Assembly: GCA_017510725.1 (NCBI GenBank)
Contig: JAFWMD010000023.1
Span: 1 to 60,238, forward strand
Direction: 5' to 3'
Length of the DNA stretch: 60,238 nucleotides
DNA from: Mogibacterium sp.
GTDB taxonomy: Bacteria; Bacillota; Clostridia; Peptostreptococcales; Anaerovoracaceae
The notes beneath the pieces were generated by a model. The model was not told the origin of the DNA. It saw only the letters and a list, made by a program, of their open reading frames with translations, and made no database searches. Numbering within the stretch: the first letter of the stretch is position 1; each line of letters starts with the position of its first letter. Shown piece after piece: positions 1 through 60,238 of the stretch. The position numbers and the translations under genes were made by a program.

Positions 1-351
1 AATGAAACTTCATAAGACATTAAATAAGGATAAAGGATTTAAGACGTCATCAATTACCAACAAATTTATCATTCAAAGAATTTCAGACATTCTCTATTCT
101 TCATAGAGCGGTGACCAGCCGACTCTAAGAGGAGGCTGAACAGTGTCCTCCTCTACCGGGAGGAACGGACGATAACGCCACATCGTATAGTTGTCACTTG
201 ACGATATGTCGTCAGGCGTAAAGTTTTCCCTGATGTAATCATAGTCATAAACTACATCGAGAATACCTCCGCATTCGCATGTAGTAGCGTCAGGAAGTGC
301 CTCATATTCCCTGCCGCACTTGATGCACTTAAGACATTTAACGTTTTTCAT
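1..351 (-). pseudogene. Threonine synthase remnant (thrC-like), decayed
   Basis: An intact start (ATG 349-351, AAAGGAG site about 10 nt upstream) opens an 85-residue frame resembling the threonine synthase N-terminus: Cys pairs CLKC/CIKC and CEC of the zinc-ribbon-like start, then DVVYDYD, MWRYRPFLP and GWSPLYEE. The frame stops at TAG 94-96, but the homology continues in the same frame. Past the stop I read RMSEIL, a TGA (73-75), then MINLLVIDDVLNPLSLF. This aligns with the family pattern LxVKDDGLNPTxSFKDR, where the Lys of SFKD holds pyridoxal phosphate. Here that codon is AAT (Asn), and another TGA lies at 10-12. Several stops, a lost catalytic Lys and an AT-rich tail point to real decay rather than one sequencing error. 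It sits 24 nt downstream of the flavoprotein gene, probably in its transcript. The rest would lie left of the window. Confidence 0.75.
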
Positions 352-375
352 GGATGCTGTGCTCCTTTCAATAAA

Positions 376-1746
376 TTAAATTTGTCCTAATATATCTCTG
401 GCCACAAACACACCGCTTGCAGAAGCGTGTGAAAGTGAGTGAGTAACTCCGCTTCCGTCTCCTATCATGTAGAGACCTGCGTACTTTGTCTCGAGGCGTT
501 CATTAACGCTGACTTCCATGTTGTAGAACTTGACTTCCACTCCGTAAAGAAGCGTATCGTCATTCGCTGTACCCGGAGCGATCTTGTCAAGGGCATATAT
601 CATCTCTATGATGCCGTCGAGGATCCTCTTAGGAAGAACCAGACTGAGATCTCCCGGCTCTGCCTTGAGAGTCGGTGTTACGAAGCTGTCAGCCAGTCTC
701 TTATAGTTTGTCCTCCTGCCGCGGATAAGGTCACCGAACCTCTGCACGATCACTCCGCCTCCCAGCATGTTGGAAAGCCTTGCAATACTCTCGCCGTATC
801 CGTTGCTGTCCTTGAATGGCACTGAGAAGTGCTTGGATACCAGCAGGGCAAAGTTGGTCATGTTTGTCTGCTTTGAAGGATCTTCAAAACTGTGCCCGTT
901 TACCGTGACTATACCGTTAGTATTCTCATTAACGACACTTCCGCGCGGATTCATGCAGAACGTTCTGACCCGGTCTTCGAATTTTTCTGTCTTATAGACT
1001 ATCTTGCTTTCATAGAGCTCATCTGTAATGTGTGAGAACAGCTCCGCAGGAAGTTCGACTCTTACACCTATATCAACTCTGTTTGATTCCGTAGGAATGC
1101 CGAGTTCATGACAGATTTCTTCTATCCATTTGCTTCCGCTTCGTCCTACCGAAACTATGCACTTTTTACAGGTAAATCTGCCTTCTGCAGTGATAACACA
1201 GTAGCCGCCGTCGACCACTTCAATATGTTCAACGGGAGTCCTGAAGCAGAAGTCCACTTTGTCTTTGAGTTCATCGTACAGATTTGACAGTACAACGTAG
1301 TTAATGTCTGTTCCGAGGTGCCGTACAGATGCATCAAGAAGTATCAGATTGTTCTGACGGCATAGCTTTTTGAACGATGAATTGGCCGTCGAATAGAGCT
1401 TTGTTCCCTCTCCGCCATGCGACATGTTAATATCATCGACGTATTTCATCAGACGGATAGCTTCATCCTTGCCAATATACTCATGGAGAGTGCCTCCGAA
1501 ATCGTTCGTTATATTATATTTTCCGTCAGAGAAAGCTCCCGCACCGCCGAAGCCGCTCATTATGGAACAGCTCGGACAGTTTATGCATGATTTAACCTTG
1601 ACTCCGTCTATCGGGCACTTTCTCTCCTCTAGCCTTTTGCCGGCTTCGAATACAGAGACCTTCAACCCGTTGTTTTCTTTTGTGAGTTCATAAGCTGCGT
1701 ATATTCCGCCCGGTCCCGCTCCGATTATTATTACATCATAGTCCAT
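376..1746 (-). CDS. FAD-dependent dehydrogenase, COG2509 type
   Basis: 456-residue flavoprotein. Residues 3-20 form the FAD-binding beta-alpha-beta fold with GAGPGG. A Cys-rich stretch with CPIDG, CINCPSC and SGFGGAGAFSDGK at about 45-75 is typical of the uncharacterised FAD-dependent dehydrogenase family COG2509. The C-terminal part has the second FAD contact (GLYMIGDGSGVTHSLSHAS). No signal peptide, so cytoplasmic. The family has no settled substrate; membership is clear but the reaction is unknown. The start is ATG 1744-1746 with an AAAGGGG site. It lies 12 nt downstream of the MFS gene and 24 nt upstream of the threonine synthase remnant on the same strand, so the three are probably one transcript. 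Confidence 0.88.
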   Translation of the reverse strand: MDYDVIIIGAGPGGIYAAYELTKENNGLKVSVFEAGKRLEERKCPIDGVKVKSCINCPSCSIMSGFGGAGAFSDGKYNITNDFGGTLHEYIGKDEAIRLMKYVDDINMSHGGEGTKLYSTANSSFKKLCRQNNLILLDASVRHLGTDINYVVLSNLYDELKDKVDFCFRTPVEHIEVVDGGYCVITAEGRFTCKKCIVSVGRSGSKWIEEICHELGIPTESNRVDIGVRVELPAELFSHITDELYESKIVYKTEKFEDRVRTFCMNPRGSVVNENTNGIVTVNGHSFEDPSKQTNMTNFALLVSKHFSVPFKDSNGYGESIARLSNMLGGGVIVQRFGDLIRGRRTNYKRLADSFVTPTLKAEPGDLSLVLPKRILDGIIEMIYALDKIAPGTANDDTLLYGVEVKFYNMEVSVNERLETKYAGLYMIGDGSGVTHSLSHASASGVFVARDILGQI

Positions 1747-1758
1747 GTATTACCCCTT

Positions 1759-3006
1759 TTACCTTTCATCCCTGCTTGCTCCGTTGAGCAGCAGCCAGAA
1801 TACAGCTGCCGCTGCGGAAAACCCTATTATCGCATAGAAATTCGTGTTGTAGCTTCCTCCTGCTGATTCAAGCAGCGCCGAGGAAATCATCGGTCCTATC
1901 GTTGCTGCCGGAATAAGGCTGAAGTTGGCTATACTGAAATTTGTAGGGAAGTTGGCCGGACCGAACGCCTTGTTGATATAAGCCGATGTGATGGTCGGGC
2001 AGCCTCCGTAAGCAAGTCCTACAAAAACGAGTCCGCAAAGTATGAATATATATGCTCCTGTCATGCCGCCGAGCGTCAGCAGTATGCCGGCTGCCAGCAT
2101 GAACGCGTTATTTACAAGTGTTGAAGTGAACCTTCCGAATCTGTCGAAGTTGTTGCCTGCGATTATTCTGCCGGCTCCGTTGAACAGTGAGACTATCATT
2201 CCGAGTATCGCTGCGCCTCCGAATGCCACTGAGATATTGGCCGCACTGTTGATTACAAGGAGTCCTGCCGAGTTGAGAAGTATGGCCCATAACGTAAAGA
2301 ACCAGAACTTCGGAGTCTTCAGCATCTCTCCTGCTGTGTAGTTTGTGACCTCTGCACCGTTTTTCTGAGAGTCGCTTTTACCCTTTGAAGCAGATGCAGC
2401 AAGAGCAGCCAGACCGGCTGTATCCTCCGGGCCCGGGACCTTGATAATAAAGGCAGCGAGCACGCACACAACACATATGACTATTCCCAGTATCCTGAAT
2501 ACCGGGAGTATCCCCATGGAACCTATCATCGAGTTGACAACCGATCCCAATACCAGTCCGCCAAGTCCGAAACCCATCAGCATTATGCCTGATGCCAGAC
2601 CGACCTTATCCGGGAACCACTTGTTCAGTGTGCCGATAACGCCGTTATAGGCCAGGCCTACACCGCCGCCCCCGAACACTCCATAGAACACGTAAAGCAT
2701 CGTAAGGCTGCTGCCGGGTGAAGAGGTTTTTACCATCGAAACCATGAAAAAACCGATAAGCAGCATAACTGCGGATATCAGCATCCTCGATCTTATGCTC
2801 AGCCTTTTGCTAAGCAATCCTCCGGCAAAGCCTCCAAGGCAGAAAAAGATCATTGAGATCGTAAATGTAAGTGACAGCTGCGAGATGCTCCAGTCAGGGA
2901 ACAATTCCCCTATCGGTGTTCTGAAAATTGACCAGGCATAAATCAGACCCAGAAACAGCAGGGTCAGAGTTCCCATTCCGAGATATAACCATCTTTTATT
3001 ACTCAT
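1759..3006 (-). CDS. MFS transporter, oxalate/formate antiporter (OFA) family
   Basis: Twelve-helix major facilitator protein of 415 residues. The chosen start is the ATG at 3004-3006 (MSNKRWLYLGMG), which has GGAGGAAAT upstream; a longer frame from 3066 lacks a ribosome site and adds a non-family N-terminus. Family features are the first helix ending in YAWSIFRTPIGELFPDWS, a glycine-rich helix 4 (GVFGGGGVGLAYNGVIGTL) and a central loop near residues 200-225 between the two six-helix halves. OFA members exchange small carboxylates such as oxalate, formate or lactate across the membrane; the substrate here cannot be read from sequence. The promoter region at about 3010-3065 contains a perfect 12-bp palindrome. 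Confidence 0.85.
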   Translation of the reverse strand: MSNKRWLYLGMGTLTLLFLGLIYAWSIFRTPIGELFPDWSISQLSLTFTISMIFFCLGGFAGGLLSKRLSIRSRMLISAVMLLIGFFMVSMVKTSSPGSSLTMLYVFYGVFGGGGVGLAYNGVIGTLNKWFPDKVGLASGIMLMGFGLGGLVLGSVVNSMIGSMGILPVFRILGIVICVVCVLAAFIIKVPGPEDTAGLAALAASASKGKSDSQKNGAEVTNYTAGEMLKTPKFWFFTLWAILLNSAGLLVINSAANISVAFGGAAILGMIVSLFNGAGRIIAGNNFDRFGRFTSTLVNNAFMLAAGILLTLGGMTGAYIFILCGLVFVGLAYGGCPTITSAYINKAFGPANFPTNFSIANFSLIPAATIGPMISSALLESAGGSYNTNFYAIIGFSAAAAVFWLLLNGASRDER

Positions 3007-3051
3007 CAGTAAAATTTCCTCCGCTACATAATCATACATAATAATTTTAGC

Positions 3052-3063
3052 ACACAATTGTGT
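3052..3063. promoter_or_regulatory. Perfect 12-bp palindrome upstream of the OFA transporter
   Basis: ACACAATTGTGT is a perfect inverted repeat about 45 nt upstream of the transporter start. On the minus strand a TTGTGT overlaps it and a TATGAT lies 15 nt further on, a weak -35/-10 pair with a short spacer. The position suits a dimeric regulator covering the promoter. No regulator gene is adjacent, so its ligand is unknown. Confidence 0.4.
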
Positions 3064-3153
3064 CATTATCGATACACAAATATGTCCGACATTGCAAGCC
3101 GCAGCTCAAAGTGTTAAAGTGGAAGGCAGCAAATAACATTCAGGGGTATCAGG

Positions 3154-3888
3154 ATGGAAAAAGGACGCGAGATATTCATGCAGGGATATAGGAACGGCAT
3201 TCCGATCGGATTCGGATATTTTGCCGTTGCTTTTTCTTTGGGCATAGCTGCACGCGACTACGGATTCAGTGCTCTGCAGGGATTCTTTGCAAGTCTTATC
3301 ACCTACGCTTCAGCAGGCCAGTACATGGGATTTGCCCTTTATGCAACAAACACGACGCTTGCTGAACTAATGGTGCTTATGTTTATCATAAATGCCCGCT
3401 ACATACTTATGGGATTCGCTCTCAACCAGAGGATGCCTGAAGGCACACCTCTCAGAACCCGACTCCTCGTCGGCAGCTGTATCACTGACGAGATCTTCGG
3501 CATCACTATTGCGAGGCCGGGCATTCCGACCCCTTACTACACATTCGGTGCGCTCATTGCAGCCGTCCCTATGTGGGCACTCGGAACCGCGCTTGGCATA
3601 TCCATGGGCAACATCCTGCCTGTCCGCATAGTAAGTGCACTGAGCGTCGCTCTTTTCGGCATGTTCATCGCAGTCATAATACCGCCTGCCCGCAGGGACA
3701 AAGCCGTTCTCGCTGCTGTCATCGTGAGCTTTGCGCTCTCATACGCATCCGTTCACATGCCGGTCATATCCGGCATGTCCCAGGGCAACCGCACCATTCT
3801 GCTTACTGTCGTCATCTCCGCAGTATTCGCGGCACTGTTCCCGCGCAGGACTGAAGATCCGGAAGGAGGGACGTCAGATGCAGATTAA
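3154..3888 (+). CDS. azlC: AzlC-like branched-chain amino acid exporter, large subunit
   Basis: 244-residue membrane protein with the AzlC family start (GIPIGFGYFAVAFSLGIAARDYGFS) and the conserved block SLITYASAGQYMGFAL. In the AzlCD family the large subunit carries most helices and works with a short AzlD partner to export branched-chain amino acids or analogues. The partner follows with an 11-nt overlap, which makes the call firm. The hydrophilic tail RRTEDPEGGTSDAD is encoded in the overlap. Start ATG 3154 follows a modest AGGGG site. The gene is divergent from the OFA transporter. Confidence 0.9.
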   Translation: MEKGREIFMQGYRNGIPIGFGYFAVAFSLGIAARDYGFSALQGFFASLITYASAGQYMGFALYATNTTLAELMVLMFIINARYILMGFALNQRMPEGTPLRTRLLVGSCITDEIFGITIARPGIPTPYYTFGALIAAVPMWALGTALGISMGNILPVRIVSALSVALFGMFIAVIIPPARRDKAVLAAVIVSFALSYASVHMPVISGMSQGNRTILLTVVISAVFAALFPRRTEDPEGGTSDAD

Positions 3889-4183
3889 TGCGTATGTATA
3901 CATTCTGGTAATGGCTTTCGCCACATGGCTCATGCGTGTAGCCGCTTCGCTTATAATGAAAAAACCGGTCAGAAACCGGTTCTTCCAATCATTCCTTTAT
4001 TATGTTCCTTACGTGACCCTCGCAGTCATGACATTCCCTGCCATCGTTGAGGCGACCCAGTCACCTCTCGCCGGAGCGGCTGCACTTATAGTGTGCATAA
4101 CAGCAGCCTGGTTCGGTCAGGGACTCTTCCCCGTCGCCGTACTCGGCTGCGCTACTGTACTTATTCTGGAGTTCTTTCTCTAA
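3878..4183 (+). CDS. azlD: AzlD-like small subunit of the amino acid exporter
   Basis: 101-residue protein with about four hydrophobic segments, the usual AzlD size. MAFATWLMRVAASLIM and the mid-chain YYVPYVTLAVMTFPAI are family-like. The start is ATG 3878, overlapping the azlC stop by 11 nt, with a strong GGAAGGAGGG site at 3861-3870 inside azlC, so translation is coupled and stoichiometric. Its stop (4181-4183) overlaps the stop of the opposing lipoprotein pseudogene (4180-4182). Confidence 0.9.
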   Translation: MQINAYVYILVMAFATWLMRVAASLIMKKPVRNRFFQSFLYYVPYVTLAVMTFPAIVEATQSPLAGAAALIVCITAAWFGQGLFPVAVLGCATVLILEFFL

Positions 4184-4433
4184 TCCTCTTTTGATTCGTA
4201 TAAAGTTATGTATTCTTCATCCGGAACGAAGGATGATCCCTTACCCTCTTTGAGTGATCTGAATCCGTCCAGCATATCTTCTCTTACCGGGATCAGCAGC
4301 TGCCGTCCACAGAAACGTGTAAAACCCTGCCGGCAGGCTCTTCAGCAGGCTCTTTGTCTGAACATGCCGCCAGAACTGTTCCGGTCATTATCAGCATCAG
4401 CATTATGAGTATAGCTGCCCGTTTTTTCTTCAT
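4180..4433 (-). pseudogene. Small lipoprotein gene broken by a one-base frameshift
   Basis: ATG 4431-4433 with an AAAGGGA site begins a clear lipoprotein signal (MKKKRAAILIMLMLIMTGTV then LAAC, lipobox Cys at residue 24), followed by SDKEPAEEPAG. The frame then stops at 4293-4295 after 46 residues. The -1 frame continues without interruption as GFTRFCGRQLLIPVRED, MLDGFRSLKEGKG and a charged tail, to a stop at 4180-4182. Joining them needs one extra base near 4326-4336 (CCGGCAGGG on the minus strand) and gives about 84 residues. I do not recognise the family. Either the gene is freshly inactivated or the assembly misses a base; no canonical slippery heptamer is present. It is the last gene of the minus-strand GH3 run. 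Confidence 0.6.
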
Positions 4434-4455
4434 GGATCCATCCCTTTCACTACGC

Positions 4456-6885
4456 TCACTCTTCTTTTCCGAGCCTTTTCAGCACATGCATGATACGCCC
4501 GGCATTCTCTCTGAGCTGCTGTACGGAAACCGTGCCGTTTTTTAATCCCTTGATTATCTGAGCATAGTCGCCCTTGCTTCCCGGCATAAACAGGCTGCAG
4601 CCCGACGCAGCTACTTTAGCAGCATCAGGAGTACCGTACTTTGAGCCCTTTGCAAGGAGCATGTCTCCGCCGACCACCCAGTCGGTCATGATAAGCCCGT
4701 CAAAGCCGAACTCCCTGAACAGCACTTCTGCGAGCTCCCTGCTCTCTGATGTATGCTCCCCGTTGAGCAGATTGTATGAAGTCATAACCGCCATAGGATC
4801 CGACTCCCTGATACAGATACCGAATCCCTTCAGGTATATTTCACGTAGAGCCCTTTCACTTATGATGCTGTTGTTTGCATAGCGGTTGGTCTCCTGATTG
4901 TTGGCGGCATAGTGCTTGATCGTGACTCCTCGTCCCGGATGCCTCTGCACTCCCCTTGTGAGAGCGGCTGCGAACTTTCCGCTGATGAGCGGATCCTCCG
5001 AGAAGTACTCAAAGTTGCGTCCGCATAGTATGCTCCTGTGTATGTTGAGCGCCGGAGCGAGCCACAGATCTACGCCGAATATATCCATCTCGCTTCCGAC
5101 TATGTCTCCGCATATCTCAGCGAAATCAACATTCCAGCTCTGGGCGATCGCTGTAGCGATAGGTATGGCGGTGCAGTACTGCTCCCTGAATACTCTGCCC
5201 TTCTTTTCCTTAGGTTCTCTGTCCAGAAGCTTTCTGAGCAGTCCCGGAAGCATGTCAAGCATGGTCTCAGGCAGAGTAGATCCCACGGAATGCTTTCCTT
5301 TTTTGTCTTCATAGTAGCGCTTCGAGATTCGTACTCCGGCAGGGCCGTCAGCCATCACTATGCTGTCTATGCCCTTATGCATATATCTTCTGCAGGTCTC
5401 TCCCGCTGCACCTGCAACACCCCGGGAAGCTTCTCCGATGATGGATGCTATAGACAGTCCCTTATCCTTAAAATCTCCCACATTCATGACCGCAAGTTCT
5501 TCTGCTGTCAATCCGTCAGGTACCAGAGCAGCCATCTCAGGGCTGTTCTTTTCTCTGAGTCCTTCAGTCACACAATCCCTGAGATCGACATCATATACCT
5601 GAAGCTTGCCTGTGTCGAAATCTCTCGAATCGAATCCTCTAAGGTCATTGAAGTCTGCGCCGTCGAAAAGTCTCTCTGCTTTCAGCGTCGTAAAGTCCTC
5701 ATTCAGCCTGAGCACTGCGGCAGGCTTTGCGCCTGCACTGTCTGTGCCTGTAAGAACTATGTACTCGCCTTTTTCAAGCACGTATGACGCGCTCTTTGTA
5801 TCAAATCCCGCAAGATTTCTTATGTCGAAACTGACTCTGACAGTTTCACTCTTTTTAGGAGCGAGCTCTCCTGTCTTGACAAAGGCTGCCAGGCTCTTTG
5901 ACTCTCTGTCGAGCTTTCCCGGCGGACATGAAACATAAACCTGCAGGGTCTCCTTTCCTGCATATTTTCCCTTATTGGTGACCCTCGCAGATACCTCCAC
6001 TTCCGGGCCGTTTACTTTAACTGTCGCCTTTCCTACGGAAAAGTCTGTATATCCGAGTCCGTAACCGAACGGAAACAGCACATCAAGCCCAAAGCTGTCA
6101 AAGAATCTGTACCCTACATAGATTCCTTCCCTGTATCTTGTATCGTCCCTGCTTCCGAAATCCCCGGCAGTACACTGATCCTCAACAGCAGCCCAAGTCG
6201 TAGCGAGCTTGCCCGAAGGATATGCCTTTCCGAGCAATATATCAGCAAGAGCGGCTCCGGTCTCTACTCCCAGCTGTGACAGTACCAGGATATTGCCCAC
6301 TTCCATGACAGGACTCAGATCTACAGGACCGCCGGCGTTTATTACCAGCATGAACTTTTCATAATGCTTATCAAGCGCGAGTATATCCCTTACCTCGCTG
6401 TCGGTAAGCATGAAGTCTCCTTTTTCAGCGAGTCTGTCATTGCCCTCTCCGGAGATTCTCGATACCACATATACAGCAGCATCCGCAGAAAAGTCGAGAG
6501 GTATGATGTAGTCAGGCTGCTTCATGACGACACCCATGGATGCAGCTATGAGATTTGTCTTCTCCTTGCGTGCTTTCTTTTTTACCCCCGTGACAAAGTC
6601 CTTGCGGGCTTTATCCCTGAAGGCATTATACATGTCAGGCCAGAAAGGATTTGTTATGGTGAATCCCGCGTCCTTCAGTCCCTGTTCTATATTCACGAAA
6701 TATCTGGAGTTCACCTCTCCCGATCCTGTGCCGCCCTTTACAGTGTCCCTGACTCCGCTTCCGAAGGCAGCGACAGTGCACGGACCGTCAAGCGGGAATG
6801 CGCCGTTCTTCTTAAGCAGCACGGTGCATTCAGCGAGATATGGTCTCAGTCTTTCGATGTTTTCTTTTTCGTATTTGTTCATCAT
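4456..6885 (-). CDS. Family 3 glycoside hydrolase with permuted domain order
   Basis: 809 residues. The domains are in the reverse of the common GH3 order. The alpha/beta sandwich domain comes first (about 10-245; LVINAGGPVDLSPVMEVGNI, SGKLATTWA). A fibronectin-like domain follows (about 275-360; TNKGKYAGKETLQVYVSCPPG). The TIM-barrel comes last (about 460-800) with SIVMADGPAGVR, the HYAANNQETNR region and DGLIMTDW near residue 735, whose Asp is the expected nucleophile. Permuted GH3 enzymes of this kind are known from rumen and gut bacteria. No signal peptide, so cytoplasmic; a likely role is cleaving imported beta-glucosides or similar. The start is ATG 6883-6885 (a second ATG follows directly) with AAAGGGAC upstream. 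It is 18 nt downstream of the YfcC-like gene. Confidence 0.9.
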   Translation of the reverse strand: MMNKYEKENIERLRPYLAECTVLLKKNGAFPLDGPCTVAAFGSGVRDTVKGGTGSGEVNSRYFVNIEQGLKDAGFTITNPFWPDMYNAFRDKARKDFVTGVKKKARKEKTNLIAASMGVVMKQPDYIIPLDFSADAAVYVVSRISGEGNDRLAEKGDFMLTDSEVRDILALDKHYEKFMLVINAGGPVDLSPVMEVGNILVLSQLGVETGAALADILLGKAYPSGKLATTWAAVEDQCTAGDFGSRDDTRYREGIYVGYRFFDSFGLDVLFPFGYGLGYTDFSVGKATVKVNGPEVEVSARVTNKGKYAGKETLQVYVSCPPGKLDRESKSLAAFVKTGELAPKKSETVRVSFDIRNLAGFDTKSASYVLEKGEYIVLTGTDSAGAKPAAVLRLNEDFTTLKAERLFDGADFNDLRGFDSRDFDTGKLQVYDVDLRDCVTEGLREKNSPEMAALVPDGLTAEELAVMNVGDFKDKGLSIASIIGEASRGVAGAAGETCRRYMHKGIDSIVMADGPAGVRISKRYYEDKKGKHSVGSTLPETMLDMLPGLLRKLLDREPKEKKGRVFREQYCTAIPIATAIAQSWNVDFAEICGDIVGSEMDIFGVDLWLAPALNIHRSILCGRNFEYFSEDPLISGKFAAALTRGVQRHPGRGVTIKHYAANNQETNRYANNSIISERALREIYLKGFGICIRESDPMAVMTSYNLLNGEHTSESRELAEVLFREFGFDGLIMTDWVVGGDMLLAKGSKYGTPDAAKVAASGCSLFMPGSKGDYAQIIKGLKNGTVSVQQLRENAGRIMHVLKRLGKEE

Positions 6886-6903
6886 TAAGTCCCTTTTTTA
6901 TTA

Positions 6904-8319
6904 TCAGTATCCGACAGCGAGACCGAACATCAGTATCGCTGACGTAAGTATAAGGTTCAGCAGCTGGAACTTCCAGGAATACCTGAACCATTTTCCGTAG
7001 CTCACATCGGACAGCCCGAGTGTGATAAGCAGTCCGGCGTTGGTCGGATATATTACATTGCTGAATCCGTCGCCGAACGCAAACGCTACTATCGCGAGCT
7101 GCATGTTGATTCCGAACAGCTGCGCGAGAGGAGCTATTATCGGTATGAGCAGGAATGCCTTGGCAGAACCCGATGAGATGAAGAAATTCATCACGAGGCA
7201 GATCGCGTAGATAAAGAGCACCACGCCTGCCTTCGACATCCCTCCTGCCATTGTCTCTGCCCTGTACAGCAGTGTATCAAGTATCTTTGCCTCCGTCATC
7301 GTATATTTGATCGACGAAGCCATAAGTATCATTAGTATCGACGGAGCAATGGCTATTATGCCGTTCAGGAAAGTCCTGCCGAGCTCCCTGAGACCCGCTC
7401 CTGATATGAGCACCGATGCTATGCCTGCAGAGAGGAACATCAGCGCAACTATGATCATGGTGTAGTCCTGCAGGGCTTTAATGAATCCCGAGCTGAGGAC
7501 TATGAGTATGCCGATGCCGAGTATCACCGCAAACACCCTGAGGCCTTTGTCCATGCGGTCATCCTGTGTATATTCGATGCCCGCTCCGGCTGCTTCAGCC
7601 GGCTTCTCGACCTTTTTCGCATGCCCCCTGATAAACCAGAGCAGCAGAGCATAGATCAGAACGAACGACAGCGCCCTGAGCCACATGCCGCTGAACATCG
7701 GAAGTCCGGCGAGACTCTGTGCTACTCCGATGGTGAAAGGATTCGCTATGCCCGCCGCAAAGCCGCATCCCGTTGCAAGGAGCGATATCGCCACACCGGT
7801 AACAGCATCCCAGCCGAGAGCCATTGACAGTGCCACCACTATCGGCGCCATCGGTATCACCTCTTCAAACGACCCCACCAGTGAGCCCAGAGCCATGAAG
7901 AAGAATACGAGTATGGTCATGAGCCTGTACTTGACGTTACCGAATCTGTCAACGATCTTTCCAAGCATGTAGTTCATCATTCCGCAGGCTGTCAGCGAGT
8001 TGAACACCCCGCCTATGACCAGCAGGAATATCAGAACTGCGATGATGGTGCCCGAGCCTTCGGCTCCGAGCACAAGAAAAGGAGACAGGAGCCACTTCCA
8101 GAAAGGAATGCCTCCCTCCGTATAGTGGAACCCGGTCTCCGTATCTATGACCATGTTGCCCGATGCGTCCTGCACCCTGGCATATTCTCCGCCCGGGACT
8201 ATAAGCGTGAGCACATAGGTAGCCACCATCAGGACAAAGATGATCCCGATGGCTATAAGAAATGACCTGACACCGATATTGATGCCGTCGCTGTTGTCTC
8301 TCCTGCCCTTGCCCGCCAT
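6904..8319 (-). CDS. YfcC-like carrier (DcuC/ArsB superfamily)
   Basis: 471-residue membrane protein. The chosen start is ATG 8317-8319 (MAGKGRRDNSDG) with AAAGGGAGA; a longer frame runs into the peptidase gene and has no family similarity. Family marks are an early helix ending in LTLIVPGGEYAR, the loop GIPFWKWLLSPFLVLG, the re-entrant stretch GSFEEVIPMAPIVVAL and GCGFAAGIANPFTIGVAQ, and a C-terminal GDGFSNVIYPTNAGLL. YfcC proteins are putative basic amino acid or dicarboxylate carriers. The neighbouring M20 peptidase suggests import of peptide-derived substrates; that is inference from context. Confidence 0.82.
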   Translation of the reverse strand: MAGKGRRDNSDGINIGVRSFLIAIGIIFVLMVATYVLTLIVPGGEYARVQDASGNMVIDTETGFHYTEGGIPFWKWLLSPFLVLGAEGSGTIIAVLIFLLVIGGVFNSLTACGMMNYMLGKIVDRFGNVKYRLMTILVFFFMALGSLVGSFEEVIPMAPIVVALSMALGWDAVTGVAISLLATGCGFAAGIANPFTIGVAQSLAGLPMFSGMWLRALSFVLIYALLLWFIRGHAKKVEKPAEAAGAGIEYTQDDRMDKGLRVFAVILGIGILIVLSSGFIKALQDYTMIIVALMFLSAGIASVLISGAGLRELGRTFLNGIIAIAPSILMILMASSIKYTMTEAKILDTLLYRAETMAGGMSKAGVVLFIYAICLVMNFFISSGSAKAFLLIPIIAPLAQLFGINMQLAIVAFAFGDGFSNVIYPTNAGLLITLGLSDVSYGKWFRYSWKFQLLNLILTSAILMFGLAVGY

Positions 8320-8338
8320 GGCTGTATTCTCCCTTTTA

Positions 8339-9667
8339 TCAGACGTGCTGGTATAAGAATCTATAGTAATCGACAGCCGGTACGAGAGTGTCCGTCGAAA
8401 CACACTCATTGATGCCGTGGATGGAATCCAGCTGATCAGCGTCGATGGTGAACGGCAGGAATCTGATGCACTGGTCTGACAGTTTGTCGAAGAACCTCGC
8501 ATCCGAGCCCCCGGTCATGATGTACGGCGTACAGTCATCGACACCCGGCACACAGGTTTTGACAGCCTGTCTGACGAGCAGAAAAGCGTTTCCCCTGAAG
8601 TCTGACAGTCTTGACTCAGGCTCTCTCTGGATCACTTCTGTTTCAAGACCGAACTTTCTGGCTATCTTTGTAATAGCTTTGATCGACGATTCCTGGCCTT
8701 GATGATGCGAACACCTCATGTCTCCGATAACCCAGGCTTCGCTTGGAATGACATTGACAGCCTCTCCGCCTCCGCACATGGTGAAAGCTATCGTAGTCGA
8801 AACCATGGCGCCTGCGGCCGGACTCAGTGCAGGCAGCATTCTTGCAAGAGCTTTTCCCCTCTTGCCAGCCCTGTCAAGCACCTTACCGGTCCTTCCCATG
8901 TACTGTCCGAGTATTTTTAACATTTCTGCTACAGGCTGAGGCATGTCGACATCAAACACCTGATGTCTGTCGACATATGCCATGAACTTTCCCAGTCTTG
9001 CCAGAGGCGTATTCTTCTCGGGAGTGGAGGCATGTCCGCCGGAAGATCTTGCCGTGAACTTCAGGTTTACAACACTCTTTTCACCCACGCCTATCATGGC
9101 GAAGGTACCCTTTGCCCCACTTATAGGTTCGCGTACGATATCGCCGCCTTCATCCAGTACCATCCCGAACCGCATGCCCTGTTCCTGCATCCACGATGCC
9201 ACTGCCTGCGCACCTGTCCCGAATGTTTCCTCAGTGGAGTCAGCCTCGAACCAGATGTCCGCTGCCGGCACGAATCCTTCTGAAGCGAGTTCGTTTGCAG
9301 CTTCAAACATGGCCCAGAGTCCGCCTTTATCATCAAGAGTGCCTCTGCCCCAGATCTTTCCTTCAGCGATCTCTGCAGCAAACGGAGGGTGCTTCCAGTC
9401 TTCCGCCCTGGCAGGAACAACATCGTAATGGTTCATGAAGAGAACCGGCATCCTGGTAGGATCGCTTCCCTTCCATTTCAGCAGCAGTGCGCCGTCAAAC
9501 TCTCTCAGCTCACAGACTTCCTTCAATGCAGGGAAAAGCTCCCACAGAAGAGCCCGAAACTCCGCAAAGTTTTCAGCACTGCTGCCACAGTCAGGATCAG
9601 ACACTGTTTCTATTCTGATCATCTTCTGCAGGTGTTCAATATATTTATCCTGTCTTTCTTTATCCAT
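8339..9667 (-). CDS. M20 family zinc metallopeptidase
   Basis: 442 residues. Metal-site motifs follow the M20 order: NHYDVVPA (first His and catalytic Asp), GRGTLDDKGG (bridging Asp), FEADSTEET (general-base Glu and ligand Glu), VLDEGGDI, and a late GGSDARFF with a C-terminal HGINE. The middle portion (about 200-330) is the dimerisation domain. The family hydrolyses dipeptides or N-acylated amino acids in the cytosol; no signal peptide is seen. It precedes the YfcC-like carrier by 19 nt, suggesting a joint peptide or amino-acid function. Start ATG 9665-9667. Confidence 0.88.
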   Translation of the reverse strand: MDKERQDKYIEHLQKMIRIETVSDPDCGSSAENFAEFRALLWELFPALKEVCELREFDGALLLKWKGSDPTRMPVLFMNHYDVVPARAEDWKHPPFAAEIAEGKIWGRGTLDDKGGLWAMFEAANELASEGFVPAADIWFEADSTEETFGTGAQAVASWMQEQGMRFGMVLDEGGDIVREPISGAKGTFAMIGVGEKSVVNLKFTARSSGGHASTPEKNTPLARLGKFMAYVDRHQVFDVDMPQPVAEMLKILGQYMGRTGKVLDRAGKRGKALARMLPALSPAAGAMVSTTIAFTMCGGGEAVNVIPSEAWVIGDMRCSHHQGQESSIKAITKIARKFGLETEVIQREPESRLSDFRGNAFLLVRQAVKTCVPGVDDCTPYIMTGGSDARFFDKLSDQCIRFLPFTIDADQLDSIHGINECVSTDTLVPAVDYYRFLYQHV

Positions 9668-9702
9668 GATACCCCCGGTCTCTTCCGTATAATCAGGTAA
9701 TA

Positions 9703-10092
9703 CTACTTCTTCTCCTTCAGCAGGTCGCGGATCTCTGTCAGAAGCTCTACATCAGCAGGAACCGGTTCAGGCTCTGCAGGTGCTTCTTCCTCTTCCTTTA
9801 CGACCATGGACTTAGCCTTGTTGAAAGCCTTGAGGATCATGAACAGTACCAGTGCAACCAGCAGGAAGTCGATGATAGCCTGAATGAATGCTCCGTAACC
9901 GATAGCTGCATTTCCTACTGTGATCGACATGTCTGCTACGCTCTTTCCGCCGCAGATAATACCGATGAGAGGCATCAGTATTGCTTCAACGAGAGCGGTG
10001 ACGATCTTCGTGAAAGCTCCGCCGATGATGATGCCTACTGCCATGTCCATTACATTACCCTTGCTGATAAATTCCTTGAATTCCTTAATCAT
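9703..10092 (-). CDS. mscL: Large-conductance mechanosensitive channel MscL
   Basis: 129 residues with the canonical MscL start MIKEFKEFISKGNVMDMAVG, pore helix GIIIGGAFTKIVTALVEAILMPLIG, second helix FIQAIIDFLLVALVLFMILKA and a charged C-terminal bundle ending LLTEIRDLLKEKK. It opens under membrane tension to release solutes in osmotic downshock. Length is normal for the family. Start ATG 10090-10092 with AAAAGGAGAAAG. It lies 35 nt upstream of the M20 gene and 90 nt downstream of the cyclophilin gene. Confidence 0.96.
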   Translation of the reverse strand: MIKEFKEFISKGNVMDMAVGIIIGGAFTKIVTALVEAILMPLIGIICGGKSVADMSITVGNAAIGYGAFIQAIIDFLLVALVLFMILKAFNKAKSMVVKEEEEAPAEPEPVPADVELLTEIRDLLKEKK

Positions 10093-10182
10093 TTCTTTCT
10101 CCTTTTCTTTCTTTTAGTTAGTTAGATAAAAATGTTTAGCGTTATCAGTTTAATACAAAACGTGCACAGCGCAGCCTGATCA

Positions 10183-10821
10183 TCAGTCGATGATCTTTAT
10201 GGATTTGATCACAGGCTGGTCCTCAGGAGCCATAGTGCCGTTATCGTCGAGAGGGACTGCATCCGCAGCCACCTTGTCGACTACATCCTGTCCATCAGTT
10301 ACATGTCCGAATGCAGCGTACTGTCCGTCAAGATGAGGAGCATCCTCTACCATGATGAAGAACTGGGAACTTGCGCTGTCCGGATCCTGTGCCCTTGCCA
10401 TGGAGATCACGCCCTTTGTATGAGCTATGTTGTTTGTGTATCCGTTCGCTTCGAACTCACCCGGGATGTTCTTTCCCGATCCGCCGGTACCGTCGCCATT
10501 CGGATCTCCGCCCTGGATCATGAATCCGTCAATAATGCGGTGGAACGTAAGTCCGTCATAGAAACCTGTACTTGCCAGATCCATGAAGTTCTGTACAGTG
10601 ATCGGTGCTGTGTCCCCGTCGAGCTCAACGCTTACAGTGCCATAGCCTTCGATCTCTATCTCAGCGTGATGGATGCCGATCGGATCAGCTGTCTGAGCTG
10701 CCTCAGGCTGTGAAGTTTCAGGCGCTTCTGTCTGTTCGCTGCTTTCTCCGCCGCAGCCTGCAAGCAGGATGAGCGACAGTGTCATAAGTGCCACAAGGAT
10801 GTTTCTGATGTGTTTTTTCAT
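10183..10821 (-). CDS. Cyclophilin-type peptidyl-prolyl isomerase lipoprotein
   Basis: 212 residues. The N-terminus is a lipoprotein signal (hydrophobic core then LLAGC, Cys 23), followed by a Glu/Thr-rich linker and a cyclophilin domain (about 55-210) with NFMDLASTGFYDGLTFHRII, GFMIQGGDPNGDGTGGSG, SMARAQDPDSASSQFFIM and FGHVTDG. The Arg of FHR and the QFFI block are the usual active-site residues. It should catalyse proline cis/trans isomerisation of proteins outside the membrane. Ribosome site AAAGGAT; start ATG 10819-10821. Confidence 0.95.
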   Translation of the reverse strand: MKKHIRNILVALMTLSLILLAGCGGESSEQTEAPETSQPEAAQTADPIGIHHAEIEIEGYGTVSVELDGDTAPITVQNFMDLASTGFYDGLTFHRIIDGFMIQGGDPNGDGTGGSGKNIPGEFEANGYTNNIAHTKGVISMARAQDPDSASSQFFIMVEDAPHLDGQYAAFGHVTDGQDVVDKVAADAVPLDDNGTMAPEDQPVIKSIKIID

Positions 10822-10856
10822 TTTTACGTCTATCCTTTCTATATTTTCCGATGCTT

Positions 10857-10882
10857 AAAAAAATAACACTGTGACGTTCACA
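10857..10882 (-). terminator. Possible short-stem terminator after the EF-G-like gene
   Basis: Read on the minus strand, TGTGA-ACG-TCACA forms a five-bp stem two nt after the stop codon and is followed by a T-rich run (TTATTTTTTT). The stem is short, so termination is probably partial, with read-through to the cyclophilin gene possible. Confidence 0.45.
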
Positions 10883-10884
10883 AA

Positions 10885-13587
10885 TCAATCACCGCGTTTC
10901 AGGTGATCTCTTATTTCCTGCTCCGTGCGCGAAAGCTCCGAGATGAATTCGCGCGACGATATCCTCAGCGCTCCATGCGTCCAGGCATCCTGCTGAACAA
11001 GACTGTCTGAAGACACAACGTAAATCTGACGGTCCTTTACTGATGCAGTCATGATCCCCATGCGGATGTCCGCAGGCTCATTCTCAGCAGTGAATACCAC
11101 CCTTACTCCGTTGCGTTCCTCCTCACGCACTTCACCAAGAGGCACCTTATATGCGTCAAAGACTACAGTCACTTCGAATCCGGTATAACCGGCATAATTG
11201 CTCAGTCTGTCAAGGAGCTGATCCCTGGCAGAGCCTCCGTCGCGGGCAAACAGGTCTTTGAGATATTCATCCGCAAAGATGATATTATAGCCATCTATCA
11301 GTATCAGGACAGGCTTCTCCTGGCGCTTTTCGGATCTGTGCTCCCGGCGGGCCTTTATCTCCTGATTTCTCGTCTCGTTCCTTGCAGCTTCTTCTTCAGA
11401 GATGTCAGGCCTGTTTCTGTAATCTCTTTCCGTCGCTTCCCTGTAGCGCGTCTTTTTTGAAGGTCCATAGGTGCGCTCAAATATGTTTCTGAGCTCTTTC
11501 TCGGCGGCGATCCTTCTCTTTGCCTCTTCTTTTGCATCAAGGCTTCCGGCTGCTGCAGTATTCATCCGCGGCACACGTCCGTAAACCGGGGATGCCGTAC
11601 TGCGCTTAAGAACACTTCCGATGTGCATGTGCTCAGACACTTCATCCCACTTCACGATGTCGCTGCCGCTGTGATTCACGAATACGGAATCCGCAGGATT
11701 CTCAATGTCTCTTTCAGGATCGTATCCTTTTTCTTCAATAACAGCTGCTGCATTGTGACACTCGTCATAACCGCATGGAGTACATGATAATTTCCCTGCC
11801 CCGGATGTGTATCCGCTCAGTACTATCTGATAATCCGATATCTCTGATGCAGGGACACGCCCTTTGATCTTTGCTGTATCCTCAGTCTGCTCCAGCCCGT
11901 CCTGGCTGCCGCCCATCTGCCTTATATCAGTCATCGCCCGGCCTACACTGCGTGCCGGAAGCTCTATCTCATACCCGCACCATGGCTCCAGCAGCACAGC
12001 CTTGCCATCTGCCCTGGCCTGCATCAGGGCATTCCTGACAGCCCTGTAGGTGGCTTCTCTGAAATCTCCTCCAACCGTATGCTTTTCGTGAGCCCTTCCT
12101 GCTGCAAGAGTGATGCGTACATCAGTCAGAGGAGCTCCGGTCAGCACACCGGCATGCTCCTTCTCATAGAGATGAGTCAGAATGAGTCTCTGCCAGTTGA
12201 GAGCAAGATCGTCTTCCGGCACGGAGCTTGTGATCACAATGCCGCTGCCGCGCTCACCCGGTTCAATTATGAGGTGGACTTCAGCGTAATGCCTCAGAGG
12301 CTCGAAGTGCCCTACACCCTCATACCTTCCGGCAATTGTCTCCAGATAGAGAACGCTTCCGGTGTCAAAACTTACATCGTAACCGAATCTGTCCCTGATA
12401 ACAGTCTGCAGTACTTCCAGCTGCACCTGCCCCATCAGTCTTATATCTATGCTGCCGTCAGGATTTCTCGACACATTGAGCATCGGATCCTCCTCCGTCA
12501 GCAGTTTAAGGTCTTTCATCAGAAGATATGGATCCATTCCTTCGGGTCCTTTCACGGAATACACCATGAAAGGCCTGATCGAAGCCGCGCTCAGAGGAGG
12601 CTCAGCGCCCAGACCGTCTCCCGGCAGGGCCCGCGCGGGCCCCGTCACGGCGCAGACCGTGCCGGCCGCTGCGGAGTCGACAGAGACGCAGCGGCTGCCG
12701 GAGAACAGCATTATCCTGTTCACCTTCTCTTCGCCGCCGTCTTCATCACCCGACATGCTGTTTATCCTTACCTTATCTTTTACTTTAAGCTCTCCGCCCG
12801 TGACCTTTATGAAACACAGTCTCTCTCCGTCATCCGATGCGGCAGTCTTAAACACCCTTGCACCGAACTCCGTTCCGCGCTCAGGCTCTTTCGTATATCT
12901 TCCCAGCACTCCAAGCAGTTCTTCTACGCCGTCTATCTTCAGCGCCGATCCGAAAACGCATGGAATGATCTCACCCTTTATCACCGAATCAGCTATCTCA
13001 TCGTCGGATATCATATCCTCTTCGAGTACTGCCTCTGCAAGTTCAGGTGAATACAGAGTTACTGCATCAGTGAATTCTTCAGTTCTTTCTGCTGAACCGC
13101 TGAAATCGACCAGCCCTGCATCCAGGTCAGAGGCAAGCTCTTTAAGGATATCCTCCTTTGACCTTACCGCGATGTCCATTTTATTCACGAACGCAAACAC
13201 CGGTATTTTTCTTTCTTTAAGAAGACGGTACAGCGTCTTTGTATGCGCCTGCACGCCCTCCGATCCGCTTATGACCAGAAGAGCGTAATCGAGCACCGAA
13301 AGCGACCTTTCCATCTCAGCCGCAAAGTCCACATGACCCGGCGTATCTATGAGAGTCACTTCGGTATCCGGAGTACCGTCACCTTTTATACTGAACCGTG
13401 CCTGCCTCGAAAAAATCGTAATCCCGCGGTTTCTTTCGATAGGATCATCATCCAGGAATGCGTCTCCGTGATCCACCCTACCCGGTTTTCTCAGTTCTCC
13501 GGTAAGATACAGCAAAGCTTCCGACAAAGTAGTTTTGCCGGCATCAACATGCGCCAGTATTCCCAGTGTGATTTTTTTTGAGTTCAT
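10885..13587 (-). CDS. TetM/EF-G-like ribosomal GTPase fused to a YacP-like NYN domain
   Basis: 900 residues. Residues 1-640 resemble ribosome-protection GTPases: G1 AHVDAGKTTL, G2-region RNRGITIFS, G3 DTPGHVDF, G4 NKMD, then EF-G-like domains II-V. Residues about 650-750 are a charged Arg/Glu-rich linker. Residues 755-895 are a NYN domain of the YacP RNase type (LILIDGYNIIFADEY, VVFDAYKVP, YVVSSDSLVQQDA) with the acidic residues that bind metal in the family. TetM itself is about 640 residues, so this is a genuine two-part protein. It probably acts on ribosomes and cuts or senses RNA; resistance to tetracycline should not be assumed. Start ATG 13585-13587 has no good ribosome site. Divergent from trkA. 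Confidence 0.85.
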   Translation of the reverse strand: MNSKKITLGILAHVDAGKTTLSEALLYLTGELRKPGRVDHGDAFLDDDPIERNRGITIFSRQARFSIKGDGTPDTEVTLIDTPGHVDFAAEMERSLSVLDYALLVISGSEGVQAHTKTLYRLLKERKIPVFAFVNKMDIAVRSKEDILKELASDLDAGLVDFSGSAERTEEFTDAVTLYSPELAEAVLEEDMISDDEIADSVIKGEIIPCVFGSALKIDGVEELLGVLGRYTKEPERGTEFGARVFKTAASDDGERLCFIKVTGGELKVKDKVRINSMSGDEDGGEEKVNRIMLFSGSRCVSVDSAAAGTVCAVTGPARALPGDGLGAEPPLSAASIRPFMVYSVKGPEGMDPYLLMKDLKLLTEEDPMLNVSRNPDGSIDIRLMGQVQLEVLQTVIRDRFGYDVSFDTGSVLYLETIAGRYEGVGHFEPLRHYAEVHLIIEPGERGSGIVITSSVPEDDLALNWQRLILTHLYEKEHAGVLTGAPLTDVRITLAAGRAHEKHTVGGDFREATYRAVRNALMQARADGKAVLLEPWCGYEIELPARSVGRAMTDIRQMGGSQDGLEQTEDTAKIKGRVPASEISDYQIVLSGYTSGAGKLSCTPCGYDECHNAAAVIEEKGYDPERDIENPADSVFVNHSGSDIVKWDEVSEHMHIGSVLKRSTASPVYGRVPRMNTAAAGSLDAKEEAKRRIAAEKELRNIFERTYGPSKKTRYREATERDYRNRPDISEEEAARNETRNQEIKARREHRSEKRQEKPVLILIDGYNIIFADEYLKDLFARDGGSARDQLLDRLSNYAGYTGFEVTVVFDAYKVPLGEVREEERNGVRVVFTAENEPADIRMGIMTASVKDRQIYVVSSDSLVQQDAWTHGALRISSREFISELSRTEQEIRDHLKRGD

Positions 13588-13654
13588 CGGCGATCAGCTG
13601 AGCTGTTTTAATTGCTTGTGAAAAATGCGTGTGGTATAAGTCTATCAAAAGGAC

Positions 13655-13682
13655 ATTATAATACATAACAGCGAGGCAACAA
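13655..13682. promoter_or_regulatory. Divergent promoter region of the EF-G-like gene and trkA
   Basis: ATTATAAT (13655-13662) reads as TATAAT on both strands. On the minus strand TTGTTG (13677-13682) lies 16 nt upstream of its TATAAT, a fair promoter for the GTPase gene. On the plus strand the same element precedes trkA by about 22 nt, without a clear -35 box. The two promoters overlap and may exclude each other. Confidence 0.4.
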
Positions 13683-13683
13683 A

Positions 13684-14409
13684 GTGAAAATCATCGTAAT
13701 AGGGACCGGAAAAGTCGGCGGCATACTCATTGAACAGCTCGCCCAGGAAGGTCATCAGATAGTCGCAATAGAGCGAAATGAGAAAAAGCTCCTGGAACTG
13801 CAGAACAGCCTTGACATTCTTTGCCTGTCCGGAAACGGAACCGACAGGAATCTGCTCATTGAGGCAGGTGTCAGTAATGCTGATCTTGTTATAGCAGCAA
13901 CAAACAGTGATGAAGTAAATATGATCTGCTGCCTTCTGGCAAGAAAGCTCGGTGCTTCTCATACAATAGCCCGTGTCCGCAAGCCGGAGCTTGCCGATGA
14001 GATCGAAGTATTCTCCGAAGACATGGGGCTTTCCATGACTATCAACCCTGAGCTATATGCAGCCCAGGAGATTTTTTCCGTGCTGCGTTTCCCGGGCCTG
14101 ATGTCCGTGGAGCCGTTCAGGCACGGTCTGTTTGAGATTGTGGAGTTCCGTCTGGCAGGCGACGGCCCTGTCACATCGATGACACTGCAGGAACTTGCTG
14201 TTAAATACAATTCAAAAGCTTTGGTATGCGCTATCAGAAGAAACGGTTCCTCTATCATCCCTGACGGCACCGTAACTCTTATGAAGGGTGATGTCATCAG
14301 TTTCGCAGCCGAGCCTAAAGAAGCGGAACACTTCCTCAAACTATGCGGTATCATCAGCCGGATGCCTAAACATGTCATTATAATGGGCGCCGGTATGATC
14401 GCGTATTAG
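13684..14409 (+). CDS. trkA: TrkA, first half; ends at an in-frame TAG
   Basis: Starts at GTG 13684 (MKIIVIGTGKVGG) with GAGG upstream. 241 residues hold the first RCK Rossmann domain (GTGKVG nucleotide loop, DLVIAATNSDEVNM) and the first TrkA-C domain (about 140-225), then begin the second Rossmann domain (HVIIMGAGMIAY). The frame then meets TAG at 14407-14409, exactly where family members continue into the first helix (YLVRMM). Reading through the TAG restores a normal TrkA of about 452 residues, so one point mutation (TAY to TAG) or a sequencing error has split it. TrkA gates the TrkH K+ transporter in response to NAD(H) or ATP. Confidence 0.75.
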   Translation: MKIIVIGTGKVGGILIEQLAQEGHQIVAIERNEKKLLELQNSLDILCLSGNGTDRNLLIEAGVSNADLVIAATNSDEVNMICCLLARKLGASHTIARVRKPELADEIEVFSEDMGLSMTINPELYAAQEIFSVLRFPGLMSVEPFRHGLFEIVEFRLAGDGPVTSMTLQELAVKYNSKALVCAIRRNGSSIIPDGTVTLMKGDVISFAAEPKEAEHFLKLCGIISRMPKHVIIMGAGMIAY

Positions 14410-14418
14410 CTCGTACGC

Positions 14419-15042
14419 ATGATGCGCGATATAGGCATGAAACCGGTTGTTATCGAAAGTGATCCGGAACATGCCGAAACGTTCAATCAGACTCTTCCTG
14501 ATCTTCTCGTCATAAATGCCAGCGGTACCAGCCGTGAGATACTCGATGAAGAAGGTCTGGATGAGGCAGATGCGTTCATAGCCCTTACCGGTATCGACGA
14601 AGTCAATGTTCTTATGGGGATGTACGCGCAGCGTGAAGGTGTCCCTAAAGTCGTCACCAAGATCTCCAGAAACGACATGATAGATCTTATTGACGCTGAC
14701 CGCGCAGGCAGCATTGTCTGCCCACGTGACATAGTTGCAAACCGTGTCATCAGCTATGTGCGCGCTGCGGAAAGCGCAGGCGGCAGTAATGTTGAGACCG
14801 TGTACCGTATATCCGAAAACTCCGCCGAAGCGCTTGAATTCAAAGTTAAAGAAAAGCACGAGAATCTTACCGGGATCCCGCTGAAGGACCTGAAGTTCAA
14901 GGAAGGCATCCTGATATGCGGTATTATGCGCAACCGGACCGTGATCATACCCCGCGGCAATGACACCATCGAGCAGGGTGACAATGTCATAATAGCAACA
15001 ACGTTAAAACAGCTGACGGATCTTTCTATGATCCTTCGATAA
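14419..15042 (+). CDS. trkA: TrkA, second half, after the in-frame TAG
   Basis: Same reading frame as the upstream half. The first ATG after the TAG (14419, nine nt later) would give 207 residues: the second RCK domain from its second strand (GMKPVVIESDPEHAE) and the second TrkA-C domain (NLTGIPLKDLKFKEGILICG). It lacks the GxG nucleotide loop, which lies before the TAG, and no ribosome site precedes it, so only reinitiation or read-through would make it. Its stop is 3 nt before trkH. Most likely the 3' part of a broken gene. Confidence 0.65.
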   Translation: MMRDIGMKPVVIESDPEHAETFNQTLPDLLVINASGTSREILDEEGLDEADAFIALTGIDEVNVLMGMYAQREGVPKVVTKISRNDMIDLIDADRAGSIVCPRDIVANRVISYVRAAESAGGSNVETVYRISENSAEALEFKVKEKHENLTGIPLKDLKFKEGILICGIMRNRTVIIPRGNDTIEQGDNVIIATTLKQLTDLSMILR

Positions 15043-15045
15043 TTT

Positions 15046-16488
15046 ATGAAAACAAAGGTAGTATTACATACAGTAGGACAAATATTATTGATTGAAGCAG
15101 GCCTGTTTATCATTCCTGTAATAGTGGGACTGATTTATCATGAGCATGCCTCTGTCCGCGCGTTCCTGATCACAGCAGTTCTTACCGCTGCTGCAGGCGG
15201 ACTCCTCAATCTTGTCAGACCCGGCAAGAGCAGTATTTATGCACGCGAAGGCTTTGCCATCACCGGTCTTTCATGGATCATACTCAGTTTCTTCGGCTGC
15301 CTTCCGTTTGTCATAAGCAGGCAGATCCCGGAGTTCATCGACGCGTTCTTTGAGACCGTATCGGGATTTACCACAACGGGTTCAAGCATACTTACAGACA
15401 TAGAGTCACTCGACAACGCCATGCTGTTCTGGCGCAGCTTCACCCACTGGATAGGCGGCATGGGAATTCTTGTATTCAGCATGATCATTGTGCCGCTCGG
15501 CGGCAAACGCAGCATGTATATTCTAAGAGCAGAAGCACCGGGTCCTTCCTCGGCCAAGCTCGTTCCTAAGATGCGCGACACCGCAGCGATTCTCTACGGC
15601 ATCTATTTTGCTATGTCTGCACTGCTGCTTGTCCTCCTTCTTGCGGGTGGAATGCCTCTGTTTGACTGCTTCATCAATGTGTTCGGCACTGCCGGCACGG
15701 GCGGTTTCTCGAACCACAGCGCCAGCATAGGTCACTATGACAGCGAATACTTTGAAGTCGTCATAAGCATTTTCATGCTGATGTTCGGTGTCAACTTCAA
15801 CATTTATTACCTTATTTTCCTGAAAAGATTCAGGGCGGCGGTCAGAAGTGAGGAGTTTCACTGGTATCTTGGCATCGTTGCCTTTGCCGTTATAACGATC
15901 GCCATAAATATAAACAGCCTGTACGGATCGCTCCATCAGGCTGTTCGCCATTCATTCTTTTCTGTTTCGTCGATCATCACCACTACCGGCTTCGGTACAA
16001 TGGATTTTAACCAGTGGCCTGAGTACTCACGCACTCTTCTCGTATTGCTGATGTTCATCGGGGCGTGCGCCGGAAGTACGGGCGGCGGTCTGAAAGTGTC
16101 AAGAGTCATGCTGCTTCTGCGTACTGCCAAAAGAAGCATGCGCAGAATGCTCCATTCAAGGTCTGTGGAAAGCATCCGTTTTGAGGGGCGGATCATGGAG
16201 GAAGATACTCTTAATACCTGCATGATATACCTTACTGTTTATTGTCTGGTAACGGTAGCCAGCGTAGTTCTGGTTTCCCTCAACAATTTCCCGTTTGAGG
16301 TAAACGTTACGGCTGTCATCGCCTGTATAAACAACATAGGTCCGGGCCTGGGGATGGTCGGTCCGGCAGGCAATTTTGCAGCGTTCTCCGGTCTCTCCAA
16401 GCTGATCCTGGCGTTTGACATGCTCGCGGGCAGACTTGAGCTCTTCCCTGTGCTCTTCCTGTTCTCAGTCAGAACCTGGAAGCGCTGA
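15046..16488 (+). CDS. trkH: TrkH-type potassium uptake transmembrane subunit
   Basis: 480 residues with four pore repeats of the TrkH/KtrB superfamily: TVSGFTTTGSSIL, NVFGTAGTGGFSNH, SSIITTTGFGTMDF and NNIGPGLGMVGPAGNFA, each holding a filter Gly. The C-terminus KLILAFDMLAGRLELFPVL is typical. It moves K+ inward and is normally controlled by TrkA, encoded directly upstream (3 nt) but interrupted by a TAG. The start has no strong ribosome site, so translation depends on coupling to the trkA 3' end. The gene ends 2 nt before the end of the convergent K+ channel gene. Confidence 0.95.
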   Translation: MKTKVVLHTVGQILLIEAGLFIIPVIVGLIYHEHASVRAFLITAVLTAAAGGLLNLVRPGKSSIYAREGFAITGLSWIILSFFGCLPFVISRQIPEFIDAFFETVSGFTTTGSSILTDIESLDNAMLFWRSFTHWIGGMGILVFSMIIVPLGGKRSMYILRAEAPGPSSAKLVPKMRDTAAILYGIYFAMSALLLVLLLAGGMPLFDCFINVFGTAGTGGFSNHSASIGHYDSEYFEVVISIFMLMFGVNFNIYYLIFLKRFRAAVRSEEFHWYLGIVAFAVITIAININSLYGSLHQAVRHSFFSVSSIITTTGFGTMDFNQWPEYSRTLLVLLMFIGACAGSTGGGLKVSRVMLLLRTAKRSMRRMLHSRSVESIRFEGRIMEEDTLNTCMIYLTVYCLVTVASVVLVSLNNFPFEVNVTAVIACINNIGPGLGMVGPAGNFAAFSGLSKLILAFDMLAGRLELFPVLFLFSVRTWKR

Positions 16489-16490
16489 TA

Positions 16491-18074
16491 TCAATTACTG
16501 CTCAGCTGTTTTGCAAGCTCTCCTATGAGATCCCATGCACGGTCGTGATATGCCTTCTGTGCTTCAGTCATGTCATCGTACTCACATATCATAGGGTTCT
16601 CACGTTTGTACGGATCCTTTACCTCACCGTATTTCCAGTTGTAATATGCATAAAAGCGCACCCAGCGCGCGTGTTCTATCCTGCGGAGCTCGTCGAGCCT
16701 TGCAGGATCTTTTTTTGCCTCGCACAGCGAGTCATATGCCTCCTTGAAAGTCTTATAATCCAGATCTGTTATTATCCTGTCATTCAGCAGCATGCTGATT
16801 TTTATTATAAGATGGTCTGCTGCCGCTATCTTTGACTGCTTGAGTCTGTCGCTCAGATCATCCCAGTCAAGGCTTTCCTTAACACTCCTGCGGTACAGGT
16901 CGTTCATGAGCCTTCCTGCGTCATTGAGCCTTGTGCGGACTATCTGGCTGACGGTAAATATCTGCTCATTCGTGCCGAATGAGGTCACTCCCGGTGTGAT
17001 GCGGTTACTTCTCAGGTGGATCCTGTCCTTGTTATTGTAGAAACGCTGTATCTGCCAGTAGATATCCCATCCGGTCTCCACGTCGTCATCGCAGATTATG
17101 ATCCTGTCTGCATGTCTTATCAGTTCATGCGCACTCTCCCACCCCTCATCATGGAAGAAAATGCTGTCGTGGCCGTCATGCCTCTCATTTATTCCCATCG
17201 CAGAGCCGAGGTTAACGTGTATCTGTCTGAAGCGCCTGCTGTCACCGAAAACATGATATGATACGTCGAATTCCGAATCGTTTATGTTCATCAGGATCGC
17301 GCGCTCAAGCAATGCAGTCCCGTATTTTCCGAAACCGATGATGACGATTATGTCTTCCATGTGATGCAGTGGATTTTCCCTCCAGTAGCTTCTGGCGCAG
17401 CAGTCATAGCTATGGAATAAATGTATGTTGCCGGCCATCTTCTCTGACCCGCTCATGGTACGGGCATATACGTCGGCATCGAGCTCGTGGACATTCATCG
17501 CCTTCAGATTCCCGCCGATATCATTTTCATCGAGAAAAAACAGCCTGCATCTTTCCCCTGTGCCTTTCTTATGAGCGACTATTCTTGACGGAGACACGTT
17601 GATGAAAAAGCATGGGTAATCCGGCTTTTCAATCTCCATTTCCTTGTTTATACCGAAAATAATGACGCCGTCGGGGTCCTCGCGCAGCACATCCCTTGCA
17701 AGCACATCAGCCTCTGAAGTGAATTCCGCAAAATAGTACCAGTTATTGTGTCTCCTTAATCTCAGCATGAACATCGGAAGGCCTTCACTGGTAAGCACAG
17801 ATACGACAGATCCGAATAACGCCACAAGTATTCCCATGGACATCAGCAGGAAGATGATTCCTATGACATGCCCGCCATGCGATACCGGCGTAACATCTCC
17901 GTAACCGACTGTAGATATCGTGACCAGCGAATACCATATGGCATCTGCGAATGTGTGTATGTGCGTTCCGGGCTGGTCTTTCTCGCAAAGGACAAGCGCG
18001 GTCAGCAGAACAGCATAGATCGCGAGGAAGATCAGGATCACAAGCAGATATTGTTTTCTGGTTTTATTTTTCAT
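16491..18074 (-). CDS. Two-helix K+ channel with RCK-like and RyR-like cytoplasmic domains
   Basis: 527 residues. Two membrane helices (about 9-31 and 68-92) flank a K+ filter TVGYGD near residue 56. A long cytoplasmic part follows with two Rossmann-like stretches: VIIFGINKEMEI near 138, and IIVIIGFGKYGTALLERA near 240, which carries the GxGxxG loop. The last 70 residues (RIEHARWVRFYAYYNWKYGE, CEYDDMTEAQKAYHDR) match the RyR repeat found in bacterial channel-associated proteins. The RyR call rests on the spacing of the Trp, Tyr and Gly residues and is less certain than the channel call. Ribosome site GAGAGGAA, start ATG. Convergent with trkAH, so K+ uptake and K+ flux genes face each other. 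Confidence 0.82.
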   Translation of the reverse strand: MKNKTRKQYLLVILIFLAIYAVLLTALVLCEKDQPGTHIHTFADAIWYSLVTISTVGYGDVTPVSHGGHVIGIIFLLMSMGILVALFGSVVSVLTSEGLPMFMLRLRRHNNWYYFAEFTSEADVLARDVLREDPDGVIIFGINKEMEIEKPDYPCFFINVSPSRIVAHKKGTGERCRLFFLDENDIGGNLKAMNVHELDADVYARTMSGSEKMAGNIHLFHSYDCCARSYWRENPLHHMEDIIVIIGFGKYGTALLERAILMNINDSEFDVSYHVFGDSRRFRQIHVNLGSAMGINERHDGHDSIFFHDEGWESAHELIRHADRIIICDDDVETGWDIYWQIQRFYNNKDRIHLRSNRITPGVTSFGTNEQIFTVSQIVRTRLNDAGRLMNDLYRRSVKESLDWDDLSDRLKQSKIAAADHLIIKISMLLNDRIITDLDYKTFKEAYDSLCEAKKDPARLDELRRIEHARWVRFYAYYNWKYGEVKDPYKRENPMICEYDDMTEAQKAYHDRAWDLIGELAKQLSSN

Positions 18075-18098
18075 AGGCGATTCCTCTCAGAACCCGGT

Positions 18099-19451
18099 CT
18101 AAAGATCTGTTATTACCGTATTCATCCACTTCTTTGAGAGATAACGTTTGGTGAGAATAGCTGCTCTGATGAACATTTCCGTCCTGGTCACCAGAAGTGC
18201 CAGATGTACAGGCAGGTGCCATACAAGTGAAGCTGTGAATGCCAGCGGCACTGCTATTAGCCAAATGCACATGCTTTCGGAGATCATCGCAAATTTCGTG
18301 TCTCCTCCGGCCCTCAGGATGCCTGCTATCTGCAGGCCGTTGTAAAGATCTGCCGCCATCGTAAGGCCAAGTATTATGAGAATGTATCTGGTATACATTC
18401 TGCCTGCTTCAGACAGCTTGAAGATGCCCGACAGCGGTTCTGACAATAATACGGTTATCGTACCAATCACGACGCCTACAAGCAGGCAGGCTTTTATCAG
18501 GTGTTTCGAAAGCTTCCAGGTGTACTCCATGTCACCCTCTCCAAGTTTTTCTCCTACGAGTATGAGGGTCGCATCTCCTATGCTGAATGCAGCAAAGTTG
18601 AAGATATTAAAAATGGAATTCGCAGCCTGATAAGCTGCATATGCGGTAGTACTTATGCGGCTGAATGCTGCCACATACATGGTCTGTCCGAAGCTCCAGA
18701 AGAATTCATTTATTGTCGTCGGAGTGGCATTCTTTATTATCCTCTTTACGAGCTCACGGTCCCATCCGAAGTAGCTCCTGACCCTGCCGCAGAACTCGTT
18801 ATTTGTGCGGAAGGCGAAATATGAATTCATGAGGACTTCTATGATCCTTGAGGAAATCGTTCCTATGGCTGCTCCAGCAACACCCATCCTTGGGAATCCT
18901 AACTTACCGAAAATGAGGACATAATTGATAGCTATGTTTGTAAAGAAAATTACGTTGCTGATGAGCATGGGTATCCTGACCTGCTGCGTAGCCTTGAATG
19001 CCATTTCAAGAGGTGAGGATATCGCCAGAAGCAGAAATGAGAGGCTGTTGATCCTCACGTACTGCGCAGCCAGCGCTTTCACGGCAGGATCTTCAGTGTA
19101 CACGGACAGTATGCCGTTCGTGAAGCAGTTCACCAGAACGAAGCACACAGTTCCCAGTACTGCCAGGAGCGTGAAATCAAAGCCTATGACCCTGCGTATA
19201 TTTGCCATGTCCTTTGTGCCGTAAAACTGCGCCATGAAGGTGGCAGAGCCCGACAGTATCCCGAACAGCACAAGGTAATGTACCATAAACAGCTGGGAAC
19301 CTACGCCTACAGCAGCAAGCTCGGTCTCTCCCAGAAAGCCTACCATGATGTTATCCACCATGGAAAGAGTTGCCGATACTATGCCCTGTATGGCTATCGG
19401 CGTCGCTATCTTTACAAGTTTTCTGTTCAGTGCTTTTTTATTGAATTCCAA
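18099..19451 (-). CDS. MATE family multidrug/Na+ efflux protein
   Basis: 450 residues, twelve helices in two similar halves. Family marks are IATPIAIQGIVSATLSMVDN and MVGFLGETELAAVGVGSQ at the start, FYGTKDMANIRR, and IAINYVLIFGKLGFPRMGVAGAAIGT. It exports cationic or other small compounds using a Na+ or H+ gradient. The start appears to be TTG 19449-19451 (MEFNKKALNRKL) with a weak GGGCGGG site. It lies 24 nt upstream of the K+ channel gene on the same strand and is divergent from the M32 peptidase gene. Confidence 0.92.
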   Translation of the reverse strand: MEFNKKALNRKLVKIATPIAIQGIVSATLSMVDNIMVGFLGETELAAVGVGSQLFMVHYLVLFGILSGSATFMAQFYGTKDMANIRRVIGFDFTLLAVLGTVCFVLVNCFTNGILSVYTEDPAVKALAAQYVRINSLSFLLLAISSPLEMAFKATQQVRIPMLISNVIFFTNIAINYVLIFGKLGFPRMGVAGAAIGTISSRIIEVLMNSYFAFRTNNEFCGRVRSYFGWDRELVKRIIKNATPTTINEFFWSFGQTMYVAAFSRISTTAYAAYQAANSIFNIFNFAAFSIGDATLILVGEKLGEGDMEYTWKLSKHLIKACLLVGVVIGTITVLLSEPLSGIFKLSEAGRMYTRYILIILGLTMAADLYNGLQIAGILRAGGDTKFAMISESMCIWLIAVPLAFTASLVWHLPVHLALLVTRTEMFIRAAILTKRYLSKKWMNTVITDL

Positions 19452-19488
19452 AACTGCCCGCCCTGTGGCTAATCTCCCGTAAATATTT

Positions 19489-19501
19489 TATAATATATAA
19501 T
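19489..19501 (+). promoter_or_regulatory. Two overlapping TATAAT -10 boxes before the M32 gene
   Basis: TATAAT occurs at 19489-19494 and again at 19496-19501, 32-44 nt upstream of the peptidase start in an AT-rich stretch. No convincing -35 box is seen. Together with the strong GGAGG at 19519-19523 this suggests a well-expressed transcript covering the M32, aldo/keto reductase and zinc-ribbon genes. Confidence 0.45.
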
Positions 19502-19532
19502 ACACTTAATCAGTTACCGGAGGTATTTTTTT

Positions 19533-21044
19533 ATGGCAAACATTTCTCTTGAAGAAGCCCGTGCACAGCTCATGTCACTGCAGCGTAAAATGGCTGCATA
19601 TGAACACGCGATGGGCCTCATTTATTACGATGGATGCACAACAGCTCCAAAGGGTACAGCGGACAACAGAGCAGCAACATTTTCGATTCTTTCAGAGGAG
19701 ATCTACAGACAGAGCACTTCAGATGAAACAGTAGAGCTTCTGGAGTTTCTCGACGCAAACAAGAATGATCTGAGTTCTGACGAAAAGCGCATGGTATACC
19801 TGCTGCTCAAGGACATCCGTGAAATGCAGAAGATCCCTATGGATGAATATATCGCTTATCAGGAGCTCCTGGTAAAAGCAGAGGACGTATGGCATAACGC
19901 AAAGGAAGCTTCGGATTTTGAGATGTTCCGTCCTTATCTGGAAGACCTTTTCGCATATCAGAAGAAATTCGCGAAATATATTGATCCTGACATGGATCCT
20001 TACGACCACTGCCTCAATGAGTATGAGGAAGGCCTCAACATGGCAGCCTGCGACAGGTTCTTCAGCCAGCTTCGCGAGGGCATCGTTCCACTTCTGAAGC
20101 GGGTCTCTGAAGCGCCTCAGATCGATGACAGCATCAGACACGGATACTACCCTGCCGACGCGCAGGATAAGCTCTCATACCACCTCATGAAGCAGATCGG
20201 CCTCGATCTCGACCATGTAGGACTCTCTACAACAGAGCATCCATTCACGACCAGCCTCGGATCACATCACGACGAGCGCATAACTACTCACTACTATGAG
20301 GATGATTTCGCTTTCTCAATGTACAGTGTAGTTCACGAGGGCGGTCATGCCCTTTACGACACGGGTTCTGCTGATGAGCTTGCCTACACCGTTCTCGACG
20401 GTGGCGTATCCATGAGCATCCATGAGAGCCAGAGCAGGTTTTACGAGAATATCATCGGAAGAAGCAGAGCATTCTGCCGCCTTATCTTTCCTGAACTCGT
20501 ACGTCTCTTCCCTGATCAGATGGAGGGACACGACGCAGAGGAGTTCTACCGCGCGGTCAACAAGGCAGAGCCTTCGCTCATCAGGACCGAGGCTGACGAG
20601 CTTACATATTCCCTGCATATAATGATCCGTTACGAGCTGGAGAAGCGCATAATGCACGACGAACTCGAAGTAAAGGATCTTCCTGCGGAGTGGAACCGCA
20701 TGTACAAGGAATATCTCGGTATCGACGTACCTGATGACAAGCGCGGAGTCCTTCAGGACAGCCACTGGGCAAGCGGCCTGATCGGCTACTTCCCTTCCTA
20801 TGCGCTGGGCAATGCGTACGGGGCACAGTTCCTCGCAAAGATGCGCGAAACAGTCGATGTTGACGCATGCATTGAGAGCGGAGACTTCTCGGCAGTAAAC
20901 GATTGGAACCGTGAACACATCTGGCAGCACGGAGGAAGGTTCACACCGTCCGAACTGCTTGAGAGAGTATTTGAAGCGGACTTCGATCCATCCTACTACA
21001 TTGATTATCTTGAAAAGAAATATACGGAACTCTACGGACTTTAA
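19533..21044 (+). CDS. M32 family metallocarboxypeptidase (Taq type)
   Basis: 503 residues, the usual M32 length. The zinc motif HEGGH lies near residue 268 (VVHEGGHALYDTG), followed by SMSIHESQSRFYEN with the third ligand Glu, and later YFPSYALGNAYGAQ. The family removes C-terminal residues from peptides in the cytosol. Start ATG 19533 with GGAGG nine nt upstream. The aldo/keto reductase gene follows after 18 nt. Confidence 0.95.
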   Translation: MANISLEEARAQLMSLQRKMAAYEHAMGLIYYDGCTTAPKGTADNRAATFSILSEEIYRQSTSDETVELLEFLDANKNDLSSDEKRMVYLLLKDIREMQKIPMDEYIAYQELLVKAEDVWHNAKEASDFEMFRPYLEDLFAYQKKFAKYIDPDMDPYDHCLNEYEEGLNMAACDRFFSQLREGIVPLLKRVSEAPQIDDSIRHGYYPADAQDKLSYHLMKQIGLDLDHVGLSTTEHPFTTSLGSHHDERITTHYYEDDFAFSMYSVVHEGGHALYDTGSADELAYTVLDGGVSMSIHESQSRFYENIIGRSRAFCRLIFPELVRLFPDQMEGHDAEEFYRAVNKAEPSLIRTEADELTYSLHIMIRYELEKRIMHDELEVKDLPAEWNRMYKEYLGIDVPDDKRGVLQDSHWASGLIGYFPSYALGNAYGAQFLAKMRETVDVDACIESGDFSAVNDWNREHIWQHGGRFTPSELLERVFEADFDPSYYIDYLEKKYTELYGL

Positions 21045-21062
21045 TAAGAAAGGGGCTAGAAA

Positions 21063-22094
21063 ATGAGACAGCTTACACTGGGCGGCACCGGCATCACAGT
21101 ACCTCAGAACGCATTCGGAGCGCTCCCTATCCAGAGGCGCAGCACTGAAGATGCAGTAAGGATCCTTCGCAAGGCATATGAAGGCGGCATGCGTTACTTC
21201 GACACCGCAAGAGCATATACTGACAGTGAGACCAAGCTGGGCATAGCTTTCGAAGGGATGCGCGATAAAGTATTCATCGCAACAAAGACTGCCGGCACTA
21301 CTGGTGACAAGGTCAGAGAAGACCTTGAGACCTCACTCAGAGAACTCCGCACAGACTACATCGATCTTTATCAGCTCCATATGGTAAGTCAGGTCTACGC
21401 ACCGGGAGACGGCACGGGAGTTTACGAAGCACTGCTTGAGACAAAGGAAGCCGGAAAGATCCGACACATCGGAGTGACAGCACACAAGATAGGTGTCGCA
21501 TTCGATCTGGTGGATTCAGGGCTTTATGAGACACTGCAGTTCCCTTTCAGCTTCCTGGCAGATCCTAAGGATTATGAGCTGGTTGAACGCTGCGTCGCAA
21601 AGGGAATGGGATTCATCGCCATGAAGAGCCTGGCTGGCGGTCTGATCACAAGATCTGATGTCGCAATGGCATTTCTCGAGGATTACCCTGACGTGCTCCC
21701 TATCTGGGGCGTTCAGAAAGAAAGCGAACTCGACGAGTGGCTGTCATACATGGACAACACTCCTGTGCTCACTGATGAAATGCGTGAGTACATCGAGTCC
21801 GAAAAGAAAGCTCTCGCGGGAGATTTCTGCAGAGGCTGCGGATACTGTCTGGCCACCTGCCCTATGGGAATAGCGATCAATAACTGCGCAAGAATGTCTC
21901 TCATGCTGAGACGTGCACCTTCTGCATCATGGCTCAATGAGCACTGGCAGGAGGAAATGGCAAAGATCGATACCTGTATCGGGTGCGGACAGTGCACCGC
22001 TCATTGCCCTTATGAGCTGGATACCCCAAACCTGCTTAAAAAGAACTACGAGGACTATAAGAAGGTTCTTGCAGGAGAAGTAAAAGTCGATTAG
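21063..22094 (+). CDS. Aldo/keto reductase with C-terminal ferredoxin domain
   Basis: 343 residues. An aldo/keto reductase barrel (1-240) has YFDTARAYTDSE (catalytic Asp, Tyr region), IATKT and LYQLHMV. It is followed by two Cys clusters, CRGCGYCLATCPMG near 255 and CIGCGQCTAHCPYE near 304, each able to hold a [4Fe-4S] centre. This combination is common in anaerobes and suggests that electrons come from or go to ferredoxin rather than only NADPH. Substrate unknown. Ribosome site AAAGGGG; 18 nt after the M32 gene. Confidence 0.93.
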   Translation: MRQLTLGGTGITVPQNAFGALPIQRRSTEDAVRILRKAYEGGMRYFDTARAYTDSETKLGIAFEGMRDKVFIATKTAGTTGDKVREDLETSLRELRTDYIDLYQLHMVSQVYAPGDGTGVYEALLETKEAGKIRHIGVTAHKIGVAFDLVDSGLYETLQFPFSFLADPKDYELVERCVAKGMGFIAMKSLAGGLITRSDVAMAFLEDYPDVLPIWGVQKESELDEWLSYMDNTPVLTDEMREYIESEKKALAGDFCRGCGYCLATCPMGIAINNCARMSLMLRRAPSASWLNEHWQEEMAKIDTCIGCGQCTAHCPYELDTPNLLKKNYEDYKKVLAGEVKVD

Positions 22095-22109
22095 GAAGCG
22101 TAAAACGCC

Positions 22110-22580
22110 ATGCTTGACAGTAACTACTATATCGTTAATAGGCACGCTCAGCGCTTCAGTGAGTTCAGACTGACTCCAAAGGCAGCCATTTTCCTCAACG
22201 AAGATGGCCGTCCGGTCGATTTTGGTGTGCTCGCACTCTCGGACTCCATCTATGCCGTTGTCTACTGCGATGAAGTACGCAACATAACATTCATTACTGA
22301 CAGAGGCGGCATGCATGACGTGGTCACTATACTCTGGAATACGGAAGAGGGCTACCGGACAGGCTTCGAATCACTACGCAAAGCAAGCGGAAAGACATTT
22401 TACAGGCAAAACAAAAAGCTCAACCGCTATGCCGAATCGATAGCGGAAAAGCTTGATATCGGTGTCAGGATACGAGTCACCGATGAGGTAGACGAATCAG
22501 AAATGATCGTATGTCCTGAATGCGGAATACTGAATCCTAAAGGCAGTCCATTCTGCTATGACTGCGGAGCCGAGCTTTAA
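22110..22580 (+). CDS. Uncharacterised protein with C-terminal zinc ribbon
   Basis: 156 residues. The N-terminal 120 residues are unfamiliar and mixed alpha/beta. The C-terminus carries a rubredoxin-like zinc ribbon, CPECG-x8-FCYDCGAEL, with four Cys. Such ribbons often mark small regulatory or adaptor proteins, but I cannot assign a role. It follows the aldo/keto reductase by 15 nt, and a strong terminator overlaps its stop, so it is the last gene of the transcript. Confidence 0.75.
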   Translation: MLDSNYYIVNRHAQRFSEFRLTPKAAIFLNEDGRPVDFGVLALSDSIYAVVYCDEVRNITFITDRGGMHDVVTILWNTEEGYRTGFESLRKASGKTFYRQNKKLNRYAESIAEKLDIGVRIRVTDEVDESEMIVCPECGILNPKGSPFCYDCGAEL

Positions 22581-22595
22581 AGCCCGGCTCTTTTT
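22567..22595 (+). terminator. Rho-independent terminator after the zinc-ribbon gene
   Basis: GAGCCG (22567-22572) pairs with CGGCTC (22585-22590), and GCTTT/AAAGC lies within, giving a nearly complete stem that includes the stop codon. TTTTT follows at once. No T-run exists on the other strand, so it serves the plus-strand transcript and shields the convergent moeA operon. Confidence 0.8.
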
Positions 22596-22613
22596 CTTTA
22601 TTCATTGACAGAT

Positions 22614-24524
22614 CTATTCCGGAATTATCTCCCTGATCTCTCCGGTATGCTCTGTCGAATATCCTCCGAGTTTTTCAAGCACTTCCCTGAACGCCTCGCC
22701 TGTCAGCAGTCTGAAGAAACTGCGCATCTCCGGAAGCTCGAGAGTCTCCGGTCGCATGGCAAAATCGTATTCTTCCTCACCTACAGGAATGAAATCCAGC
22801 CCCATCGCGTGTGCCGCAGAGTACACGCCCATTCCGCAGTCGGCTTCGCCGCTTGCCACCTGCGCAGCTACAGCCATGTGTGTGGCCGCCTCCGCATCAT
22901 AGCCGTCGATCTCATCAGGCGATATTCCAGCCTGTTTCAATTTATAATCCAGCAGCACGCGGGTGCCTGCACCTCTCTGTCTGTTGACGTACTTTACTCT
23001 TGTCAGATCCTCTATGCCTTTTATTGCAAGCGGATTGCCCGGGGCCACCATGAGTCCCTGCACTCTTCCGACGCCCTTTACAAGCGTCATCTTTTCTCCC
23101 GGGAAGAGCGAGCGGATATACGACTCGTTGTATATGCCAGTCTCCTCATCGAGAAGATGCGTAGGCGTGATGTGAGCCTCACCCCTCTGAAGCGCCATGA
23201 GTCCCCCCAGGCTTCCTATATGTGTGCTTGAAAGCCTTATGCCTTCAGCCTCACCTGACATCATGTCTGAGATCACATCGAGGAGCATGTCGTGGCTTCC
23301 TGTGCATACGATGGTCCTGTCTATCTCTTCAGGTGAGCAAAGCAGCGTGACAGCAACGGTATCTCCCGCTTCATATCCTTCCGCCTCCTGCGGGATCACA
23401 CAGAATCCGTCAGCTCTTACCATGCTCATCGCAGCACCTGCCCCTCTTGCGAGCGGTGCGCAGACGTATCTGTCCCCGACCCGGCCTACTCTTACGCGCA
23501 CATATTCCCTGTGCTTCAGAGATGAGACCAGCCTGCGTGAAAGTACAGCCTCGATGTTTCTCTCACCGGAATTTCTGTTTCCAGTGAACCGTCTGATCAC
23601 AGGATAAACGAAGTTCTCTACAGCAAGATATGCGGATACGGGATATCCCGGTATACCAATGACAGGCTTGCCGCATGCCTTGGCGAGTATGACAGGCTTG
23701 CCCGGCTTCATGGCCACGCCATGCACAAATACTTCACCTATCTCCCTGAGAATGTGAACAGTATAGTCCTCGGTGCCGGCGCTCGATCCCGCATTAACTA
23801 TCACGATATCATTCTCTTCGAGCGCCTTCAGCACGCATGCCTTTATCATTTCATAATCGTCGGGAACGATGTCATACCTGTGCGGGATGCCGCCCTGCTC
23901 ACGCACCATGGCCTCGAACATTCTGGAGTTCGACTCAATAATATCTCCCTCCTTTGGATCCTCATAAGGTTCCACGATCTCTGTGCCGGTCGGAATAATG
24001 CCTACTTTCGGCTGTGCAAACACGGAGATCTCAGTGACCCCTCCGGAAAGCAGCACGCCTATGTCTATCGGACGTATTCTGTGGCATCTTGTGAGTATCA
24101 TTTCGCCCGCAACGATGTCTTCACCGACAGGCCTTACATGCTGCCAGGATGGTGCTGCAGAGCGTATCACCATGCCATCTTCAGTCTCCTGGGTGTCCTC
24201 CGCCGTTATGACAGCATCATACGGTTTTTTTATCGGATCGCCGGTATCTACTATGGCATAATCCTCTCCGGCCTTCAGGGTCAGTGGCGATGCTTCAGAA
24301 GCTCCTGCAGTCACTGATGCCGTGACTGCAATTCCGTCCATGGCTGCTGAGTTATAAAGTGGTGAAGAATAGATCGCATATACGGCCTCATATGTGATCC
24401 TGCCAAGAGCATCTATGACCCTTATCTTTTCTGAATGCGGCTCCGCAGCTCCACCGAGAGCCTTTAGGTATATTTCCTTTGCCTCTTCCACAGGTTTAGT
24501 AGTCAGATACAGATTTCTCTTCAT
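22614..24524 (-). CDS. MoeA-like molybdopterin protein with C-terminal PBP-like domain
   Basis: About 636 residues from ATG 24522-24524, which has AAGGTG six nt upstream; a GTG at 24537-24539 overlapping the moeA stop is the alternative. Residues 1-405 follow MoeA, with DTGDPIKKPYDAVI, VGEDI, GIIPTGTEIV, a GSSAG loop and KPGKPVILAKACGKPVIGIPGYPVSA. The last 215 residues (GSHDMLLDVISDMM to the end) are a periplasmic-binding-protein-like domain (PBP_like, PF12727), with SLGGLMALQRGEAHI and VNRQRGAGTRVLLD. This fusion is known in anaerobes and archaea and may sense or deliver the oxyanion (molybdate or tungstate). MoeA inserts the metal into adenylylated molybdopterin. Last gene of the operon. 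Confidence 0.9.
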   Translation of the reverse strand: MKRNLYLTTKPVEEAKEIYLKALGGAAEPHSEKIRVIDALGRITYEAVYAIYSSPLYNSAAMDGIAVTASVTAGASEASPLTLKAGEDYAIVDTGDPIKKPYDAVITAEDTQETEDGMVIRSAAPSWQHVRPVGEDIVAGEMILTRCHRIRPIDIGVLLSGGVTEISVFAQPKVGIIPTGTEIVEPYEDPKEGDIIESNSRMFEAMVREQGGIPHRYDIVPDDYEMIKACVLKALEENDIVIVNAGSSAGTEDYTVHILREIGEVFVHGVAMKPGKPVILAKACGKPVIGIPGYPVSAYLAVENFVYPVIRRFTGNRNSGERNIEAVLSRRLVSSLKHREYVRVRVGRVGDRYVCAPLARGAGAAMSMVRADGFCVIPQEAEGYEAGDTVAVTLLCSPEEIDRTIVCTGSHDMLLDVISDMMSGEAEGIRLSSTHIGSLGGLMALQRGEAHITPTHLLDEETGIYNESYIRSLFPGEKMTLVKGVGRVQGLMVAPGNPLAIKGIEDLTRVKYVNRQRGAGTRVLLDYKLKQAGISPDEIDGYDAEAATHMAVAAQVASGEADCGMGVYSAAHAMGLDFIPVGEEEYDFAMRPETLELPEMRSFFRLLTGEAFREVLEKLGGYSTEHTGEIREIIPE

Positions 24525-24535
24525 TCCGCTCACCT

Positions 24536-25768
24536 TCACTTCCAGAGATGGACTTCCACGATGTCTCCGTCTTTAACACCTTCACGGTTCTCCTCCATCT
24601 CAAAGAAACCGTCAGCCAGGCTTACCGGCGATATCATGCCCGATCTGGCAAACACAGGTACCGCCTCAGGTATGTCTCCGTCTTTCAGAGTAACAAGCTG
24701 GAAAGTTCTCCTGCCTGGAGCCGAAGGTATGTTTGTCTTTACCATGGCTTTTATTGTTATTTCCGGGTTCTGGCCCGTCATGCCGCGCCACAGTCTTATC
24801 AGCAGCTGTTCATAAACAATGAGTGCAGCCGCAGGGTGTCCGGGGAGCCCTATGAACAGAGTTGCGCTCCTTTTGTCGAAACCCGTTATGGTTGGCTTGC
24901 CCGGTTTTGCAGCAATGCCGTGGGTCAGCACTCCGCAGTCCGCTGCCCTTTCTATGAGTTCAGCAGTCATGTCCTTCTTGCCCTGGGAGCTCCCTCCGGA
25001 CATTACTATTACATCGCTGTCAGCCTTTGCGGTTTCAAGTAAGGCAGCTATTACCGCATCATCATCCCTGGCTGATACGGTCCTCACTACTTCAAGACCT
25101 TCAGCAGTACTCCGCGCCGCTATTGTATATGAATTGATATCACGTATCTGTCCCGGACCAGGTGTCTTCTCAGGGCTGACAAGCTCATCCCCGGTAGAAA
25201 TCACCGTCACCTTCCATGGCACAAATACCGGAACTTCAGTGATGCCTGCGGCAGCAAGAACACCGATATCCTGAGGCCTCAGCCGTCTGCCTTTTTCCAG
25301 CAGCATATCGCCTTCAGCAACATCTTCACCTACACGTACGATGTTTTCTCCTGCCGATACGGATTTCGATACTGCAAGCATTCCGCTGCCGAAAGGTTCA
25401 CAGTACTCCACCATAACGACGGCATCCGCACCGTCCGGCACATATCCTCCGGTCGGTACATATATGCACTGACCTGCCTCCAAAAAAAGACCCGAAGAGT
25501 CCGTGCCGAGCAGCACCTCTCCGGTAATCTTAAGGAATGAAGGCACCATATCTCCTGCCGCACCAAGATCCCTGCTCCTGACGGCATATCCGTCCATTAT
25601 AGACCTTCTGTACGACGGAATGTTTTCCTTCGATATTATGTTACGAGCAAGGACGCGGCCAATGGAGTCATGCAGGCTCACTGTCTCAGTACGCGGCATT
25701 ATACTTCCGCATACATCCTCCAGTTTTCCTCTTGCAGCGTCAATGGTGTCAACTCTAAGCAGATCCAT
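24536..25768 (-). CDS. moeA: Molybdopterin molybdenumtransferase MoeA
   Basis: 410 residues with all MoeA blocks: SIMDGYAVRSRDLG, GTDSSG, YVPTGGYVPDGADAVVMVEYCE, VRVGEDVAEGDMLL, VISTGDELVSPE, MSGGSSQGKKDMT and HGIAAKPGKPTI. It catalyses metal insertion into MPT-AMP. A second MoeA follows with a stop/start overlap. Paired MoeA paralogues are common where both Mo- and W-enzymes are made, and two tungsten-type AORs lie nearby. Start ATG with GAGGAGGATC. Confidence 0.94.
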   Translation of the reverse strand: MDLLRVDTIDAARGKLEDVCGSIMPRTETVSLHDSIGRVLARNIISKENIPSYRRSIMDGYAVRSRDLGAAGDMVPSFLKITGEVLLGTDSSGLFLEAGQCIYVPTGGYVPDGADAVVMVEYCEPFGSGMLAVSKSVSAGENIVRVGEDVAEGDMLLEKGRRLRPQDIGVLAAAGITEVPVFVPWKVTVISTGDELVSPEKTPGPGQIRDINSYTIAARSTAEGLEVVRTVSARDDDAVIAALLETAKADSDVIVMSGGSSQGKKDMTAELIERAADCGVLTHGIAAKPGKPTITGFDKRSATLFIGLPGHPAAALIVYEQLLIRLWRGMTGQNPEITIKAMVKTNIPSAPGRRTFQLVTLKDGDIPEAVPVFARSGMISPVSLADGFFEMEENREGVKDGDIVEVHLWK

Positions 25769-25781
25769 GGCGTGATCCTCC

Positions 25782-26726
25782 TCAGTGCCTTGCGCACTCG
25801 CCCGTCCGTCCGAGCATTATCTCAAGTCCGTGCTCAAGCGGGTGCATCAGGAACTCCAGGCACTCTCTGACCGCCTTCGGGCTTCCGGGCAGATTTATAA
25901 TGAGGGTATCCCTCCTGATGCCTGCCGTCGCTCTTGACAACATGGCCGTCGGTGTCTTGGTCATAGAATAAGCTCTTATCGCTTCAGCTATTCCCGGAGT
26001 CATTCGTTCGCATACTTCTGCAGTCGCTTCCGGAGTTCTGTCCCTCTTCGAAAAGCCTGTTCCGCCTGTCGTAAATATTACGTTTACCTGTCTCTGGTCG
26101 GCAAGCCTCATCAGTTCCCTCTTGAGCAGTGCCGGCTCATCGGGTATGAGCACTCCTTCTATCACTTTATATCCGGCTGCTGTAAGTATCTCGCCGATCA
26201 GCGGTCCGCTTTTGTCCTCACGCTCTCCGGCCGCGCCTTTGTCAGAAAGGGTTATCCATGCTGCCGTGAACGGCCTGTCCGGAGCAGCTTCTATCAGATC
26301 GATCTTATCACCGGCCTTCACAGTGCCTCCTTCAATGACCTCCGTGAACACACCCTCTCTTGGCATAATGCAGTCGCCTACCTGCTGATATATGGCACAG
26401 TGATCGTGGCATTCCTTTCCTATCTGCGTGAGTTCCAGAAGAGCATCGCCGATTCTGAACCTCGTACCAACAGGAAGATTTCTCAGATCAAAACCCTCAC
26501 AAATGATGTTCTCGCCAAAAGCACCAAAATCCACCTCAGCGCCTCTCTTTCGAAAGGCCTCTATCTTCTCGAGCGCAAGCAGGCTCACCTGTCTGTGCCA
26601 TTTTCCGGCGTGGGCATCTCCCTCGATGCCCCAGTCCGGGATGAGCTTTACAGAAGGCACTGCAGCCTTCTGTGTACCCTTCTTTTCACTTATACAAACA
26701 GCAATCACTTTGCCGGTATTTCCCAT
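25782..26726 (-). CDS. MOSC domain fused to MogA/MoaB-type adenylyltransferase
   Basis: 314 residues. The MOSC domain (about 5-145) has GIEGDAHAGKWHRQVSLLA, GAFGENII, IGKECHDHCAI and a Cys that usually carries a sulfane-type ligand. The MogA-like domain (about 152-310) has ITLSDKGAAGEREDKSGPLI, FTTGGTGFSKRDRTPEATA and INLPGSPKAVRECLE. MogA adenylylates molybdopterin for MoeA; MOSC domains bind or sulfurate the cofactor. The fusion supplies both in one chain. It sits between moaA and moeA, the order of the pathway. Start ATG with TAGGAGG; 4 nt after moaA. Confidence 0.93.
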   Translation of the reverse strand: MGNTGKVIAVCISEKKGTQKAAVPSVKLIPDWGIEGDAHAGKWHRQVSLLALEKIEAFRKRGAEVDFGAFGENIICEGFDLRNLPVGTRFRIGDALLELTQIGKECHDHCAIYQQVGDCIMPREGVFTEVIEGGTVKAGDKIDLIEAAPDRPFTAAWITLSDKGAAGEREDKSGPLIGEILTAAGYKVIEGVLIPDEPALLKRELMRLADQRQVNVIFTTGGTGFSKRDRTPEATAEVCERMTPGIAEAIRAYSMTKTPTAMLSRATAGIRRDTLIINLPGSPKAVRECLEFLMHPLEHGLEIMLGRTGECARH

Positions 26727-26730
26727 TCCT

Positions 26731-27705
26731 CTAGCCTCCTATCTGTGACATCAGACGGTGCTCCGTACGTCCGTCATCTTCAAAGTGTTTCTCATCAAAG
26801 CAGTGTTCCTCAGGCTTTTCGAGTATGGCTGTGCGTATTGCTTCTCTCAGCTCCATGTCCGTGCCTGCAAGATATGGTTTCAGATCCGTACCCGCTTCGT
26901 AACACAGGCATGGTTTGAGCTGTCCCTGTGATGTCAGCCTCACTCTGTTACACTCCGAGCAGAACTTGCCGCTGAGCGCGCTGATGAAACCTATTGCTCC
27001 GGGCACACCCGCTCTTCTGTAATATACAGCCGGCCCGTTTCCATGAACGCTGCTGTCCGGTTCAAGATCCGGCCATTTATCGCAAAGCATGCGAAGGATC
27101 TCCTCATTGGATACTCCTCTGGAGCTGTATCCTGCCCCTACAGGCATTATCTCGATGAAACGGACATCCACTCCATGAATGAATGCCATATCTGCCAGCC
27201 CGTTTATTTCATCCTCATTGAAGCCCTTCTGCATCAGGCAGTTCACCTTTGTCTTTATACCTGAAGCAGCAGACAGCTCAACAGATCTGAGAGTTTTTGC
27301 CAGCTCTCCCCCTCCGGTAATGTACGCAAACATTTCCGGATCCAGGGTATCAAGGCTTATGTTTATGCCGTCTACCCCAATCTCCTTAAGTTCATCTATA
27401 TAACGATCGAGCGTCTGTCCGTTCGTTGTGACCGTGACCTCTTCGATCCCGTCTGTCGCTTTGATGTTTCTTATCAGATCAGTACATCCGAGCCTCACAA
27501 AAGGCTCTCCGCCGGTGATTTTTATCCTGTTTATTCCAAGGTCTGCGGCAACCCTGCAGATACGTTCGATCTCTTCATAAGTAAGTATCTTGGACATGGA
27601 TACCTTTTCACAGCCATCAGGCATGCAGTACCTGCACCGCAGGTCGCACCTGTCTGTGATCGAAACACGCATATAATCTATTTTTCTGCCGTATTTATCA
27701 GTCAT
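26731..27705 (-). CDS. moaA: GTP 3',8-cyclase MoaA
   Basis: 324 residues, radical SAM enzyme. The SAM cluster is CDLRCRYCMP (near 18-27), followed by KITGGEPFVR. The second, substrate-binding cluster is CSECNRVRLTSQGQLKPC near 255-275. It makes the first pterin intermediate with MoaC. The usual MoaA C-terminal GG is present (residues SQIGG). Start ATG 27703-27705 follows the moaC stop by 2 nt and has no ribosome site of its own, so it is translationally coupled to moaC. Confidence 0.96.
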   Translation of the reverse strand: MTDKYGRKIDYMRVSITDRCDLRCRYCMPDGCEKVSMSKILTYEEIERICRVAADLGINRIKITGGEPFVRLGCTDLIRNIKATDGIEEVTVTTNGQTLDRYIDELKEIGVDGINISLDTLDPEMFAYITGGGELAKTLRSVELSAASGIKTKVNCLMQKGFNEDEINGLADMAFIHGVDVRFIEIMPVGAGYSSRGVSNEEILRMLCDKWPDLEPDSSVHGNGPAVYYRRAGVPGAIGFISALSGKFCSECNRVRLTSQGQLKPCLCYEAGTDLKPYLAGTDMELREAIRTAILEKPEEHCFDEKHFEDDGRTEHRLMSQIGG

Positions 27706-27707
27706 TA

Positions 27708-28181
27708 TCAGAATGTAAAGTCTCCGCTCTTGCCGCCTGTTTTTTCCACGAGATGTATGTTCTCTATGACCATGCGCTTATCTATGGCCTTGCACATGTC
27801 GTAAATGGTGATAAGTGTAACGCTGACACCTGTCAGTGCCTCCATCTCAACGCCTGTCTTTCCGTCAGTGACAGCTGTACAGATAGCTTTTATTGTACAT
27901 GCCTCCTCATCTGCCTCGAAAGTCACTTTCGCATTCGTCAGGCTTAAAGGATGGCACATCGGGATCAGATCTGATGTGCGCTTTGTTGCCATGATCCCGG
28001 CTGTCTGAGCAACAGTGAATACATCCCCCTTCTTTATCTTCTTACCGAGGACGGCGTCCATCACATCGCGGGAAACACTTATAGTTCCCTCAGCAGTCGC
28101 GCTTCTTCTGGTGATCTCCTTATCCGAAACATCGACCATGAAAGCGTTGCCCTTTTCATCAAAATGTGTGAATCCGTTCAT
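27708..28181 (-). CDS. moaC: Cyclic pyranopterin monophosphate synthase MoaC
   Basis: 157 residues from ATG 28179-28181 (MNGFTHFDEKG) with AAAGGGG. The longer frame overlaps the upstream gene and is not family-like. Motifs are DVSDKEITRRSATAEGTI, KGDVFTVAQTAGIMATKRT, IPMCHPL, KTGVEMEALTGVSVTLITIYDMCKA and KTGGKSGDF. It converts the MoaA product to cyclic pyranopterin monophosphate. The ATG overlaps the TGA of the flavoprotein gene (ATGA), tying the two together. Confidence 0.96.
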   Translation of the reverse strand: MNGFTHFDEKGNAFMVDVSDKEITRRSATAEGTISVSRDVMDAVLGKKIKKGDVFTVAQTAGIMATKRTSDLIPMCHPLSLTNAKVTFEADEEACTIKAICTAVTDGKTGVEMEALTGVSVTLITIYDMCKAIDKRMVIENIHLVEKTGGKSGDFTF

Positions 28182-29593
28182 TTCTGTTCCCCTTTCACGA
28201 TCAGATCCGTTATGCGTCTGCGGCACCTGCTTCCCTGGCATTTTCCAAAGCCTGCGCCTGTGCGCCTTTTGACAGACTCGAAGTCATGCGCGCCTCTTTT
28301 TACAGCCTCCAGTATCTCCGCTTTCGTAACATCCATGCATGAGCAGATGACCTCACCGTATGCGCTGTCCCTGCCTATAAGTTCAGCACGTTCATCATAA
28401 CTGAGGTCACGCGCCCTGGTTATCGCCTTTCTGTGCGGATCAAAGGCTGCGTTTGGATCCGTTTTCCCCGCATGCGCAGCTGCCCTTTCAGCAACCATCT
28501 TACCAAGTTCGTTTGAGAAAGTCAGTCCCGGAGTTTTTATTCCAATCAGGCTGAAAAGACCGTCATCCTCAGTTATCCTTATATCCTTTATGTTGTCTTC
28601 TCTCTTTATTACATCGCCCTCACTGAGCGAAACGTAATATGGGTTCGGTCTTAGAGAACCGAAAGTCCTTATCTGCCTGCTGAGATCGGCTTCAGGTACT
28701 ATTTCTGCGCACAGTTCCTTAAGGGCATCCAGTCCGCCCCGGTCAGTCCTCATGCCGCACTCCTGAACCTCTTTTTCCGATGCCTCTCTGTTTGTAGGAC
28801 CTATAAGAAGATTACCGTCTACAGTCGGAACGAGAGTGAGCCCCTTTCCGTCCTCTCCTTCATGGAAGATCACATGATCTACGACGCTGCCCGCTGACCT
28901 GTCTAGCACAATATAATCGGCTGCTGTAGGAAAGAGTCTGATAAGAGGTTTTTCGCTCATCTCTCTGATGCTGTCCGATGAAAGCCCGGCTGCGTTTACT
29001 ACCGTCTTCGCAAAGTATGTCTCTCCCTGCGTTTCTACAGTAAAACCGCTGTCATTTCTTTTTACATCAGTTACGCAGCTGCCGAATATGAACTGCGCTC
29101 CGTTATCTCTCGCATTCTCATAGGCAGCTATGCATAGCTCCCATGGATCGACTGTGCCTGTTTCTGAAGAGTACAGCGCGCTCGTTATGCCTTTTGCAAG
29201 CACGGGTTCCATGGCTTCGGCTTCGCTTCCGCTCAGAAGTCTCAGCCCCTTTACGCCGCCTTCGATGCCGTCCCTGTACTTGCGTGCAATGACAGCATCA
29301 GCTTTCGGACCGTAGCTTATCATAAGCGAACCCGGACGTCTGAAAGGCACTTCGAGCTCGCTGCATAGCCTGTCGAACTCTTCGTTGGCCTGCACGCAGA
29401 GCTTGTGCTTTTCTGATCCGGGCTTATGGTCGTAACCGCTGTAAATGATGCCTGTATTGGCTTTGGATATGCCGCGGCAAACATCGTCCTCCTTTTCGAG
29501 GACGATGACGTCAATGTCATATCTGGTCAGGTTTCTTGCAGTGAAGCACCCGAGCAGACCCGCACCTATAATCATCACATCCGTTTTTATCAT
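28178..29593 (-). CDS. GlpA/LhgO-like FAD oxidoreductase with BFD [2Fe-2S] domain
   Basis: 471 residues from ATG 29591-29593 (MIKTDVMIIGAG) with AAAGGCGG. A DAO-type FAD fold (GAGLLGCFTARNL, SKANTGIIYSGYDHKPGS) is followed by a C-terminal BFD-like domain with Cys spacing CSC-x30-CQGSRC, the [2Fe-2S] site of GlpA-type dehydrogenases. The family oxidises sn-glycerol-3-phosphate or 2-hydroxyacids; I cannot choose between them. It heads the Mo-cofactor operon with an ATGA overlap to moaC, which is unusual. A second flavoprotein is divergent across a 96-nt gap and resembles the usual GlpB-type or NAD-linked partner. Confidence 0.85.
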   Translation of the reverse strand: MIKTDVMIIGAGLLGCFTARNLTRYDIDVIVLEKEDDVCRGISKANTGIIYSGYDHKPGSEKHKLCVQANEEFDRLCSELEVPFRRPGSLMISYGPKADAVIARKYRDGIEGGVKGLRLLSGSEAEAMEPVLAKGITSALYSSETGTVDPWELCIAAYENARDNGAQFIFGSCVTDVKRNDSGFTVETQGETYFAKTVVNAAGLSSDSIREMSEKPLIRLFPTAADYIVLDRSAGSVVDHVIFHEGEDGKGLTLVPTVDGNLLIGPTNREASEKEVQECGMRTDRGGLDALKELCAEIVPEADLSRQIRTFGSLRPNPYYVSLSEGDVIKREDNIKDIRITEDDGLFSLIGIKTPGLTFSNELGKMVAERAAAHAGKTDPNAAFDPHRKAITRARDLSYDERAELIGRDSAYGEVICSCMDVTKAEILEAVKRGAHDFESVKRRTGAGFGKCQGSRCRRRITDLIVKGEQK

Positions 29594-29620
29594 CTGCCGC
29601 CTTTCCTTTTTCCATTTGTA

Positions 29621-29649
29621 AATATATCTCATTTGCAGATGAGCTTCAA
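29621..29649 (-). promoter_or_regulatory. Promoter of the flavoprotein-moaC operon with dyad in the spacer
   Basis: On the minus strand TTGAAG (29644-29649) and TATATT (29621-29626) are exactly 17 nt apart, a good housekeeping promoter 28 nt before the start codon. The spacer is a near-perfect 16-bp inverted repeat (29628-29643; CTCAT arms around TTGCAG), a likely operator. Confidence 0.6.
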
Positions 29650-29662
29650 TCGTGTTAGCATT
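29634..29662 (+). promoter_or_regulatory. Divergent promoter for the plus-strand flavoprotein
   Basis: TTGCAG (29634-29639) and TAGCAT (29657-29662) are 17 nt apart and sit 28 nt before the ATG at 29690. The -35 lies inside the dyad used by the opposite promoter, so one regulator could control both. Between promoter and start, ATGGCACAA is repeated 21 nt apart (29669 and 29690). Confidence 0.45.
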
Positions 29663-29689
29663 TTGAAAATGGCACAAAGGATCTTAAAT

Positions 29690-30625
29690 ATGGCACAAGT
29701 TGGAACAGTCAAAACGGATATACTGATAGTAGGCGGCGGTGCAGCGGGAATGGCTGCTGCAGCTGCGGCTTCTTCTTCGGGTGTTTCGGTGACAGTCGCA
29801 GATGACAGAGAGATTCCGGGAGGCGTACTGAACCAGTGCGTCCACAGCGGTTTCGGCCTTGGCAGATACGGAAAAGAGATGACCGGACCGGAGTACGCTG
29901 ACGAAGAATTCAGGCGTTTTGATGAGTCATCTGCGATCTATATGCCGGGCTGCCGTGTGCTGTCTCTGTTTCCGGACAAAACGGCGCTGGTATCGTCTAC
30001 GGACGGGCTCAGCAGGATCAGCTTTGACGAATGCATACTCGCTGCAGGATGCATGGAAAGATCCCTGTGGTCGCTTCCGGTATCGGGAACAAGGCCTGAA
30101 GGAGTATATACCGCCGGAGAAGCACAGGAAATGATCGAACTGGGTGGATTCGACATAGGCAGCCGAATTTTCATTCTGGGCAGCGGCGACATCGGACAGA
30201 TAATGGCACGCAGATTCGTCCAGCTTGGAAAGACTGTGGTCTGCATGGCCGAACAGAACGACCACATCGGCGGAATGAAGCGCAATCAGGAGGAATGCAT
30301 ACGAGCGTATGATATCCCGGTATTACTTAATTCCACTGTGACTGAGATACACGGCTATCCCGCTCTTACGGGAGTAACACTTCATCATCTCGACAGCGGC
30401 AAAAATGAATTAATCGGATGTGATACCCTTATAACGGCTCTCGGACTGGAGCCGGATAAATCTCTTGCAGAGGGATTAGAGACAGCGGACGGGTATCCGC
30501 AATGGCTGCACTTCTGCGGAAATGCCGACTTCGTGCATGAGATCGCAGACAGTGCTTCAGCACAGGGGGAAAAGCTCGGTATCACCGTTGCCGGGCGCAT
30601 ACTGAACAAAAGAAAAGAGGTATGA
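29690..30625 (+). CDS. FAD-dependent oxidoreductase (GlpB/HcnB-like partner)
   Basis: 311 residues from ATG 29690 (MAQVGTVKTDILIVGGG), placed by AAAGGAT at 29677 and by the promoter at 29634-29662; an ATG 21 nt upstream is too close to the promoter. GGGAAGMAAAAAA is the FAD loop, GGVLNQCVHSGFGL a redox-type Cys region, and ILGSGDIGQIMARRF the NAD(P) loop. Pyridine-nucleotide-disulfide fold without the CxxxxC pair. In clostridial gene sets such proteins pair with GlpA-like chains carrying a BFD domain, and here that gene is divergent. Probably the NAD- or flavodoxin-linked half of a heteromeric dehydrogenase; inference. Confidence 0.82.
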   Translation: MAQVGTVKTDILIVGGGAAGMAAAAAASSSGVSVTVADDREIPGGVLNQCVHSGFGLGRYGKEMTGPEYADEEFRRFDESSAIYMPGCRVLSLFPDKTALVSSTDGLSRISFDECILAAGCMERSLWSLPVSGTRPEGVYTAGEAQEMIELGGFDIGSRIFILGSGDIGQIMARRFVQLGKTVVCMAEQNDHIGGMKRNQEECIRAYDIPVLLNSTVTEIHGYPALTGVTLHHLDSGKNELIGCDTLITALGLEPDKSLAEGLETADGYPQWLHFCGNADFVHEIADSASAQGEKLGITVAGRILNKRKEV

Positions 30626-30626
30626 G

Positions 30627-31313
30627 ATGGCAGAGATAAAACCAAGACACAGCAGAAACATCCCTGCCCTGTCCGAGGCGGACATGGAAAAGCTTGCAGG
30701 GAGCAAGGTCCTCGTAGTGGGCTGCGGCGGACTCGGCGGCAATATAATCGAATATCTTGCCAGGGCCGGAGTCGGTGCGCTTAAAGTAGTTGACGGCGAT
30801 GTATTTGAAGAATCAAACCTCAACAGACAGATACTGAGTACTTCTGAGAACATTGGCCAGAAGAAGGCTCTTGCAGCTGCTGAACGCGTCAGGGCTGTTG
30901 ACCCTTCCATAGATGTCACCCCGGTATGTGAGTTTCTTACAAAAGAAAACGCATCCGCACTGATGGCGGATGCGGATCTGGTCGTTGATGCTCTCGATAA
31001 CGCTGCCGCAAGACTCGTTCTTGAGGACGCTGCTGCTGAAGCAGGACTCGCGATAGTTCATGGTGCCATCTGCGGATGGGACCTGCAGGCAATGCTTGTG
31101 CCGCCGGGTTCGGGGCTTCTGCACCAGATGTATCCCGAAGGCTATACGCCTGCATCAAAGACTTCCCTGCCCGTAACTCCGGCAATATGCGCTGCGATAG
31201 AGGCATCGACAGCTATCAGATATCTCTGCGGCCTGGATGTGCCGCTCGAGAAAAGCCTGCTGATCGGCTCAATCGCCGATATGAGTTATGACATCATTCA
31301 CTTTGCAGATTGA
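30627..31313 (+). CDS. ThiF/MoeB/HesA family adenylyltransferase
   Basis: 228 residues. An ATP-binding Rossmann fold has VVGCGGLGGNIIEYLARAGVG, followed by DGDVFEESNLNRQIL (the Arg that contacts ATP) and DLVVDALDNAAARLVLEDAA. The CxxC zinc pairs of MoeB are not evident. Members adenylylate the C-terminal Gly-Gly of MoaD or ThiS proteins. Two MoaD-like proteins ending in GG are encoded at 34714 and 53844 and are plausible substrates. It starts 1 nt after the flavoprotein stop and overlaps the convergent LysR gene by 20 nt. Confidence 0.88.
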   Translation: MAEIKPRHSRNIPALSEADMEKLAGSKVLVVGCGGLGGNIIEYLARAGVGALKVVDGDVFEESNLNRQILSTSENIGQKKALAAAERVRAVDPSIDVTPVCEFLTKENASALMADADLVVDALDNAAARLVLEDAAAEAGLAIVHGAICGWDLQAMLVPPGSGLLHQMYPEGYTPASKTSLPVTPAICAAIEASTAIRYLCGLDVPLEKSLLIGSIADMSYDIIHFAD

Positions 31314-32175
31314 AGTAATCTATCATTGACTTTCTGAAGGCACCTCCCAGTATGGAGAGGTGCTTTTCTCTTTTGAAGCATGCCTTCATCTGTCTTGAAA
31401 ACCTGTCATCAGTCAGGTGAAGCAGTTTGATCCTGCTGTCATTGCGGTAAATCTCCGCGCTCCCCTCCGGAACAAATCCGCAGGCAATGCCATTGGATAT
31501 CATCTGCCTGTGAAGATCTCTCGAATCCACAAAGTTGACCGAACTCATCTTCACGGTCTGCGCGAGGCAAACGTGGTAAGGATACTCATACTCCAGCTTA
31601 TGGTTAAGAAACAACATCGGAAGTCCATCCATCAGCTTGACAGGCAGCGATACCCTCTCAGCCAGAGGATTATCGTTCCTGACGGCAAACAGGTATTTTT
31701 CGGTATAGAAGTCTATGCCTTTGAACTTTCGGTACTTGAGCTCGTCAGGATAGATGATAAGGTCATATTTATTGATGTCAGGCAGTTCATCTCCGTCAGG
31801 AATCGTATCTACTGCATATTCCACTTCAGGATAAGAGACCTTGAAAATCGACATGAAAGTGAACAGGTGCGGATTGGTTCCCACAGCACAAATCTTTATA
31901 AGATTGTCATCACCTGTCGACATGTGCCTGAGATCCTTTGTAACGGTCTCCGTTTCCTGAAGAATGCGGTCGCAGCTCTGGAGAAATCTCTTTCCGGTAT
32001 CGTTAAGAACCAGCTTTTTGCCGTGTCTGTCAAAAAGCTTCGTTCCCAGCTCTTCCTCAAGCGTGAAAATGTTCTTTGAAATCGAAGACTGCGAGGTGTG
32101 CATCAGCTCCGCTGCCCTCGAAACATTCTCCAGCTTGGCCACTATTGCGAAATATCTCAAATTCTGTATGTTCAT
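31294..32175 (-). CDS. LysR family transcriptional regulator
   Basis: 293 residues from ATG 32173-32175 (MNIQNLRYFAIVAKLENVSR), the usual LysR opening. The helix-turn-helix is about residues 17-38 (SRAAELMHTSQSSISKNIFTLEEELG), followed by LFDRHGKKLVLNDTGKRF. The effector domain is about 90-290. The ribosome site is weak and a longer frame to 32229 is possible. It is divergent from the ferredoxin-AOR operon, and the 166-nt gap holds a 32-bp dyad. The layout predicts that it controls that operon, perhaps sensing an aldehyde or its acid. Confidence 0.92.
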   Translation of the reverse strand: MNIQNLRYFAIVAKLENVSRAAELMHTSQSSISKNIFTLEEELGTKLFDRHGKKLVLNDTGKRFLQSCDRILQETETVTKDLRHMSTGDDNLIKICAVGTNPHLFTFMSIFKVSYPEVEYAVDTIPDGDELPDINKYDLIIYPDELKYRKFKGIDFYTEKYLFAVRNDNPLAERVSLPVKLMDGLPMLFLNHKLEYEYPYHVCLAQTVKMSSVNFVDSRDLHRQMISNGIACGFVPEGSAEIYRNDSRIKLLHLTDDRFSRQMKACFKREKHLSILGGAFRKSMIDYFNLQSE

Positions 32176-32247
32176 GATGCCTGAATTATATTCTGTGCTT
32201 ATTCCAAAAAGCAATATGGAACGCATCATCCGATATTATTTTGAGGA

Positions 32248-32279
32248 ATATCTTTGTATTAAAATAAATACGTAGATAT
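32248..32279. promoter_or_regulatory. 32-bp nested inverted repeat, candidate LysR operator
   Basis: The arms ATATCTnnGTATT (32248-32260) and AATACnnAGATAT (32267-32279) are perfect complements apart from the two n positions, around a six-base centre AAAATA. It contains T-N11-A matches typical of LysR sites and lies 73 nt upstream of the LysR start and 63 nt upstream of the ferredoxin ATG. Confidence 0.55.
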
Positions 32280-32341
32280 TAGTTCTTTTATAAAAAGTAT
32301 TTATAAGGGAGGTGAAGGGCCTTTTTTGTGCCCGCGATATT

Positions 32342-32812
32342 ATGAAACAGTTAGTGATAAAGCCGGAAAAGTGCATCGGCTGCCGTACATGCGAACTTGC
32401 ATGTTCATTCGGCCACTATGGTGAGTTCAACCCTAAGTACGCCAATGTACATGTATTCGAGTATGAGAAAGCTGCTGTAGCCATTCCGATGATGTGCCTT
32501 CAGTGTGAAGAGCCTTCATGCATGAAGGTATGTCCTGTTAAAGCCATCACCCGTAATGAGTACAACGCGGTTGTCATCAATTACAACAAGTGCATCGGCT
32601 GCAAGATGTGCGAGAATGCATGCCCGCTCGGCAACATCTCGTATCATCCTACTCTCAAGAAGGTATTCAAGTGCGACCTGTGCGACGGTGATCCTAAATG
32701 CGTCAAGTTCTGCCCTGGTCACGCGCTCGAATTCGTAGATACGGATGCTATCCACGATAAGAGGGCTGCAGTAAGCGCACAGTACAGAGATCTTATCGGA
32801 GAGGAGGCGTAA
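32342..32812 (+). CDS. Four-cluster ferredoxin subunit of tungsten aldehyde oxidoreductase (WorS-like)
   Basis: 156 residues from ATG 32342 (MKQLVIKPEKCIGCRTCELA). Four Cys groups fit four [4Fe-4S] centres: CIGCRTCELAC, CLQCEEPSCMKVC, CIGCKMCENAC and CDLCDGDPKCVKFC. This is the small electron-transfer subunit found beside bacterial AORs. A strong GGGAGGTGA (32309-32317) lies 25 nt from the ATG, too far; the gap contains GGGC...GCCC (32317-32332) that could fold and shorten it. A GTG at 32312 in frame is an alternative but overlaps the ribosome site. It joins the AOR gene by a TAATG overlap. Confidence 0.9.
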   Translation: MKQLVIKPEKCIGCRTCELACSFGHYGEFNPKYANVHVFEYEKAAVAIPMMCLQCEEPSCMKVCPVKAITRNEYNAVVINYNKCIGCKMCENACPLGNISYHPTLKKVFKCDLCDGDPKCVKFCPGHALEFVDTDAIHDKRAAVSAQYRDLIGEEA

Positions 32813-34623
32813 TGATGAATAACGGATATGTTGGAAAGATCCTCCGCGTAAACCTTGAAAGCGGAAAAATCACAAAAGAGCCTCTCAACGATAAAAGCGC
32901 ACATGATTTCGTAGGCGCAAGAGGACTGGGAACAAAATATTTCTGCGATGAGTGCGATCCTAAGTGCGATGTGTTCGGACCTGGCAACAACCTCATCTTC
33001 ATGACAGGCCCTCTGACAGGTACATTTGCAACATCAGGCGGACGTTACAACGTCATCTGCAAGTCCCCTCTCACAGGCACCATCGAGGCTTCCAACTCAG
33101 GCGGCCACTTTGGTCCGGAGCTCAAATATGCCGGATATGACGGCATCATCTTTGAGGGCATTTCAGAAAAGCCTGTATATCTCTACATCAATGATGATTG
33201 TGTAGAGCTGAGAGACGCTGAAGCCATCTGGGGCATGGACGTATTTGACTCCACTGAAGCACTCTATGCTGAATGCGGAGAGAACTTCAGAGTAGCTACA
33301 ATCTCCAAGGCTGCGGAAGAAGGTGTTCTCTTTGCAGGCATCATGAACGACAAGCACCGTGCTGCCGGAAGAGGCGGTACAGGCGCTGTAATGGGCTCCA
33401 AGAAGCTCAAGGCAATTGCTGTAAAAGGAACCAAGTCAGTCAAGGTAGCTCATCCTGATGCATTCTTCAAGGAATGCGCGGACGCAAGAGCAACTCTGGC
33501 CGCACATCCTGTAACAGGCGCCGGACTCGGACAGCTCGGAACCATGATCCTCGTAAACATCGTAAACGGTGTTGGCGGACTTCCTGTAAACAACGGCCGT
33601 GACGGAGCTCTCTTCCCACAGGCTGACGAAATCTCCGGCGAAACTCTCGCAGCAAAACACCTGATCCGCAACAAGGGCTGCTTCGGCTGCTCCATCGGCT
33701 GCGGCAGACTCGTAGACATCGCTGAAGGCGCATTCAAGTCCAGAGGTGAAGGTCCTGAGTACGAAGCTGGCTGGTCATTCGGATCTGACTGCGGTGTAGA
33801 AGATCTCGGAGCTGTATGTAAGGCAAACTTCCTCTGCAACCAGTATGGTCTCGACCCTATCACAATGGGTGCTACCATCGCATGCGCAATGGAGCTCTTC
33901 GAGATGGGATGCATCAAGGAAGAAGAAGTCGGATTCCCTCTGAGGTTCGGTGATGCCCAGGCCATGGTCGACGCTACCATAATGACATGCAAGGGCGAAG
34001 GCTTCGGAAAGATCCTCGGCCTCGGCTCATACCGCATGGCTGAAAAATACGGTCACCCTGAACTCTCGATGTCCGTAAAGAAACAGGAAATGCCTGCTTA
34101 CGACGGACGTGCCATCCAGGGTATCGGCCTCAACTACGCTACATCCAACAGAGGCGGCTGCCACGTAAGAGGATACATGATCTCCCCTGAGGTCCTCGGT
34201 ATCCCTGTAGCGATGGATCCGCTGGTAACAGAAGGCAAGGCTGCACTGCTCAAGGTCTTCCAGGATCTGACAGCACTTTGCGACTCCTCCGGAATCTGCC
34301 TGTTCACAACATTCGGACAGGGACTGCCTGAGATTGCAGGAATGCTGAGAGAAGCATGCGGCTGGGATGATGAGTCTGACGAAGACATCCTGCTCAAGGG
34401 CGAGCGTATCTGGAACCTCGAAAAGAAGTTCAACATCGTAGCGGGCATCGAGAAGGATACTCTCCCTCCTCGTCTGCTCAGAGAAGAGCTCAAGAACGGA
34501 CCTGCCAAGGGCAAGGTAAACGAGCTCCATACGATGCTTAAGGAATACTATGAGGTCCGCGGCTGGGATGCTGACGGTATCCCTACTCCTGCAAAGGATG
34601 CTGAACTTGGCCTCAACCAGTAA
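32812..34623 (+). CDS. aor: Tungsten-type aldehyde:ferredoxin oxidoreductase, catalytic subunit (WorL-like)
   Basis: 603 residues. The N-terminal AOR domain has GKILRVNLESGKI, GPLTGTFATSGGRYNVICKSPLTG, SNSGGHFGPELKYAGYDG and GRGGTGAVMGSKKLKAIAVKG. The cluster site is CFGCSIGC near residue 289, with the fourth Cys at DSSGICLFTT. A bis-pterin tungsten centre oxidises aldehydes to acids, passing electrons to the ferredoxin subunit. Codon use is strongly C/G-ending, suggesting high expression. The upstream four-cluster ferredoxin and the downstream NuoE/F/G-like genes make an NAD-linked complex. Confidence 0.94.
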   Translation: MMNNGYVGKILRVNLESGKITKEPLNDKSAHDFVGARGLGTKYFCDECDPKCDVFGPGNNLIFMTGPLTGTFATSGGRYNVICKSPLTGTIEASNSGGHFGPELKYAGYDGIIFEGISEKPVYLYINDDCVELRDAEAIWGMDVFDSTEALYAECGENFRVATISKAAEEGVLFAGIMNDKHRAAGRGGTGAVMGSKKLKAIAVKGTKSVKVAHPDAFFKECADARATLAAHPVTGAGLGQLGTMILVNIVNGVGGLPVNNGRDGALFPQADEISGETLAAKHLIRNKGCFGCSIGCGRLVDIAEGAFKSRGEGPEYEAGWSFGSDCGVEDLGAVCKANFLCNQYGLDPITMGATIACAMELFEMGCIKEEEVGFPLRFGDAQAMVDATIMTCKGEGFGKILGLGSYRMAEKYGHPELSMSVKKQEMPAYDGRAIQGIGLNYATSNRGGCHVRGYMISPEVLGIPVAMDPLVTEGKAALLKVFQDLTALCDSSGICLFTTFGQGLPEIAGMLREACGWDDESDEDILLKGERIWNLEKKFNIVAGIEKDTLPPRLLREELKNGPAKGKVNELHTMLKEYYEVRGWDADGIPTPAKDAELGLNQ

Positions 34624-34656
34624 ACTCTGATATTATCTGATAAATCCATCCAGATG

Positions 34657-34686
34657 ATCCGGAGGCGGCACATGTCGCTTCCGGAT
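34657..34686 (+). other. RNA hairpin between AOR and moaD-like gene
   Basis: ATCCGGAGGCG (34657-34667) pairs with CGCTTCCGGAT (34676-34686), 11 bp with one G-T pair and an eight-base loop. No T-run follows, so it is not a normal terminator. It ends about 15 nt before the AAAGGAGGT of the moaD-like gene and may adjust mRNA levels between AOR and the downstream genes. Confidence 0.5.
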
Positions 34687-34713
34687 TTGGTGCATTATCA
34701 AAGGAGGTCAGCC

Positions 34714-34998
34714 ATGACAGTAAAATTTTTCGCATACTACCGTGATCCGGGGTTTGCCGGATGCAAGGAGATGGAATGGCCCGGAAAAGCAGATACAGTC
34801 ATCGATCTTTGTCGTCAGATTGCGGACAGGTTCGGCGATAAATTCCGTTCGGAGCTGCTTACTCCCGACGGAAATGGTATCAGCGACCGATCTATTGTCA
34901 TGGTCAACGGGCGACGCATAGATTTCATCGGCGGCCCGGAAGCTCCTCTTAAAGGCACCGATACCGTACTTGTATTCCCTGTTGTAGCAGGGGGCTAA
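34714..34998 (+). CDS. MoaD/ThiS-like sulfur carrier protein (AOR operon 1)
   Basis: 94 residues from ATG 34714 with AAAGGAGGT. Beta-grasp protein of MoaD type: VKFFAYYRD start, IVMVNGRRIDFIGG, LKGTDTVLVFPVVAGG end with the terminal Gly-Gly that is thiocarboxylated. It supplies dithiolene sulfur for pterin cofactor synthesis. Its place inside the AOR operon suggests a carrier for tungsten cofactor. The ThiF-like enzyme at 30627 could activate it. No MoaE is seen in the window. Confidence 0.88.
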   Translation: MTVKFFAYYRDPGFAGCKEMEWPGKADTVIDLCRQIADRFGDKFRSELLTPDGNGISDRSIVMVNGRRIDFIGGPEAPLKGTDTVLVFPVVAGG

Positions 34999-35020
34999 AC
35001 AGAAAGGCTGGTACGAACAA

Positions 35021-35488
35021 TTGCCTGTTAATGTAGATAAAATAAAAAAGATCCTGCAGAGTTATCCTGCCGACCAGCATTACAGCCTGGCCATCATGCA
35101 GGATCTGCAGCATGAATTCCAGTATATTCCAAGAGAAGGGCTCGAGGCACTTGCAGAATATCTGAGCGTGCCTCTCTCCTCTCTCTATTCCATGGCGACC
35201 TTCTATAAGGCTCTTTCACTCAAACCTAAGGGAAAGCATATAATCAAGCTTTGTGACGGCACTGCCTGCCATATCCGCGGTTCGATGACGCTCGTAGAAG
35301 GTGTCACACGTGTTCTGGGCATCTCCGACGGTGAAACAACAGAGGACGGTCTCTTCAGCCTTGAACTGGTGAACTGCCTTGGTTCGTGTGCCCTGGCTCC
35401 GGTCATGGTCGTAGATGACACATACTACGGCAAGATGACAATGGAAAAGCTCCCGGGCGTGATCGAATCTTACAGGAAGGAGGGCTAG
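35021..35488 (+). CDS. NuoE-like [2Fe-2S] subunit (BfuC/HydC-like)
   Basis: 155 residues, starting at TTG 35021 (MPVNVDKIKKILQSYP) after AGAAAGG. Thioredoxin-like [2Fe-2S] fold of the 24-kDa complex I subunit: LAIMQDLQHEFQYIPREGLEALAEYL, then CDGTACHIRG and CLGSCALAP supplying four Cys. In hydrogenases and bifurcating enzymes this subunit sits beside the NADH-binding subunit, whose gene follows by 3 nt. No complex I membrane genes are present, so it belongs to a soluble complex with the AOR. Confidence 0.92.
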   Translation: MPVNVDKIKKILQSYPADQHYSLAIMQDLQHEFQYIPREGLEALAEYLSVPLSSLYSMATFYKALSLKPKGKHIIKLCDGTACHIRGSMTLVEGVTRVLGISDGETTEDGLFSLELVNCLGSCALAPVMVVDDTYYGKMTMEKLPGVIESYRKEG

Positions 35489-35491
35489 AAG

Positions 35492-37282
35492 ATGAAAACC
35501 ATTCGTATTTGCTGCGGCACCGGTTGTCTTGCCAACGGCAGCGCCAAGGTCGCAGAAGAGTTCGAACGTCTGACAGCCGGAGATGGCAGCGTCTTTGTTG
35601 AATGCGATATAAAGCGCACCGGATGCAATGGTTTCTGTGAAAACGGACCTCTTGTAACCATCCTTCCTGACGAGATCTCCTATTACCATGTCAAAGTGTC
35701 CGACGTAAAGGATATCCTGGAAAAAACCGTTCTTCACGGAGAACTGGTGGAAAAGCTTCTGTATAGAAATGATAAAGGCGAATTTGTCAGGAGTCAGGAC
35801 GAGAATCCGTTCTACGCCCCTCAGATGAAGATTGCCCTTCGCAACATAGGAAAGATCTCGCCTGCTCATATAGAAGATTATATCGCTTCAGGCGGATATG
35901 AAGCTCTTAAAAAGGCTCTTGGCATGACTCCTGAGGAAATAATCGACGAGATCGACGCATCGGGACTCAGAGGACGCGGAGGCGCAGGCTTCCCTACCGG
36001 ACGCAAATGGCGCACTGCCCTGGGCTATGACAATTTTCCTAAATACGTTGCCTGCAATGGCGATGAAGGCGACCCGGGCGCATTCATGGACAGATCCATA
36101 CTCGAGGGAGATCCTCACAGCGTAATTGAAGGTCTGGCTATCTGCGCGCTTTCCATTGGAGCCGAGCAGGGATATCTCTATATCCGTGACGAATACAACC
36201 TGGCTGTAAAGAACATCCGCAAGGCTCTTGCTGACGCGGAAGCTGCCGGTTTCATCGGTGACAATATCTGCGGAACAGGCAGAAAGCTGCACCTCGAAGT
36301 CGTACGAGGCGGCGGCGCTTTCGTCTGCGGTGAGTCGACTGCACTGATGCAGTCAGTTGAGGGCAAGGTCGGTGAGCCTCGCGCTAAATATATCCGCTCC
36401 GTACAGAGAGGTCTGTGGAACCAGCCTACAGTACTCAACAACGTCGAAACTCTCGCTAACGTGCCTTACATCATCAGTCACGGCGGTGCATCCTATGCCT
36501 CTGTCGGTACAGAGAAGAGCAAGGGCACCAAGGTATTCGCGCTTGTAGGAAAAGTCAAGAGAACAGGCCTTGTTGAGGTCCCTATGGGCACTACTCTTCG
36601 CGAGCTGATATTCGATATCGGAGGAGGCATCAAAGGCGACAGACCGTTCAAGGCCGTTCAGACAGGCGGCCCGTCAGGCGGCTGCATTCCTGAAAGCATG
36701 CTCGATCTCCCTGTCGACTTCGACACACTGAAAGCATATGGAGCCATGATGGGTTCCGGCGGCATGATCGTCATGGACGACCGCAGCTGCATGGTCGACG
36801 TTGCGAGATACTATGTCAACTTCCTCTGCGGTGAGTCCTGCGGTAAGTGCACTCCATGCCGTGAAGGTCTCAAGCAGATGCTTGAGATCCTCACTGACAT
36901 ATGTGAAGGCAGAGGAAAAATGGAGGACCTCGACCTTCTTGAGGCCTTGGGCGAAACCATGATAGACTGCTCGCTCTGCGCCCTTGGAAAGTCAGCTCCT
37001 AACCCTGTACTCACTACTCTGAAATACTTCAGGGATGAATACGAAGCTCATATCCTTGAACACAGATGCCCGGCAGGTGTCTGCAAGGCTCTGACTACAT
37101 TCAGAATTGACCCTGAAAAGTGCAGAGGATGCACCTCATGTGCAAGGGCATGCCCTGCCGGTGCCATATCAGGATCAGTCAAGCAGCCTCACAGCATAGA
37201 CTCCAGCGTGTGCATAGCATGCGGAAGCTGCCGTGAGACCTGCAGGTTCGACGCAGTATTTACAGAAGGGAGGCAGGCATAA
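35492..37282 (+). CDS. NuoF-like NADH/FMN subunit with extra ferredoxin domain (BfuB/HydB-like)
   Basis: 596 residues. An N-terminal thioredoxin-like [2Fe-2S] domain (1-110: CCGTGCLANGS, CNGFCENGP) is followed by the FMN/NADH domain (about 125-330: GLRGRGGAGFPTGRKW, CNGDEGDPGAFMDR, GGGAFVCGESTALM), an SLBB segment (about 340-415), the [4Fe-4S] domain with ESCGKCTPCREG near 450, and a C-terminal 2x[4Fe-4S] domain (CRGCTSCARACP, CIACGSCRETCR). This domain string is that of HydB/NuoF-type subunits of electron-bifurcating enzymes. It should exchange electrons between NAD(H) and the AOR clusters. Its stop overlaps the next start. Confidence 0.94.
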   Translation: MKTIRICCGTGCLANGSAKVAEEFERLTAGDGSVFVECDIKRTGCNGFCENGPLVTILPDEISYYHVKVSDVKDILEKTVLHGELVEKLLYRNDKGEFVRSQDENPFYAPQMKIALRNIGKISPAHIEDYIASGGYEALKKALGMTPEEIIDEIDASGLRGRGGAGFPTGRKWRTALGYDNFPKYVACNGDEGDPGAFMDRSILEGDPHSVIEGLAICALSIGAEQGYLYIRDEYNLAVKNIRKALADAEAAGFIGDNICGTGRKLHLEVVRGGGAFVCGESTALMQSVEGKVGEPRAKYIRSVQRGLWNQPTVLNNVETLANVPYIISHGGASYASVGTEKSKGTKVFALVGKVKRTGLVEVPMGTTLRELIFDIGGGIKGDRPFKAVQTGGPSGGCIPESMLDLPVDFDTLKAYGAMMGSGGMIVMDDRSCMVDVARYYVNFLCGESCGKCTPCREGLKQMLEILTDICEGRGKMEDLDLLEALGETMIDCSLCALGKSAPNPVLTTLKYFRDEYEAHILEHRCPAGVCKALTTFRIDPEKCRGCTSCARACPAGAISGSVKQPHSIDSSVCIACGSCRETCRFDAVFTEGRQA

Positions 37283-38034
37283 TGATCATTAAAATAGATG
37301 GTAAAGAATGTACCTGCGAAAAAGGTGAATTCCTGCTTAACATTGCGCGCCGCAACGGCATCACCATCCCTACTCTCTGCCAGCACGATTCTCTCGAAGA
37401 AGGCATGGGCGCCTGCCGCCTGTGCATCGTTGAGGTCACAGACAGAGGCAGAAAGAGCGTCGTGGTATCCTGCGTATATCCAGTCAACGGCGAAATAGAG
37501 GTTGAAACAAACAGCGAGCGCATAAAACGTGAACGTGCCATGATCCTCACGCTGCTCGCCAAACGCGCACCGGAAAGCCCTGAGATCGCCAGAATGTGCA
37601 AATACTATAAAGTACCTGAAATCGACAGATTCGTTAAGGTGGATGGCGAGAAGTGCGTCATGTGCGGGCTTTGTGCAAAAGTATGTGCATCGCTCTCTGT
37701 AGGAGCCATTTCCACTGTAAACAGAGGCATAACCAAGGCTATCTCAACACCTTACGGTGACCCGAGCAGTGTCTGCATAGGCTGCGGTGCATGCGCAAAG
37801 GTATGCCCTACAAAGGCAATAGAAATGACCGAAGATTTCAACACCCGTACAATCTGGGGCAAGACATTTGATCTTGTTCACTGCGAACGCTGCGGAGAAG
37901 TCATCGGAACACAGGAGCAGATCGAAGAAGCAGCCAGAAGAAGCGGCAACGAGCCTGATTGCCTCTGCGACACATGCCGCAAGGAAAGAATGGCACGCGT
38001 AATGGCCAGCACCTTCGGCTATGAAGCTCTTTAA
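37282..38034 (+). CDS. NuoG-like iron-sulfur subunit (BfuA-like)
   Basis: 250 residues. A plant-type [2Fe-2S] domain (1-75: TLCQHDSL, GACRLCIVEV, SCVYPV) is followed by the 2x[4Fe-4S] domain (CVMCGLCAKVCASLSVGAIS, CIGCGACAKVCPTKAIEM) and a short C-terminal Cys group (HCERCGEV, CLCDTCRKE). It is a cut-down NuoG/HydA N-terminus without catalytic domain, as in Bfu-type complexes, wiring the AOR to the NADH site. Last gene of the operon; a strong hairpin follows after 30 nt. Confidence 0.92.
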   Translation: MIIKIDGKECTCEKGEFLLNIARRNGITIPTLCQHDSLEEGMGACRLCIVEVTDRGRKSVVVSCVYPVNGEIEVETNSERIKRERAMILTLLAKRAPESPEIARMCKYYKVPEIDRFVKVDGEKCVMCGLCAKVCASLSVGAISTVNRGITKAISTPYGDPSSVCIGCGACAKVCPTKAIEMTEDFNTRTIWGKTFDLVHCERCGEVIGTQEQIEEAARRSGNEPDCLCDTCRKERMARVMASTFGYEAL

Positions 38035-38064
38035 AAAATCATCCTGAACAGAGTAACAGCAAAA

Positions 38065-38088
38065 CAGGCCGGGATCATTCCCGGCCTG
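38065..38088. terminator. Strong hairpin between the AOR operon and the convergent uptake operon
   Basis: CAGGCCGGGA (38065-38074) and TCCCGGCCTG (38079-38088) form a perfect 10-bp GC-rich stem with a TCAT loop, flanked by a weaker outer pairing (AACAGA near 38047, TCTGTT near 38099). The T-run is poor on both strands. Its place between two convergent operons supports bidirectional termination. Confidence 0.65.
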
Positions 38089-38107
38089 CATTCTTGTTCT
38101 GTTGAGC

Positions 38108-38308
38108 TTATCCCCCTGCGGTCATGAAGCTAAGATAAAAGCGGTGATACAGTTCATCAGCATTATCTCCCGTGATTATGATCCGCGTCTGCGGCATTGT
38201 CATCGATCCAAGCTGTCTGCCGCGCAGCGGTATGACAGTGACATCAGGCTCATCACCGAAAAAAGTCTTTATACGCTCTGAATCTACTGCCCAGACTTCA
38301 TCATACAT
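38108..38308 (-). CDS. Small uncharacterised protein ending in Gly-Gly
   Basis: 66 residues from ATG 38306-38308 (MYDEVWAVDSERIK), which has AGAGG eight nt upstream; a longer start at 38326 has none. No signal peptide. I do not recognise the family. It ends in FMTAGG; a terminal Gly-Gly is a mark of sulfur-carrier proteins, but the rest does not look like MoaD or ThiS, so this may be chance. It is the last gene of the minus-strand uptake operon, about 20 nt after the lipoprotein gene. Confidence 0.6.
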   Translation of the reverse strand: MYDEVWAVDSERIKTFFGDEPDVTVIPLRGRQLGSMTMPQTRIIITGDNADELYHRFYLSFMTAGG

Positions 38309-38330
38309 CTCAAAACCTCTGATCATTGAG

Positions 38331-38840
38331 TCACTTTATGAATTCTATAGATTTGACCATTCTTACCCAGTATGCCGAATCTGACTTCGGGATTATAATA
38401 CGGCACGGAAGGCTTTCTTCATCCAGCGGCTCTCCGTCAATTCCTATTGCCAGGTAGATATCGTGTTCAGTGAAATAATCATTCAGGAGCTTTACATCAT
38501 ATTCATCAGACCCATTGATTATTATTTTTGAGAAATCTTCCTTGCTTGCTCCATATGCCTTCAGTACGGTATCGAGTTCCGGGCCGGTCGCCCTCACCTT
38601 ACCTATCTTGTCGCTCGTGCTTTCGGTCTTCAGCGTCCTGCACTCCATGGCCTTGAGATCAGCAATGGAAATACTTACAGGATCCTCCCCGATGCCTATA
38701 AGCTCTATCTGATCATTCTCATAGGCGCTTATATCTATATTATCTGTTCCGCACGCAGCAAGCATCACCGTGATCAGCAGACACATGATCACAGCAGCAG
38801 CTCTGCTTATTCGTGAATTTTTCCCGCGCCGTACATCCAT
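38331..38840 (-). CDS. Lipoprotein with a single sulfite-oxidase-like (molybdopterin-fold) domain
   Basis: 169 residues. Signal peptide with lipobox LAAC (Cys 30). The mature part follows the oxidoreductase molybdopterin-binding fold (PF00174-like): SISIADLKAMECRTLK, then RATGPELDTVLKAYG, DEYDVKLLNDYF, IYLAIGIDGEPLDEESLPCRIIIP and YWVRMVKSIEF. These correspond to the strand, GVPLxxLL, DGY, LAYxxNGxPL and WVKxIxxI positions of the fold. The Cys that binds Mo in real enzymes appears to be Thr in TLKTEST. So this is probably a binding module rather than an enzyme. The modules of the 2304-aa protein upstream are similar. 13 nt after the DUF2149 gene. Confidence 0.72.
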   Translation of the reverse strand: MDVRRGKNSRISRAAAVIMCLLITVMLAACGTDNIDISAYENDQIELIGIGEDPVSISIADLKAMECRTLKTESTSDKIGKVRATGPELDTVLKAYGASKEDFSKIIINGSDEYDVKLLNDYFTEHDIYLAIGIDGEPLDEESLPCRIIIPKSDSAYWVRMVKSIEFIK

Positions 38841-38853
38841 AATGATTTATACA

Positions 38854-39165
38854 TCAGTTCTCGATTACATAATACTTTCCGGTATCCGGATCGTAGTAAA
38901 CCGTACCCATTTCCTCCAGGCCTTCTGTCGGATCTATGTTCTCATATGCTTCTTCGCCTATTCCGTTGACTTCATATTTGAGCCCTGAATCGTAGTTGAT
39001 CTCACCGCGTTCAGTTATCTCAACGTTCCAGCTCATGATCAGTGCAAGAAGGATGCCGCAGGCAAAGACAAGCATCGCATCCGCCATGTTTCCGACTCCT
39101 TCCATCGGGCTGAAATCATCATCCCTGTACTTTACACGCAGGCCTTTACTTCTGTTCAGTCTCAT
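38854..39165 (-). CDS. DUF2149 protein, ExbD-like membrane partner
   Basis: 103 residues. The DUF2149 signature RDDDFSPMEGVGNMADAMLVFACGILLAL precedes one membrane helix, which ends in MSWNVEI; a short extracellular part ends TGKYYVIEN. The Asp at the start of the helix (NMADAM) resembles the proton-carrying Asp of ExbD. DUF2149 genes are known beside ExbB/TolQ genes in archaea and some anaerobic bacteria. Here the ExbB-like gene is 2 nt upstream, so the pair should form an H+-driven motor. Confidence 0.82.
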   Translation of the reverse strand: MRLNRSKGLRVKYRDDDFSPMEGVGNMADAMLVFACGILLALIMSWNVEITERGEINYDSGLKYEVNGIGEEAYENIDPTEGLEEMGTVYYDPDTGKYYVIEN

Positions 39166-39167
39166 GA

Positions 39168-39815
39168 TTACGGCCTTCCTTCTTTCATTCGTTCCTGTGT
39201 CTGCTCTTCAAGAACTGTCTCCATCAATGTCTCCAGTGCGACCATGTAACTTTCATACCAGCCTTTGCGGATACCTGAGATTACATAAGATATTGCTCCG
39301 GTCACAAGTCCCGCTACCGTGGTGTCAAATGCAATAAGCAGTGAATCTGAAAGAGTCTTGGTATCTCCCTGTCCAAGAGCAATCAGTCCCGGACCAAGAG
39401 GAATAAGGGTACCCATCAGACCAAACATAGGTGCTACCCTTGCTACGATATCCGAAATCTTGGTGATCTTTCTGTAACGCGCTTCCTCGTCTGCGATCAG
39501 CTGACGTGCCAGCGCCTCACGCGTATTGTCCGGATAAGAACCTCTCCTGAGCAGGTATGTCAATGCCCTTTTCTGCCTTTTCAGGATCCGGGCACTGTTT
39601 ATTGATACTTCCATTTCCTCAGAGTTCTTGCCCTGCAGAATGTCGATCAGTTCCGGAATACTTGTTTTCAGCTTACGGTGGTCCGTGAAAAATTCTGCAA
39701 TAATGCTTCCGAGCATCACAACTGATACTGCAATAAGAAGTATCAGTATGATGATAGTAGGAATCTGCAGAGATTCACAGATCACTCTCAATACGTCTTT
39801 CACCGCTTCTGACAT
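39168..39815 (-). CDS. MotA/TolQ/ExbB family proton channel protein
   Basis: 215 residues with three membrane helices: residues 19-40, then, after a long cytoplasmic loop, the family block APMFGLMGTLIPLGPGLIAL, and SLLIAFDTTVAGLVTGAISYV. The Thr and small residues in the last two helices line the proton path in ExbB. Such proteins power TonB or Tol across the periplasm of Gram-negatives; a Gram-positive context is unusual. Ribosome site AAAAGGAGAAAG. It follows the BIG2 protein gene by 12 nt and precedes DUF2149. Confidence 0.9.
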   Translation of the reverse strand: MSEAVKDVLRVICESLQIPTIIILILLIAVSVVMLGSIIAEFFTDHRKLKTSIPELIDILQGKNSEEMEVSINSARILKRQKRALTYLLRRGSYPDNTREALARQLIADEEARYRKITKISDIVARVAPMFGLMGTLIPLGPGLIALGQGDTKTLSDSLLIAFDTTVAGLVTGAISYVISGIRKGWYESYMVALETLMETVLEEQTQERMKEGRP

Positions 39816-39827
39816 TTCTTTCTCCTT

Positions 39828-41189
39828 TTAGAAGTTCTTTCTGTAACGGATTATTCTCGCGACAGCACCTGAGCAGCAGAGCATTCCTGCTCCGGCTGCA
39901 GTGCCTGCAGCAGCTGCAGGGCTGTATGTACGCGCCTCATCGAGAGCCTGCGCGTCTTCATCCATTTTTTCCCTGATTTCCTCTGCAGGCGACACCTCGT
40001 CGACCACTACATCTCCCAGCACTATTTCGTGATACTTTACTGAAACAGGCTGTGCCTTGCTTTCTGTGTCCGGCGTAACGCTTTCCTCTGCAGGATTTGT
40101 TTTTTCTGCACTACTGCTGCTTTTGTTGCTTGCTTTTGTATTATTCTTCTTTGGCGGCTCCCTTACCGGCTCCTCGTTTTTCTCTTCGTCGGTCTCTTCA
40201 TCATCCCCGATGCCGTTAATGGTAATGGAAGCCCTGGTCCCATCAGGCGCGATTGCCGTGATAGTTACGGTACCCTGTTTATGCACTGTAACCTCACCAT
40301 CGCTGTCGACTTCAGCGATCGACTCATCGCTGCTGATCCAGGTCAGGTCATCAGCTGTGTAATCCTCAGCAAACAGCTTATCGACATCAAGATGCGCAGA
40401 GATCTTCTTCACGCTTCCTACTTCGATATTGGGATCATCCAGATCAAGACTGAGCCCTTTTATAGGCGAGCCGGAAAGAGTGATATCTATTCCGTAAATG
40501 CTGTGGCAGGATTCCATGGACGTTATGTCACCGCCATTGTCACTCGGATTAGTCATCTTACCTTCCCTGAGGTCGCCCTGACCCATGCAGAACCTGTAAG
40601 TCTTTTTGGTGTCCATCTGAAGCTCTTCCGCATGAATGCCCGGTTCCTTTGACTCCCCGAACTGAAGTGCAAGTATGGCCGGAACGGGCTCCATCCCTTC
40701 TGTAGCTCCCTCGAGCGGAGTCAGAGCATTCCCCGCTTCATTTCTTTCATATAGAGACGAAAGATTCGGATAATAATATTTCTTTGCAGTAAGATGCCTT
40801 TCGACCGTAAAGTTGCGGGTATAGCCATCTGTCGTCCTGAAAGTGATATTTTTTATTGAGCCCGGGTCTATCCGCGACTGCTTTATTATAGTCATGACTT
40901 CCGGTCCGTGAGCCGCCATGCTCATTACAGTCCCTACTCTGGTAATATTTGAGTAATAGTACGTACGTGCGCCCATAGCTTCCAGCTGGTTTCTTGTAAA
41001 GCGTGCCTTTTCACGTATTTTGTCGCCTATCTCACCATAGTACTGTACCCGGACCACAAGAACATCGCCGGCTGTTTCCGCATATGCCAAAGCCGGCAGC
41101 ACCCACAGGAACTGAGACAGCAGCAACAGCACTGCAGCCATACCTGCCAGTATTCTCGATGTCTTATGTCCTTTTTTACCCCTGCCCAT
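39828..41189 (-). CDS. Membrane-anchored surface protein with sulfite-oxidase-like region and BIG2 domain
   Basis: 453 residues from ATG 41187-41189 (MGRGKKGHKTSR); a TTG at 41199-41201 overlapping the upstream TGA is an alternative. Sec signal ending ALAYA. The N-terminal domain (about 38-245) has TTDGYTRNFTVE, KKYYYPNLSSLY, VPAILALQFG and FCMGQGDLR, motifs shared with the 671- and 2304-aa proteins. A BIG2 domain follows (about 250-330: LTWISSDESIAEVDSDGEVTV), then a Lys/Glu/Ser-rich linker of about 90 residues and a C-terminal helix ending IRYRKNF, so the C-terminus is in the membrane. It lies between the ABC importer and the Exb-like pair and could couple them to the surface, as TonB does; inference. 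Confidence 0.78.
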   Translation of the reverse strand: MGRGKKGHKTSRILAGMAAVLLLLSQFLWVLPALAYAETAGDVLVVRVQYYGEIGDKIREKARFTRNQLEAMGARTYYYSNITRVGTVMSMAAHGPEVMTIIKQSRIDPGSIKNITFRTTDGYTRNFTVERHLTAKKYYYPNLSSLYERNEAGNALTPLEGATEGMEPVPAILALQFGESKEPGIHAEELQMDTKKTYRFCMGQGDLREGKMTNPSDNGGDITSMESCHSIYGIDITLSGSPIKGLSLDLDDPNIEVGSVKKISAHLDVDKLFAEDYTADDLTWISSDESIAEVDSDGEVTVHKQGTVTITAIAPDGTRASITINGIGDDEETDEEKNEEPVREPPKKNNTKASNKSSSSAEKTNPAEESVTPDTESKAQPVSVKYHEIVLGDVVVDEVSPAEEIREKMDEDAQALDEARTYSPAAAAGTAAGAGMLCCSGAVARIIRYRKNF

Positions 41190-41197
41190 TTTCAGGA

Positions 41198-42280
41198 TCA
41201 ATATCCCAGTTCTTCCCTGCTGAATGACCTGCCGTACGCAAGTTCATAAAAAGCAGAAACATTATCTTCGAGATCTTTTTCACTCATAAGTTCCGGATAC
41301 ATAACCGACATCATGTAATCGATCCCCAGAACACTTATGACCCCCGGAAATTCCCATGAATCTCTTTCAGATGGAATCACCACCACATGCCTGTTCTTTA
41401 CTGCTTTCAGCTCTGACCATGCCGGATCCTTATATATATCATCCGCCGTGTATACAGAGCTTTCACTTCCGGAGATGAATATGAAATCCGGATCCCATTT
41501 GAATATCTGCTCCGCTCCTGCTGTCGGCCACAGCTCCGTTGCTTTGAGATCCGCAGCACAGTTTACGGCTCCTGCAGTCTCGAGCATCTTACCCTGCAGC
41601 ATGGATCCGTCAGCTACCTTTCCGATCGATGATCCCATGACTATGGCTGTTTTGCGGTCTTCATCGCTTATGGAATCCGAGAGTCTGCGGGATCTGGCTA
41701 CACTGCTCTGATAATGATCAATAAGCTTTTGAGCTTTCTCTTCTGCCCCGCATACCTTGCCAAGAAGGTCGAGCGCAGTTACCATTTCCTCCGGTGTTTC
41801 GACGCTGATGCCTATTGCAGGTATTCCGATTTTCTGCACTGCTTCCAGGGTCTCGACATCCGAAGCCTTGTGTATGAAAAGATCAGGCTCAAGCTCTGCA
41901 AGAGCTTCTATATCTGCAACACCCTTGCCTACATCCGTGCATTCCTTCAGAGACGGCTGTATCTCTTCAAGGAACGGCTCCGACTTGCCTATACCGGTGA
42001 TACGGTCTCCCATGTCGAGATTGATGAGGAATCTGATCACTACCCTGTAGCATAGAGCTATGGACTGTGGATCTCTTGCCACAGCAACCTCTCTTCCGGC
42101 CTGATCGACCACTGTGATTTCAGTCTCTGTCTCTGAAACGACCGTGCCTGCTGCACTGCTGCCTTCCGGAGTACTTACCCCGGGTTTACCGGCACATCCG
42201 GCCATTAAAACCGAAGAAAGCAGAAGCAATACTGCTATCGCCAGGGCTGCATGCTTTTTCATAATCCAGGTACGAGACAT
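41198..42280 (-). CDS. FepB/BtuF-type ABC transporter substrate-binding lipoprotein
   Basis: 360 residues from ATG 42278-42280, which has TTGGGAGGGCGG; a second ATG at 42262 has no site. Lipobox LMAGC (Cys 29). Class III binding protein: TVVDQAGREVAVARDPQSIALCYR, RITGIGKSEPFLEE, VADIEALAELEPDLFIH, AGAEQIFKWDPDFIFISG and HVVVIPSERDSWEFPG. Such proteins bind iron-siderophore, haem, corrinoid or other large metal complexes, not simple oxyanions. It overlaps the ATPase gene upstream by 22 nt and the BIG2 gene downstream, so all three are coupled. Confidence 0.9.
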   Translation of the reverse strand: MSRTWIMKKHAALAIAVLLLLSSVLMAGCAGKPGVSTPEGSSAAGTVVSETETEITVVDQAGREVAVARDPQSIALCYRVVIRFLINLDMGDRITGIGKSEPFLEEIQPSLKECTDVGKGVADIEALAELEPDLFIHKASDVETLEAVQKIGIPAIGISVETPEEMVTALDLLGKVCGAEEKAQKLIDHYQSSVARSRRLSDSISDEDRKTAIVMGSSIGKVADGSMLQGKMLETAGAVNCAADLKATELWPTAGAEQIFKWDPDFIFISGSESSVYTADDIYKDPAWSELKAVKNRHVVVIPSERDSWEFPGVISVLGIDYMMSVMYPELMSEKDLEDNVSAFYELAYGRSFSREELGY

Positions 42281-43047
42281 GCCGCCCTCCCAAGTTCCTC
42301 TATGTATCTTATCCTTATATCCATGCCGTACACCTCGCTCAGATTCTCTTCAGTAAGAATATCCGAGCTGCTTCCCTGCACCACTGTACCGTCTTTGCTG
42401 ACGATAGCGGCCTGATCTCCCAGGAGAAGCGCATGATCGGGGTTATGCGTAGTGATCACCACAGAGTAGCCTTCAGATGCCATCTGTTTGATCCTGCGCA
42501 GTGTACGATGCTGATTGCCATAGTCAAGATGAGCTGTAGGCTCGTCGAAGAGAATGGCCTCCGGGCTCTGTACGATTGCCCGCGCTATAAGGAGCTGCTG
42601 CCTTTCTCCGCCGCTTATATCCAGATATGACTTATCTGCGATATGGCTTAACCCCATGTTCTCAAGAACTTCGCGGCATTGCTGCTCCTCAGCGGCTGAT
42701 GGTCTGCTGAAGAGTCCCGTATGCGGAGCTCTTCCCATAAGCACAAAATCTATTACCTTATAGTCAAATGCCGGTACATGCATCTGAGGCACGAATCCGG
42801 TCAGCTTTGCTATTTCCTTTTCACCCATTTCACTCAGGTCCCTGCCGCACAGTCTGACAGTGCCTGAGGTAGGCTTTAAAATCCCGGCCATGCACGAAAG
42901 CAATGTGGTTTTTCCGGCACCGTTAGGTCCGAGTATGCAGAGTATCTCACCCTTATGCAGGCAAAGAGAGACCCCTTTGAGCACATCGCGCTCATAGCCG
43001 GGATACCTGAAGCTTATATTTTCAACTTCGTAAATTGCTTCGCCCAT
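42259..43047 (-). CDS. FecE/BtuD-type ABC transporter ATPase
   Basis: 262 residues. Walker A GPNGAGKTT near 40, Q-loop FVPQMHVPAFDYKVIDFVLMGR, signature SGGERQQLLIARAI, Walker B AILFDEPTAHLDYGNQ and the His of ITTHNPDHALLL. It powers import through the FecCD-type permease, whose gene is 11 nt upstream. Start ATG 43045-43047 with a weak site. Confidence 0.95.
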   Translation of the reverse strand: MGEAIYEVENISFRYPGYERDVLKGVSLCLHKGEILCILGPNGAGKTTLLSCMAGILKPTSGTVRLCGRDLSEMGEKEIAKLTGFVPQMHVPAFDYKVIDFVLMGRAPHTGLFSRPSAAEEQQCREVLENMGLSHIADKSYLDISGGERQQLLIARAIVQSPEAILFDEPTAHLDYGNQHRTLRRIKQMASEGYSVVITTHNPDHALLLGDQAAIVSKDGTVVQGSSSDILTEENLSEVYGMDIRIRYIEELGRAACLVPGL

Positions 43048-43058
43048 TTTCGCTTATT

Positions 43059-44099
43059 CTAGTTTAATATGCGGCGCTGACGGTACAGCAGCCATGCAAA
43101 GAACGGAGCTCCGATCAGTCCTGTCAATATGCTCACAGGCATCTCTGCAGGACCTGCCATCCTCGTTACCGTATCCACAAAAAGCATGAAAATGCTTCCG
43201 ATTATCATCGATGCCGGGAGCAGCGTTCTGTTATCCGAACCGGCAAGCATGCGGCCGAAATGCGGTATGACCAGACCTACCCATCCGATAGTTCCTGATA
43301 TACATACAGCTCCTGCAGTCAGCACTGTTGAACAGACGATGCAGATACCCCTCAGCACGCTTACTCTCGCGCCAAGGCTCTTTGCCTCCTGCTCGCCGAG
43401 CGACAGAATATTGATCCACCATGACATGGCGATCAGAACAGCTGCTGCTGAGACCGTAAGCGGCAATATGCTCAGAACCGCTATATTGTCTACATAGGCA
43501 AAGCTTCCCAGCTGCCAGTACGTTATTGCAGCAAGCTGTGTCTCAGGATCGGCTATATATTTAATGAAGCCAAGTATGGACGACATCGCTCCGCCTACTA
43601 TTATTCCTGCAAGTACAAGCATGATGCCTGACTCACTTCTCAGCATTTTAGGAATGAGCATCGTTACGGCAACAGCCAGAAGTCCTCCGGCAAAAGCCGT
43701 TATCTGTACCATGACTGAAGAAAACGACAGCAGTATCGCTATGGCTGCTCCTACACAGGCTCCGCCTGAAACACCAAGAAAGTCCGGGGATACCAGCGGG
43801 TTTTTAAAGATGCCCTGATAAACTGCACCGGACAGGGCCAGAGCAGCACCGACTATTACTGCCGCCATCACTCTCGGCAGTCTTACTCCGACAAGCATGT
43901 TCTCATCCATTCCGTCCCAGGAAGGCTGAGCGCCAGTCAGCTTACCGGCCAGTATCTTCAGACACTCTCCCGGTGATATCTGATACTTTCCAACACAAAG
44001 GCAGGCCAGTATCAAAGCCAGCAGCACAACAAAAAGTACAGGAATGATCAACCTGCTGTTATGTTTGTTGCCCTGTAACTGTACCTGACTGCCCTGCAT
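43059..44099 (-). CDS. FecCD/BtuC-type ABC transporter permease
   Basis: 346 residues, about ten helices. Family marks are VRLPRVMAAVIVGAALALSGAVYQGIFKNPLVSPDFLG (in part), SLGARVSVLRG, GTIGWVGLVIPHFGRMLAGSDNRTLLPAS and a C-terminal GLIGAPFFAWLLYRQRR. It forms a homodimeric channel for metal-chelate complexes. It has its own GGAAGAG site and lies 115 nt downstream of the giant surface protein gene, behind a strong hairpin. Confidence 0.95.
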   Translation of the reverse strand: MQGSQVQLQGNKHNSRLIIPVLFVVLLALILACLCVGKYQISPGECLKILAGKLTGAQPSWDGMDENMLVGVRLPRVMAAVIVGAALALSGAVYQGIFKNPLVSPDFLGVSGGACVGAAIAILLSFSSVMVQITAFAGGLLAVAVTMLIPKMLRSESGIMLVLAGIIVGGAMSSILGFIKYIADPETQLAAITYWQLGSFAYVDNIAVLSILPLTVSAAAVLIAMSWWINILSLGEQEAKSLGARVSVLRGICIVCSTVLTAGAVCISGTIGWVGLVIPHFGRMLAGSDNRTLLPASMIIGSIFMLFVDTVTRMAGPAEMPVSILTGLIGAPFFAWLLYRQRRILN

Positions 44100-44138
44100 T
44101 TATCTCTTCCGTCTTAATATAGATATAAGTATTTTATC

Positions 44139-44173
44139 ACAACAGCTCTCCCTGCATGTGGGAGAGCTGTTGT
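44139..44173. other. 14-bp perfect hairpin between giant surface gene and permease
   Basis: ACAACAGCTCTCCC (44139-44152) and GGGAGAGCTGTTGT (44160-44173) pair perfectly around TGCATGT. Read on the minus strand, no T-run follows, so it is not a typical terminator there; on the plus strand TTTCTTC follows. It may stabilise the 3' end of the surface-protein mRNA or attenuate the transporter genes. The rest of the 115-nt gap (44100-44214) holds only an AT-rich, promoter-like stretch. Confidence 0.6.
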
Positions 44174-44214
44174 TTCTTCATATGAATTGTCAGAATAAGA
44201 ACCTGCGGGCACCT

Positions 44215-47200
44215 TTATTTGACCTTGATCCTGACGGTTACAGTCTTGCTTGCCGGCTTGTGATTGTCACCACCCGCTGCAGTGACCCTGACCTTGATTT
44301 TATAGGTTCCTTTTCTGGTTTTCTTTTTGACAGTGATCTTGCCCGTCTTTGAGTTTATCTTCAGCTTTTTACTTCCGCTTAATTTCTTGAAGGCAGTTGC
44401 TCCAACAGCATTTGTCACTGTTATAGCTTTAACTGTCTTTTTGGACTTCCTGAGTGCCTTTGCCCTGACAGTCTTTTTCTTAACAGTTACCTTCATTGGA
44501 TTTGCGGATTTCTCAACGAGAGCAGCTTTTGCATTTTCAAGTGCTTTCCTGGCTGCATCGATCTCGTCTGTGGTCGCATTCGGATCACTCATTACAGCCT
44601 GAGCTTTAGTAAATGCTGATTCAAAGGCCATGTAAGTCGAAGCAGTGTACTTTGAAGCAGTGTATCCACCTGTCGCAGCTTTCACTATGGTATCAGCAAG
44701 AGCTTTAACCGACTCTGCAGCTCCCTTGATTTCCGCTGCTGCAAGCTTGGCTTCTGCAGCCTCGAGTTTCTCAACAGTACCTGCAGGAAGCTGTGCCTTC
44801 TGCTCATCTGTCAGTGAAGCATAGTCTGCACGTGCCTTTTCGATTGCCGCCTTGTCATCCACAGTGACTGTATCCGGAAGTTCATTGATTTCTCCGGCAA
44901 CTTCTTCAGGAGTTACAGCCGGCTCATCACCGCCTCCGGTCTTTGCATTTACTACGATCTTATTAACATCCTTAGCCCAGTAGCTCTTGTTGTTATCAGT
45001 CTCAGCAAACTGTCCTACGATTACCTTCTGGACTTTGTCTGCTCCTTCGGTCCAGATAAACATAGCCTTGTTGCCTTCACGGTCTTCCGTGAGTGCCTGT
45101 TTTGCCGTATATGTTATCTTATGACCATCTGTTGAGTAGATATCTACAGAGTCTACCTCTGCTCCTTCTTTCATGCCGATGACATCGCTGAAGATGTTCT
45201 CAAGAGTTGCACCCTGTACGTCGGATGTTCCTGTTGTTCCCGAGGAGTTCATCCAGCTGAAAGTTGCGTCTGTTTTCACGATACCTTCTGCATTCTTGAT
45301 GCCCTTGATTGAGAAGTATCCGTCTCTTGCCAGCGCATCACCTGTGACTGTCAGCGCAGCATCCTCCGGTGTAGCATCACCTGCAGGTTCGACTGACGGT
45401 TCGTCACCGCTGCCCTGCGGCTCATCGCCAAGCACGAGCAGGCCTCCGGAAGTACCGACATATGCAGTACCTTCATTCCAGAAGTCTATGCTGTAGACAT
45501 TGTTCATGTTGGCAGCACTCCAGGATCCGGTCTCCTTTGCATACTGTGCTGTGACATCCATCTTTCCTTCAGAATTCAGCTTAGGGTTGTCTACCTTGAG
45601 CACGCCGTCAGCGGATGTTCCGAACCACAGGGATCCGTCCTTATCTACTGCAACCACACGCACTTCTGTCGTGGTGCTTCCATCCAGATAATCTCCCAGT
45701 ACTTCTTTTCCTGTATATCTTTCAGGCTCAGCATTTCCTGACTTCCACTTCCAGATGACTCCTCCGACGTTGTCCTCAAGATTAGTTCCTGCTGCAACTG
45801 CCCATACGGTTCCCTTCTGGTCGATAGCGATGCTGCGTACCCAGATCTGTGCAAACATCGGGTCGGAAGCGCCGGTCTCAGTCTTGATCTTATCAACGTT
45901 TCCGTCCTTATCGATATGGCAGAATCCGCCTTTGTAAGGATCTGCTTCGGTTCCGGATCCGTCAGGATAGAATCCGAGCCATGCTCCTCCCTGTCCGTCA
46001 AGTACTATAGTGTTGATGGATGTTGCCGGGAAGTCTTTGTCTTCCTTACCATAGGTAGTCCATGTTCCTGCTGAAGGATCATGGATCGTCAGTCCGCCGA
46101 ATGATCCGAACCATACCTTGCCGTCTGTATCGACCTTAATAGCCTGTACGTAGTTGTTCGGGATTGTGCCCGGGTTGCCGTCGGCAGTGTACTGGGTGAC
46201 TTCTTCACCCTTGATATACAGTACGCCCTGATTGTTCGTCGGATCCGTGTAGCTTGCATTCTGGCTGACCCAGATACCGCCGTCAGCATCAGCTGCAACA
46301 GCCGATGTGAAGTCAGTCTTCAGCGCAGGCGTGCTGGTTGTATTCATCACCTTGAACGAATCCGCTCCCGCTGCCTTGCTGTACAGGCCTCCGCCATAAG
46401 TGCCGACCCAGATCGTGCCGTCCTTGTCCATCCATGTGGAACGTATTCCGCCCGTAGTCGGATATTCCTTGAATGCCGTTACTTCCGGAACATCAAGTGT
46501 AATTGCTGTAACATTGGTGCACTCGTCATACCACTCATCCTGATTGCTCAGTCCGTTTGCCTCGCAGTAGTTGCGGTACATTCTGAGATTTGTATGGATA
46601 TCCGTGCCCTTGACAGTATCATCGATATCCTTCCACTCGCCGGAAGCAGCATCCCACTCCTGATATGCGAGGAAGTATTTCTGCTCTGCTGCCTGCTTCA
46701 GCGTGATGTTATTGTATGAAGCGCCCTTACCGGTCGTTTCAAAGCCATCCGGAGTATTCAGCGTTATTACAGTGTTTTCATTGTCTATGCCCTTTGCGGC
46801 AAGTATGTTCTTAAGGAGAGCACCTTTTACCTTCCTGACAGTTCCCTTTACGGTGTACTCGCCCTCTGCCTGTCCTACATTATCGCCCGAGCTGTTTTTC
46901 AGGTTCTTTATGTCTTCGACAGACATCTCAATGTCACCGCTCTTGAGTCCCTTGATGGTAAATGCAGCAGGCTCTTCAGGCTGGCTGCCTCCCTCACCGG
47001 CAACTACAGTGATCTTTGTTACATATGTCAGTGATGTGCCCTGTGAATTATGCGTGATCAGGCGCAGCGGACCGCCATTATTGCCTGCTGTCGCGTCATA
47101 TCCTTCACCGTCAGGCTTATGGTTCTTGTCACCAATAACAAGCGGATATCCTCCAACTCCATAGGCGAGTATAATAGGAACTCTGTCCTCTCCATCCTTT

Positions 47201-50200
47201 ATTCCGTTTTCGAGCCCGTCGATTCCGAATTTAGCTCTTATTTCCTGGCTGTATCCGTCCTCAGCTGTTACTGTTACGCTTATCGGGTCACTCAAATCGG
47301 CGTTATTACCAACTTCCTGCTTTACCCATTTCCAGAAATTGATGCCTTCCCAGGTAAACTCCTGAACAACAGTAGCAATAATTCTTTCCACAAGACTGGT
47401 ATTGTCTTCTATCTCTCCAACCGTAAACGTCTTGTTATACAGTTCTTTTCCGTCCTTATCATTAACTACCAACTGAACAGGCTCTTTACGGTACTGTTTA
47501 TAAACCTCAGAACTGTTATGATTCCAGCTGGTCATTTCCGATGCGGTGACTTCGATTGACTTGACAAGTTTAAGATTGCTGCCGCTGTTGACATCTTCAG
47601 CATCAGTCTGTCCAACGACAAGTCTTACCGGGCCTCCGTTGTTGCCATAGGACGAATCGTATCCTTCACTTTCTTTATCCGCAACGAGCGGCAGTCCATC
47701 TTCCTTGTCTTCAGTTCCTGCTTTGCCGACACCATATGCAAGAATCACAGGAAGGTTTGCATCACCTGTTATAGAGTTGATATAGTCAGATTTCCTGATC
47801 TGTGACAATGTAAATTCCTTGGATTCTCCGTCAGTTGTCGTAATTATTACCTTGTCTGCATTGCTCTTGAGTCCTACCGCTGAGGATGTGAGCAGTGAGT
47901 ACAGTTTTATTCCACGATATCTGGTCTGGGATGCAGTCTGCCCGTCTCCGCTCTTAAGAATGCTGTAGTCACCTGTGAATGCTAATGTCTGCTTTCCCTC
48001 AAGTTCGGACAGATTAATGGCCTTTCCTTCTGTGCCGAGTCTGGTTCCCTCACCTGAAATTGTGACTTCATAGTCGGCATAACTGTTATATGGAGCCTTT
48101 GTATGAGCATACTGATCAGCTGACAGATTAATCGTGATCGATGTTACATTCGTAAGGCTCTTATCGGAAACGCTGCTGTCCGTATGCGGGAACAGTACTG
48201 CAAGAGGTCCGCCGTCGTTCTTGACGGTAACAGGATTTTCATATTCTGTTCCTTCTGCCAGTTTTAGTTCTTTTACGTATCCCTGAGCATTTTTGTCAAG
48301 GACCATAGGGTAACCATTCTTACCGTATGCCAGCAGCGGAACAAGTCCGCTCATGCCGGTCTCAGTGTTGCTGCCGTTGTCAGCAGCAAGTACATCTTCA
48401 AGGCTTAGCGTAAGCTCATTGGTTCCGTTACTGAATGTAATGGTTCCCTTATGTCCCGGAAGCTCGACTACCTCTTCAAGGAAGAAGTTCAGATTGACTC
48501 CCTCATACAGATCGCTGTATGAACTGCTTCCCTTTGCCAGCTGATAGAAGGTTTTTACCTTTGCTTCTTTCAGCTTGTTTGTCGTGAGACTTCCTCCGTA
48601 AATGAGTTCCTCTATATCACCCAGCTTATATGTCTGACTCTTAAGCTCCGGAGCATCTGCATCGGCACCGTTAAGGATCTTTACCTCAAGAGTGCTGTCC
48701 TCTGCAAGTTCCTGATAAACAGGTTCCGAAGGGTTATATTTGTGCGTGCTGTAGTGATTTGAATTGTCTCCTACGATGATCTTGTCAAGGTATTTTGCCT
48801 GATTTGATCCGTTCGCATGGTTGTATTGCTTCTTGCCCGAGATGACACGCAACGGACCTCCGTCATTCTGAAGGCCGGATATATATCCCGCCTGAGAAGC
48901 TTTCTCCACATATGGATATCCATTGACGCCGTATGCAACAAGCACCGGATATCCCTTTGCGATCAGGTCTCCGTTTGGATGGTCATCATCCCTCATGACC
49001 TCGTTGTTTTCATGAGACCAGCCGGCTGTATTCGGATCTTCAGGATTCTTCTCATAGAATCCAAAGCTGTCCGGATCTGCAACCTGTTTTATGGTGAACT
49101 TATCAGTAGCTGCATAACCATCAGTAGCAGTTGAACTGACCAGTGTCTCATCATCTTCTGCCAGAGCCGGATCCAGACCGGACTTCAGCAGGAGCTTCCA
49201 CAGCTGGACACCTTCGTATTCATTGACATACCAGTAAGTGGAATTGGCCAGGCTGTATTCATCACGATAGCCCATTCCACTGTTGTCAGGCTTGCCTTCA
49301 GAGTCATATTCCACCATACCTTCCAGCTGATCCACGGTATAGTTGACTTCCATGCCAATCTTATCTCCGGTAACAGTAACTATGTAGTTTGAGATATCCG
49401 GTGACTGATATGGACTCTTGTCGTGCTTGTATCCCGGAGTTTCGGCATCAGCAACATAGATATATGCCATGTTGCCGAATGTTTTATATTTTTCATTTCC
49501 ATCGCCTGTGATTGAAGACTTATCATAAACAAGCTTCAGACAACCGTCTTCATTGCCGAGGTCAGGATCTGCTCCGGCAGCATTGTTGAATACAAACGGT
49601 CTCACATTGGTTCCGTCAGTCAATGACGTTCCGTATGCGACAAGTATCGGTGTTCCACTGTTGTGTGCCTCTTCAACCTGTTCTATCGTAAACTCAGCAA
49701 TAGTGCTGCGATTTCTATTCTTTATAAGGACTTTCTTCGCCAGGTCAGTAAGGATGATACCATTATCGCCACTTGACATGTTGTGAAGGATATAATACAG
49801 GTCTATCCCCTCATATGTCCTTGTTATATCACTGCCATCACGCTTATCTGTATAATTAGCTCTTACGGCACCGGCATCTCTTCCCTCAAGGTCACGGACC
49901 GAGACCGGAACACTGGTCTTTACTCCAGGTCCCTCGACAGTAAGAGTGGCGCCTGTAATCGAGTCAATGTTATAAGGAGCAGTTCCCTCCTGCCCTCCAT
50001 TGGTTATGTGTTTATACGGGCTCTTAGAGAAATCGGTTCCTGATGGTGTTGTCACACTGATCCTGTTGACCATCGAAGCCGGCTTGAAGCCATCTCCATA
50101 AAGTGTCAGAAAGCCGTATTTCGACGAATCACTCTTTGCAGTCTTATAAATTCCGTTGCCGTTCGCCTCATATGCCAGCATATAGTTGCCGTCTATAAGC

Positions 50201-51129
50201 TCCTGAACGGTCGCAGTAGCAGAACTCATATCATATCCGTCAGCAGCCTCGAACGAGACTACACTGTCAGGATCCTCTCCTTTCAGGAGCACTGACATAG
50301 GCACGCCGCGGACTGCATCCGTCACCTCACCGCTCTTTGTACTATACGTATAGGAAGCTTCTGCGAAATCCATCATCAGCACATCTGCACGTGTATACTC
50401 CTTGCTTCCTACAGTGAGTACCACCTCTGTCAGCGGATCTCCTCCGGTCACATATGTCATATACTTGCCGTATGCAGCATTATTCTGATCGTCGACTGCA
50501 AGCTGACCTACCACCAATGTAAGGTACTTTTTATCGCTGCCTGCACTCTCAGGATCAGCAGATGAACTGTTGGCATTTGCCCAGGACAGCATCGGCTGAA
50601 CTTCCTCCGGATCAGACGGGTCTTCAGCCAAAACACCCGGGAAAAAGTATCTCTGAACTGCCAGACCTGTAAGATTCAGTCTTCCTGGCTCTGTTACTGC
50701 AGGATCAAACGTAACGACATAAGGTGTCGCCTCATTTGAACTAAGTGTCAGGACATCTTTTTCCGGATCAAATGCCGTACCGTCCAGCAGTGATGTCAGA
50801 TACACTCCGCTGGCTCTGTACAGGAGCTTGGTAAATGGCTCCTGAGTCTTCTTTGAGGAGTACTGGACATCGACCCCTCCAGGAAGATTTTTCAGCTCAT
50901 CCCTGGTATATGACCGCTCCAGACCCACATTTTCCGCAGTATAAGCCGAGCCTCCTATAACTGCGCTTCCTGAAACAACTACTTCAGGTGTCATGGTCTC
51001 AAGACTGCCTGATTCAGCATAGGCATAATAGCCTCCTGCTGTCGGCATCATCGTGAAGACCATGGTCACGGCCAGTACTGCTACAAGCAGCCTGGATGCT
51101 GTGACCTTCCATCTCTTTCCGGACAGCAT
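44215..51129 (-). CDS. Giant secreted protein with about nine sulfite-oxidase-like modules and a beta-propeller
   Basis: 2304 residues, start ATG 51127-51129 with GAGGAGGTAAAC. Sec signal ends YAYA (38). Residues about 45-1550 are eight modules of roughly 190 residues of a degenerate oxidoreductase molybdopterin-binding fold. Each repeats a GVxLWxLL-like strand, a DGY/DG turn, LAYGVNGYP and NGGPLRL. Residues about 1555-1860 are a two-component-regulator-type propeller (DKDGTIWVGTYGGGLY, DTDGKVWFGSFGGL, DKDGSLWFGTSADG). A ninth module (about 1880-2020) and FIVAR-like helices (about 2060-2190) follow, then a Lys-rich Ig-like end. Only four Cys are present, none at the Mo-ligand position. No LPXTG. 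YNIDSITGATLT near 388 resembles a flavinylation motif. Probably a surface receptor of the adjacent importer; inference. Confidence 0.82.
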   Translation of the reverse strand: MLSGKRWKVTASRLLVAVLAVTMVFTMMPTAGGYYAYAESGSLETMTPEVVVSGSAVIGGSAYTAENVGLERSYTRDELKNLPGGVDVQYSSKKTQEPFTKLLYRASGVYLTSLLDGTAFDPEKDVLTLSSNEATPYVVTFDPAVTEPGRLNLTGLAVQRYFFPGVLAEDPSDPEEVQPMLSWANANSSSADPESAGSDKKYLTLVVGQLAVDDQNNAAYGKYMTYVTGGDPLTEVVLTVGSKEYTRADVLMMDFAEASYTYSTKSGEVTDAVRGVPMSVLLKGEDPDSVVSFEAADGYDMSSATATVQELIDGNYMLAYEANGNGIYKTAKSDSSKYGFLTLYGDGFKPASMVNRISVTTPSGTDFSKSPYKHITNGGQEGTAPYNIDSITGATLTVEGPGVKTSVPVSVRDLEGRDAGAVRANYTDKRDGSDITRTYEGIDLYYILHNMSSGDNGIILTDLAKKVLIKNRNRSTIAEFTIEQVEEAHNSGTPILVAYGTSLTDGTNVRPFVFNNAAGADPDLGNEDGCLKLVYDKSSITGDGNEKYKTFGNMAYIYVADAETPGYKHDKSPYQSPDISNYIVTVTGDKIGMEVNYTVDQLEGMVEYDSEGKPDNSGMGYRDEYSLANSTYWYVNEYEGVQLWKLLLKSGLDPALAEDDETLVSSTATDGYAATDKFTIKQVADPDSFGFYEKNPEDPNTAGWSHENNEVMRDDDHPNGDLIAKGYPVLVAYGVNGYPYVEKASQAGYISGLQNDGGPLRVISGKKQYNHANGSNQAKYLDKIIVGDNSNHYSTHKYNPSEPVYQELAEDSTLEVKILNGADADAPELKSQTYKLGDIEELIYGGSLTTNKLKEAKVKTFYQLAKGSSSYSDLYEGVNLNFFLEEVVELPGHKGTITFSNGTNELTLSLEDVLAADNGSNTETGMSGLVPLLAYGKNGYPMVLDKNAQGYVKELKLAEGTEYENPVTVKNDGGPLAVLFPHTDSSVSDKSLTNVTSITINLSADQYAHTKAPYNSYADYEVTISGEGTRLGTEGKAINLSELEGKQTLAFTGDYSILKSGDGQTASQTRYRGIKLYSLLTSSAVGLKSNADKVIITTTDGESKEFTLSQIRKSDYINSITGDANLPVILAYGVGKAGTEDKEDGLPLVADKESEGYDSSYGNNGGPVRLVVGQTDAEDVNSGSNLKLVKSIEVTASEMTSWNHNSSEVYKQYRKEPVQLVVNDKDGKELYNKTFTVGEIEDNTSLVERIIATVVQEFTWEGINFWKWVKQEVGNNADLSDPISVTVTAEDGYSQEIRAKFGIDGLENGIKDGEDRVPIILAYGVGGYPLVIGDKNHKPDGEGYDATAGNNGGPLRLITHNSQGTSLTYVTKITVVAGEGGSQPEEPAAFTIKGLKSGDIEMSVEDIKNLKNSSGDNVGQAEGEYTVKGTVRKVKGALLKNILAAKGIDNENTVITLNTPDGFETTGKGASYNNITLKQAAEQKYFLAYQEWDAASGEWKDIDDTVKGTDIHTNLRMYRNYCEANGLSNQDEWYDECTNVTAITLDVPEVTAFKEYPTTGGIRSTWMDKDGTIWVGTYGGGLYSKAAGADSFKVMNTTSTPALKTDFTSAVAADADGGIWVSQNASYTDPTNNQGVLYIKGEEVTQYTADGNPGTIPNNYVQAIKVDTDGKVWFGSFGGLTIHDPSAGTWTTYGKEDKDFPATSINTIVLDGQGGAWLGFYPDGSGTEADPYKGGFCHIDKDGNVDKIKTETGASDPMFAQIWVRSIAIDQKGTVWAVAAGTNLEDNVGGVIWKWKSGNAEPERYTGKEVLGDYLDGSTTTEVRVVAVDKDGSLWFGTSADGVLKVDNPKLNSEGKMDVTAQYAKETGSWSAANMNNVYSIDFWNEGTAYVGTSGGLLVLGDEPQGSGDEPSVEPAGDATPEDAALTVTGDALARDGYFSIKGIKNAEGIVKTDATFSWMNSSGTTGTSDVQGATLENIFSDVIGMKEGAEVDSVDIYSTDGHKITYTAKQALTEDREGNKAMFIWTEGADKVQKVIVGQFAETDNNKSYWAKDVNKIVVNAKTGGGDEPAVTPEEVAGEINELPDTVTVDDKAAIEKARADYASLTDEQKAQLPAGTVEKLEAAEAKLAAAEIKGAAESVKALADTIVKAATGGYTASKYTASTYMAFESAFTKAQAVMSDPNATTDEIDAARKALENAKAALVEKSANPMKVTVKKKTVRAKALRKSKKTVKAITVTNAVGATAFKKLSGSKKLKINSKTGKITVKKKTRKGTYKIKVRVTAAGGDNHKPASKTVTVRIKVK
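46460..51010 (-). repeat. Eight tandem divergent sulfite-oxidase-like modules in the giant protein
   Basis: Protein-level repeats of about 150-230 residues. The recurring elements are Y(E/R)G(V/I)xLxxLL, (T/S)xDGYxxxFT, P(V/I)(L/I)(L/V)AYG, GYPxV, GY, NGGP(L/V)RL and a closing VTxIxV. NGGP elements fall near residues 760, 973, 1166 and 1355. Modules have diverged strongly, so DNA-level identity is low and recent duplication is unlikely. Confidence 0.7.
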
Positions 51130-51169
51130 GTTTACCTCCTCTCAAATTCCTCTAACTATTCATAATCAA

Positions 51170-53185
51170 TTACTTAGCCTTTGTGTGTTTCACGGCAGAA
51201 AAGCTGCCATATACCTTTCTGTCTCCTACTGTTCTGTAGGCTATGACTTTATAATAATATTTCCTGCCTTTTTTCAGCTTCTTGTTGACGAAAGATACTT
51301 TTGTACCGCTTTTTACAGTCTTGACAGCTTTAAAGCCCTTTGTCTTCTTTGTTGATCTGTATATGACGTATCCGCTCGCACCGGATACCTTGCTCCATTT
51401 TACTGTAATCTTCTTTTTCCCTGCCTTTAGTTTGACTGACGGTTTTCCAACGCCTGGTGTAACATAGTAAGTCAGATTCGTGACAGGGCTGTCCTGCTTT
51501 CCATAAGATGTAAGAACGATGCTGATGGTGTGTTTGCCGTTAGCTCTCAGAACCGGAGGATTTATCAGCTTCTGAGGCCAGTGAAAAGCTCCATAATAGT
51601 AAAATGCGTCTCCCGGGCCCGGTACTTCTCCCGGAGCAGGATCAACTATGTAATATAGCTTGTCACGGCTGTCCGCTTTCGCCGGCATAGGGAACTTTAT
51701 TACTGTTCCGGGACTTACTATCGATCCGGAAGCAATGGACGGTGCCGGAACAGCACATCTGGATGCAGGGGCAGTATTGATATCAATAAAAGCAAGATTG
51801 AGCATATAATCCACACACTGCGGGAAGTTCTGCTCATTAGGAGCTGTCTGGCCGATCATCAGAGTATTATCTCCTGAAACACTTATTATCGCCGGGACAG
51901 GCTGTTTTCCTTCATATGCTGCAGGGGATGCTTTTCCTCCCGTATTGTTTGTCCCGGAAGCGGCATTCGGGAAGTAATATCTCTCGCTTCCGAAAAGCTG
52001 ATCTACAGTAAATACGGAAGTATAGCCGTCGGAGCCTGTAAAAGTTATGGTACTGTTGCCCCCGAAATCACTTATTTCCTTTCCGGCAGCATCTCTGATT
52101 ATGCTTTCAACACGTATGCCTTCAACATCCTCTTTGAAGGAAAGTGAAGGAAATGTATTGTACCCGGAATAGCTGAAGGTCTCTGCTTCAAAACCTGACA
52201 ATACGTCATCAGCAAGGTGATATGCCTTGGCGGTCTTACCATCTACCGTGACCGTCAATGCATTACCAACTGAAAAAGAGAATACCTGCAGACTGCTGTC
52301 CTGCTTCCCGTAGCACTTGACCTTTATTTTAATGGTCATGCGCACCCCGTCGCCGGATAACAACGGTTTGCAGTATTTTTCATTTCCATAGTTATATATA
52401 GGGCCTGCGAATCCGGGGCTTGCGTTTTTGTCAAAGGTATAGCATATCCTTTCACCCGCAGCTGCCTCACCAAAAGTGATCTCGGTGCCGTCATATGATA
52501 TGGATCCCGGCTCTGGGTCTGTCACAGTAACACCTTTGCATTTATCAGCGTCCTTTGTTGATACATTTATTATCCCGGGATTATCAGGATTTAACAGGCC
52601 TGTAATGAACAGCTCATCATTTTCTTCAGCCGGCTCTGTCTGTCCTACACAAAGCATTCCATGGCGCTCAGTCCCGTCTGCCAGGCTTATAACAGCGGGT
52701 GTCTCATCGGATCCGTCCTTTGCGTCAGGAGGTATCACACCGGCAGCATGGTCAACACTGCCTCCATACGGATAATAATATCTGGTTTCGGAAAGCAGTT
52801 GTTTTCCTGTAAGACTGACTGTTTGCCCGGATGTAAATGAAACAACACATTTATCACCTATTTCATTCAGGATCCCGGCCTTAGCCAGTATCCCACGGAC
52901 AGTTGGTCCTTTGATGCCGGTATACTTATTCCCACTGAATTCCGGTTCAGTGTTCCATGCTGAGAAATTATATGAAAGGCTGCCCTCTTCCGATGCTATC
53001 TGCTGCAGATCATCATATGAGAAATCCCATGTTTCACTGTCCTTCTGTACAATGAGTACAGTATCTGAATCTGCGCAGACATTTATTGAGGCAAAAACAA
53101 ATACAGCGGCAAAAAAGGCCATGATCAATGTGGTCTTAAATACCGCTGAAATTGCTTGTTTAAGGCTTATATTCATATTATTCAT
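51170..53185 (-). CDS. Secreted protein with two sulfite-oxidase-like/CHB_HEX-like units and Fn3-like end
   Basis: 671 residues, start ATG 53183-53185 with GCGGAGGATC. Sec signal ends NVCA near 38. It contains two similar units: a module with FSYDDLQQIA, GIKGPTVRGILAKAG, ETRYYYPYGG and HGMLCVGQT, then a chitobiase-C-like domain (GSISYDGTEITF, CYTFDKNASPG, IKVKCYGKQDSS); and a second copy with GYTSVFTVDQLFGSERYYFPNA, VPAIISV, LMIGQT, GSIVSPGTVIKF and VLTSYGKQDSP. A Lys-rich Fn3-like domain closes it (KKKITVKWSKVSGASGYVIY). RYYFPN, PAII and GQ recur in the giant and BIG2 proteins, so all three surface proteins share one module family. 40 nt before the giant gene. Confidence 0.78.
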   Translation of the reverse strand: MNNMNISLKQAISAVFKTTLIMAFFAAVFVFASINVCADSDTVLIVQKDSETWDFSYDDLQQIASEEGSLSYNFSAWNTEPEFSGNKYTGIKGPTVRGILAKAGILNEIGDKCVVSFTSGQTVSLTGKQLLSETRYYYPYGGSVDHAAGVIPPDAKDGSDETPAVISLADGTERHGMLCVGQTEPAEENDELFITGLLNPDNPGIINVSTKDADKCKGVTVTDPEPGSISYDGTEITFGEAAAGERICYTFDKNASPGFAGPIYNYGNEKYCKPLLSGDGVRMTIKIKVKCYGKQDSSLQVFSFSVGNALTVTVDGKTAKAYHLADDVLSGFEAETFSYSGYNTFPSLSFKEDVEGIRVESIIRDAAGKEISDFGGNSTITFTGSDGYTSVFTVDQLFGSERYYFPNAASGTNNTGGKASPAAYEGKQPVPAIISVSGDNTLMIGQTAPNEQNFPQCVDYMLNLAFIDINTAPASRCAVPAPSIASGSIVSPGTVIKFPMPAKADSRDKLYYIVDPAPGEVPGPGDAFYYYGAFHWPQKLINPPVLRANGKHTISIVLTSYGKQDSPVTNLTYYVTPGVGKPSVKLKAGKKKITVKWSKVSGASGYVIYRSTKKTKGFKAVKTVKSGTKVSFVNKKLKKGRKYYYKVIAYRTVGDRKVYGSFSAVKHTKAK

Positions 53186-53202
53186 AAGATCCTCCGCAAT
53201 TC

Positions 53203-53712
53203 TTACAGTTTGCTTTTCAGAATCTCATACAGTTCATCCCGGTTTTCGGGAGTTATATAGTAAACATCCGCATTTGGATGGTTCAGTATCTTATTCAGGA
53301 AGTCTATGTCATGACCTGCCTTGGCTGTGGCAATGACAGGGATGTCTCCGTCAAAAAGTTCAAGCACCCGGCTGCAGAATTCTTCTGCGTCCTTCTCCAT
53401 GAATCCGAGTTCATCCATAATGATTATCCCGTCCGGCTCAGCATCAAGGCAGCTGACACCGTAATTGTTGAAAGCGTCGGGATATGCGACCGGGCCGATG
53501 CCGTTTCCGTCGCCGATATGGTTCTCTTCTGACTCTGTACGCGTGGCTGATCCGGCAGCAAACATATAAAAAGATTTGTAACCCTTGCGGACGCTGGAAC
53601 CCGGTGCCGTGCGAAATCCGTACAGAGGCTTGTCACAGCCTTCCAGCAGGCGGTTTACCAAAGTGGTTTTTCCTACATGCCTCTTGCCTGCAATGACGAT
53701 ATGCTTACCCAT
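53203..53712 (-). CDS. THEP1-type nucleoside-triphosphatase (NTPase_1 family)
   Basis: 169 residues. P-loop GKRHVGKTTLVNRLL near 8-22, Walker B-like GIIIMDELGFMEKDAEEF near 96-113, and a later VIATAKAGHDID. This matches the NTPase_1 (PF03266) family, whose members hydrolyse NTPs and whose cellular role is unclear. It is the first gene of the uptake operon, 17 nt before the 671-aa surface protein gene. A GTP- or ATP-dependent cofactor-handling role, as for MobB-like proteins, is possible but unproven. Confidence 0.85.
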   Translation of the reverse strand: MGKHIVIAGKRHVGKTTLVNRLLEGCDKPLYGFRTAPGSSVRKGYKSFYMFAAGSATRTESEENHIGDGNGIGPVAYPDAFNNYGVSCLDAEPDGIIIMDELGFMEKDAEEFCSRVLELFDGDIPVIATAKAGHDIDFLNKILNHPNADVYYITPENRDELYEILKSKL

Positions 53713-53764
53713 GCTGCCATTGTCCCCCGGGTGTAAAAAAAGTTTGTATAAAAAAATGATATAC

Positions 53765-53776
53765 TTGGAATATAGT
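53765..53776 (-). promoter_or_regulatory. ACTATATTCCAA repeat, proximal copy
   Basis: On the minus strand ACTATATTCCAA ends 53 nt before the NTPase start. An identical copy lies 45 nt further upstream, and similarity extends a few bases beyond the 12-mer. A TATACT overlaps this copy and could be a -10 box. Same-face spacing (about four helical turns) suits cooperative binding by a regulator. Confidence 0.5.
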
Positions 53777-53809
53777 ATACCACTTTTTCTAAATATCTAT
53801 TATTCGTGT

Positions 53810-53821
53810 TTGGAATATAGT
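53810..53821 (-). promoter_or_regulatory. ACTATATTCCAA repeat, distal copy
   Basis: Second perfect copy of the 12-base motif in the 131-nt gap between the moaD-like stop (53844) and the NTPase start. No clear terminator separates the upstream AOR operon, so some read-through into the uptake operon is possible. The shorter TTGGAATA also occurs in the LysR upstream region on the minus strand near 32207-32214. Confidence 0.45.
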
Positions 53822-53843
53822 TAACAATTGGTCCGTAGCTGAA

Positions 53844-54077
53844 TCAGCCTCCGGAGACGAGTGAGAAGAATCCCACTACATCACCGTCCTTAAGTTCGCG
53901 GCTGAGTTTTGAATGTTCGCCATTCACGCTCACAAGAAGCAGCTTCGCTTTTACAGGACTGCATTTTATAAGCTTCAGGACATCACCCACGGTACTGCCT
54001 TCAGGAAGATCTGCCCATGAGCGTTCATCAAGCGCACTCCTGTCGCATCCGCGAGGCGGAAAGATCTTAACCTTCAT
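53844..54077 (-). CDS. MoaD/ThiS-like sulfur carrier protein (AOR operon 2)
   Basis: 77 residues: VKIFPPRG start, LPEGSTVGDVLKLI, LLLVSVNGEHSKLSRELKDGDVVGFFSLVSGG, with the terminal Gly-Gly for thiocarboxylation. A second MoaD-type protein, clearly diverged from the one at 34714, and again in an AOR operon. Start ATG 54075-54077 lies inside the ferredoxin gene (11-nt overlap), so it is coupled. Confidence 0.87.
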   Translation of the reverse strand: MKVKIFPPRGCDRSALDERSWADLPEGSTVGDVLKLIKCSPVKAKLLLVSVNGEHSKLSRELKDGDVVGFFSLVSGG

Positions 54078-54294
54078 ACGGGATCACCATGCGGATACAT
54101 TCCATAGGGCAGCTCTTTGCACAGAGACCGCAGCCGATGCAGCTTTTATTGACTAGTTCAGGAAACAGATTTCTGTATCTCCCGCTTTTCCCCTTACGTG
54201 TCAGATCAAGGGCTCCGACAGGGCATGCCTGCACGCAGATGCTGCAGCTGACACAGTTTTCATAATGAAAATCAGGTGTTTTTTTGAATGCCAT
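54067..54294 (-). CDS. 2x[4Fe-4S] ferredoxin (AOR operon 2)
   Basis: 75 residues with two Cys groups, CVSCSICVQACPVGAL and CIGCGLCAKSCPMEC, for two [4Fe-4S] clusters. It starts 1 nt before the AOR stop region and should be the electron partner or small subunit of the AOR encoded just upstream. No NAD-linked subunits accompany this AOR, so electrons probably end in ferredoxin. Confidence 0.92.
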   Translation of the reverse strand: MAFKKTPDFHYENCVSCSICVQACPVGALDLTRKGKSGRYRNLFPELVNKSCIGCGLCAKSCPMECIRMVIPYEG

Positions 54295-54295
54295 G

Positions 54296-56272
54296 TCATA
54301 CCTCCATCAGTTTGTTTATTCCAAGGGCTTCTATCGTCTCAGGCAGCGGATGACCGGTCTTTTCATCCCATCCGAAAGCTTTCCAGTGCATGGCGACCTG
54401 TTCATCATTTTTGAGAGTCACGCCTTTGAGCGGCCCGCTCTTCAGAGGAGGCATGCCCTGCATGCGCTTCGGGAGTTTTACGTCCGCCGGTTCATATCCA
54501 TGCTTTACATTGAACATCTGCCTTATAGTCTGTATGCGTGCACCGATCTCCATGTAATGATCGCCGTCGTAATGCCAGCCTGCAGCAGCATTTATGTACT
54601 CTATCGCCTTGTACATGTGCACTCCCATCATCTCCGCATAATAGCAGCCGCCGAAACCGTCGAACAGCATCGAGTAGCAGGCATTTGCTTTCGATATGAG
54701 TGCAAGCGTCTCTGTCGGCTCTATGTCATCTGACTTCGGATGAAGAGTTGCAGGAGGTGCCCAGCTGCAGATGTCGCAGAGTGACATCGCTCCGTACTGT
54801 ACTGACATGCCGATGGTATGCTTTCCCGGCGCAGGTTCTGCCACCATGTGTATGCCCAGCTGCGGGTCGTTACGTGTATCGTGCATGCCCGGCTCCTGAC
54901 CACCAACATGCATTGCGTACTCCTTGCCGCCGTATTTTTCAGCAGCTCTTTTTACTCCGTCAGCCAGGTCATTTCCGAATCCCTCACGCTTTATCATCTT
55001 CTTTAAGAGTTCTGTCTCTGCCTCAAAATTGCCCCATGTGAGTTCAAGGCCATCAGTCTGCTCTTTTGTAAGTATTCCGTTTTCATAGCATTCTATGGCC
55101 CAGGCAACGGTATTTCCGGCAGATATGGAGTCCATTCCCGCCCTGTTCAGGAGCTCATTCATATAAAGTACTGACTTGAGGTCCCTGTTTACACAAAGAG
55201 GACCAAATGCCTGCAGCGTCTCATACTCAGGCTTATGAGTCTCATAGTATTCGCTGTACTTAATGTCACTTATATCAAGCCTTCCGCCGCAGCCAAGAGG
55301 ACAGGAGTAGCAATGATACTTCGCCTCCTCTATCCTGTTTATCTTTTCCGGATTGTAGTCCAGTGCAAGGCGCATGCCCTTTACCTCGGAAGGACCGGCT
55401 CCCCAGTTCTTGAGAGGTCCGTCACCGCTCGTAATAGCAAGCGGAGTATTTGAAGGTGTACCCCATTCGCGGAAGAGATATGCAGTCATGGATCCGTCCA
55501 GCGGAAGTACAAGCGGGCTCGCGCCCATGCTTACTCCCATCAGCCCGATGCCGCCTCCCATTCCTTTCGGTATCCACATTTTGTTGATCTTGCGGCCGAG
55601 TTCTCTGGAAATTGACTTTACTGCCTCAGGGTCTGCGCACGGCATAGGTCTGCTTCCCGCCAGAACCAGTGCCTTGAGTCTTTTACTGCCCATTACTGCA
55701 CCAACGCCGCTCCGGCCTGCGATTCTTCCGCCCTCATTACAGATTCCCGAAATGAGCGACAGGTTCTCTCCAGCCTGACCGATAACTGCTATGCGCGGGA
55801 TCTTTCCGCCTGAATTGTCTTCAAGGAGCTTTTTCTCTGCCTCTACGGCGTCGAGTCCCCAGTACTGTGAAGCATCGCGTATTTCTGCACCCTTGTTATC
55901 ACAGTAAAGATATACAGGCTTGTCTGATATGCCGCTGATAAAAATGGCATCATAGCCGCATTGTTTTATCGCAGGTGAAAAGACTCCGCCGCAGTTGGCG
56001 TCTCCCCAGCCTCCGGTAAGCGGACTCTTGCAGACAACAGTAAATCTGCCGGTCATAAATACTCCCGTACCTGTCAGGGCACCTGAGCAGAAGCCCAGAA
56101 TGTTGTCAGGTCCAAGCGGATCCGCACCTGCAGGGATATTCTTATACAGATACCAGGCACCGAGGCCCTTGCCCGAAAGCACTGCCTCGTATACCTCGTC
56201 AGGTATTTTTTCAACTGCTGTCGTCCCGGCGGTCAGATCGACCTTAAGGATCTTGCCCGTACATGATTTCAT
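54296..56272 (-). CDS. aor: Second tungsten-type aldehyde:ferredoxin oxidoreductase
   Basis: 658 residues, start ATG 56270-56272 with GGGAGAG. AOR domain marks are GKILKVDLTAGTTAVE, GALTGTGVFMTGRFTVVCKSPLTGGWGDAN, FSPAIKQCGYDAI and GRSGVGAVMGSKRLKALVLAG. Cluster Cys are CYSCPLGCGGR near 317, with a fourth in the SLCDICSW region near 497. It is only distantly similar to the AOR at 32812 and longer by about 55 residues, so it likely has a different substrate. The operon adds an alcohol dehydrogenase and an amidohydrolase, suggesting alcohol-to-aldehyde-to-acid conversion of a released moiety; inference. Confidence 0.93.
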   Translation of the reverse strand: MKSCTGKILKVDLTAGTTAVEKIPDEVYEAVLSGKGLGAWYLYKNIPAGADPLGPDNILGFCSGALTGTGVFMTGRFTVVCKSPLTGGWGDANCGGVFSPAIKQCGYDAIFISGISDKPVYLYCDNKGAEIRDASQYWGLDAVEAEKKLLEDNSGGKIPRIAVIGQAGENLSLISGICNEGGRIAGRSGVGAVMGSKRLKALVLAGSRPMPCADPEAVKSISRELGRKINKMWIPKGMGGGIGLMGVSMGASPLVLPLDGSMTAYLFREWGTPSNTPLAITSGDGPLKNWGAGPSEVKGMRLALDYNPEKINRIEEAKYHCYSCPLGCGGRLDISDIKYSEYYETHKPEYETLQAFGPLCVNRDLKSVLYMNELLNRAGMDSISAGNTVAWAIECYENGILTKEQTDGLELTWGNFEAETELLKKMIKREGFGNDLADGVKRAAEKYGGKEYAMHVGGQEPGMHDTRNDPQLGIHMVAEPAPGKHTIGMSVQYGAMSLCDICSWAPPATLHPKSDDIEPTETLALISKANACYSMLFDGFGGCYYAEMMGVHMYKAIEYINAAAGWHYDGDHYMEIGARIQTIRQMFNVKHGYEPADVKLPKRMQGMPPLKSGPLKGVTLKNDEQVAMHWKAFGWDEKTGHPLPETIEALGINKLMEV

Positions 56273-56291
56273 ATATTCTCTCCCAGTTACT

Positions 56292-57869
56292 CTACTTCTT
56301 TAGTACCACCTTTCCTGCCCTGCCGCCGGTATACTTACCGTCCTGCAATACAGGATGTCCGTTGACATATACATGCACAATGCCCTCCGGACGGAAGTCC
56401 GGCTTTGACTCATCAACCTTCATGTGATCAAGATCAATGACCGTTATGTCAGCCTTATAGCCTTCCCTGAGATAACCCCTCTCAGGTATCTTATAGCGGT
56501 CGGCTGTCTTTCCTGTCATCTTGCGGACTATCTTCTCGATTGGTATGCCGTACTTCTTTGCCAGAATGAAGAACTGCGGGAATGTCTGAAATGCCGCTAT
56601 GTTCTGCAGACCTTTCTCCTCTACCCATGCATCAGTCATGAAGACTGAAAGCTCATCGTTCATCAGGCGGTGTACGATTTCATCGTTGTAATACTTGCCG
56701 AGATAAATGCTGCCGGCACGGTTCGAAAGCTCAACCAGCTTCAGGTATGTATCCAGTTCCGGCGCTCCTTCTTCCATGGCAATCTGAGGAATCGTCTTGC
56801 CCTCATACTCAGGGTGATCATCGGAAATATACGCGACTACCATGTCATCCCAGTCGATGCCGAGAACTTTACGGTACATCAGTATTGTAAGTTCGAGCTT
56901 ACGGCGGTTTACAGGTTTCTCTGCCTCCTCCTTGCTGAGCTGCGCATACCACTCAGGGAATACGACTGTTATGACTGAAGCTCCGTAATGGAATGCGTAG
57001 TTGTCAAAAGCGATCGGATTACCCGTATAATGCTCGCGATGGAATGTAGAGAGCATTTTGTCGAGCAGCTTCCAACTTCTCTGACCTGTAAAGATCAGAT
57101 GGCTGTACTCCAGTCTGCAGCCTGATTTGTGCATTATGTCCACTGCTTCGTCGAGTCCCATCTCAAGGTGTGACTTCTTAGTGAGGAGCGGATAGTCTGC
57201 ACTGACTATTGAGCAGGCTCTCGGATGGATGGTCACTATACCGTCGTACTTTGCGATCTCCTTCGCAAAGGCGATGATCTCATCCTCCTTCGCGTATCTG
57301 TCAGGCTCATACATGAATCCCAGCGATCCTCCGAAGGCGCCGCCTTCCATGGCCTCGCGGACGTGCCCGAGTTCCTTTTCGATCTGTTCTTCAGTGTACG
57401 GTGCCGGATCGTATCCTGTCATGCCTGCTCTTACGGAACCCTGACCGATCAGCGGAACGAGGTTTACATAAAGATTTCCCTCTGCACGTTTTTTGAACTC
57501 CGCAAAGCTGCATGGATGCATAGTGTCGAACAGGCCTCCGCCTATCTTGTCACGATATGGGGTGTCCTCATCGACTCCAAACGGAGAGAAGCTGCAGTTG
57601 CCTGTTATCTGAGTGGTTATTCCCTGCTCAATGAATGGCTTATAAAACTTCTCTGCGTCTTCTCTGTCATAGAAGAAATCGTTATGTGAATGCGCGTCTA
57701 TGAGTCCCGGGCATATCTGGTACCCAGTGATGTCAACCGTTTTATCAGCTTTATCATCTATGTTTTCAGCTACCTTAACTATACGGTCGTCCTCGATCAG
57801 GACATCTCCGTTGAAAGGCCTTCTTCCGCTACCATCATATATCAAACCGCCCCTGAACAGTGTTTTCAC
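56292..57869 (-). CDS. Amidohydrolase of the N-acyl-D-amino-acid deacylase family
   Basis: 525 residues, start GTG 57867-57869 with GGAGGTAAC. Metal-dependent hydrolase: GGLIYDGSG and GDVLIEDDRIVKVAENI at the start, PGLIDAHSHNDFF with the HxH pair, TQITGNCSFSPFG with the bridging-residue Cys region, GALGFMYEP-like SLGFMYEP, TIHPR and a late GYLREGYKADITVIDLDHMKV. D-aminoacylase relatives release acyl groups or hydrolyse hydantoin- and urethane-type bonds; the substrate is unknown. It lies between the alcohol dehydrogenase (11 nt) and the AOR (19 nt) in one operon. Confidence 0.87.
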   Translation of the reverse strand: MKTLFRGGLIYDGSGRRPFNGDVLIEDDRIVKVAENIDDKADKTVDITGYQICPGLIDAHSHNDFFYDREDAEKFYKPFIEQGITTQITGNCSFSPFGVDEDTPYRDKIGGGLFDTMHPCSFAEFKKRAEGNLYVNLVPLIGQGSVRAGMTGYDPAPYTEEQIEKELGHVREAMEGGAFGGSLGFMYEPDRYAKEDEIIAFAKEIAKYDGIVTIHPRACSIVSADYPLLTKKSHLEMGLDEAVDIMHKSGCRLEYSHLIFTGQRSWKLLDKMLSTFHREHYTGNPIAFDNYAFHYGASVITVVFPEWYAQLSKEEAEKPVNRRKLELTILMYRKVLGIDWDDMVVAYISDDHPEYEGKTIPQIAMEEGAPELDTYLKLVELSNRAGSIYLGKYYNDEIVHRLMNDELSVFMTDAWVEEKGLQNIAAFQTFPQFFILAKKYGIPIEKIVRKMTGKTADRYKIPERGYLREGYKADITVIDLDHMKVDESKPDFRPEGIVHVYVNGHPVLQDGKYTGGRAGKVVLKK

Positions 57870-57880
57870 TTGTTACCTCC

Positions 57881-59098
57881 TTATTCCCTTACGGAATCAA
57901 TAAACGTCTTCAAATCGTCGTATCTCCAGAGCACAGGCGTCGGATACAGCGGATTCGCCTCCTTCATCGCCCATCTGATTATCTGATCGACATCGTCGTC
58001 TTTGATCATATCCAGCTTTTCCGGAATATCCATCCTTCTCTTCATTTCCTCTATCCAGGAAATGAATTTCTCAGCCTTTTCGGCATCATCTCTTCCCTGC
58101 ATGCCGCATGCGTCCGCAAGTTCTGCCAGGCGCCTGTGGACTGCAGGCCCGTACGCGCGCATTACGTGCGGGAGAAGTATAGCCATGGCCTTGCCGTGAT
58201 GTACTCCGTAAAGCCCGCCAAGCGTATGACCAATGGCATGTACGTATCCTACGCATCCTCTTGTGAAGGCCCTGCCGGCATAGAATGCCGCGATCTGCAT
58301 GTTTTCTCTTGCAATCATGTCTGAGCCGTCTTTATAGGCTTTATACAGATTATCGTAAATCAGCCTGACAGCATTTATGCACAGGAGGTTTTCGAGTTTA
58401 GTGTTATACCAGTGGTTAGTGTAAGCTTCAACAGCGTGGCACAGGGCGTCCATGCCCGTGGCTCCGGTAAGGAAAGGCGGTATCCCTGCTGTCAGTTCTG
58501 GATCAAGTACCGCATACCTCGGAATGAGGCACGGATCGTTGATCGACGCCTTGCGGCGCGTCTTCGAGTCTGTGATCACTGCCGCAACCGTTGTTTCCGA
58601 ACCTGTTCCTGACATCGTAGGTATAGCGAATATAGCCGGAATTCTTCTGTGTACTCTCAGGATGCCCTGAAGCCGGGTTATGCTCTTTTTCGGATGCACC
58701 GACTTGGCACAGATTCCCTTAGAGCAGTCCATAGGAGATCCGCCTCCCAGTGCCACTATAGACTTACACTTGTTTTCTCTGAAAACCCTGTATCCCGCTT
58801 CAACATTGTCGCTCGTAGGATTAGGCTCAACATCTGAGAACATCACATAATCTATTCCGCCCTTTTTAAGAGACTCTTCCACACGGCCTGCCAGTCCGAT
58901 CTTTATCAGGCCAGGATCCGTTACAAACAGCACTTTGCCTGCATCTTTCTCCTTCAGGAGCTGCGGCAGCCTTTCAACAAATCCCCTTCCGAATATGTAT
59001 TCAGGCATGCGGTAGCCTAGGAAATAGTCAGCTATTTTGATTGCGCACTGAAAGCCTCTGCAATATGCACTGTATATTCCTGATGTCAATGAAATCAC
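57881..59098 (-). CDS. Iron-containing alcohol dehydrogenase
   Basis: 405 residues from GTG 59096-59098, which has AGGGGGATC eight nt upstream; a longer frame to 59158 overlaps the upstream gene. Fe-ADH family: LGGGSPMDCSKGI, PTMSGTGSETT, TGATGMDALCHAVEAY (metal Asp and His), YVHAIGHTLGGLYGVHHGKAMAILLPH (metal His residues). The N-terminal FQCAIKIADYFLGYRMPEYIFG is the extended start of one Fe-ADH subgroup. It interconverts an alcohol and aldehyde with NAD(P)H; the AOR in the operon could consume the aldehyde. Confidence 0.93.
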   Translation of the reverse strand: MISLTSGIYSAYCRGFQCAIKIADYFLGYRMPEYIFGRGFVERLPQLLKEKDAGKVLFVTDPGLIKIGLAGRVEESLKKGGIDYVMFSDVEPNPTSDNVEAGYRVFRENKCKSIVALGGGSPMDCSKGICAKSVHPKKSITRLQGILRVHRRIPAIFAIPTMSGTGSETTVAAVITDSKTRRKASINDPCLIPRYAVLDPELTAGIPPFLTGATGMDALCHAVEAYTNHWYNTKLENLLCINAVRLIYDNLYKAYKDGSDMIARENMQIAAFYAGRAFTRGCVGYVHAIGHTLGGLYGVHHGKAMAILLPHVMRAYGPAVHRRLAELADACGMQGRDDAEKAEKFISWIEEMKRRMDIPEKLDMIKDDDVDQIIRWAMKEANPLYPTPVLWRYDDLKTFIDSVRE

Positions 59099-59124
59099 TC
59101 TCTGATCCCCCTGAAATGTTTTCT

Positions 59125-60237
59125 CTATTCCGGATCGCAGTATTCGCCGAATTCGCATCCTATGCCTTCAGCATATACTTCGTCTATCAGCTTCTCCTTA
59201 CGGCCGAACAGCGAACGCTCGTACAGCTTCAGAGTGCCTGTTCCGTTGCCGCCGTTCCACAGCCTGTTGTGCTTCTTGTAGCCTGTCGGAGCCTCGTACT
59301 TTATATTCAGCATGTCCTTCTTATAACATCTGATCTGAGTATCCAGCTTTGCATTCTTAGTTGTCTGCAGAACGTGCCAGTGTATCTCGTCATCAGTCTC
59401 CCAGCAGTCGAACTTGGTGCGCGACAGGGTCCAGAACTTCGAGAAGTTAAACTCGTAATCCTTGCCCTCATAGTAGAACTCTCCGAGAAGTTTCCTGTTG
59501 AGAGCCACGAAGAACACCTTCGGTCTTCCGCCGCCGATGTTGAACACACTGTTCTCGAGTTTCTTGCCGGTAATCATGCTTTTGAGGTTGTTTGATGAGA
59601 GCCATACCCATGGACTGGTGAAATCTCCTCCCCAGTTTTTGTCAGAGTATCCGTTGCATGTCTCTTCTTTCAGCAGATACTTTGTACCGTTGAGTATGAT
59701 CTCGCCCCTGAATGCTGACTTCATGCCCTCTGCATGCCAGAACATTTCGAATGCGTTTATCTTTCTGAAGAACTTGCTTGCACCATAGCCTACATGAAAT
59801 GCAATCTCCTTGCGGATGTCGAATTTCCAGCTGATCTCTCCTGCATCTGACATCCACTCAGGATGAGCTTCCGCCTCTTCAGGTGTAACTTTGATATGTC
59901 CTTCAGTATGTACTTCGCTGCATTTGCAGTCATCAGCCACGATGCTGTAAGGAGCGTCTGCATGGATCTGAACGTCCTTAAGAGAGAAGAACCTGTGGAG
60001 CTGTCCCTTAGGATCACCCCAGAAACCGGCATTGACCATAAGGTAGGACGGGAGTATGCCCGCCTTCTGTTTTTCAGGATCGTTCCATACGATCACAGGC
60101 TCGTCCTCAGCCCACGCCGGGTTACACGTGAAGAATTCGATGTAGAACGGCTTCTGTTCACCGGTCTCGGCATTCTCTGCTGTCATTGAGTGCCACCACC
60201 AGTCATAGCCCTTTCTGGCAAGCGGGCCCCTGAGCAT
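59125..60237 (-). CDS. Tocopherol-cyclase/CrtC-like lipocalin-fold protein
   Basis: 370 residues, possibly starting at ATG 60235-60237 (MLRGPLARKGYDWWWHS), but the window ends one base later, so a longer N-terminus is possible. WWWHS near the start and a later NWGGDFTSPWVWLSSNNL resemble tocopherol cyclase-like and hydroxyneurosporene-synthase-like (AttH) proteins, which share a large beta-barrel binding hydrophobic molecules. No signal peptide is seen. The family link is suggestive, not firm. It is 26 nt upstream of the Fe-ADH and so belongs to the AOR operon 2, hinting at a lipid-like or terpenoid substrate; inference. Confidence 0.6.
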   Translation of the reverse strand: MLRGPLARKGYDWWWHSMTAENAETGEQKPFYIEFFTCNPAWAEDEPVIVWNDPEKQKAGILPSYLMVNAGFWGDPKGQLHRFFSLKDVQIHADAPYSIVADDCKCSEVHTEGHIKVTPEEAEAHPEWMSDAGEISWKFDIRKEIAFHVGYGASKFFRKINAFEMFWHAEGMKSAFRGEIILNGTKYLLKEETCNGYSDKNWGGDFTSPWVWLSSNNLKSMITGKKLENSVFNIGGGRPKVFFVALNRKLLGEFYYEGKDYEFNFSKFWTLSRTKFDCWETDDEIHWHVLQTTKNAKLDTQIRCYKKDMLNIKYEAPTGYKKHNRLWNGGNGTGTLKLYERSLFGRKEKLIDEVYAEGIGCEFGEYCDPE

Positions 60238-60238
60238 C

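Follow-up and report, generated by a model that had tools for sequence, protein, structure and literature searches.

A probable motor-linked surface-uptake gene set in Clostridia associated with the molybdenum/tungsten-cofactor regulon

Introduction

Exb-type proton motors are of the kind found in two-membrane bacteria, and Clostridia such as the gut bacterium Mogibacterium sp. are not expected to have an outer membrane. A contig of this organism (60,238 nucleotides, the whole of which is called the window here) carries such a motor within a run of 11 co-directional minus-strand genes (38108..53712). What might the motor drive in such a cell, and what would be taken up? Moco and the tungsten cofactor are usually regarded as being made by each cell. 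For worms, the available part of one report describes uptake of dietary Moco by an unknown route (PMC9793310). Here, we compare the gene run with its relatives, and find that it is best explained as a system by which a single-membrane cell acquires Mo/W cofactor, a reading to which we assign a probability of roughly 0.55.

Results

Gene run and boundaries

The open reading frames (Table 1) are separated, from the first gene to the last, by 17, 40, 115, 11, −22, −4, 12, 2, 13 and 22 bp (range −22 to 115 bp). A Pfam scan of ten of the 11 genes, with the 66-aa gene left out, gave matches to NTPase_1, FecCD, ABC_tran, Peripla_BP_2, Big_2, MotA_ExbB, DUF2149, Oxidored_molyb and Reg_prop, and matches below the cut-off to FIVAR and fn3. 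A preliminary description of this DNA had named these gene families in a minus-strand operon, which the open frames and Pfam bear out. Its further claim of one near-gapless operon holds for the common direction of the 11 genes; however, the strong 14-bp hairpin before FecC, with a T run on the plus-strand side, is possibly a partial terminator, and two transcription units may therefore exist. Among the loci compared, clear relatives of the 66-aa protein occur only in L012, L013, L015 and L016.

Table 1. Features of the gene run and its flanks, in the order of transcription.
Feature	Position	Strand	Remarks
Leader	53713..53843	−	Promoter-like site and hairpin followed by T run; without RF01055
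NTPase_1 P-loop protein	53203..53712	−	First gene; PF03266 (Pfam)
671-aa secreted protein	51170..53185	−	Two pterin-fold modules (residues 39-213 and 308-473); fn3 below cut-off
2304-aa secreted giant	44215..51129	−	Eight modules; Reg_prop propeller repeats; FIVAR below cut-off
Strong 14-bp hairpin	44139..44173	−	In the 115-bp gap between the 2304-aa gene and FecC; z −3.4
FecCD-type permease	43059..44099	−	Pfam
ABC ATPase of FecBCD-type importer	42259..43047	−	Pfam
Substrate-binding lipoprotein (SBP)	41198..42280	−	Peripla_BP_2; PDB relatives include 4hn9 and HI_1472
457-aa anchor	39828..41201	−	One module; Big_2; C-terminal helix 428-456 with basic tail
ExbB/TolQ/MotA-type motor protein	39168..39815	−	MotA_ExbB (PF01618)
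DUF2149 protein	38854..39165	−	One hydrophobic segment with Asp29
169-aa lipoprotein	38331..38840	−	One stand-alone module (PF00174); PruR-like fold
66-aa small protein	38108..38308	−	Last gene
Intrinsic-terminator-like hairpin	38064..38089	−	End of run

Surface modules

The four secreted proteins (169, 457, 671 and 2304 aa), previously taken for unrelated kinds, in fact share one module, present in 12 copies according to a core profile. This profile was obtained by trimming a first version that ran into a CHB_HEX-like tail. BLAST clustering had placed the 'module' in 68 loci and was dropped in favour of the core profile, because the cluster also joined proteins through other repeats; the core profile finds the module in 56 of 84 ExbB loci. 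The 169-aa protein and the module of the 457-aa anchor have the fold of sulfite oxidase and PruR, a likeness at the level of the fold. The module alignment contains neither a conserved Mo-ligand Cys nor a Cys-rich column. The surface proteins have an N-terminal signal, and a pattern search for Tat-like signals gave 0 of 170.

The 2304-aa protein also has a flavinylation-like motif, DSITGAT. Motifs that we take to be ApbE-type occur in six giant proteins, this one included; ApbE and PF07456 adjoin the operon of L020 and, by clustering, those of L017 and L029. A Shr-like Hb-interacting domain was found in one relative.

Motor and importer

ExbB clearly belongs to the MotA/ExbB family (PF01618, E 1.6e-12). 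The DUF2149 profile gave no meaningful match against the PDB; we propose that the protein is ExbD-like from its position, its single hydrophobic segment and its Asp29, which does not vary among the four aligned sequences. Immediately upstream of the pair there is usually a gene for a module protein, and most of these proteins have a membrane helix at the C terminus: a C-terminal hydrophobic segment is present in 35 of 39 module-bearing neighbours of ExbB, possibly the position of a TonB-like transducer. In the window, the 457-aa anchor is the candidate client of the motor.

The importer has the three FecBCD components, PF01032, ABC_tran and PF01497. The closest PDB relative of the SBP is 4hn9, annotated as iron complex, and a further match is HI_1472 (3psa, E 9e-16), which we take to be MolA. 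Among NCBIfam models, the permease scores best with a BtuC model and the ATPase with a haem model, each below the cut-off. In relatives, five loci (by clustering, confirmed by Pfam in L030 and L032) and genome G179 have, in place of FecBCD, an importer of the ECF type whose S component is PF09819. ECF importers with this type of S component are known for vitamins and cations, not oxyanions.

Conservation

Nearly all module genes (149/151) share the strand of ExbB. The neighbouring genes are kept together in relatives, and the conserved system of surface capture, motor and importer in single-membrane bacteria that had been proposed passed this check unrefuted, yet no more than about half of the loci with modules (28/56) include importer genes. 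The module is missing from 28 of the 84 loci, or from 27 of 83 distinct loci, since L006 and L067 are one stretch of G001. One module-free ExbB clade (L046, L047, L049, L051, L063, L067 and L069; 100/100 in the ExbB tree) occurs in G001 and Hornefia (G421), in neither of which MoaA, MoaC, MoeA, AFOR or MoCoBD_1 was detected, although G421 has one PF00384 match; this clade, with DUF4430 in L063, probably serves another ligand. PF09919 is present in 5 of 391 class genomes, one of the matches (G284, a 631-aa frame) being judged spurious.

Riboswitch and cofactor synthesis

At the gathering threshold, the scanned loci gave no Rfam family other than two tRNAs and the Mo/W-cofactor riboswitch (RF01055); no haem or cobalamin riboswitch was found in any of them. 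In relatives, RF01055 often lies immediately ahead of a module, importer or ExbB gene, and in L018 the NTPase homologue follows it by 29 bp. It was not detected in the window, the leader of the run or the window genome. RF01055 is found in 27 of 53 carrier genomes and not in the other 26, compared with 53 of 391 class genomes, figures uncorrected for kinship and with up to 49 versus 8 candidates scored per genome. Genes were examined for 61 of 76 matches, and 42 of these sites have no module gene closely downstream; in some carrier genomes RF01055 precedes Tup/Mod-like oxyanion transporters (TupABC/ModABC type, named by sight).

MoaA, MoaC and MoeA are present in the window, so its genome is predicted to make its own MPT; it also has two AOR genes. 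At least one Mo/W-enzyme family occurs in all 48 module-bearing genomes tested, a count that covers these genomes alone. MoaA, MoaC and MoeA are all undetected in 13 of the 48, which makes these candidate cofactor auxotrophs, although the MAGs are incomplete and the Moa/MoeA genes possibly form one cluster, so that one lost contig would remove all of them. MoaC is found in 32 of 53 carriers versus 86 of 391 class genomes (kinship uncorrected), and is missing from 9 of 27 RF01055-bearing carriers versus 6/53, a weak difference (p 0.03).

Discussion

Since many relatives switch this gene set by an RNA sensor of the Mo/W cofactor, it looks like a set for scavenging the cofactor or its metal, and it is very probably a surface-uptake system of the Mo/W-cofactor regulon with an Exb-type motor. 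As the cargo, we lean towards a molybdopterin-type cofactor over haem or a corrinoid. We infer that the surface arrays, with a pterin-binding fold and no Mo-ligating Cys, would capture such a cofactor outside the cell, Moco or the tungsten cofactor, either free or from the proteins of dead cells. The ExbB–DUF2149 proton motor would act on the adjacent module protein, anchored through its C-terminal helix, and loosen or move the ligand held there, which could then pass to the small module lipoprotein and the SBP; the FecCD/ABC importer, or the ECF importer in other species, would carry it inside. Against this reading stand the window itself, without RF01055 and with its own MPT synthesis, the 26 of 53 carrier genomes in which RF01055 was not found, the 32 of 53 with MoaC, the 42 of 61 RF01055 sites with no module gene closely downstream, and the 28 of 84 loci without the module.

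The SBP's match to HI_1472 and the moaA, moaC, moeA and two AOR genes of the window genome would also suit a MolBC-A-type importer of tungstate, molybdate or a metal chelate, with modules that concentrate the oxyanion or chelate and a cofactor made inside. MolBC-A is FecBCD-like. Since Tup/Mod-type transporters, too, lie behind RF01055 in carrier genomes, the cargo could be just the metal. We consider this unlikely in view of the iron-complex annotation of 4hn9, the ECF importers with PF09819, the pterin-binding fold of the modules and the 13 module-bearing genomes without detectable MoaA, MoaC and MoeA. It is still harder to see the system as one for pterin sensing or extracellular redox, in which PruR-like binding or flavinylated carriers operate and the motor signals: PruR is a signalling pterin binder in the part of the report available (PMC13259868), and the ApbE-type motifs and ApbE–PF07456 neighbours would fit, but neither a GGDEF nor a kinase domain was found in the ten operon genes scanned, importer genes accompany half of the module loci and a cofactor riboswitch controls relatives. 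Haem was our first lead, with DUF2149 as HmuV, and was dropped after the riboswitch results. A Hmu-like uptake of haem or a corrinoid, in which the Gram-positive surface would take the part of TonB receptor and hemophore, could account for the ExbB–DUF2149 pair, the sub-cut-off BtuC and haem models and the Shr-like domain; it is very improbable given RF01055 as the sole riboswitch of the scanned loci, the pterin fold and the lack of CobN among the ten scanned genes of the window operon. Tungsten is among the ligands listed in the preliminary description; haem and corrinoids, also listed there, are not supported as cargo.

Our preferred reading, uptake of the Mo/W cofactor, would let certain Clostridia of gut and sediment live as auxotrophs for the cofactor, and with a bacterial importer the exchange of cofactor within anaerobic communities could be put to the test. 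An Exb-type motor would then be seen to operate in a cell that has no outer membrane, which bears on how such motors affect their clients. Even with a metal-only cargo, gut anaerobes would have a new way of capturing tungsten or molybdenum at the surface. The shared module, the regulon, the importer swapping and the candidate cofactor auxotrophs are new here. The system might, with slightly less than even odds, be the first for uptake of preformed Mo/W cofactor in any cell, combining pterin-fold decoy arrays on the wall that strip Moco or the tungsten cofactor from the environment, Exb release, FecBCD/ECF import and auxotrophic Clostridia; a literature search, of sources available in part, returned no description of one, and molybdopterin uptake by T11SS proteins is a speculation in the accessible part of PMC12282271.

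Among known systems, one that is close in its motor is the Hmu haem system of Bacteroidota (HmuYRSTUV), in which, according to the parts available, MotA/ExbB and DUF2149 provide the energy for taking up a large metal cofactor and an extracellular binder takes part (PMC12583661, PMC10434189). The same pair occurs here (HmuU and HmuV being assigned by gene order), but the window operon has importer genes and pterin-fold modules, and relatives have the Mo/W-cofactor riboswitch; no CobN-like HmuS, TonB-dependent receptor or HmuY was found by Pfam in ten of its 11 genes. ExbB and DUF2149 are likewise adjacent in archaeal CobN–DUF2162–ExbB–DUF2149 loci (Methanobrevibacter and relatives), whose ExbB forms a separate branch of the ExbB tree and in which CobN and DUF2162 replace modules and importer (Pfam in L086; same clusters in six loci). 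PruR, as far as the available text of its report goes, resembles the modules in being secreted and in having the sulfite oxidase/MsrP fold (PF00174) without the Mo-ligand Cys; here, however, arrays of up to eight modules lie in surface proteins that are associated with a motor and an importer, and the scanned operon genes include no DcpA-type partner. SUOX-family Moco enzymes differ by their Mo-ligating Cys and Tat export. For the oxyanion importers TupABC, WtpABC and ModABC, the accessible part of PMC11980592 mentions no surface arrays or motor. MolBC-A, described as a molybdate importer in the part available (PMC4031551), and FecBCD importers share the FecCD permease, ATPase and SBP with the present system, in which these components are embedded in an operon of motor and surface modules.

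Operon organization and genomic context

The preliminary description had claimed a near-gapless minus-strand run of 10 or 11 genes, and this was borne out: 11 genes were found, with intergenic gaps of -22 to 115 bp. Pfam searches of ten of them returned nine families (NTPase_1, FecCD, ABC_tran, Peripla_BP_2, Big_2, MotA_ExbB, DUF2149, Oxidored_molyb and Reg_prop). Owing to a strong hairpin before the FecCD-type permease gene (FecC), read-through into it may be partial. In the leader, a promoter-like site was seen together with a hairpin followed by a T run; a molybdenum/tungsten-cofactor (Moco/Tuco) riboswitch (RF01055) was not found there. The operon lies in a Mo/W island containing two copies of MoeA, MOSC-MoCF, MoaA and MoaC, plus two aldehyde ferredoxin oxidoreductases (AORs); a plus-strand run at 32312-38034 resembles an electron-bifurcating tungsten oxidoreductase operon.

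The DSITGAT motif of the 2304-aa protein (residues 389-395) resembles an ApbE flavinylation motif; motifs of this kind also occur in its homologues at loci L016, L017, L020, L021 and L027, and ApbE adjoins the operon in L020 (Pfam), L017 and L029 (by clustering).

Features in the window and in related loci
Stretch	Position	Strand	Feature
Window	22.6-28.2 kb		MoeA (two), MOSC-MoCF, MoaA, MoaC
Window	32312-38034	+	Ferredoxin, AOR, MoaD-like, NuoE, NuoF, NuoG-like; only AOR profile-confirmed
Window	38064-38089		Terminator-like hairpin, end of operon run
Window	38108-53712	-	Operon
Window	44139-44173		Strong hairpin before FecC
Window	49945-49965		DSITGAT
Window	53844-54290; 54296-56272		Second AOR, then ferredoxin-like and MoaD-like ORFs (latter two by sight), directly upstream of system
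L122	269-4546		RF01055, 318-aa lipoprotein-like gene, SBP, FecC, ABC (by sight)
L044; L053	9761-14576; 7687-7816		Four Moco riboswitches around module-less ExbB and secreted-protein genes

Conservation of the motor and its partners

The best 80 of 401 confirmed ExbB loci were combined with the window and stretches from genomes G001, G179 and G131, giving 84 loci (83 distinct, as L067 repeats the G001 stretch). Modules, the domains of sulfite oxidase/PruR fold in the secreted proteins, were present in 56 of these 84; among those lacking them are six archaeal loci, a number of short contigs and one module-free clade. In the 74 bacterial loci drawn from those top 80 of 401, ExbB has a module gene immediately upstream in 47 cases and a recognised DUF2149 immediately downstream in 48; of the 151 module genes, 149 lie on the strand of ExbB. 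A C-terminal hydrophobic segment was found in 35 of 39 module-bearing upstream neighbours obtained by gene calling; in two of the remaining four the segment narrowly misses the threshold, in a third the tail cannot be read, and the G179 protein has SLH repeats at its end.

The importer is more variable. FecC occurs in 23/56 module loci and an ECF S component in five (by clustering; Pfam confirms L030 and L032), and G179 also has an ECF-type importer. Of the 47 loci whose upstream sequence is long enough, 15 keep the order FecC, substrate-binding lipoprotein (SBP), ExbB. Thus, the partners of ExbB are conserved, but the importer does not always adjoin. The window belongs to the genome of a Mogibacterium relative; its ExbB is 88% identical to that of L012, its nearest neighbour in the ExbB tree.

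The module-free clade (L046, L047, L049, L051, L063, L067 and L069) carries other surface proteins: a PQQ propeller and cadherin-like domains in L047/L067 and DUF4430 in L063. Moco synthesis genes were not found in G001 and G421, the two genomes of this clade searched, and it perhaps serves another ligand. The L036 contig, labelled Parabacteroides, bears a Clostridia-type operon; its bin may be mixed.

Riboswitch control

RF01055 RNA responds to Moco in E. coli (PMC2408646). An Rfam scan of the window, L006-L009 and L012-L068 (L010 and L069-L091 lay outside it) yielded 15 RF01055 sites and two tRNAs, and no other family at the gathering threshold. The riboswitch stands 29 bp before an NTPase-module-FecC-ABC-SBP-module-ExbB-DUF2149 run in L018, and precedes a module-FecC run in L019 and L028, module-ExbB-DUF2149 in L031 and L066, and an ECF S component with an 857-aa module protein in L030. 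In L044 it lies about 110 bp before a module-less ExbB. The L044 and L053 riboswitches belong to one Oscillospiraceae bin, and one nearby secreted protein has a dockerin domain.

Genome-wide, 76 matches were found in 27 of the 53 genomes with ExbB loci (carrier genomes; 25 above the cut-off), and an even class sample, scored less deeply, gave 53/391 genomes. Of these 76, 61 were examined, some chosen for their position upstream of known loci; at 19 of these 61 sites, the first or second downstream gene encodes a module. For L020, L021, L025, L027, L040, L071 and L076, runs behind RF01055 lie just beyond the locus itself. By eye, other downstream genes encode formate dehydrogenase, AOR, xanthine-dehydrogenase-like enzymes, MoeA and TupABC/ModABC-like transporters; some could not be named. 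Also by eye, FecBCD importers follow RF01055, with no ExbB in the stretch covered, in L098, L122 and L108 (in the L040 contig); L122, with no ExbB in the 6 kb covered, is a simpler importer under the same regulon. The Desulfotomaculaceae genome of L030 (G409) holds 12 matches, some in tandem.

Genome-wide searches found no RF01055 in the window genome (84.5% complete) or those of L012, L014 and L016, and one each in those of L013 and L015, before apparent Moco genes. Either this clade has lost or replaced the control of the operon, or such control escaped detection.

Cofactor supply

Among the 53 carrier genomes, MoaC was detected in 32, MoaA in 33 and MoeA in 30, and the Mo/W-enzyme families AFOR, PF00384 and MoCoBD_1 in 37, 38 and 37 (rpoB control, 46); some of the PF00384 frames, about 1170 aa long, could be something other than Moco enzymes. 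Within this set, each of the 48 genomes with a module-bearing locus encodes one or more of these three families. MoaA, MoaC and MoeA were all undetected in 17/53. In 16 of these rpoB is present; if losses occurred as often as rpoB is missed (7/53), at least 17 of them would have p = 0.0003, a value weakened by gene clustering and kinship. In two of the 17, Hornefia G421 and the complete G001, neither AFOR nor MoCoBD_1 was detected either, and there is no module. AFOR or MoCoBD_1 is encoded by the remaining 15, of which 13 have a module in the locus, including G414, labelled Parabacteroides, which may be a mixed bin. XdhC is retained in the species of L018, L020 and L060, and a MobB-FdhD fusion in that of L020; these species keep late steps of the cofactor pathway but not the early ones. 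This does not apply to the window species.

Proposed mechanism and comparison with known systems

We propose that the surface modules capture the candidate ligand, that the motor would assist its release through the membrane-anchored module protein, and that the ligand would then be handed to lipoproteins and brought in by the importer. Both FecBCD and ECF importers carry B12 and haem; their alternation is easier to reconcile with a large cofactor than with an oxyanion. A cargo of metal only is nevertheless a real alternative, mainly in view of the Tup/Mod-like genes in the RF01055 regulon and of HI_1472 among the relatives of the SBP.

Each protein family is individually known. The portions of the open-access literature searched describe neither this operon, nor a system for Moco/Tuco uptake, nor an Exb-type motor for surface capture in a single-membrane cell. 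Methanobacteriaceae instead carry CobN-DUF2162-ExbB-DUF2149, which is similar to the genes of the Bacteroidota Hmu system.
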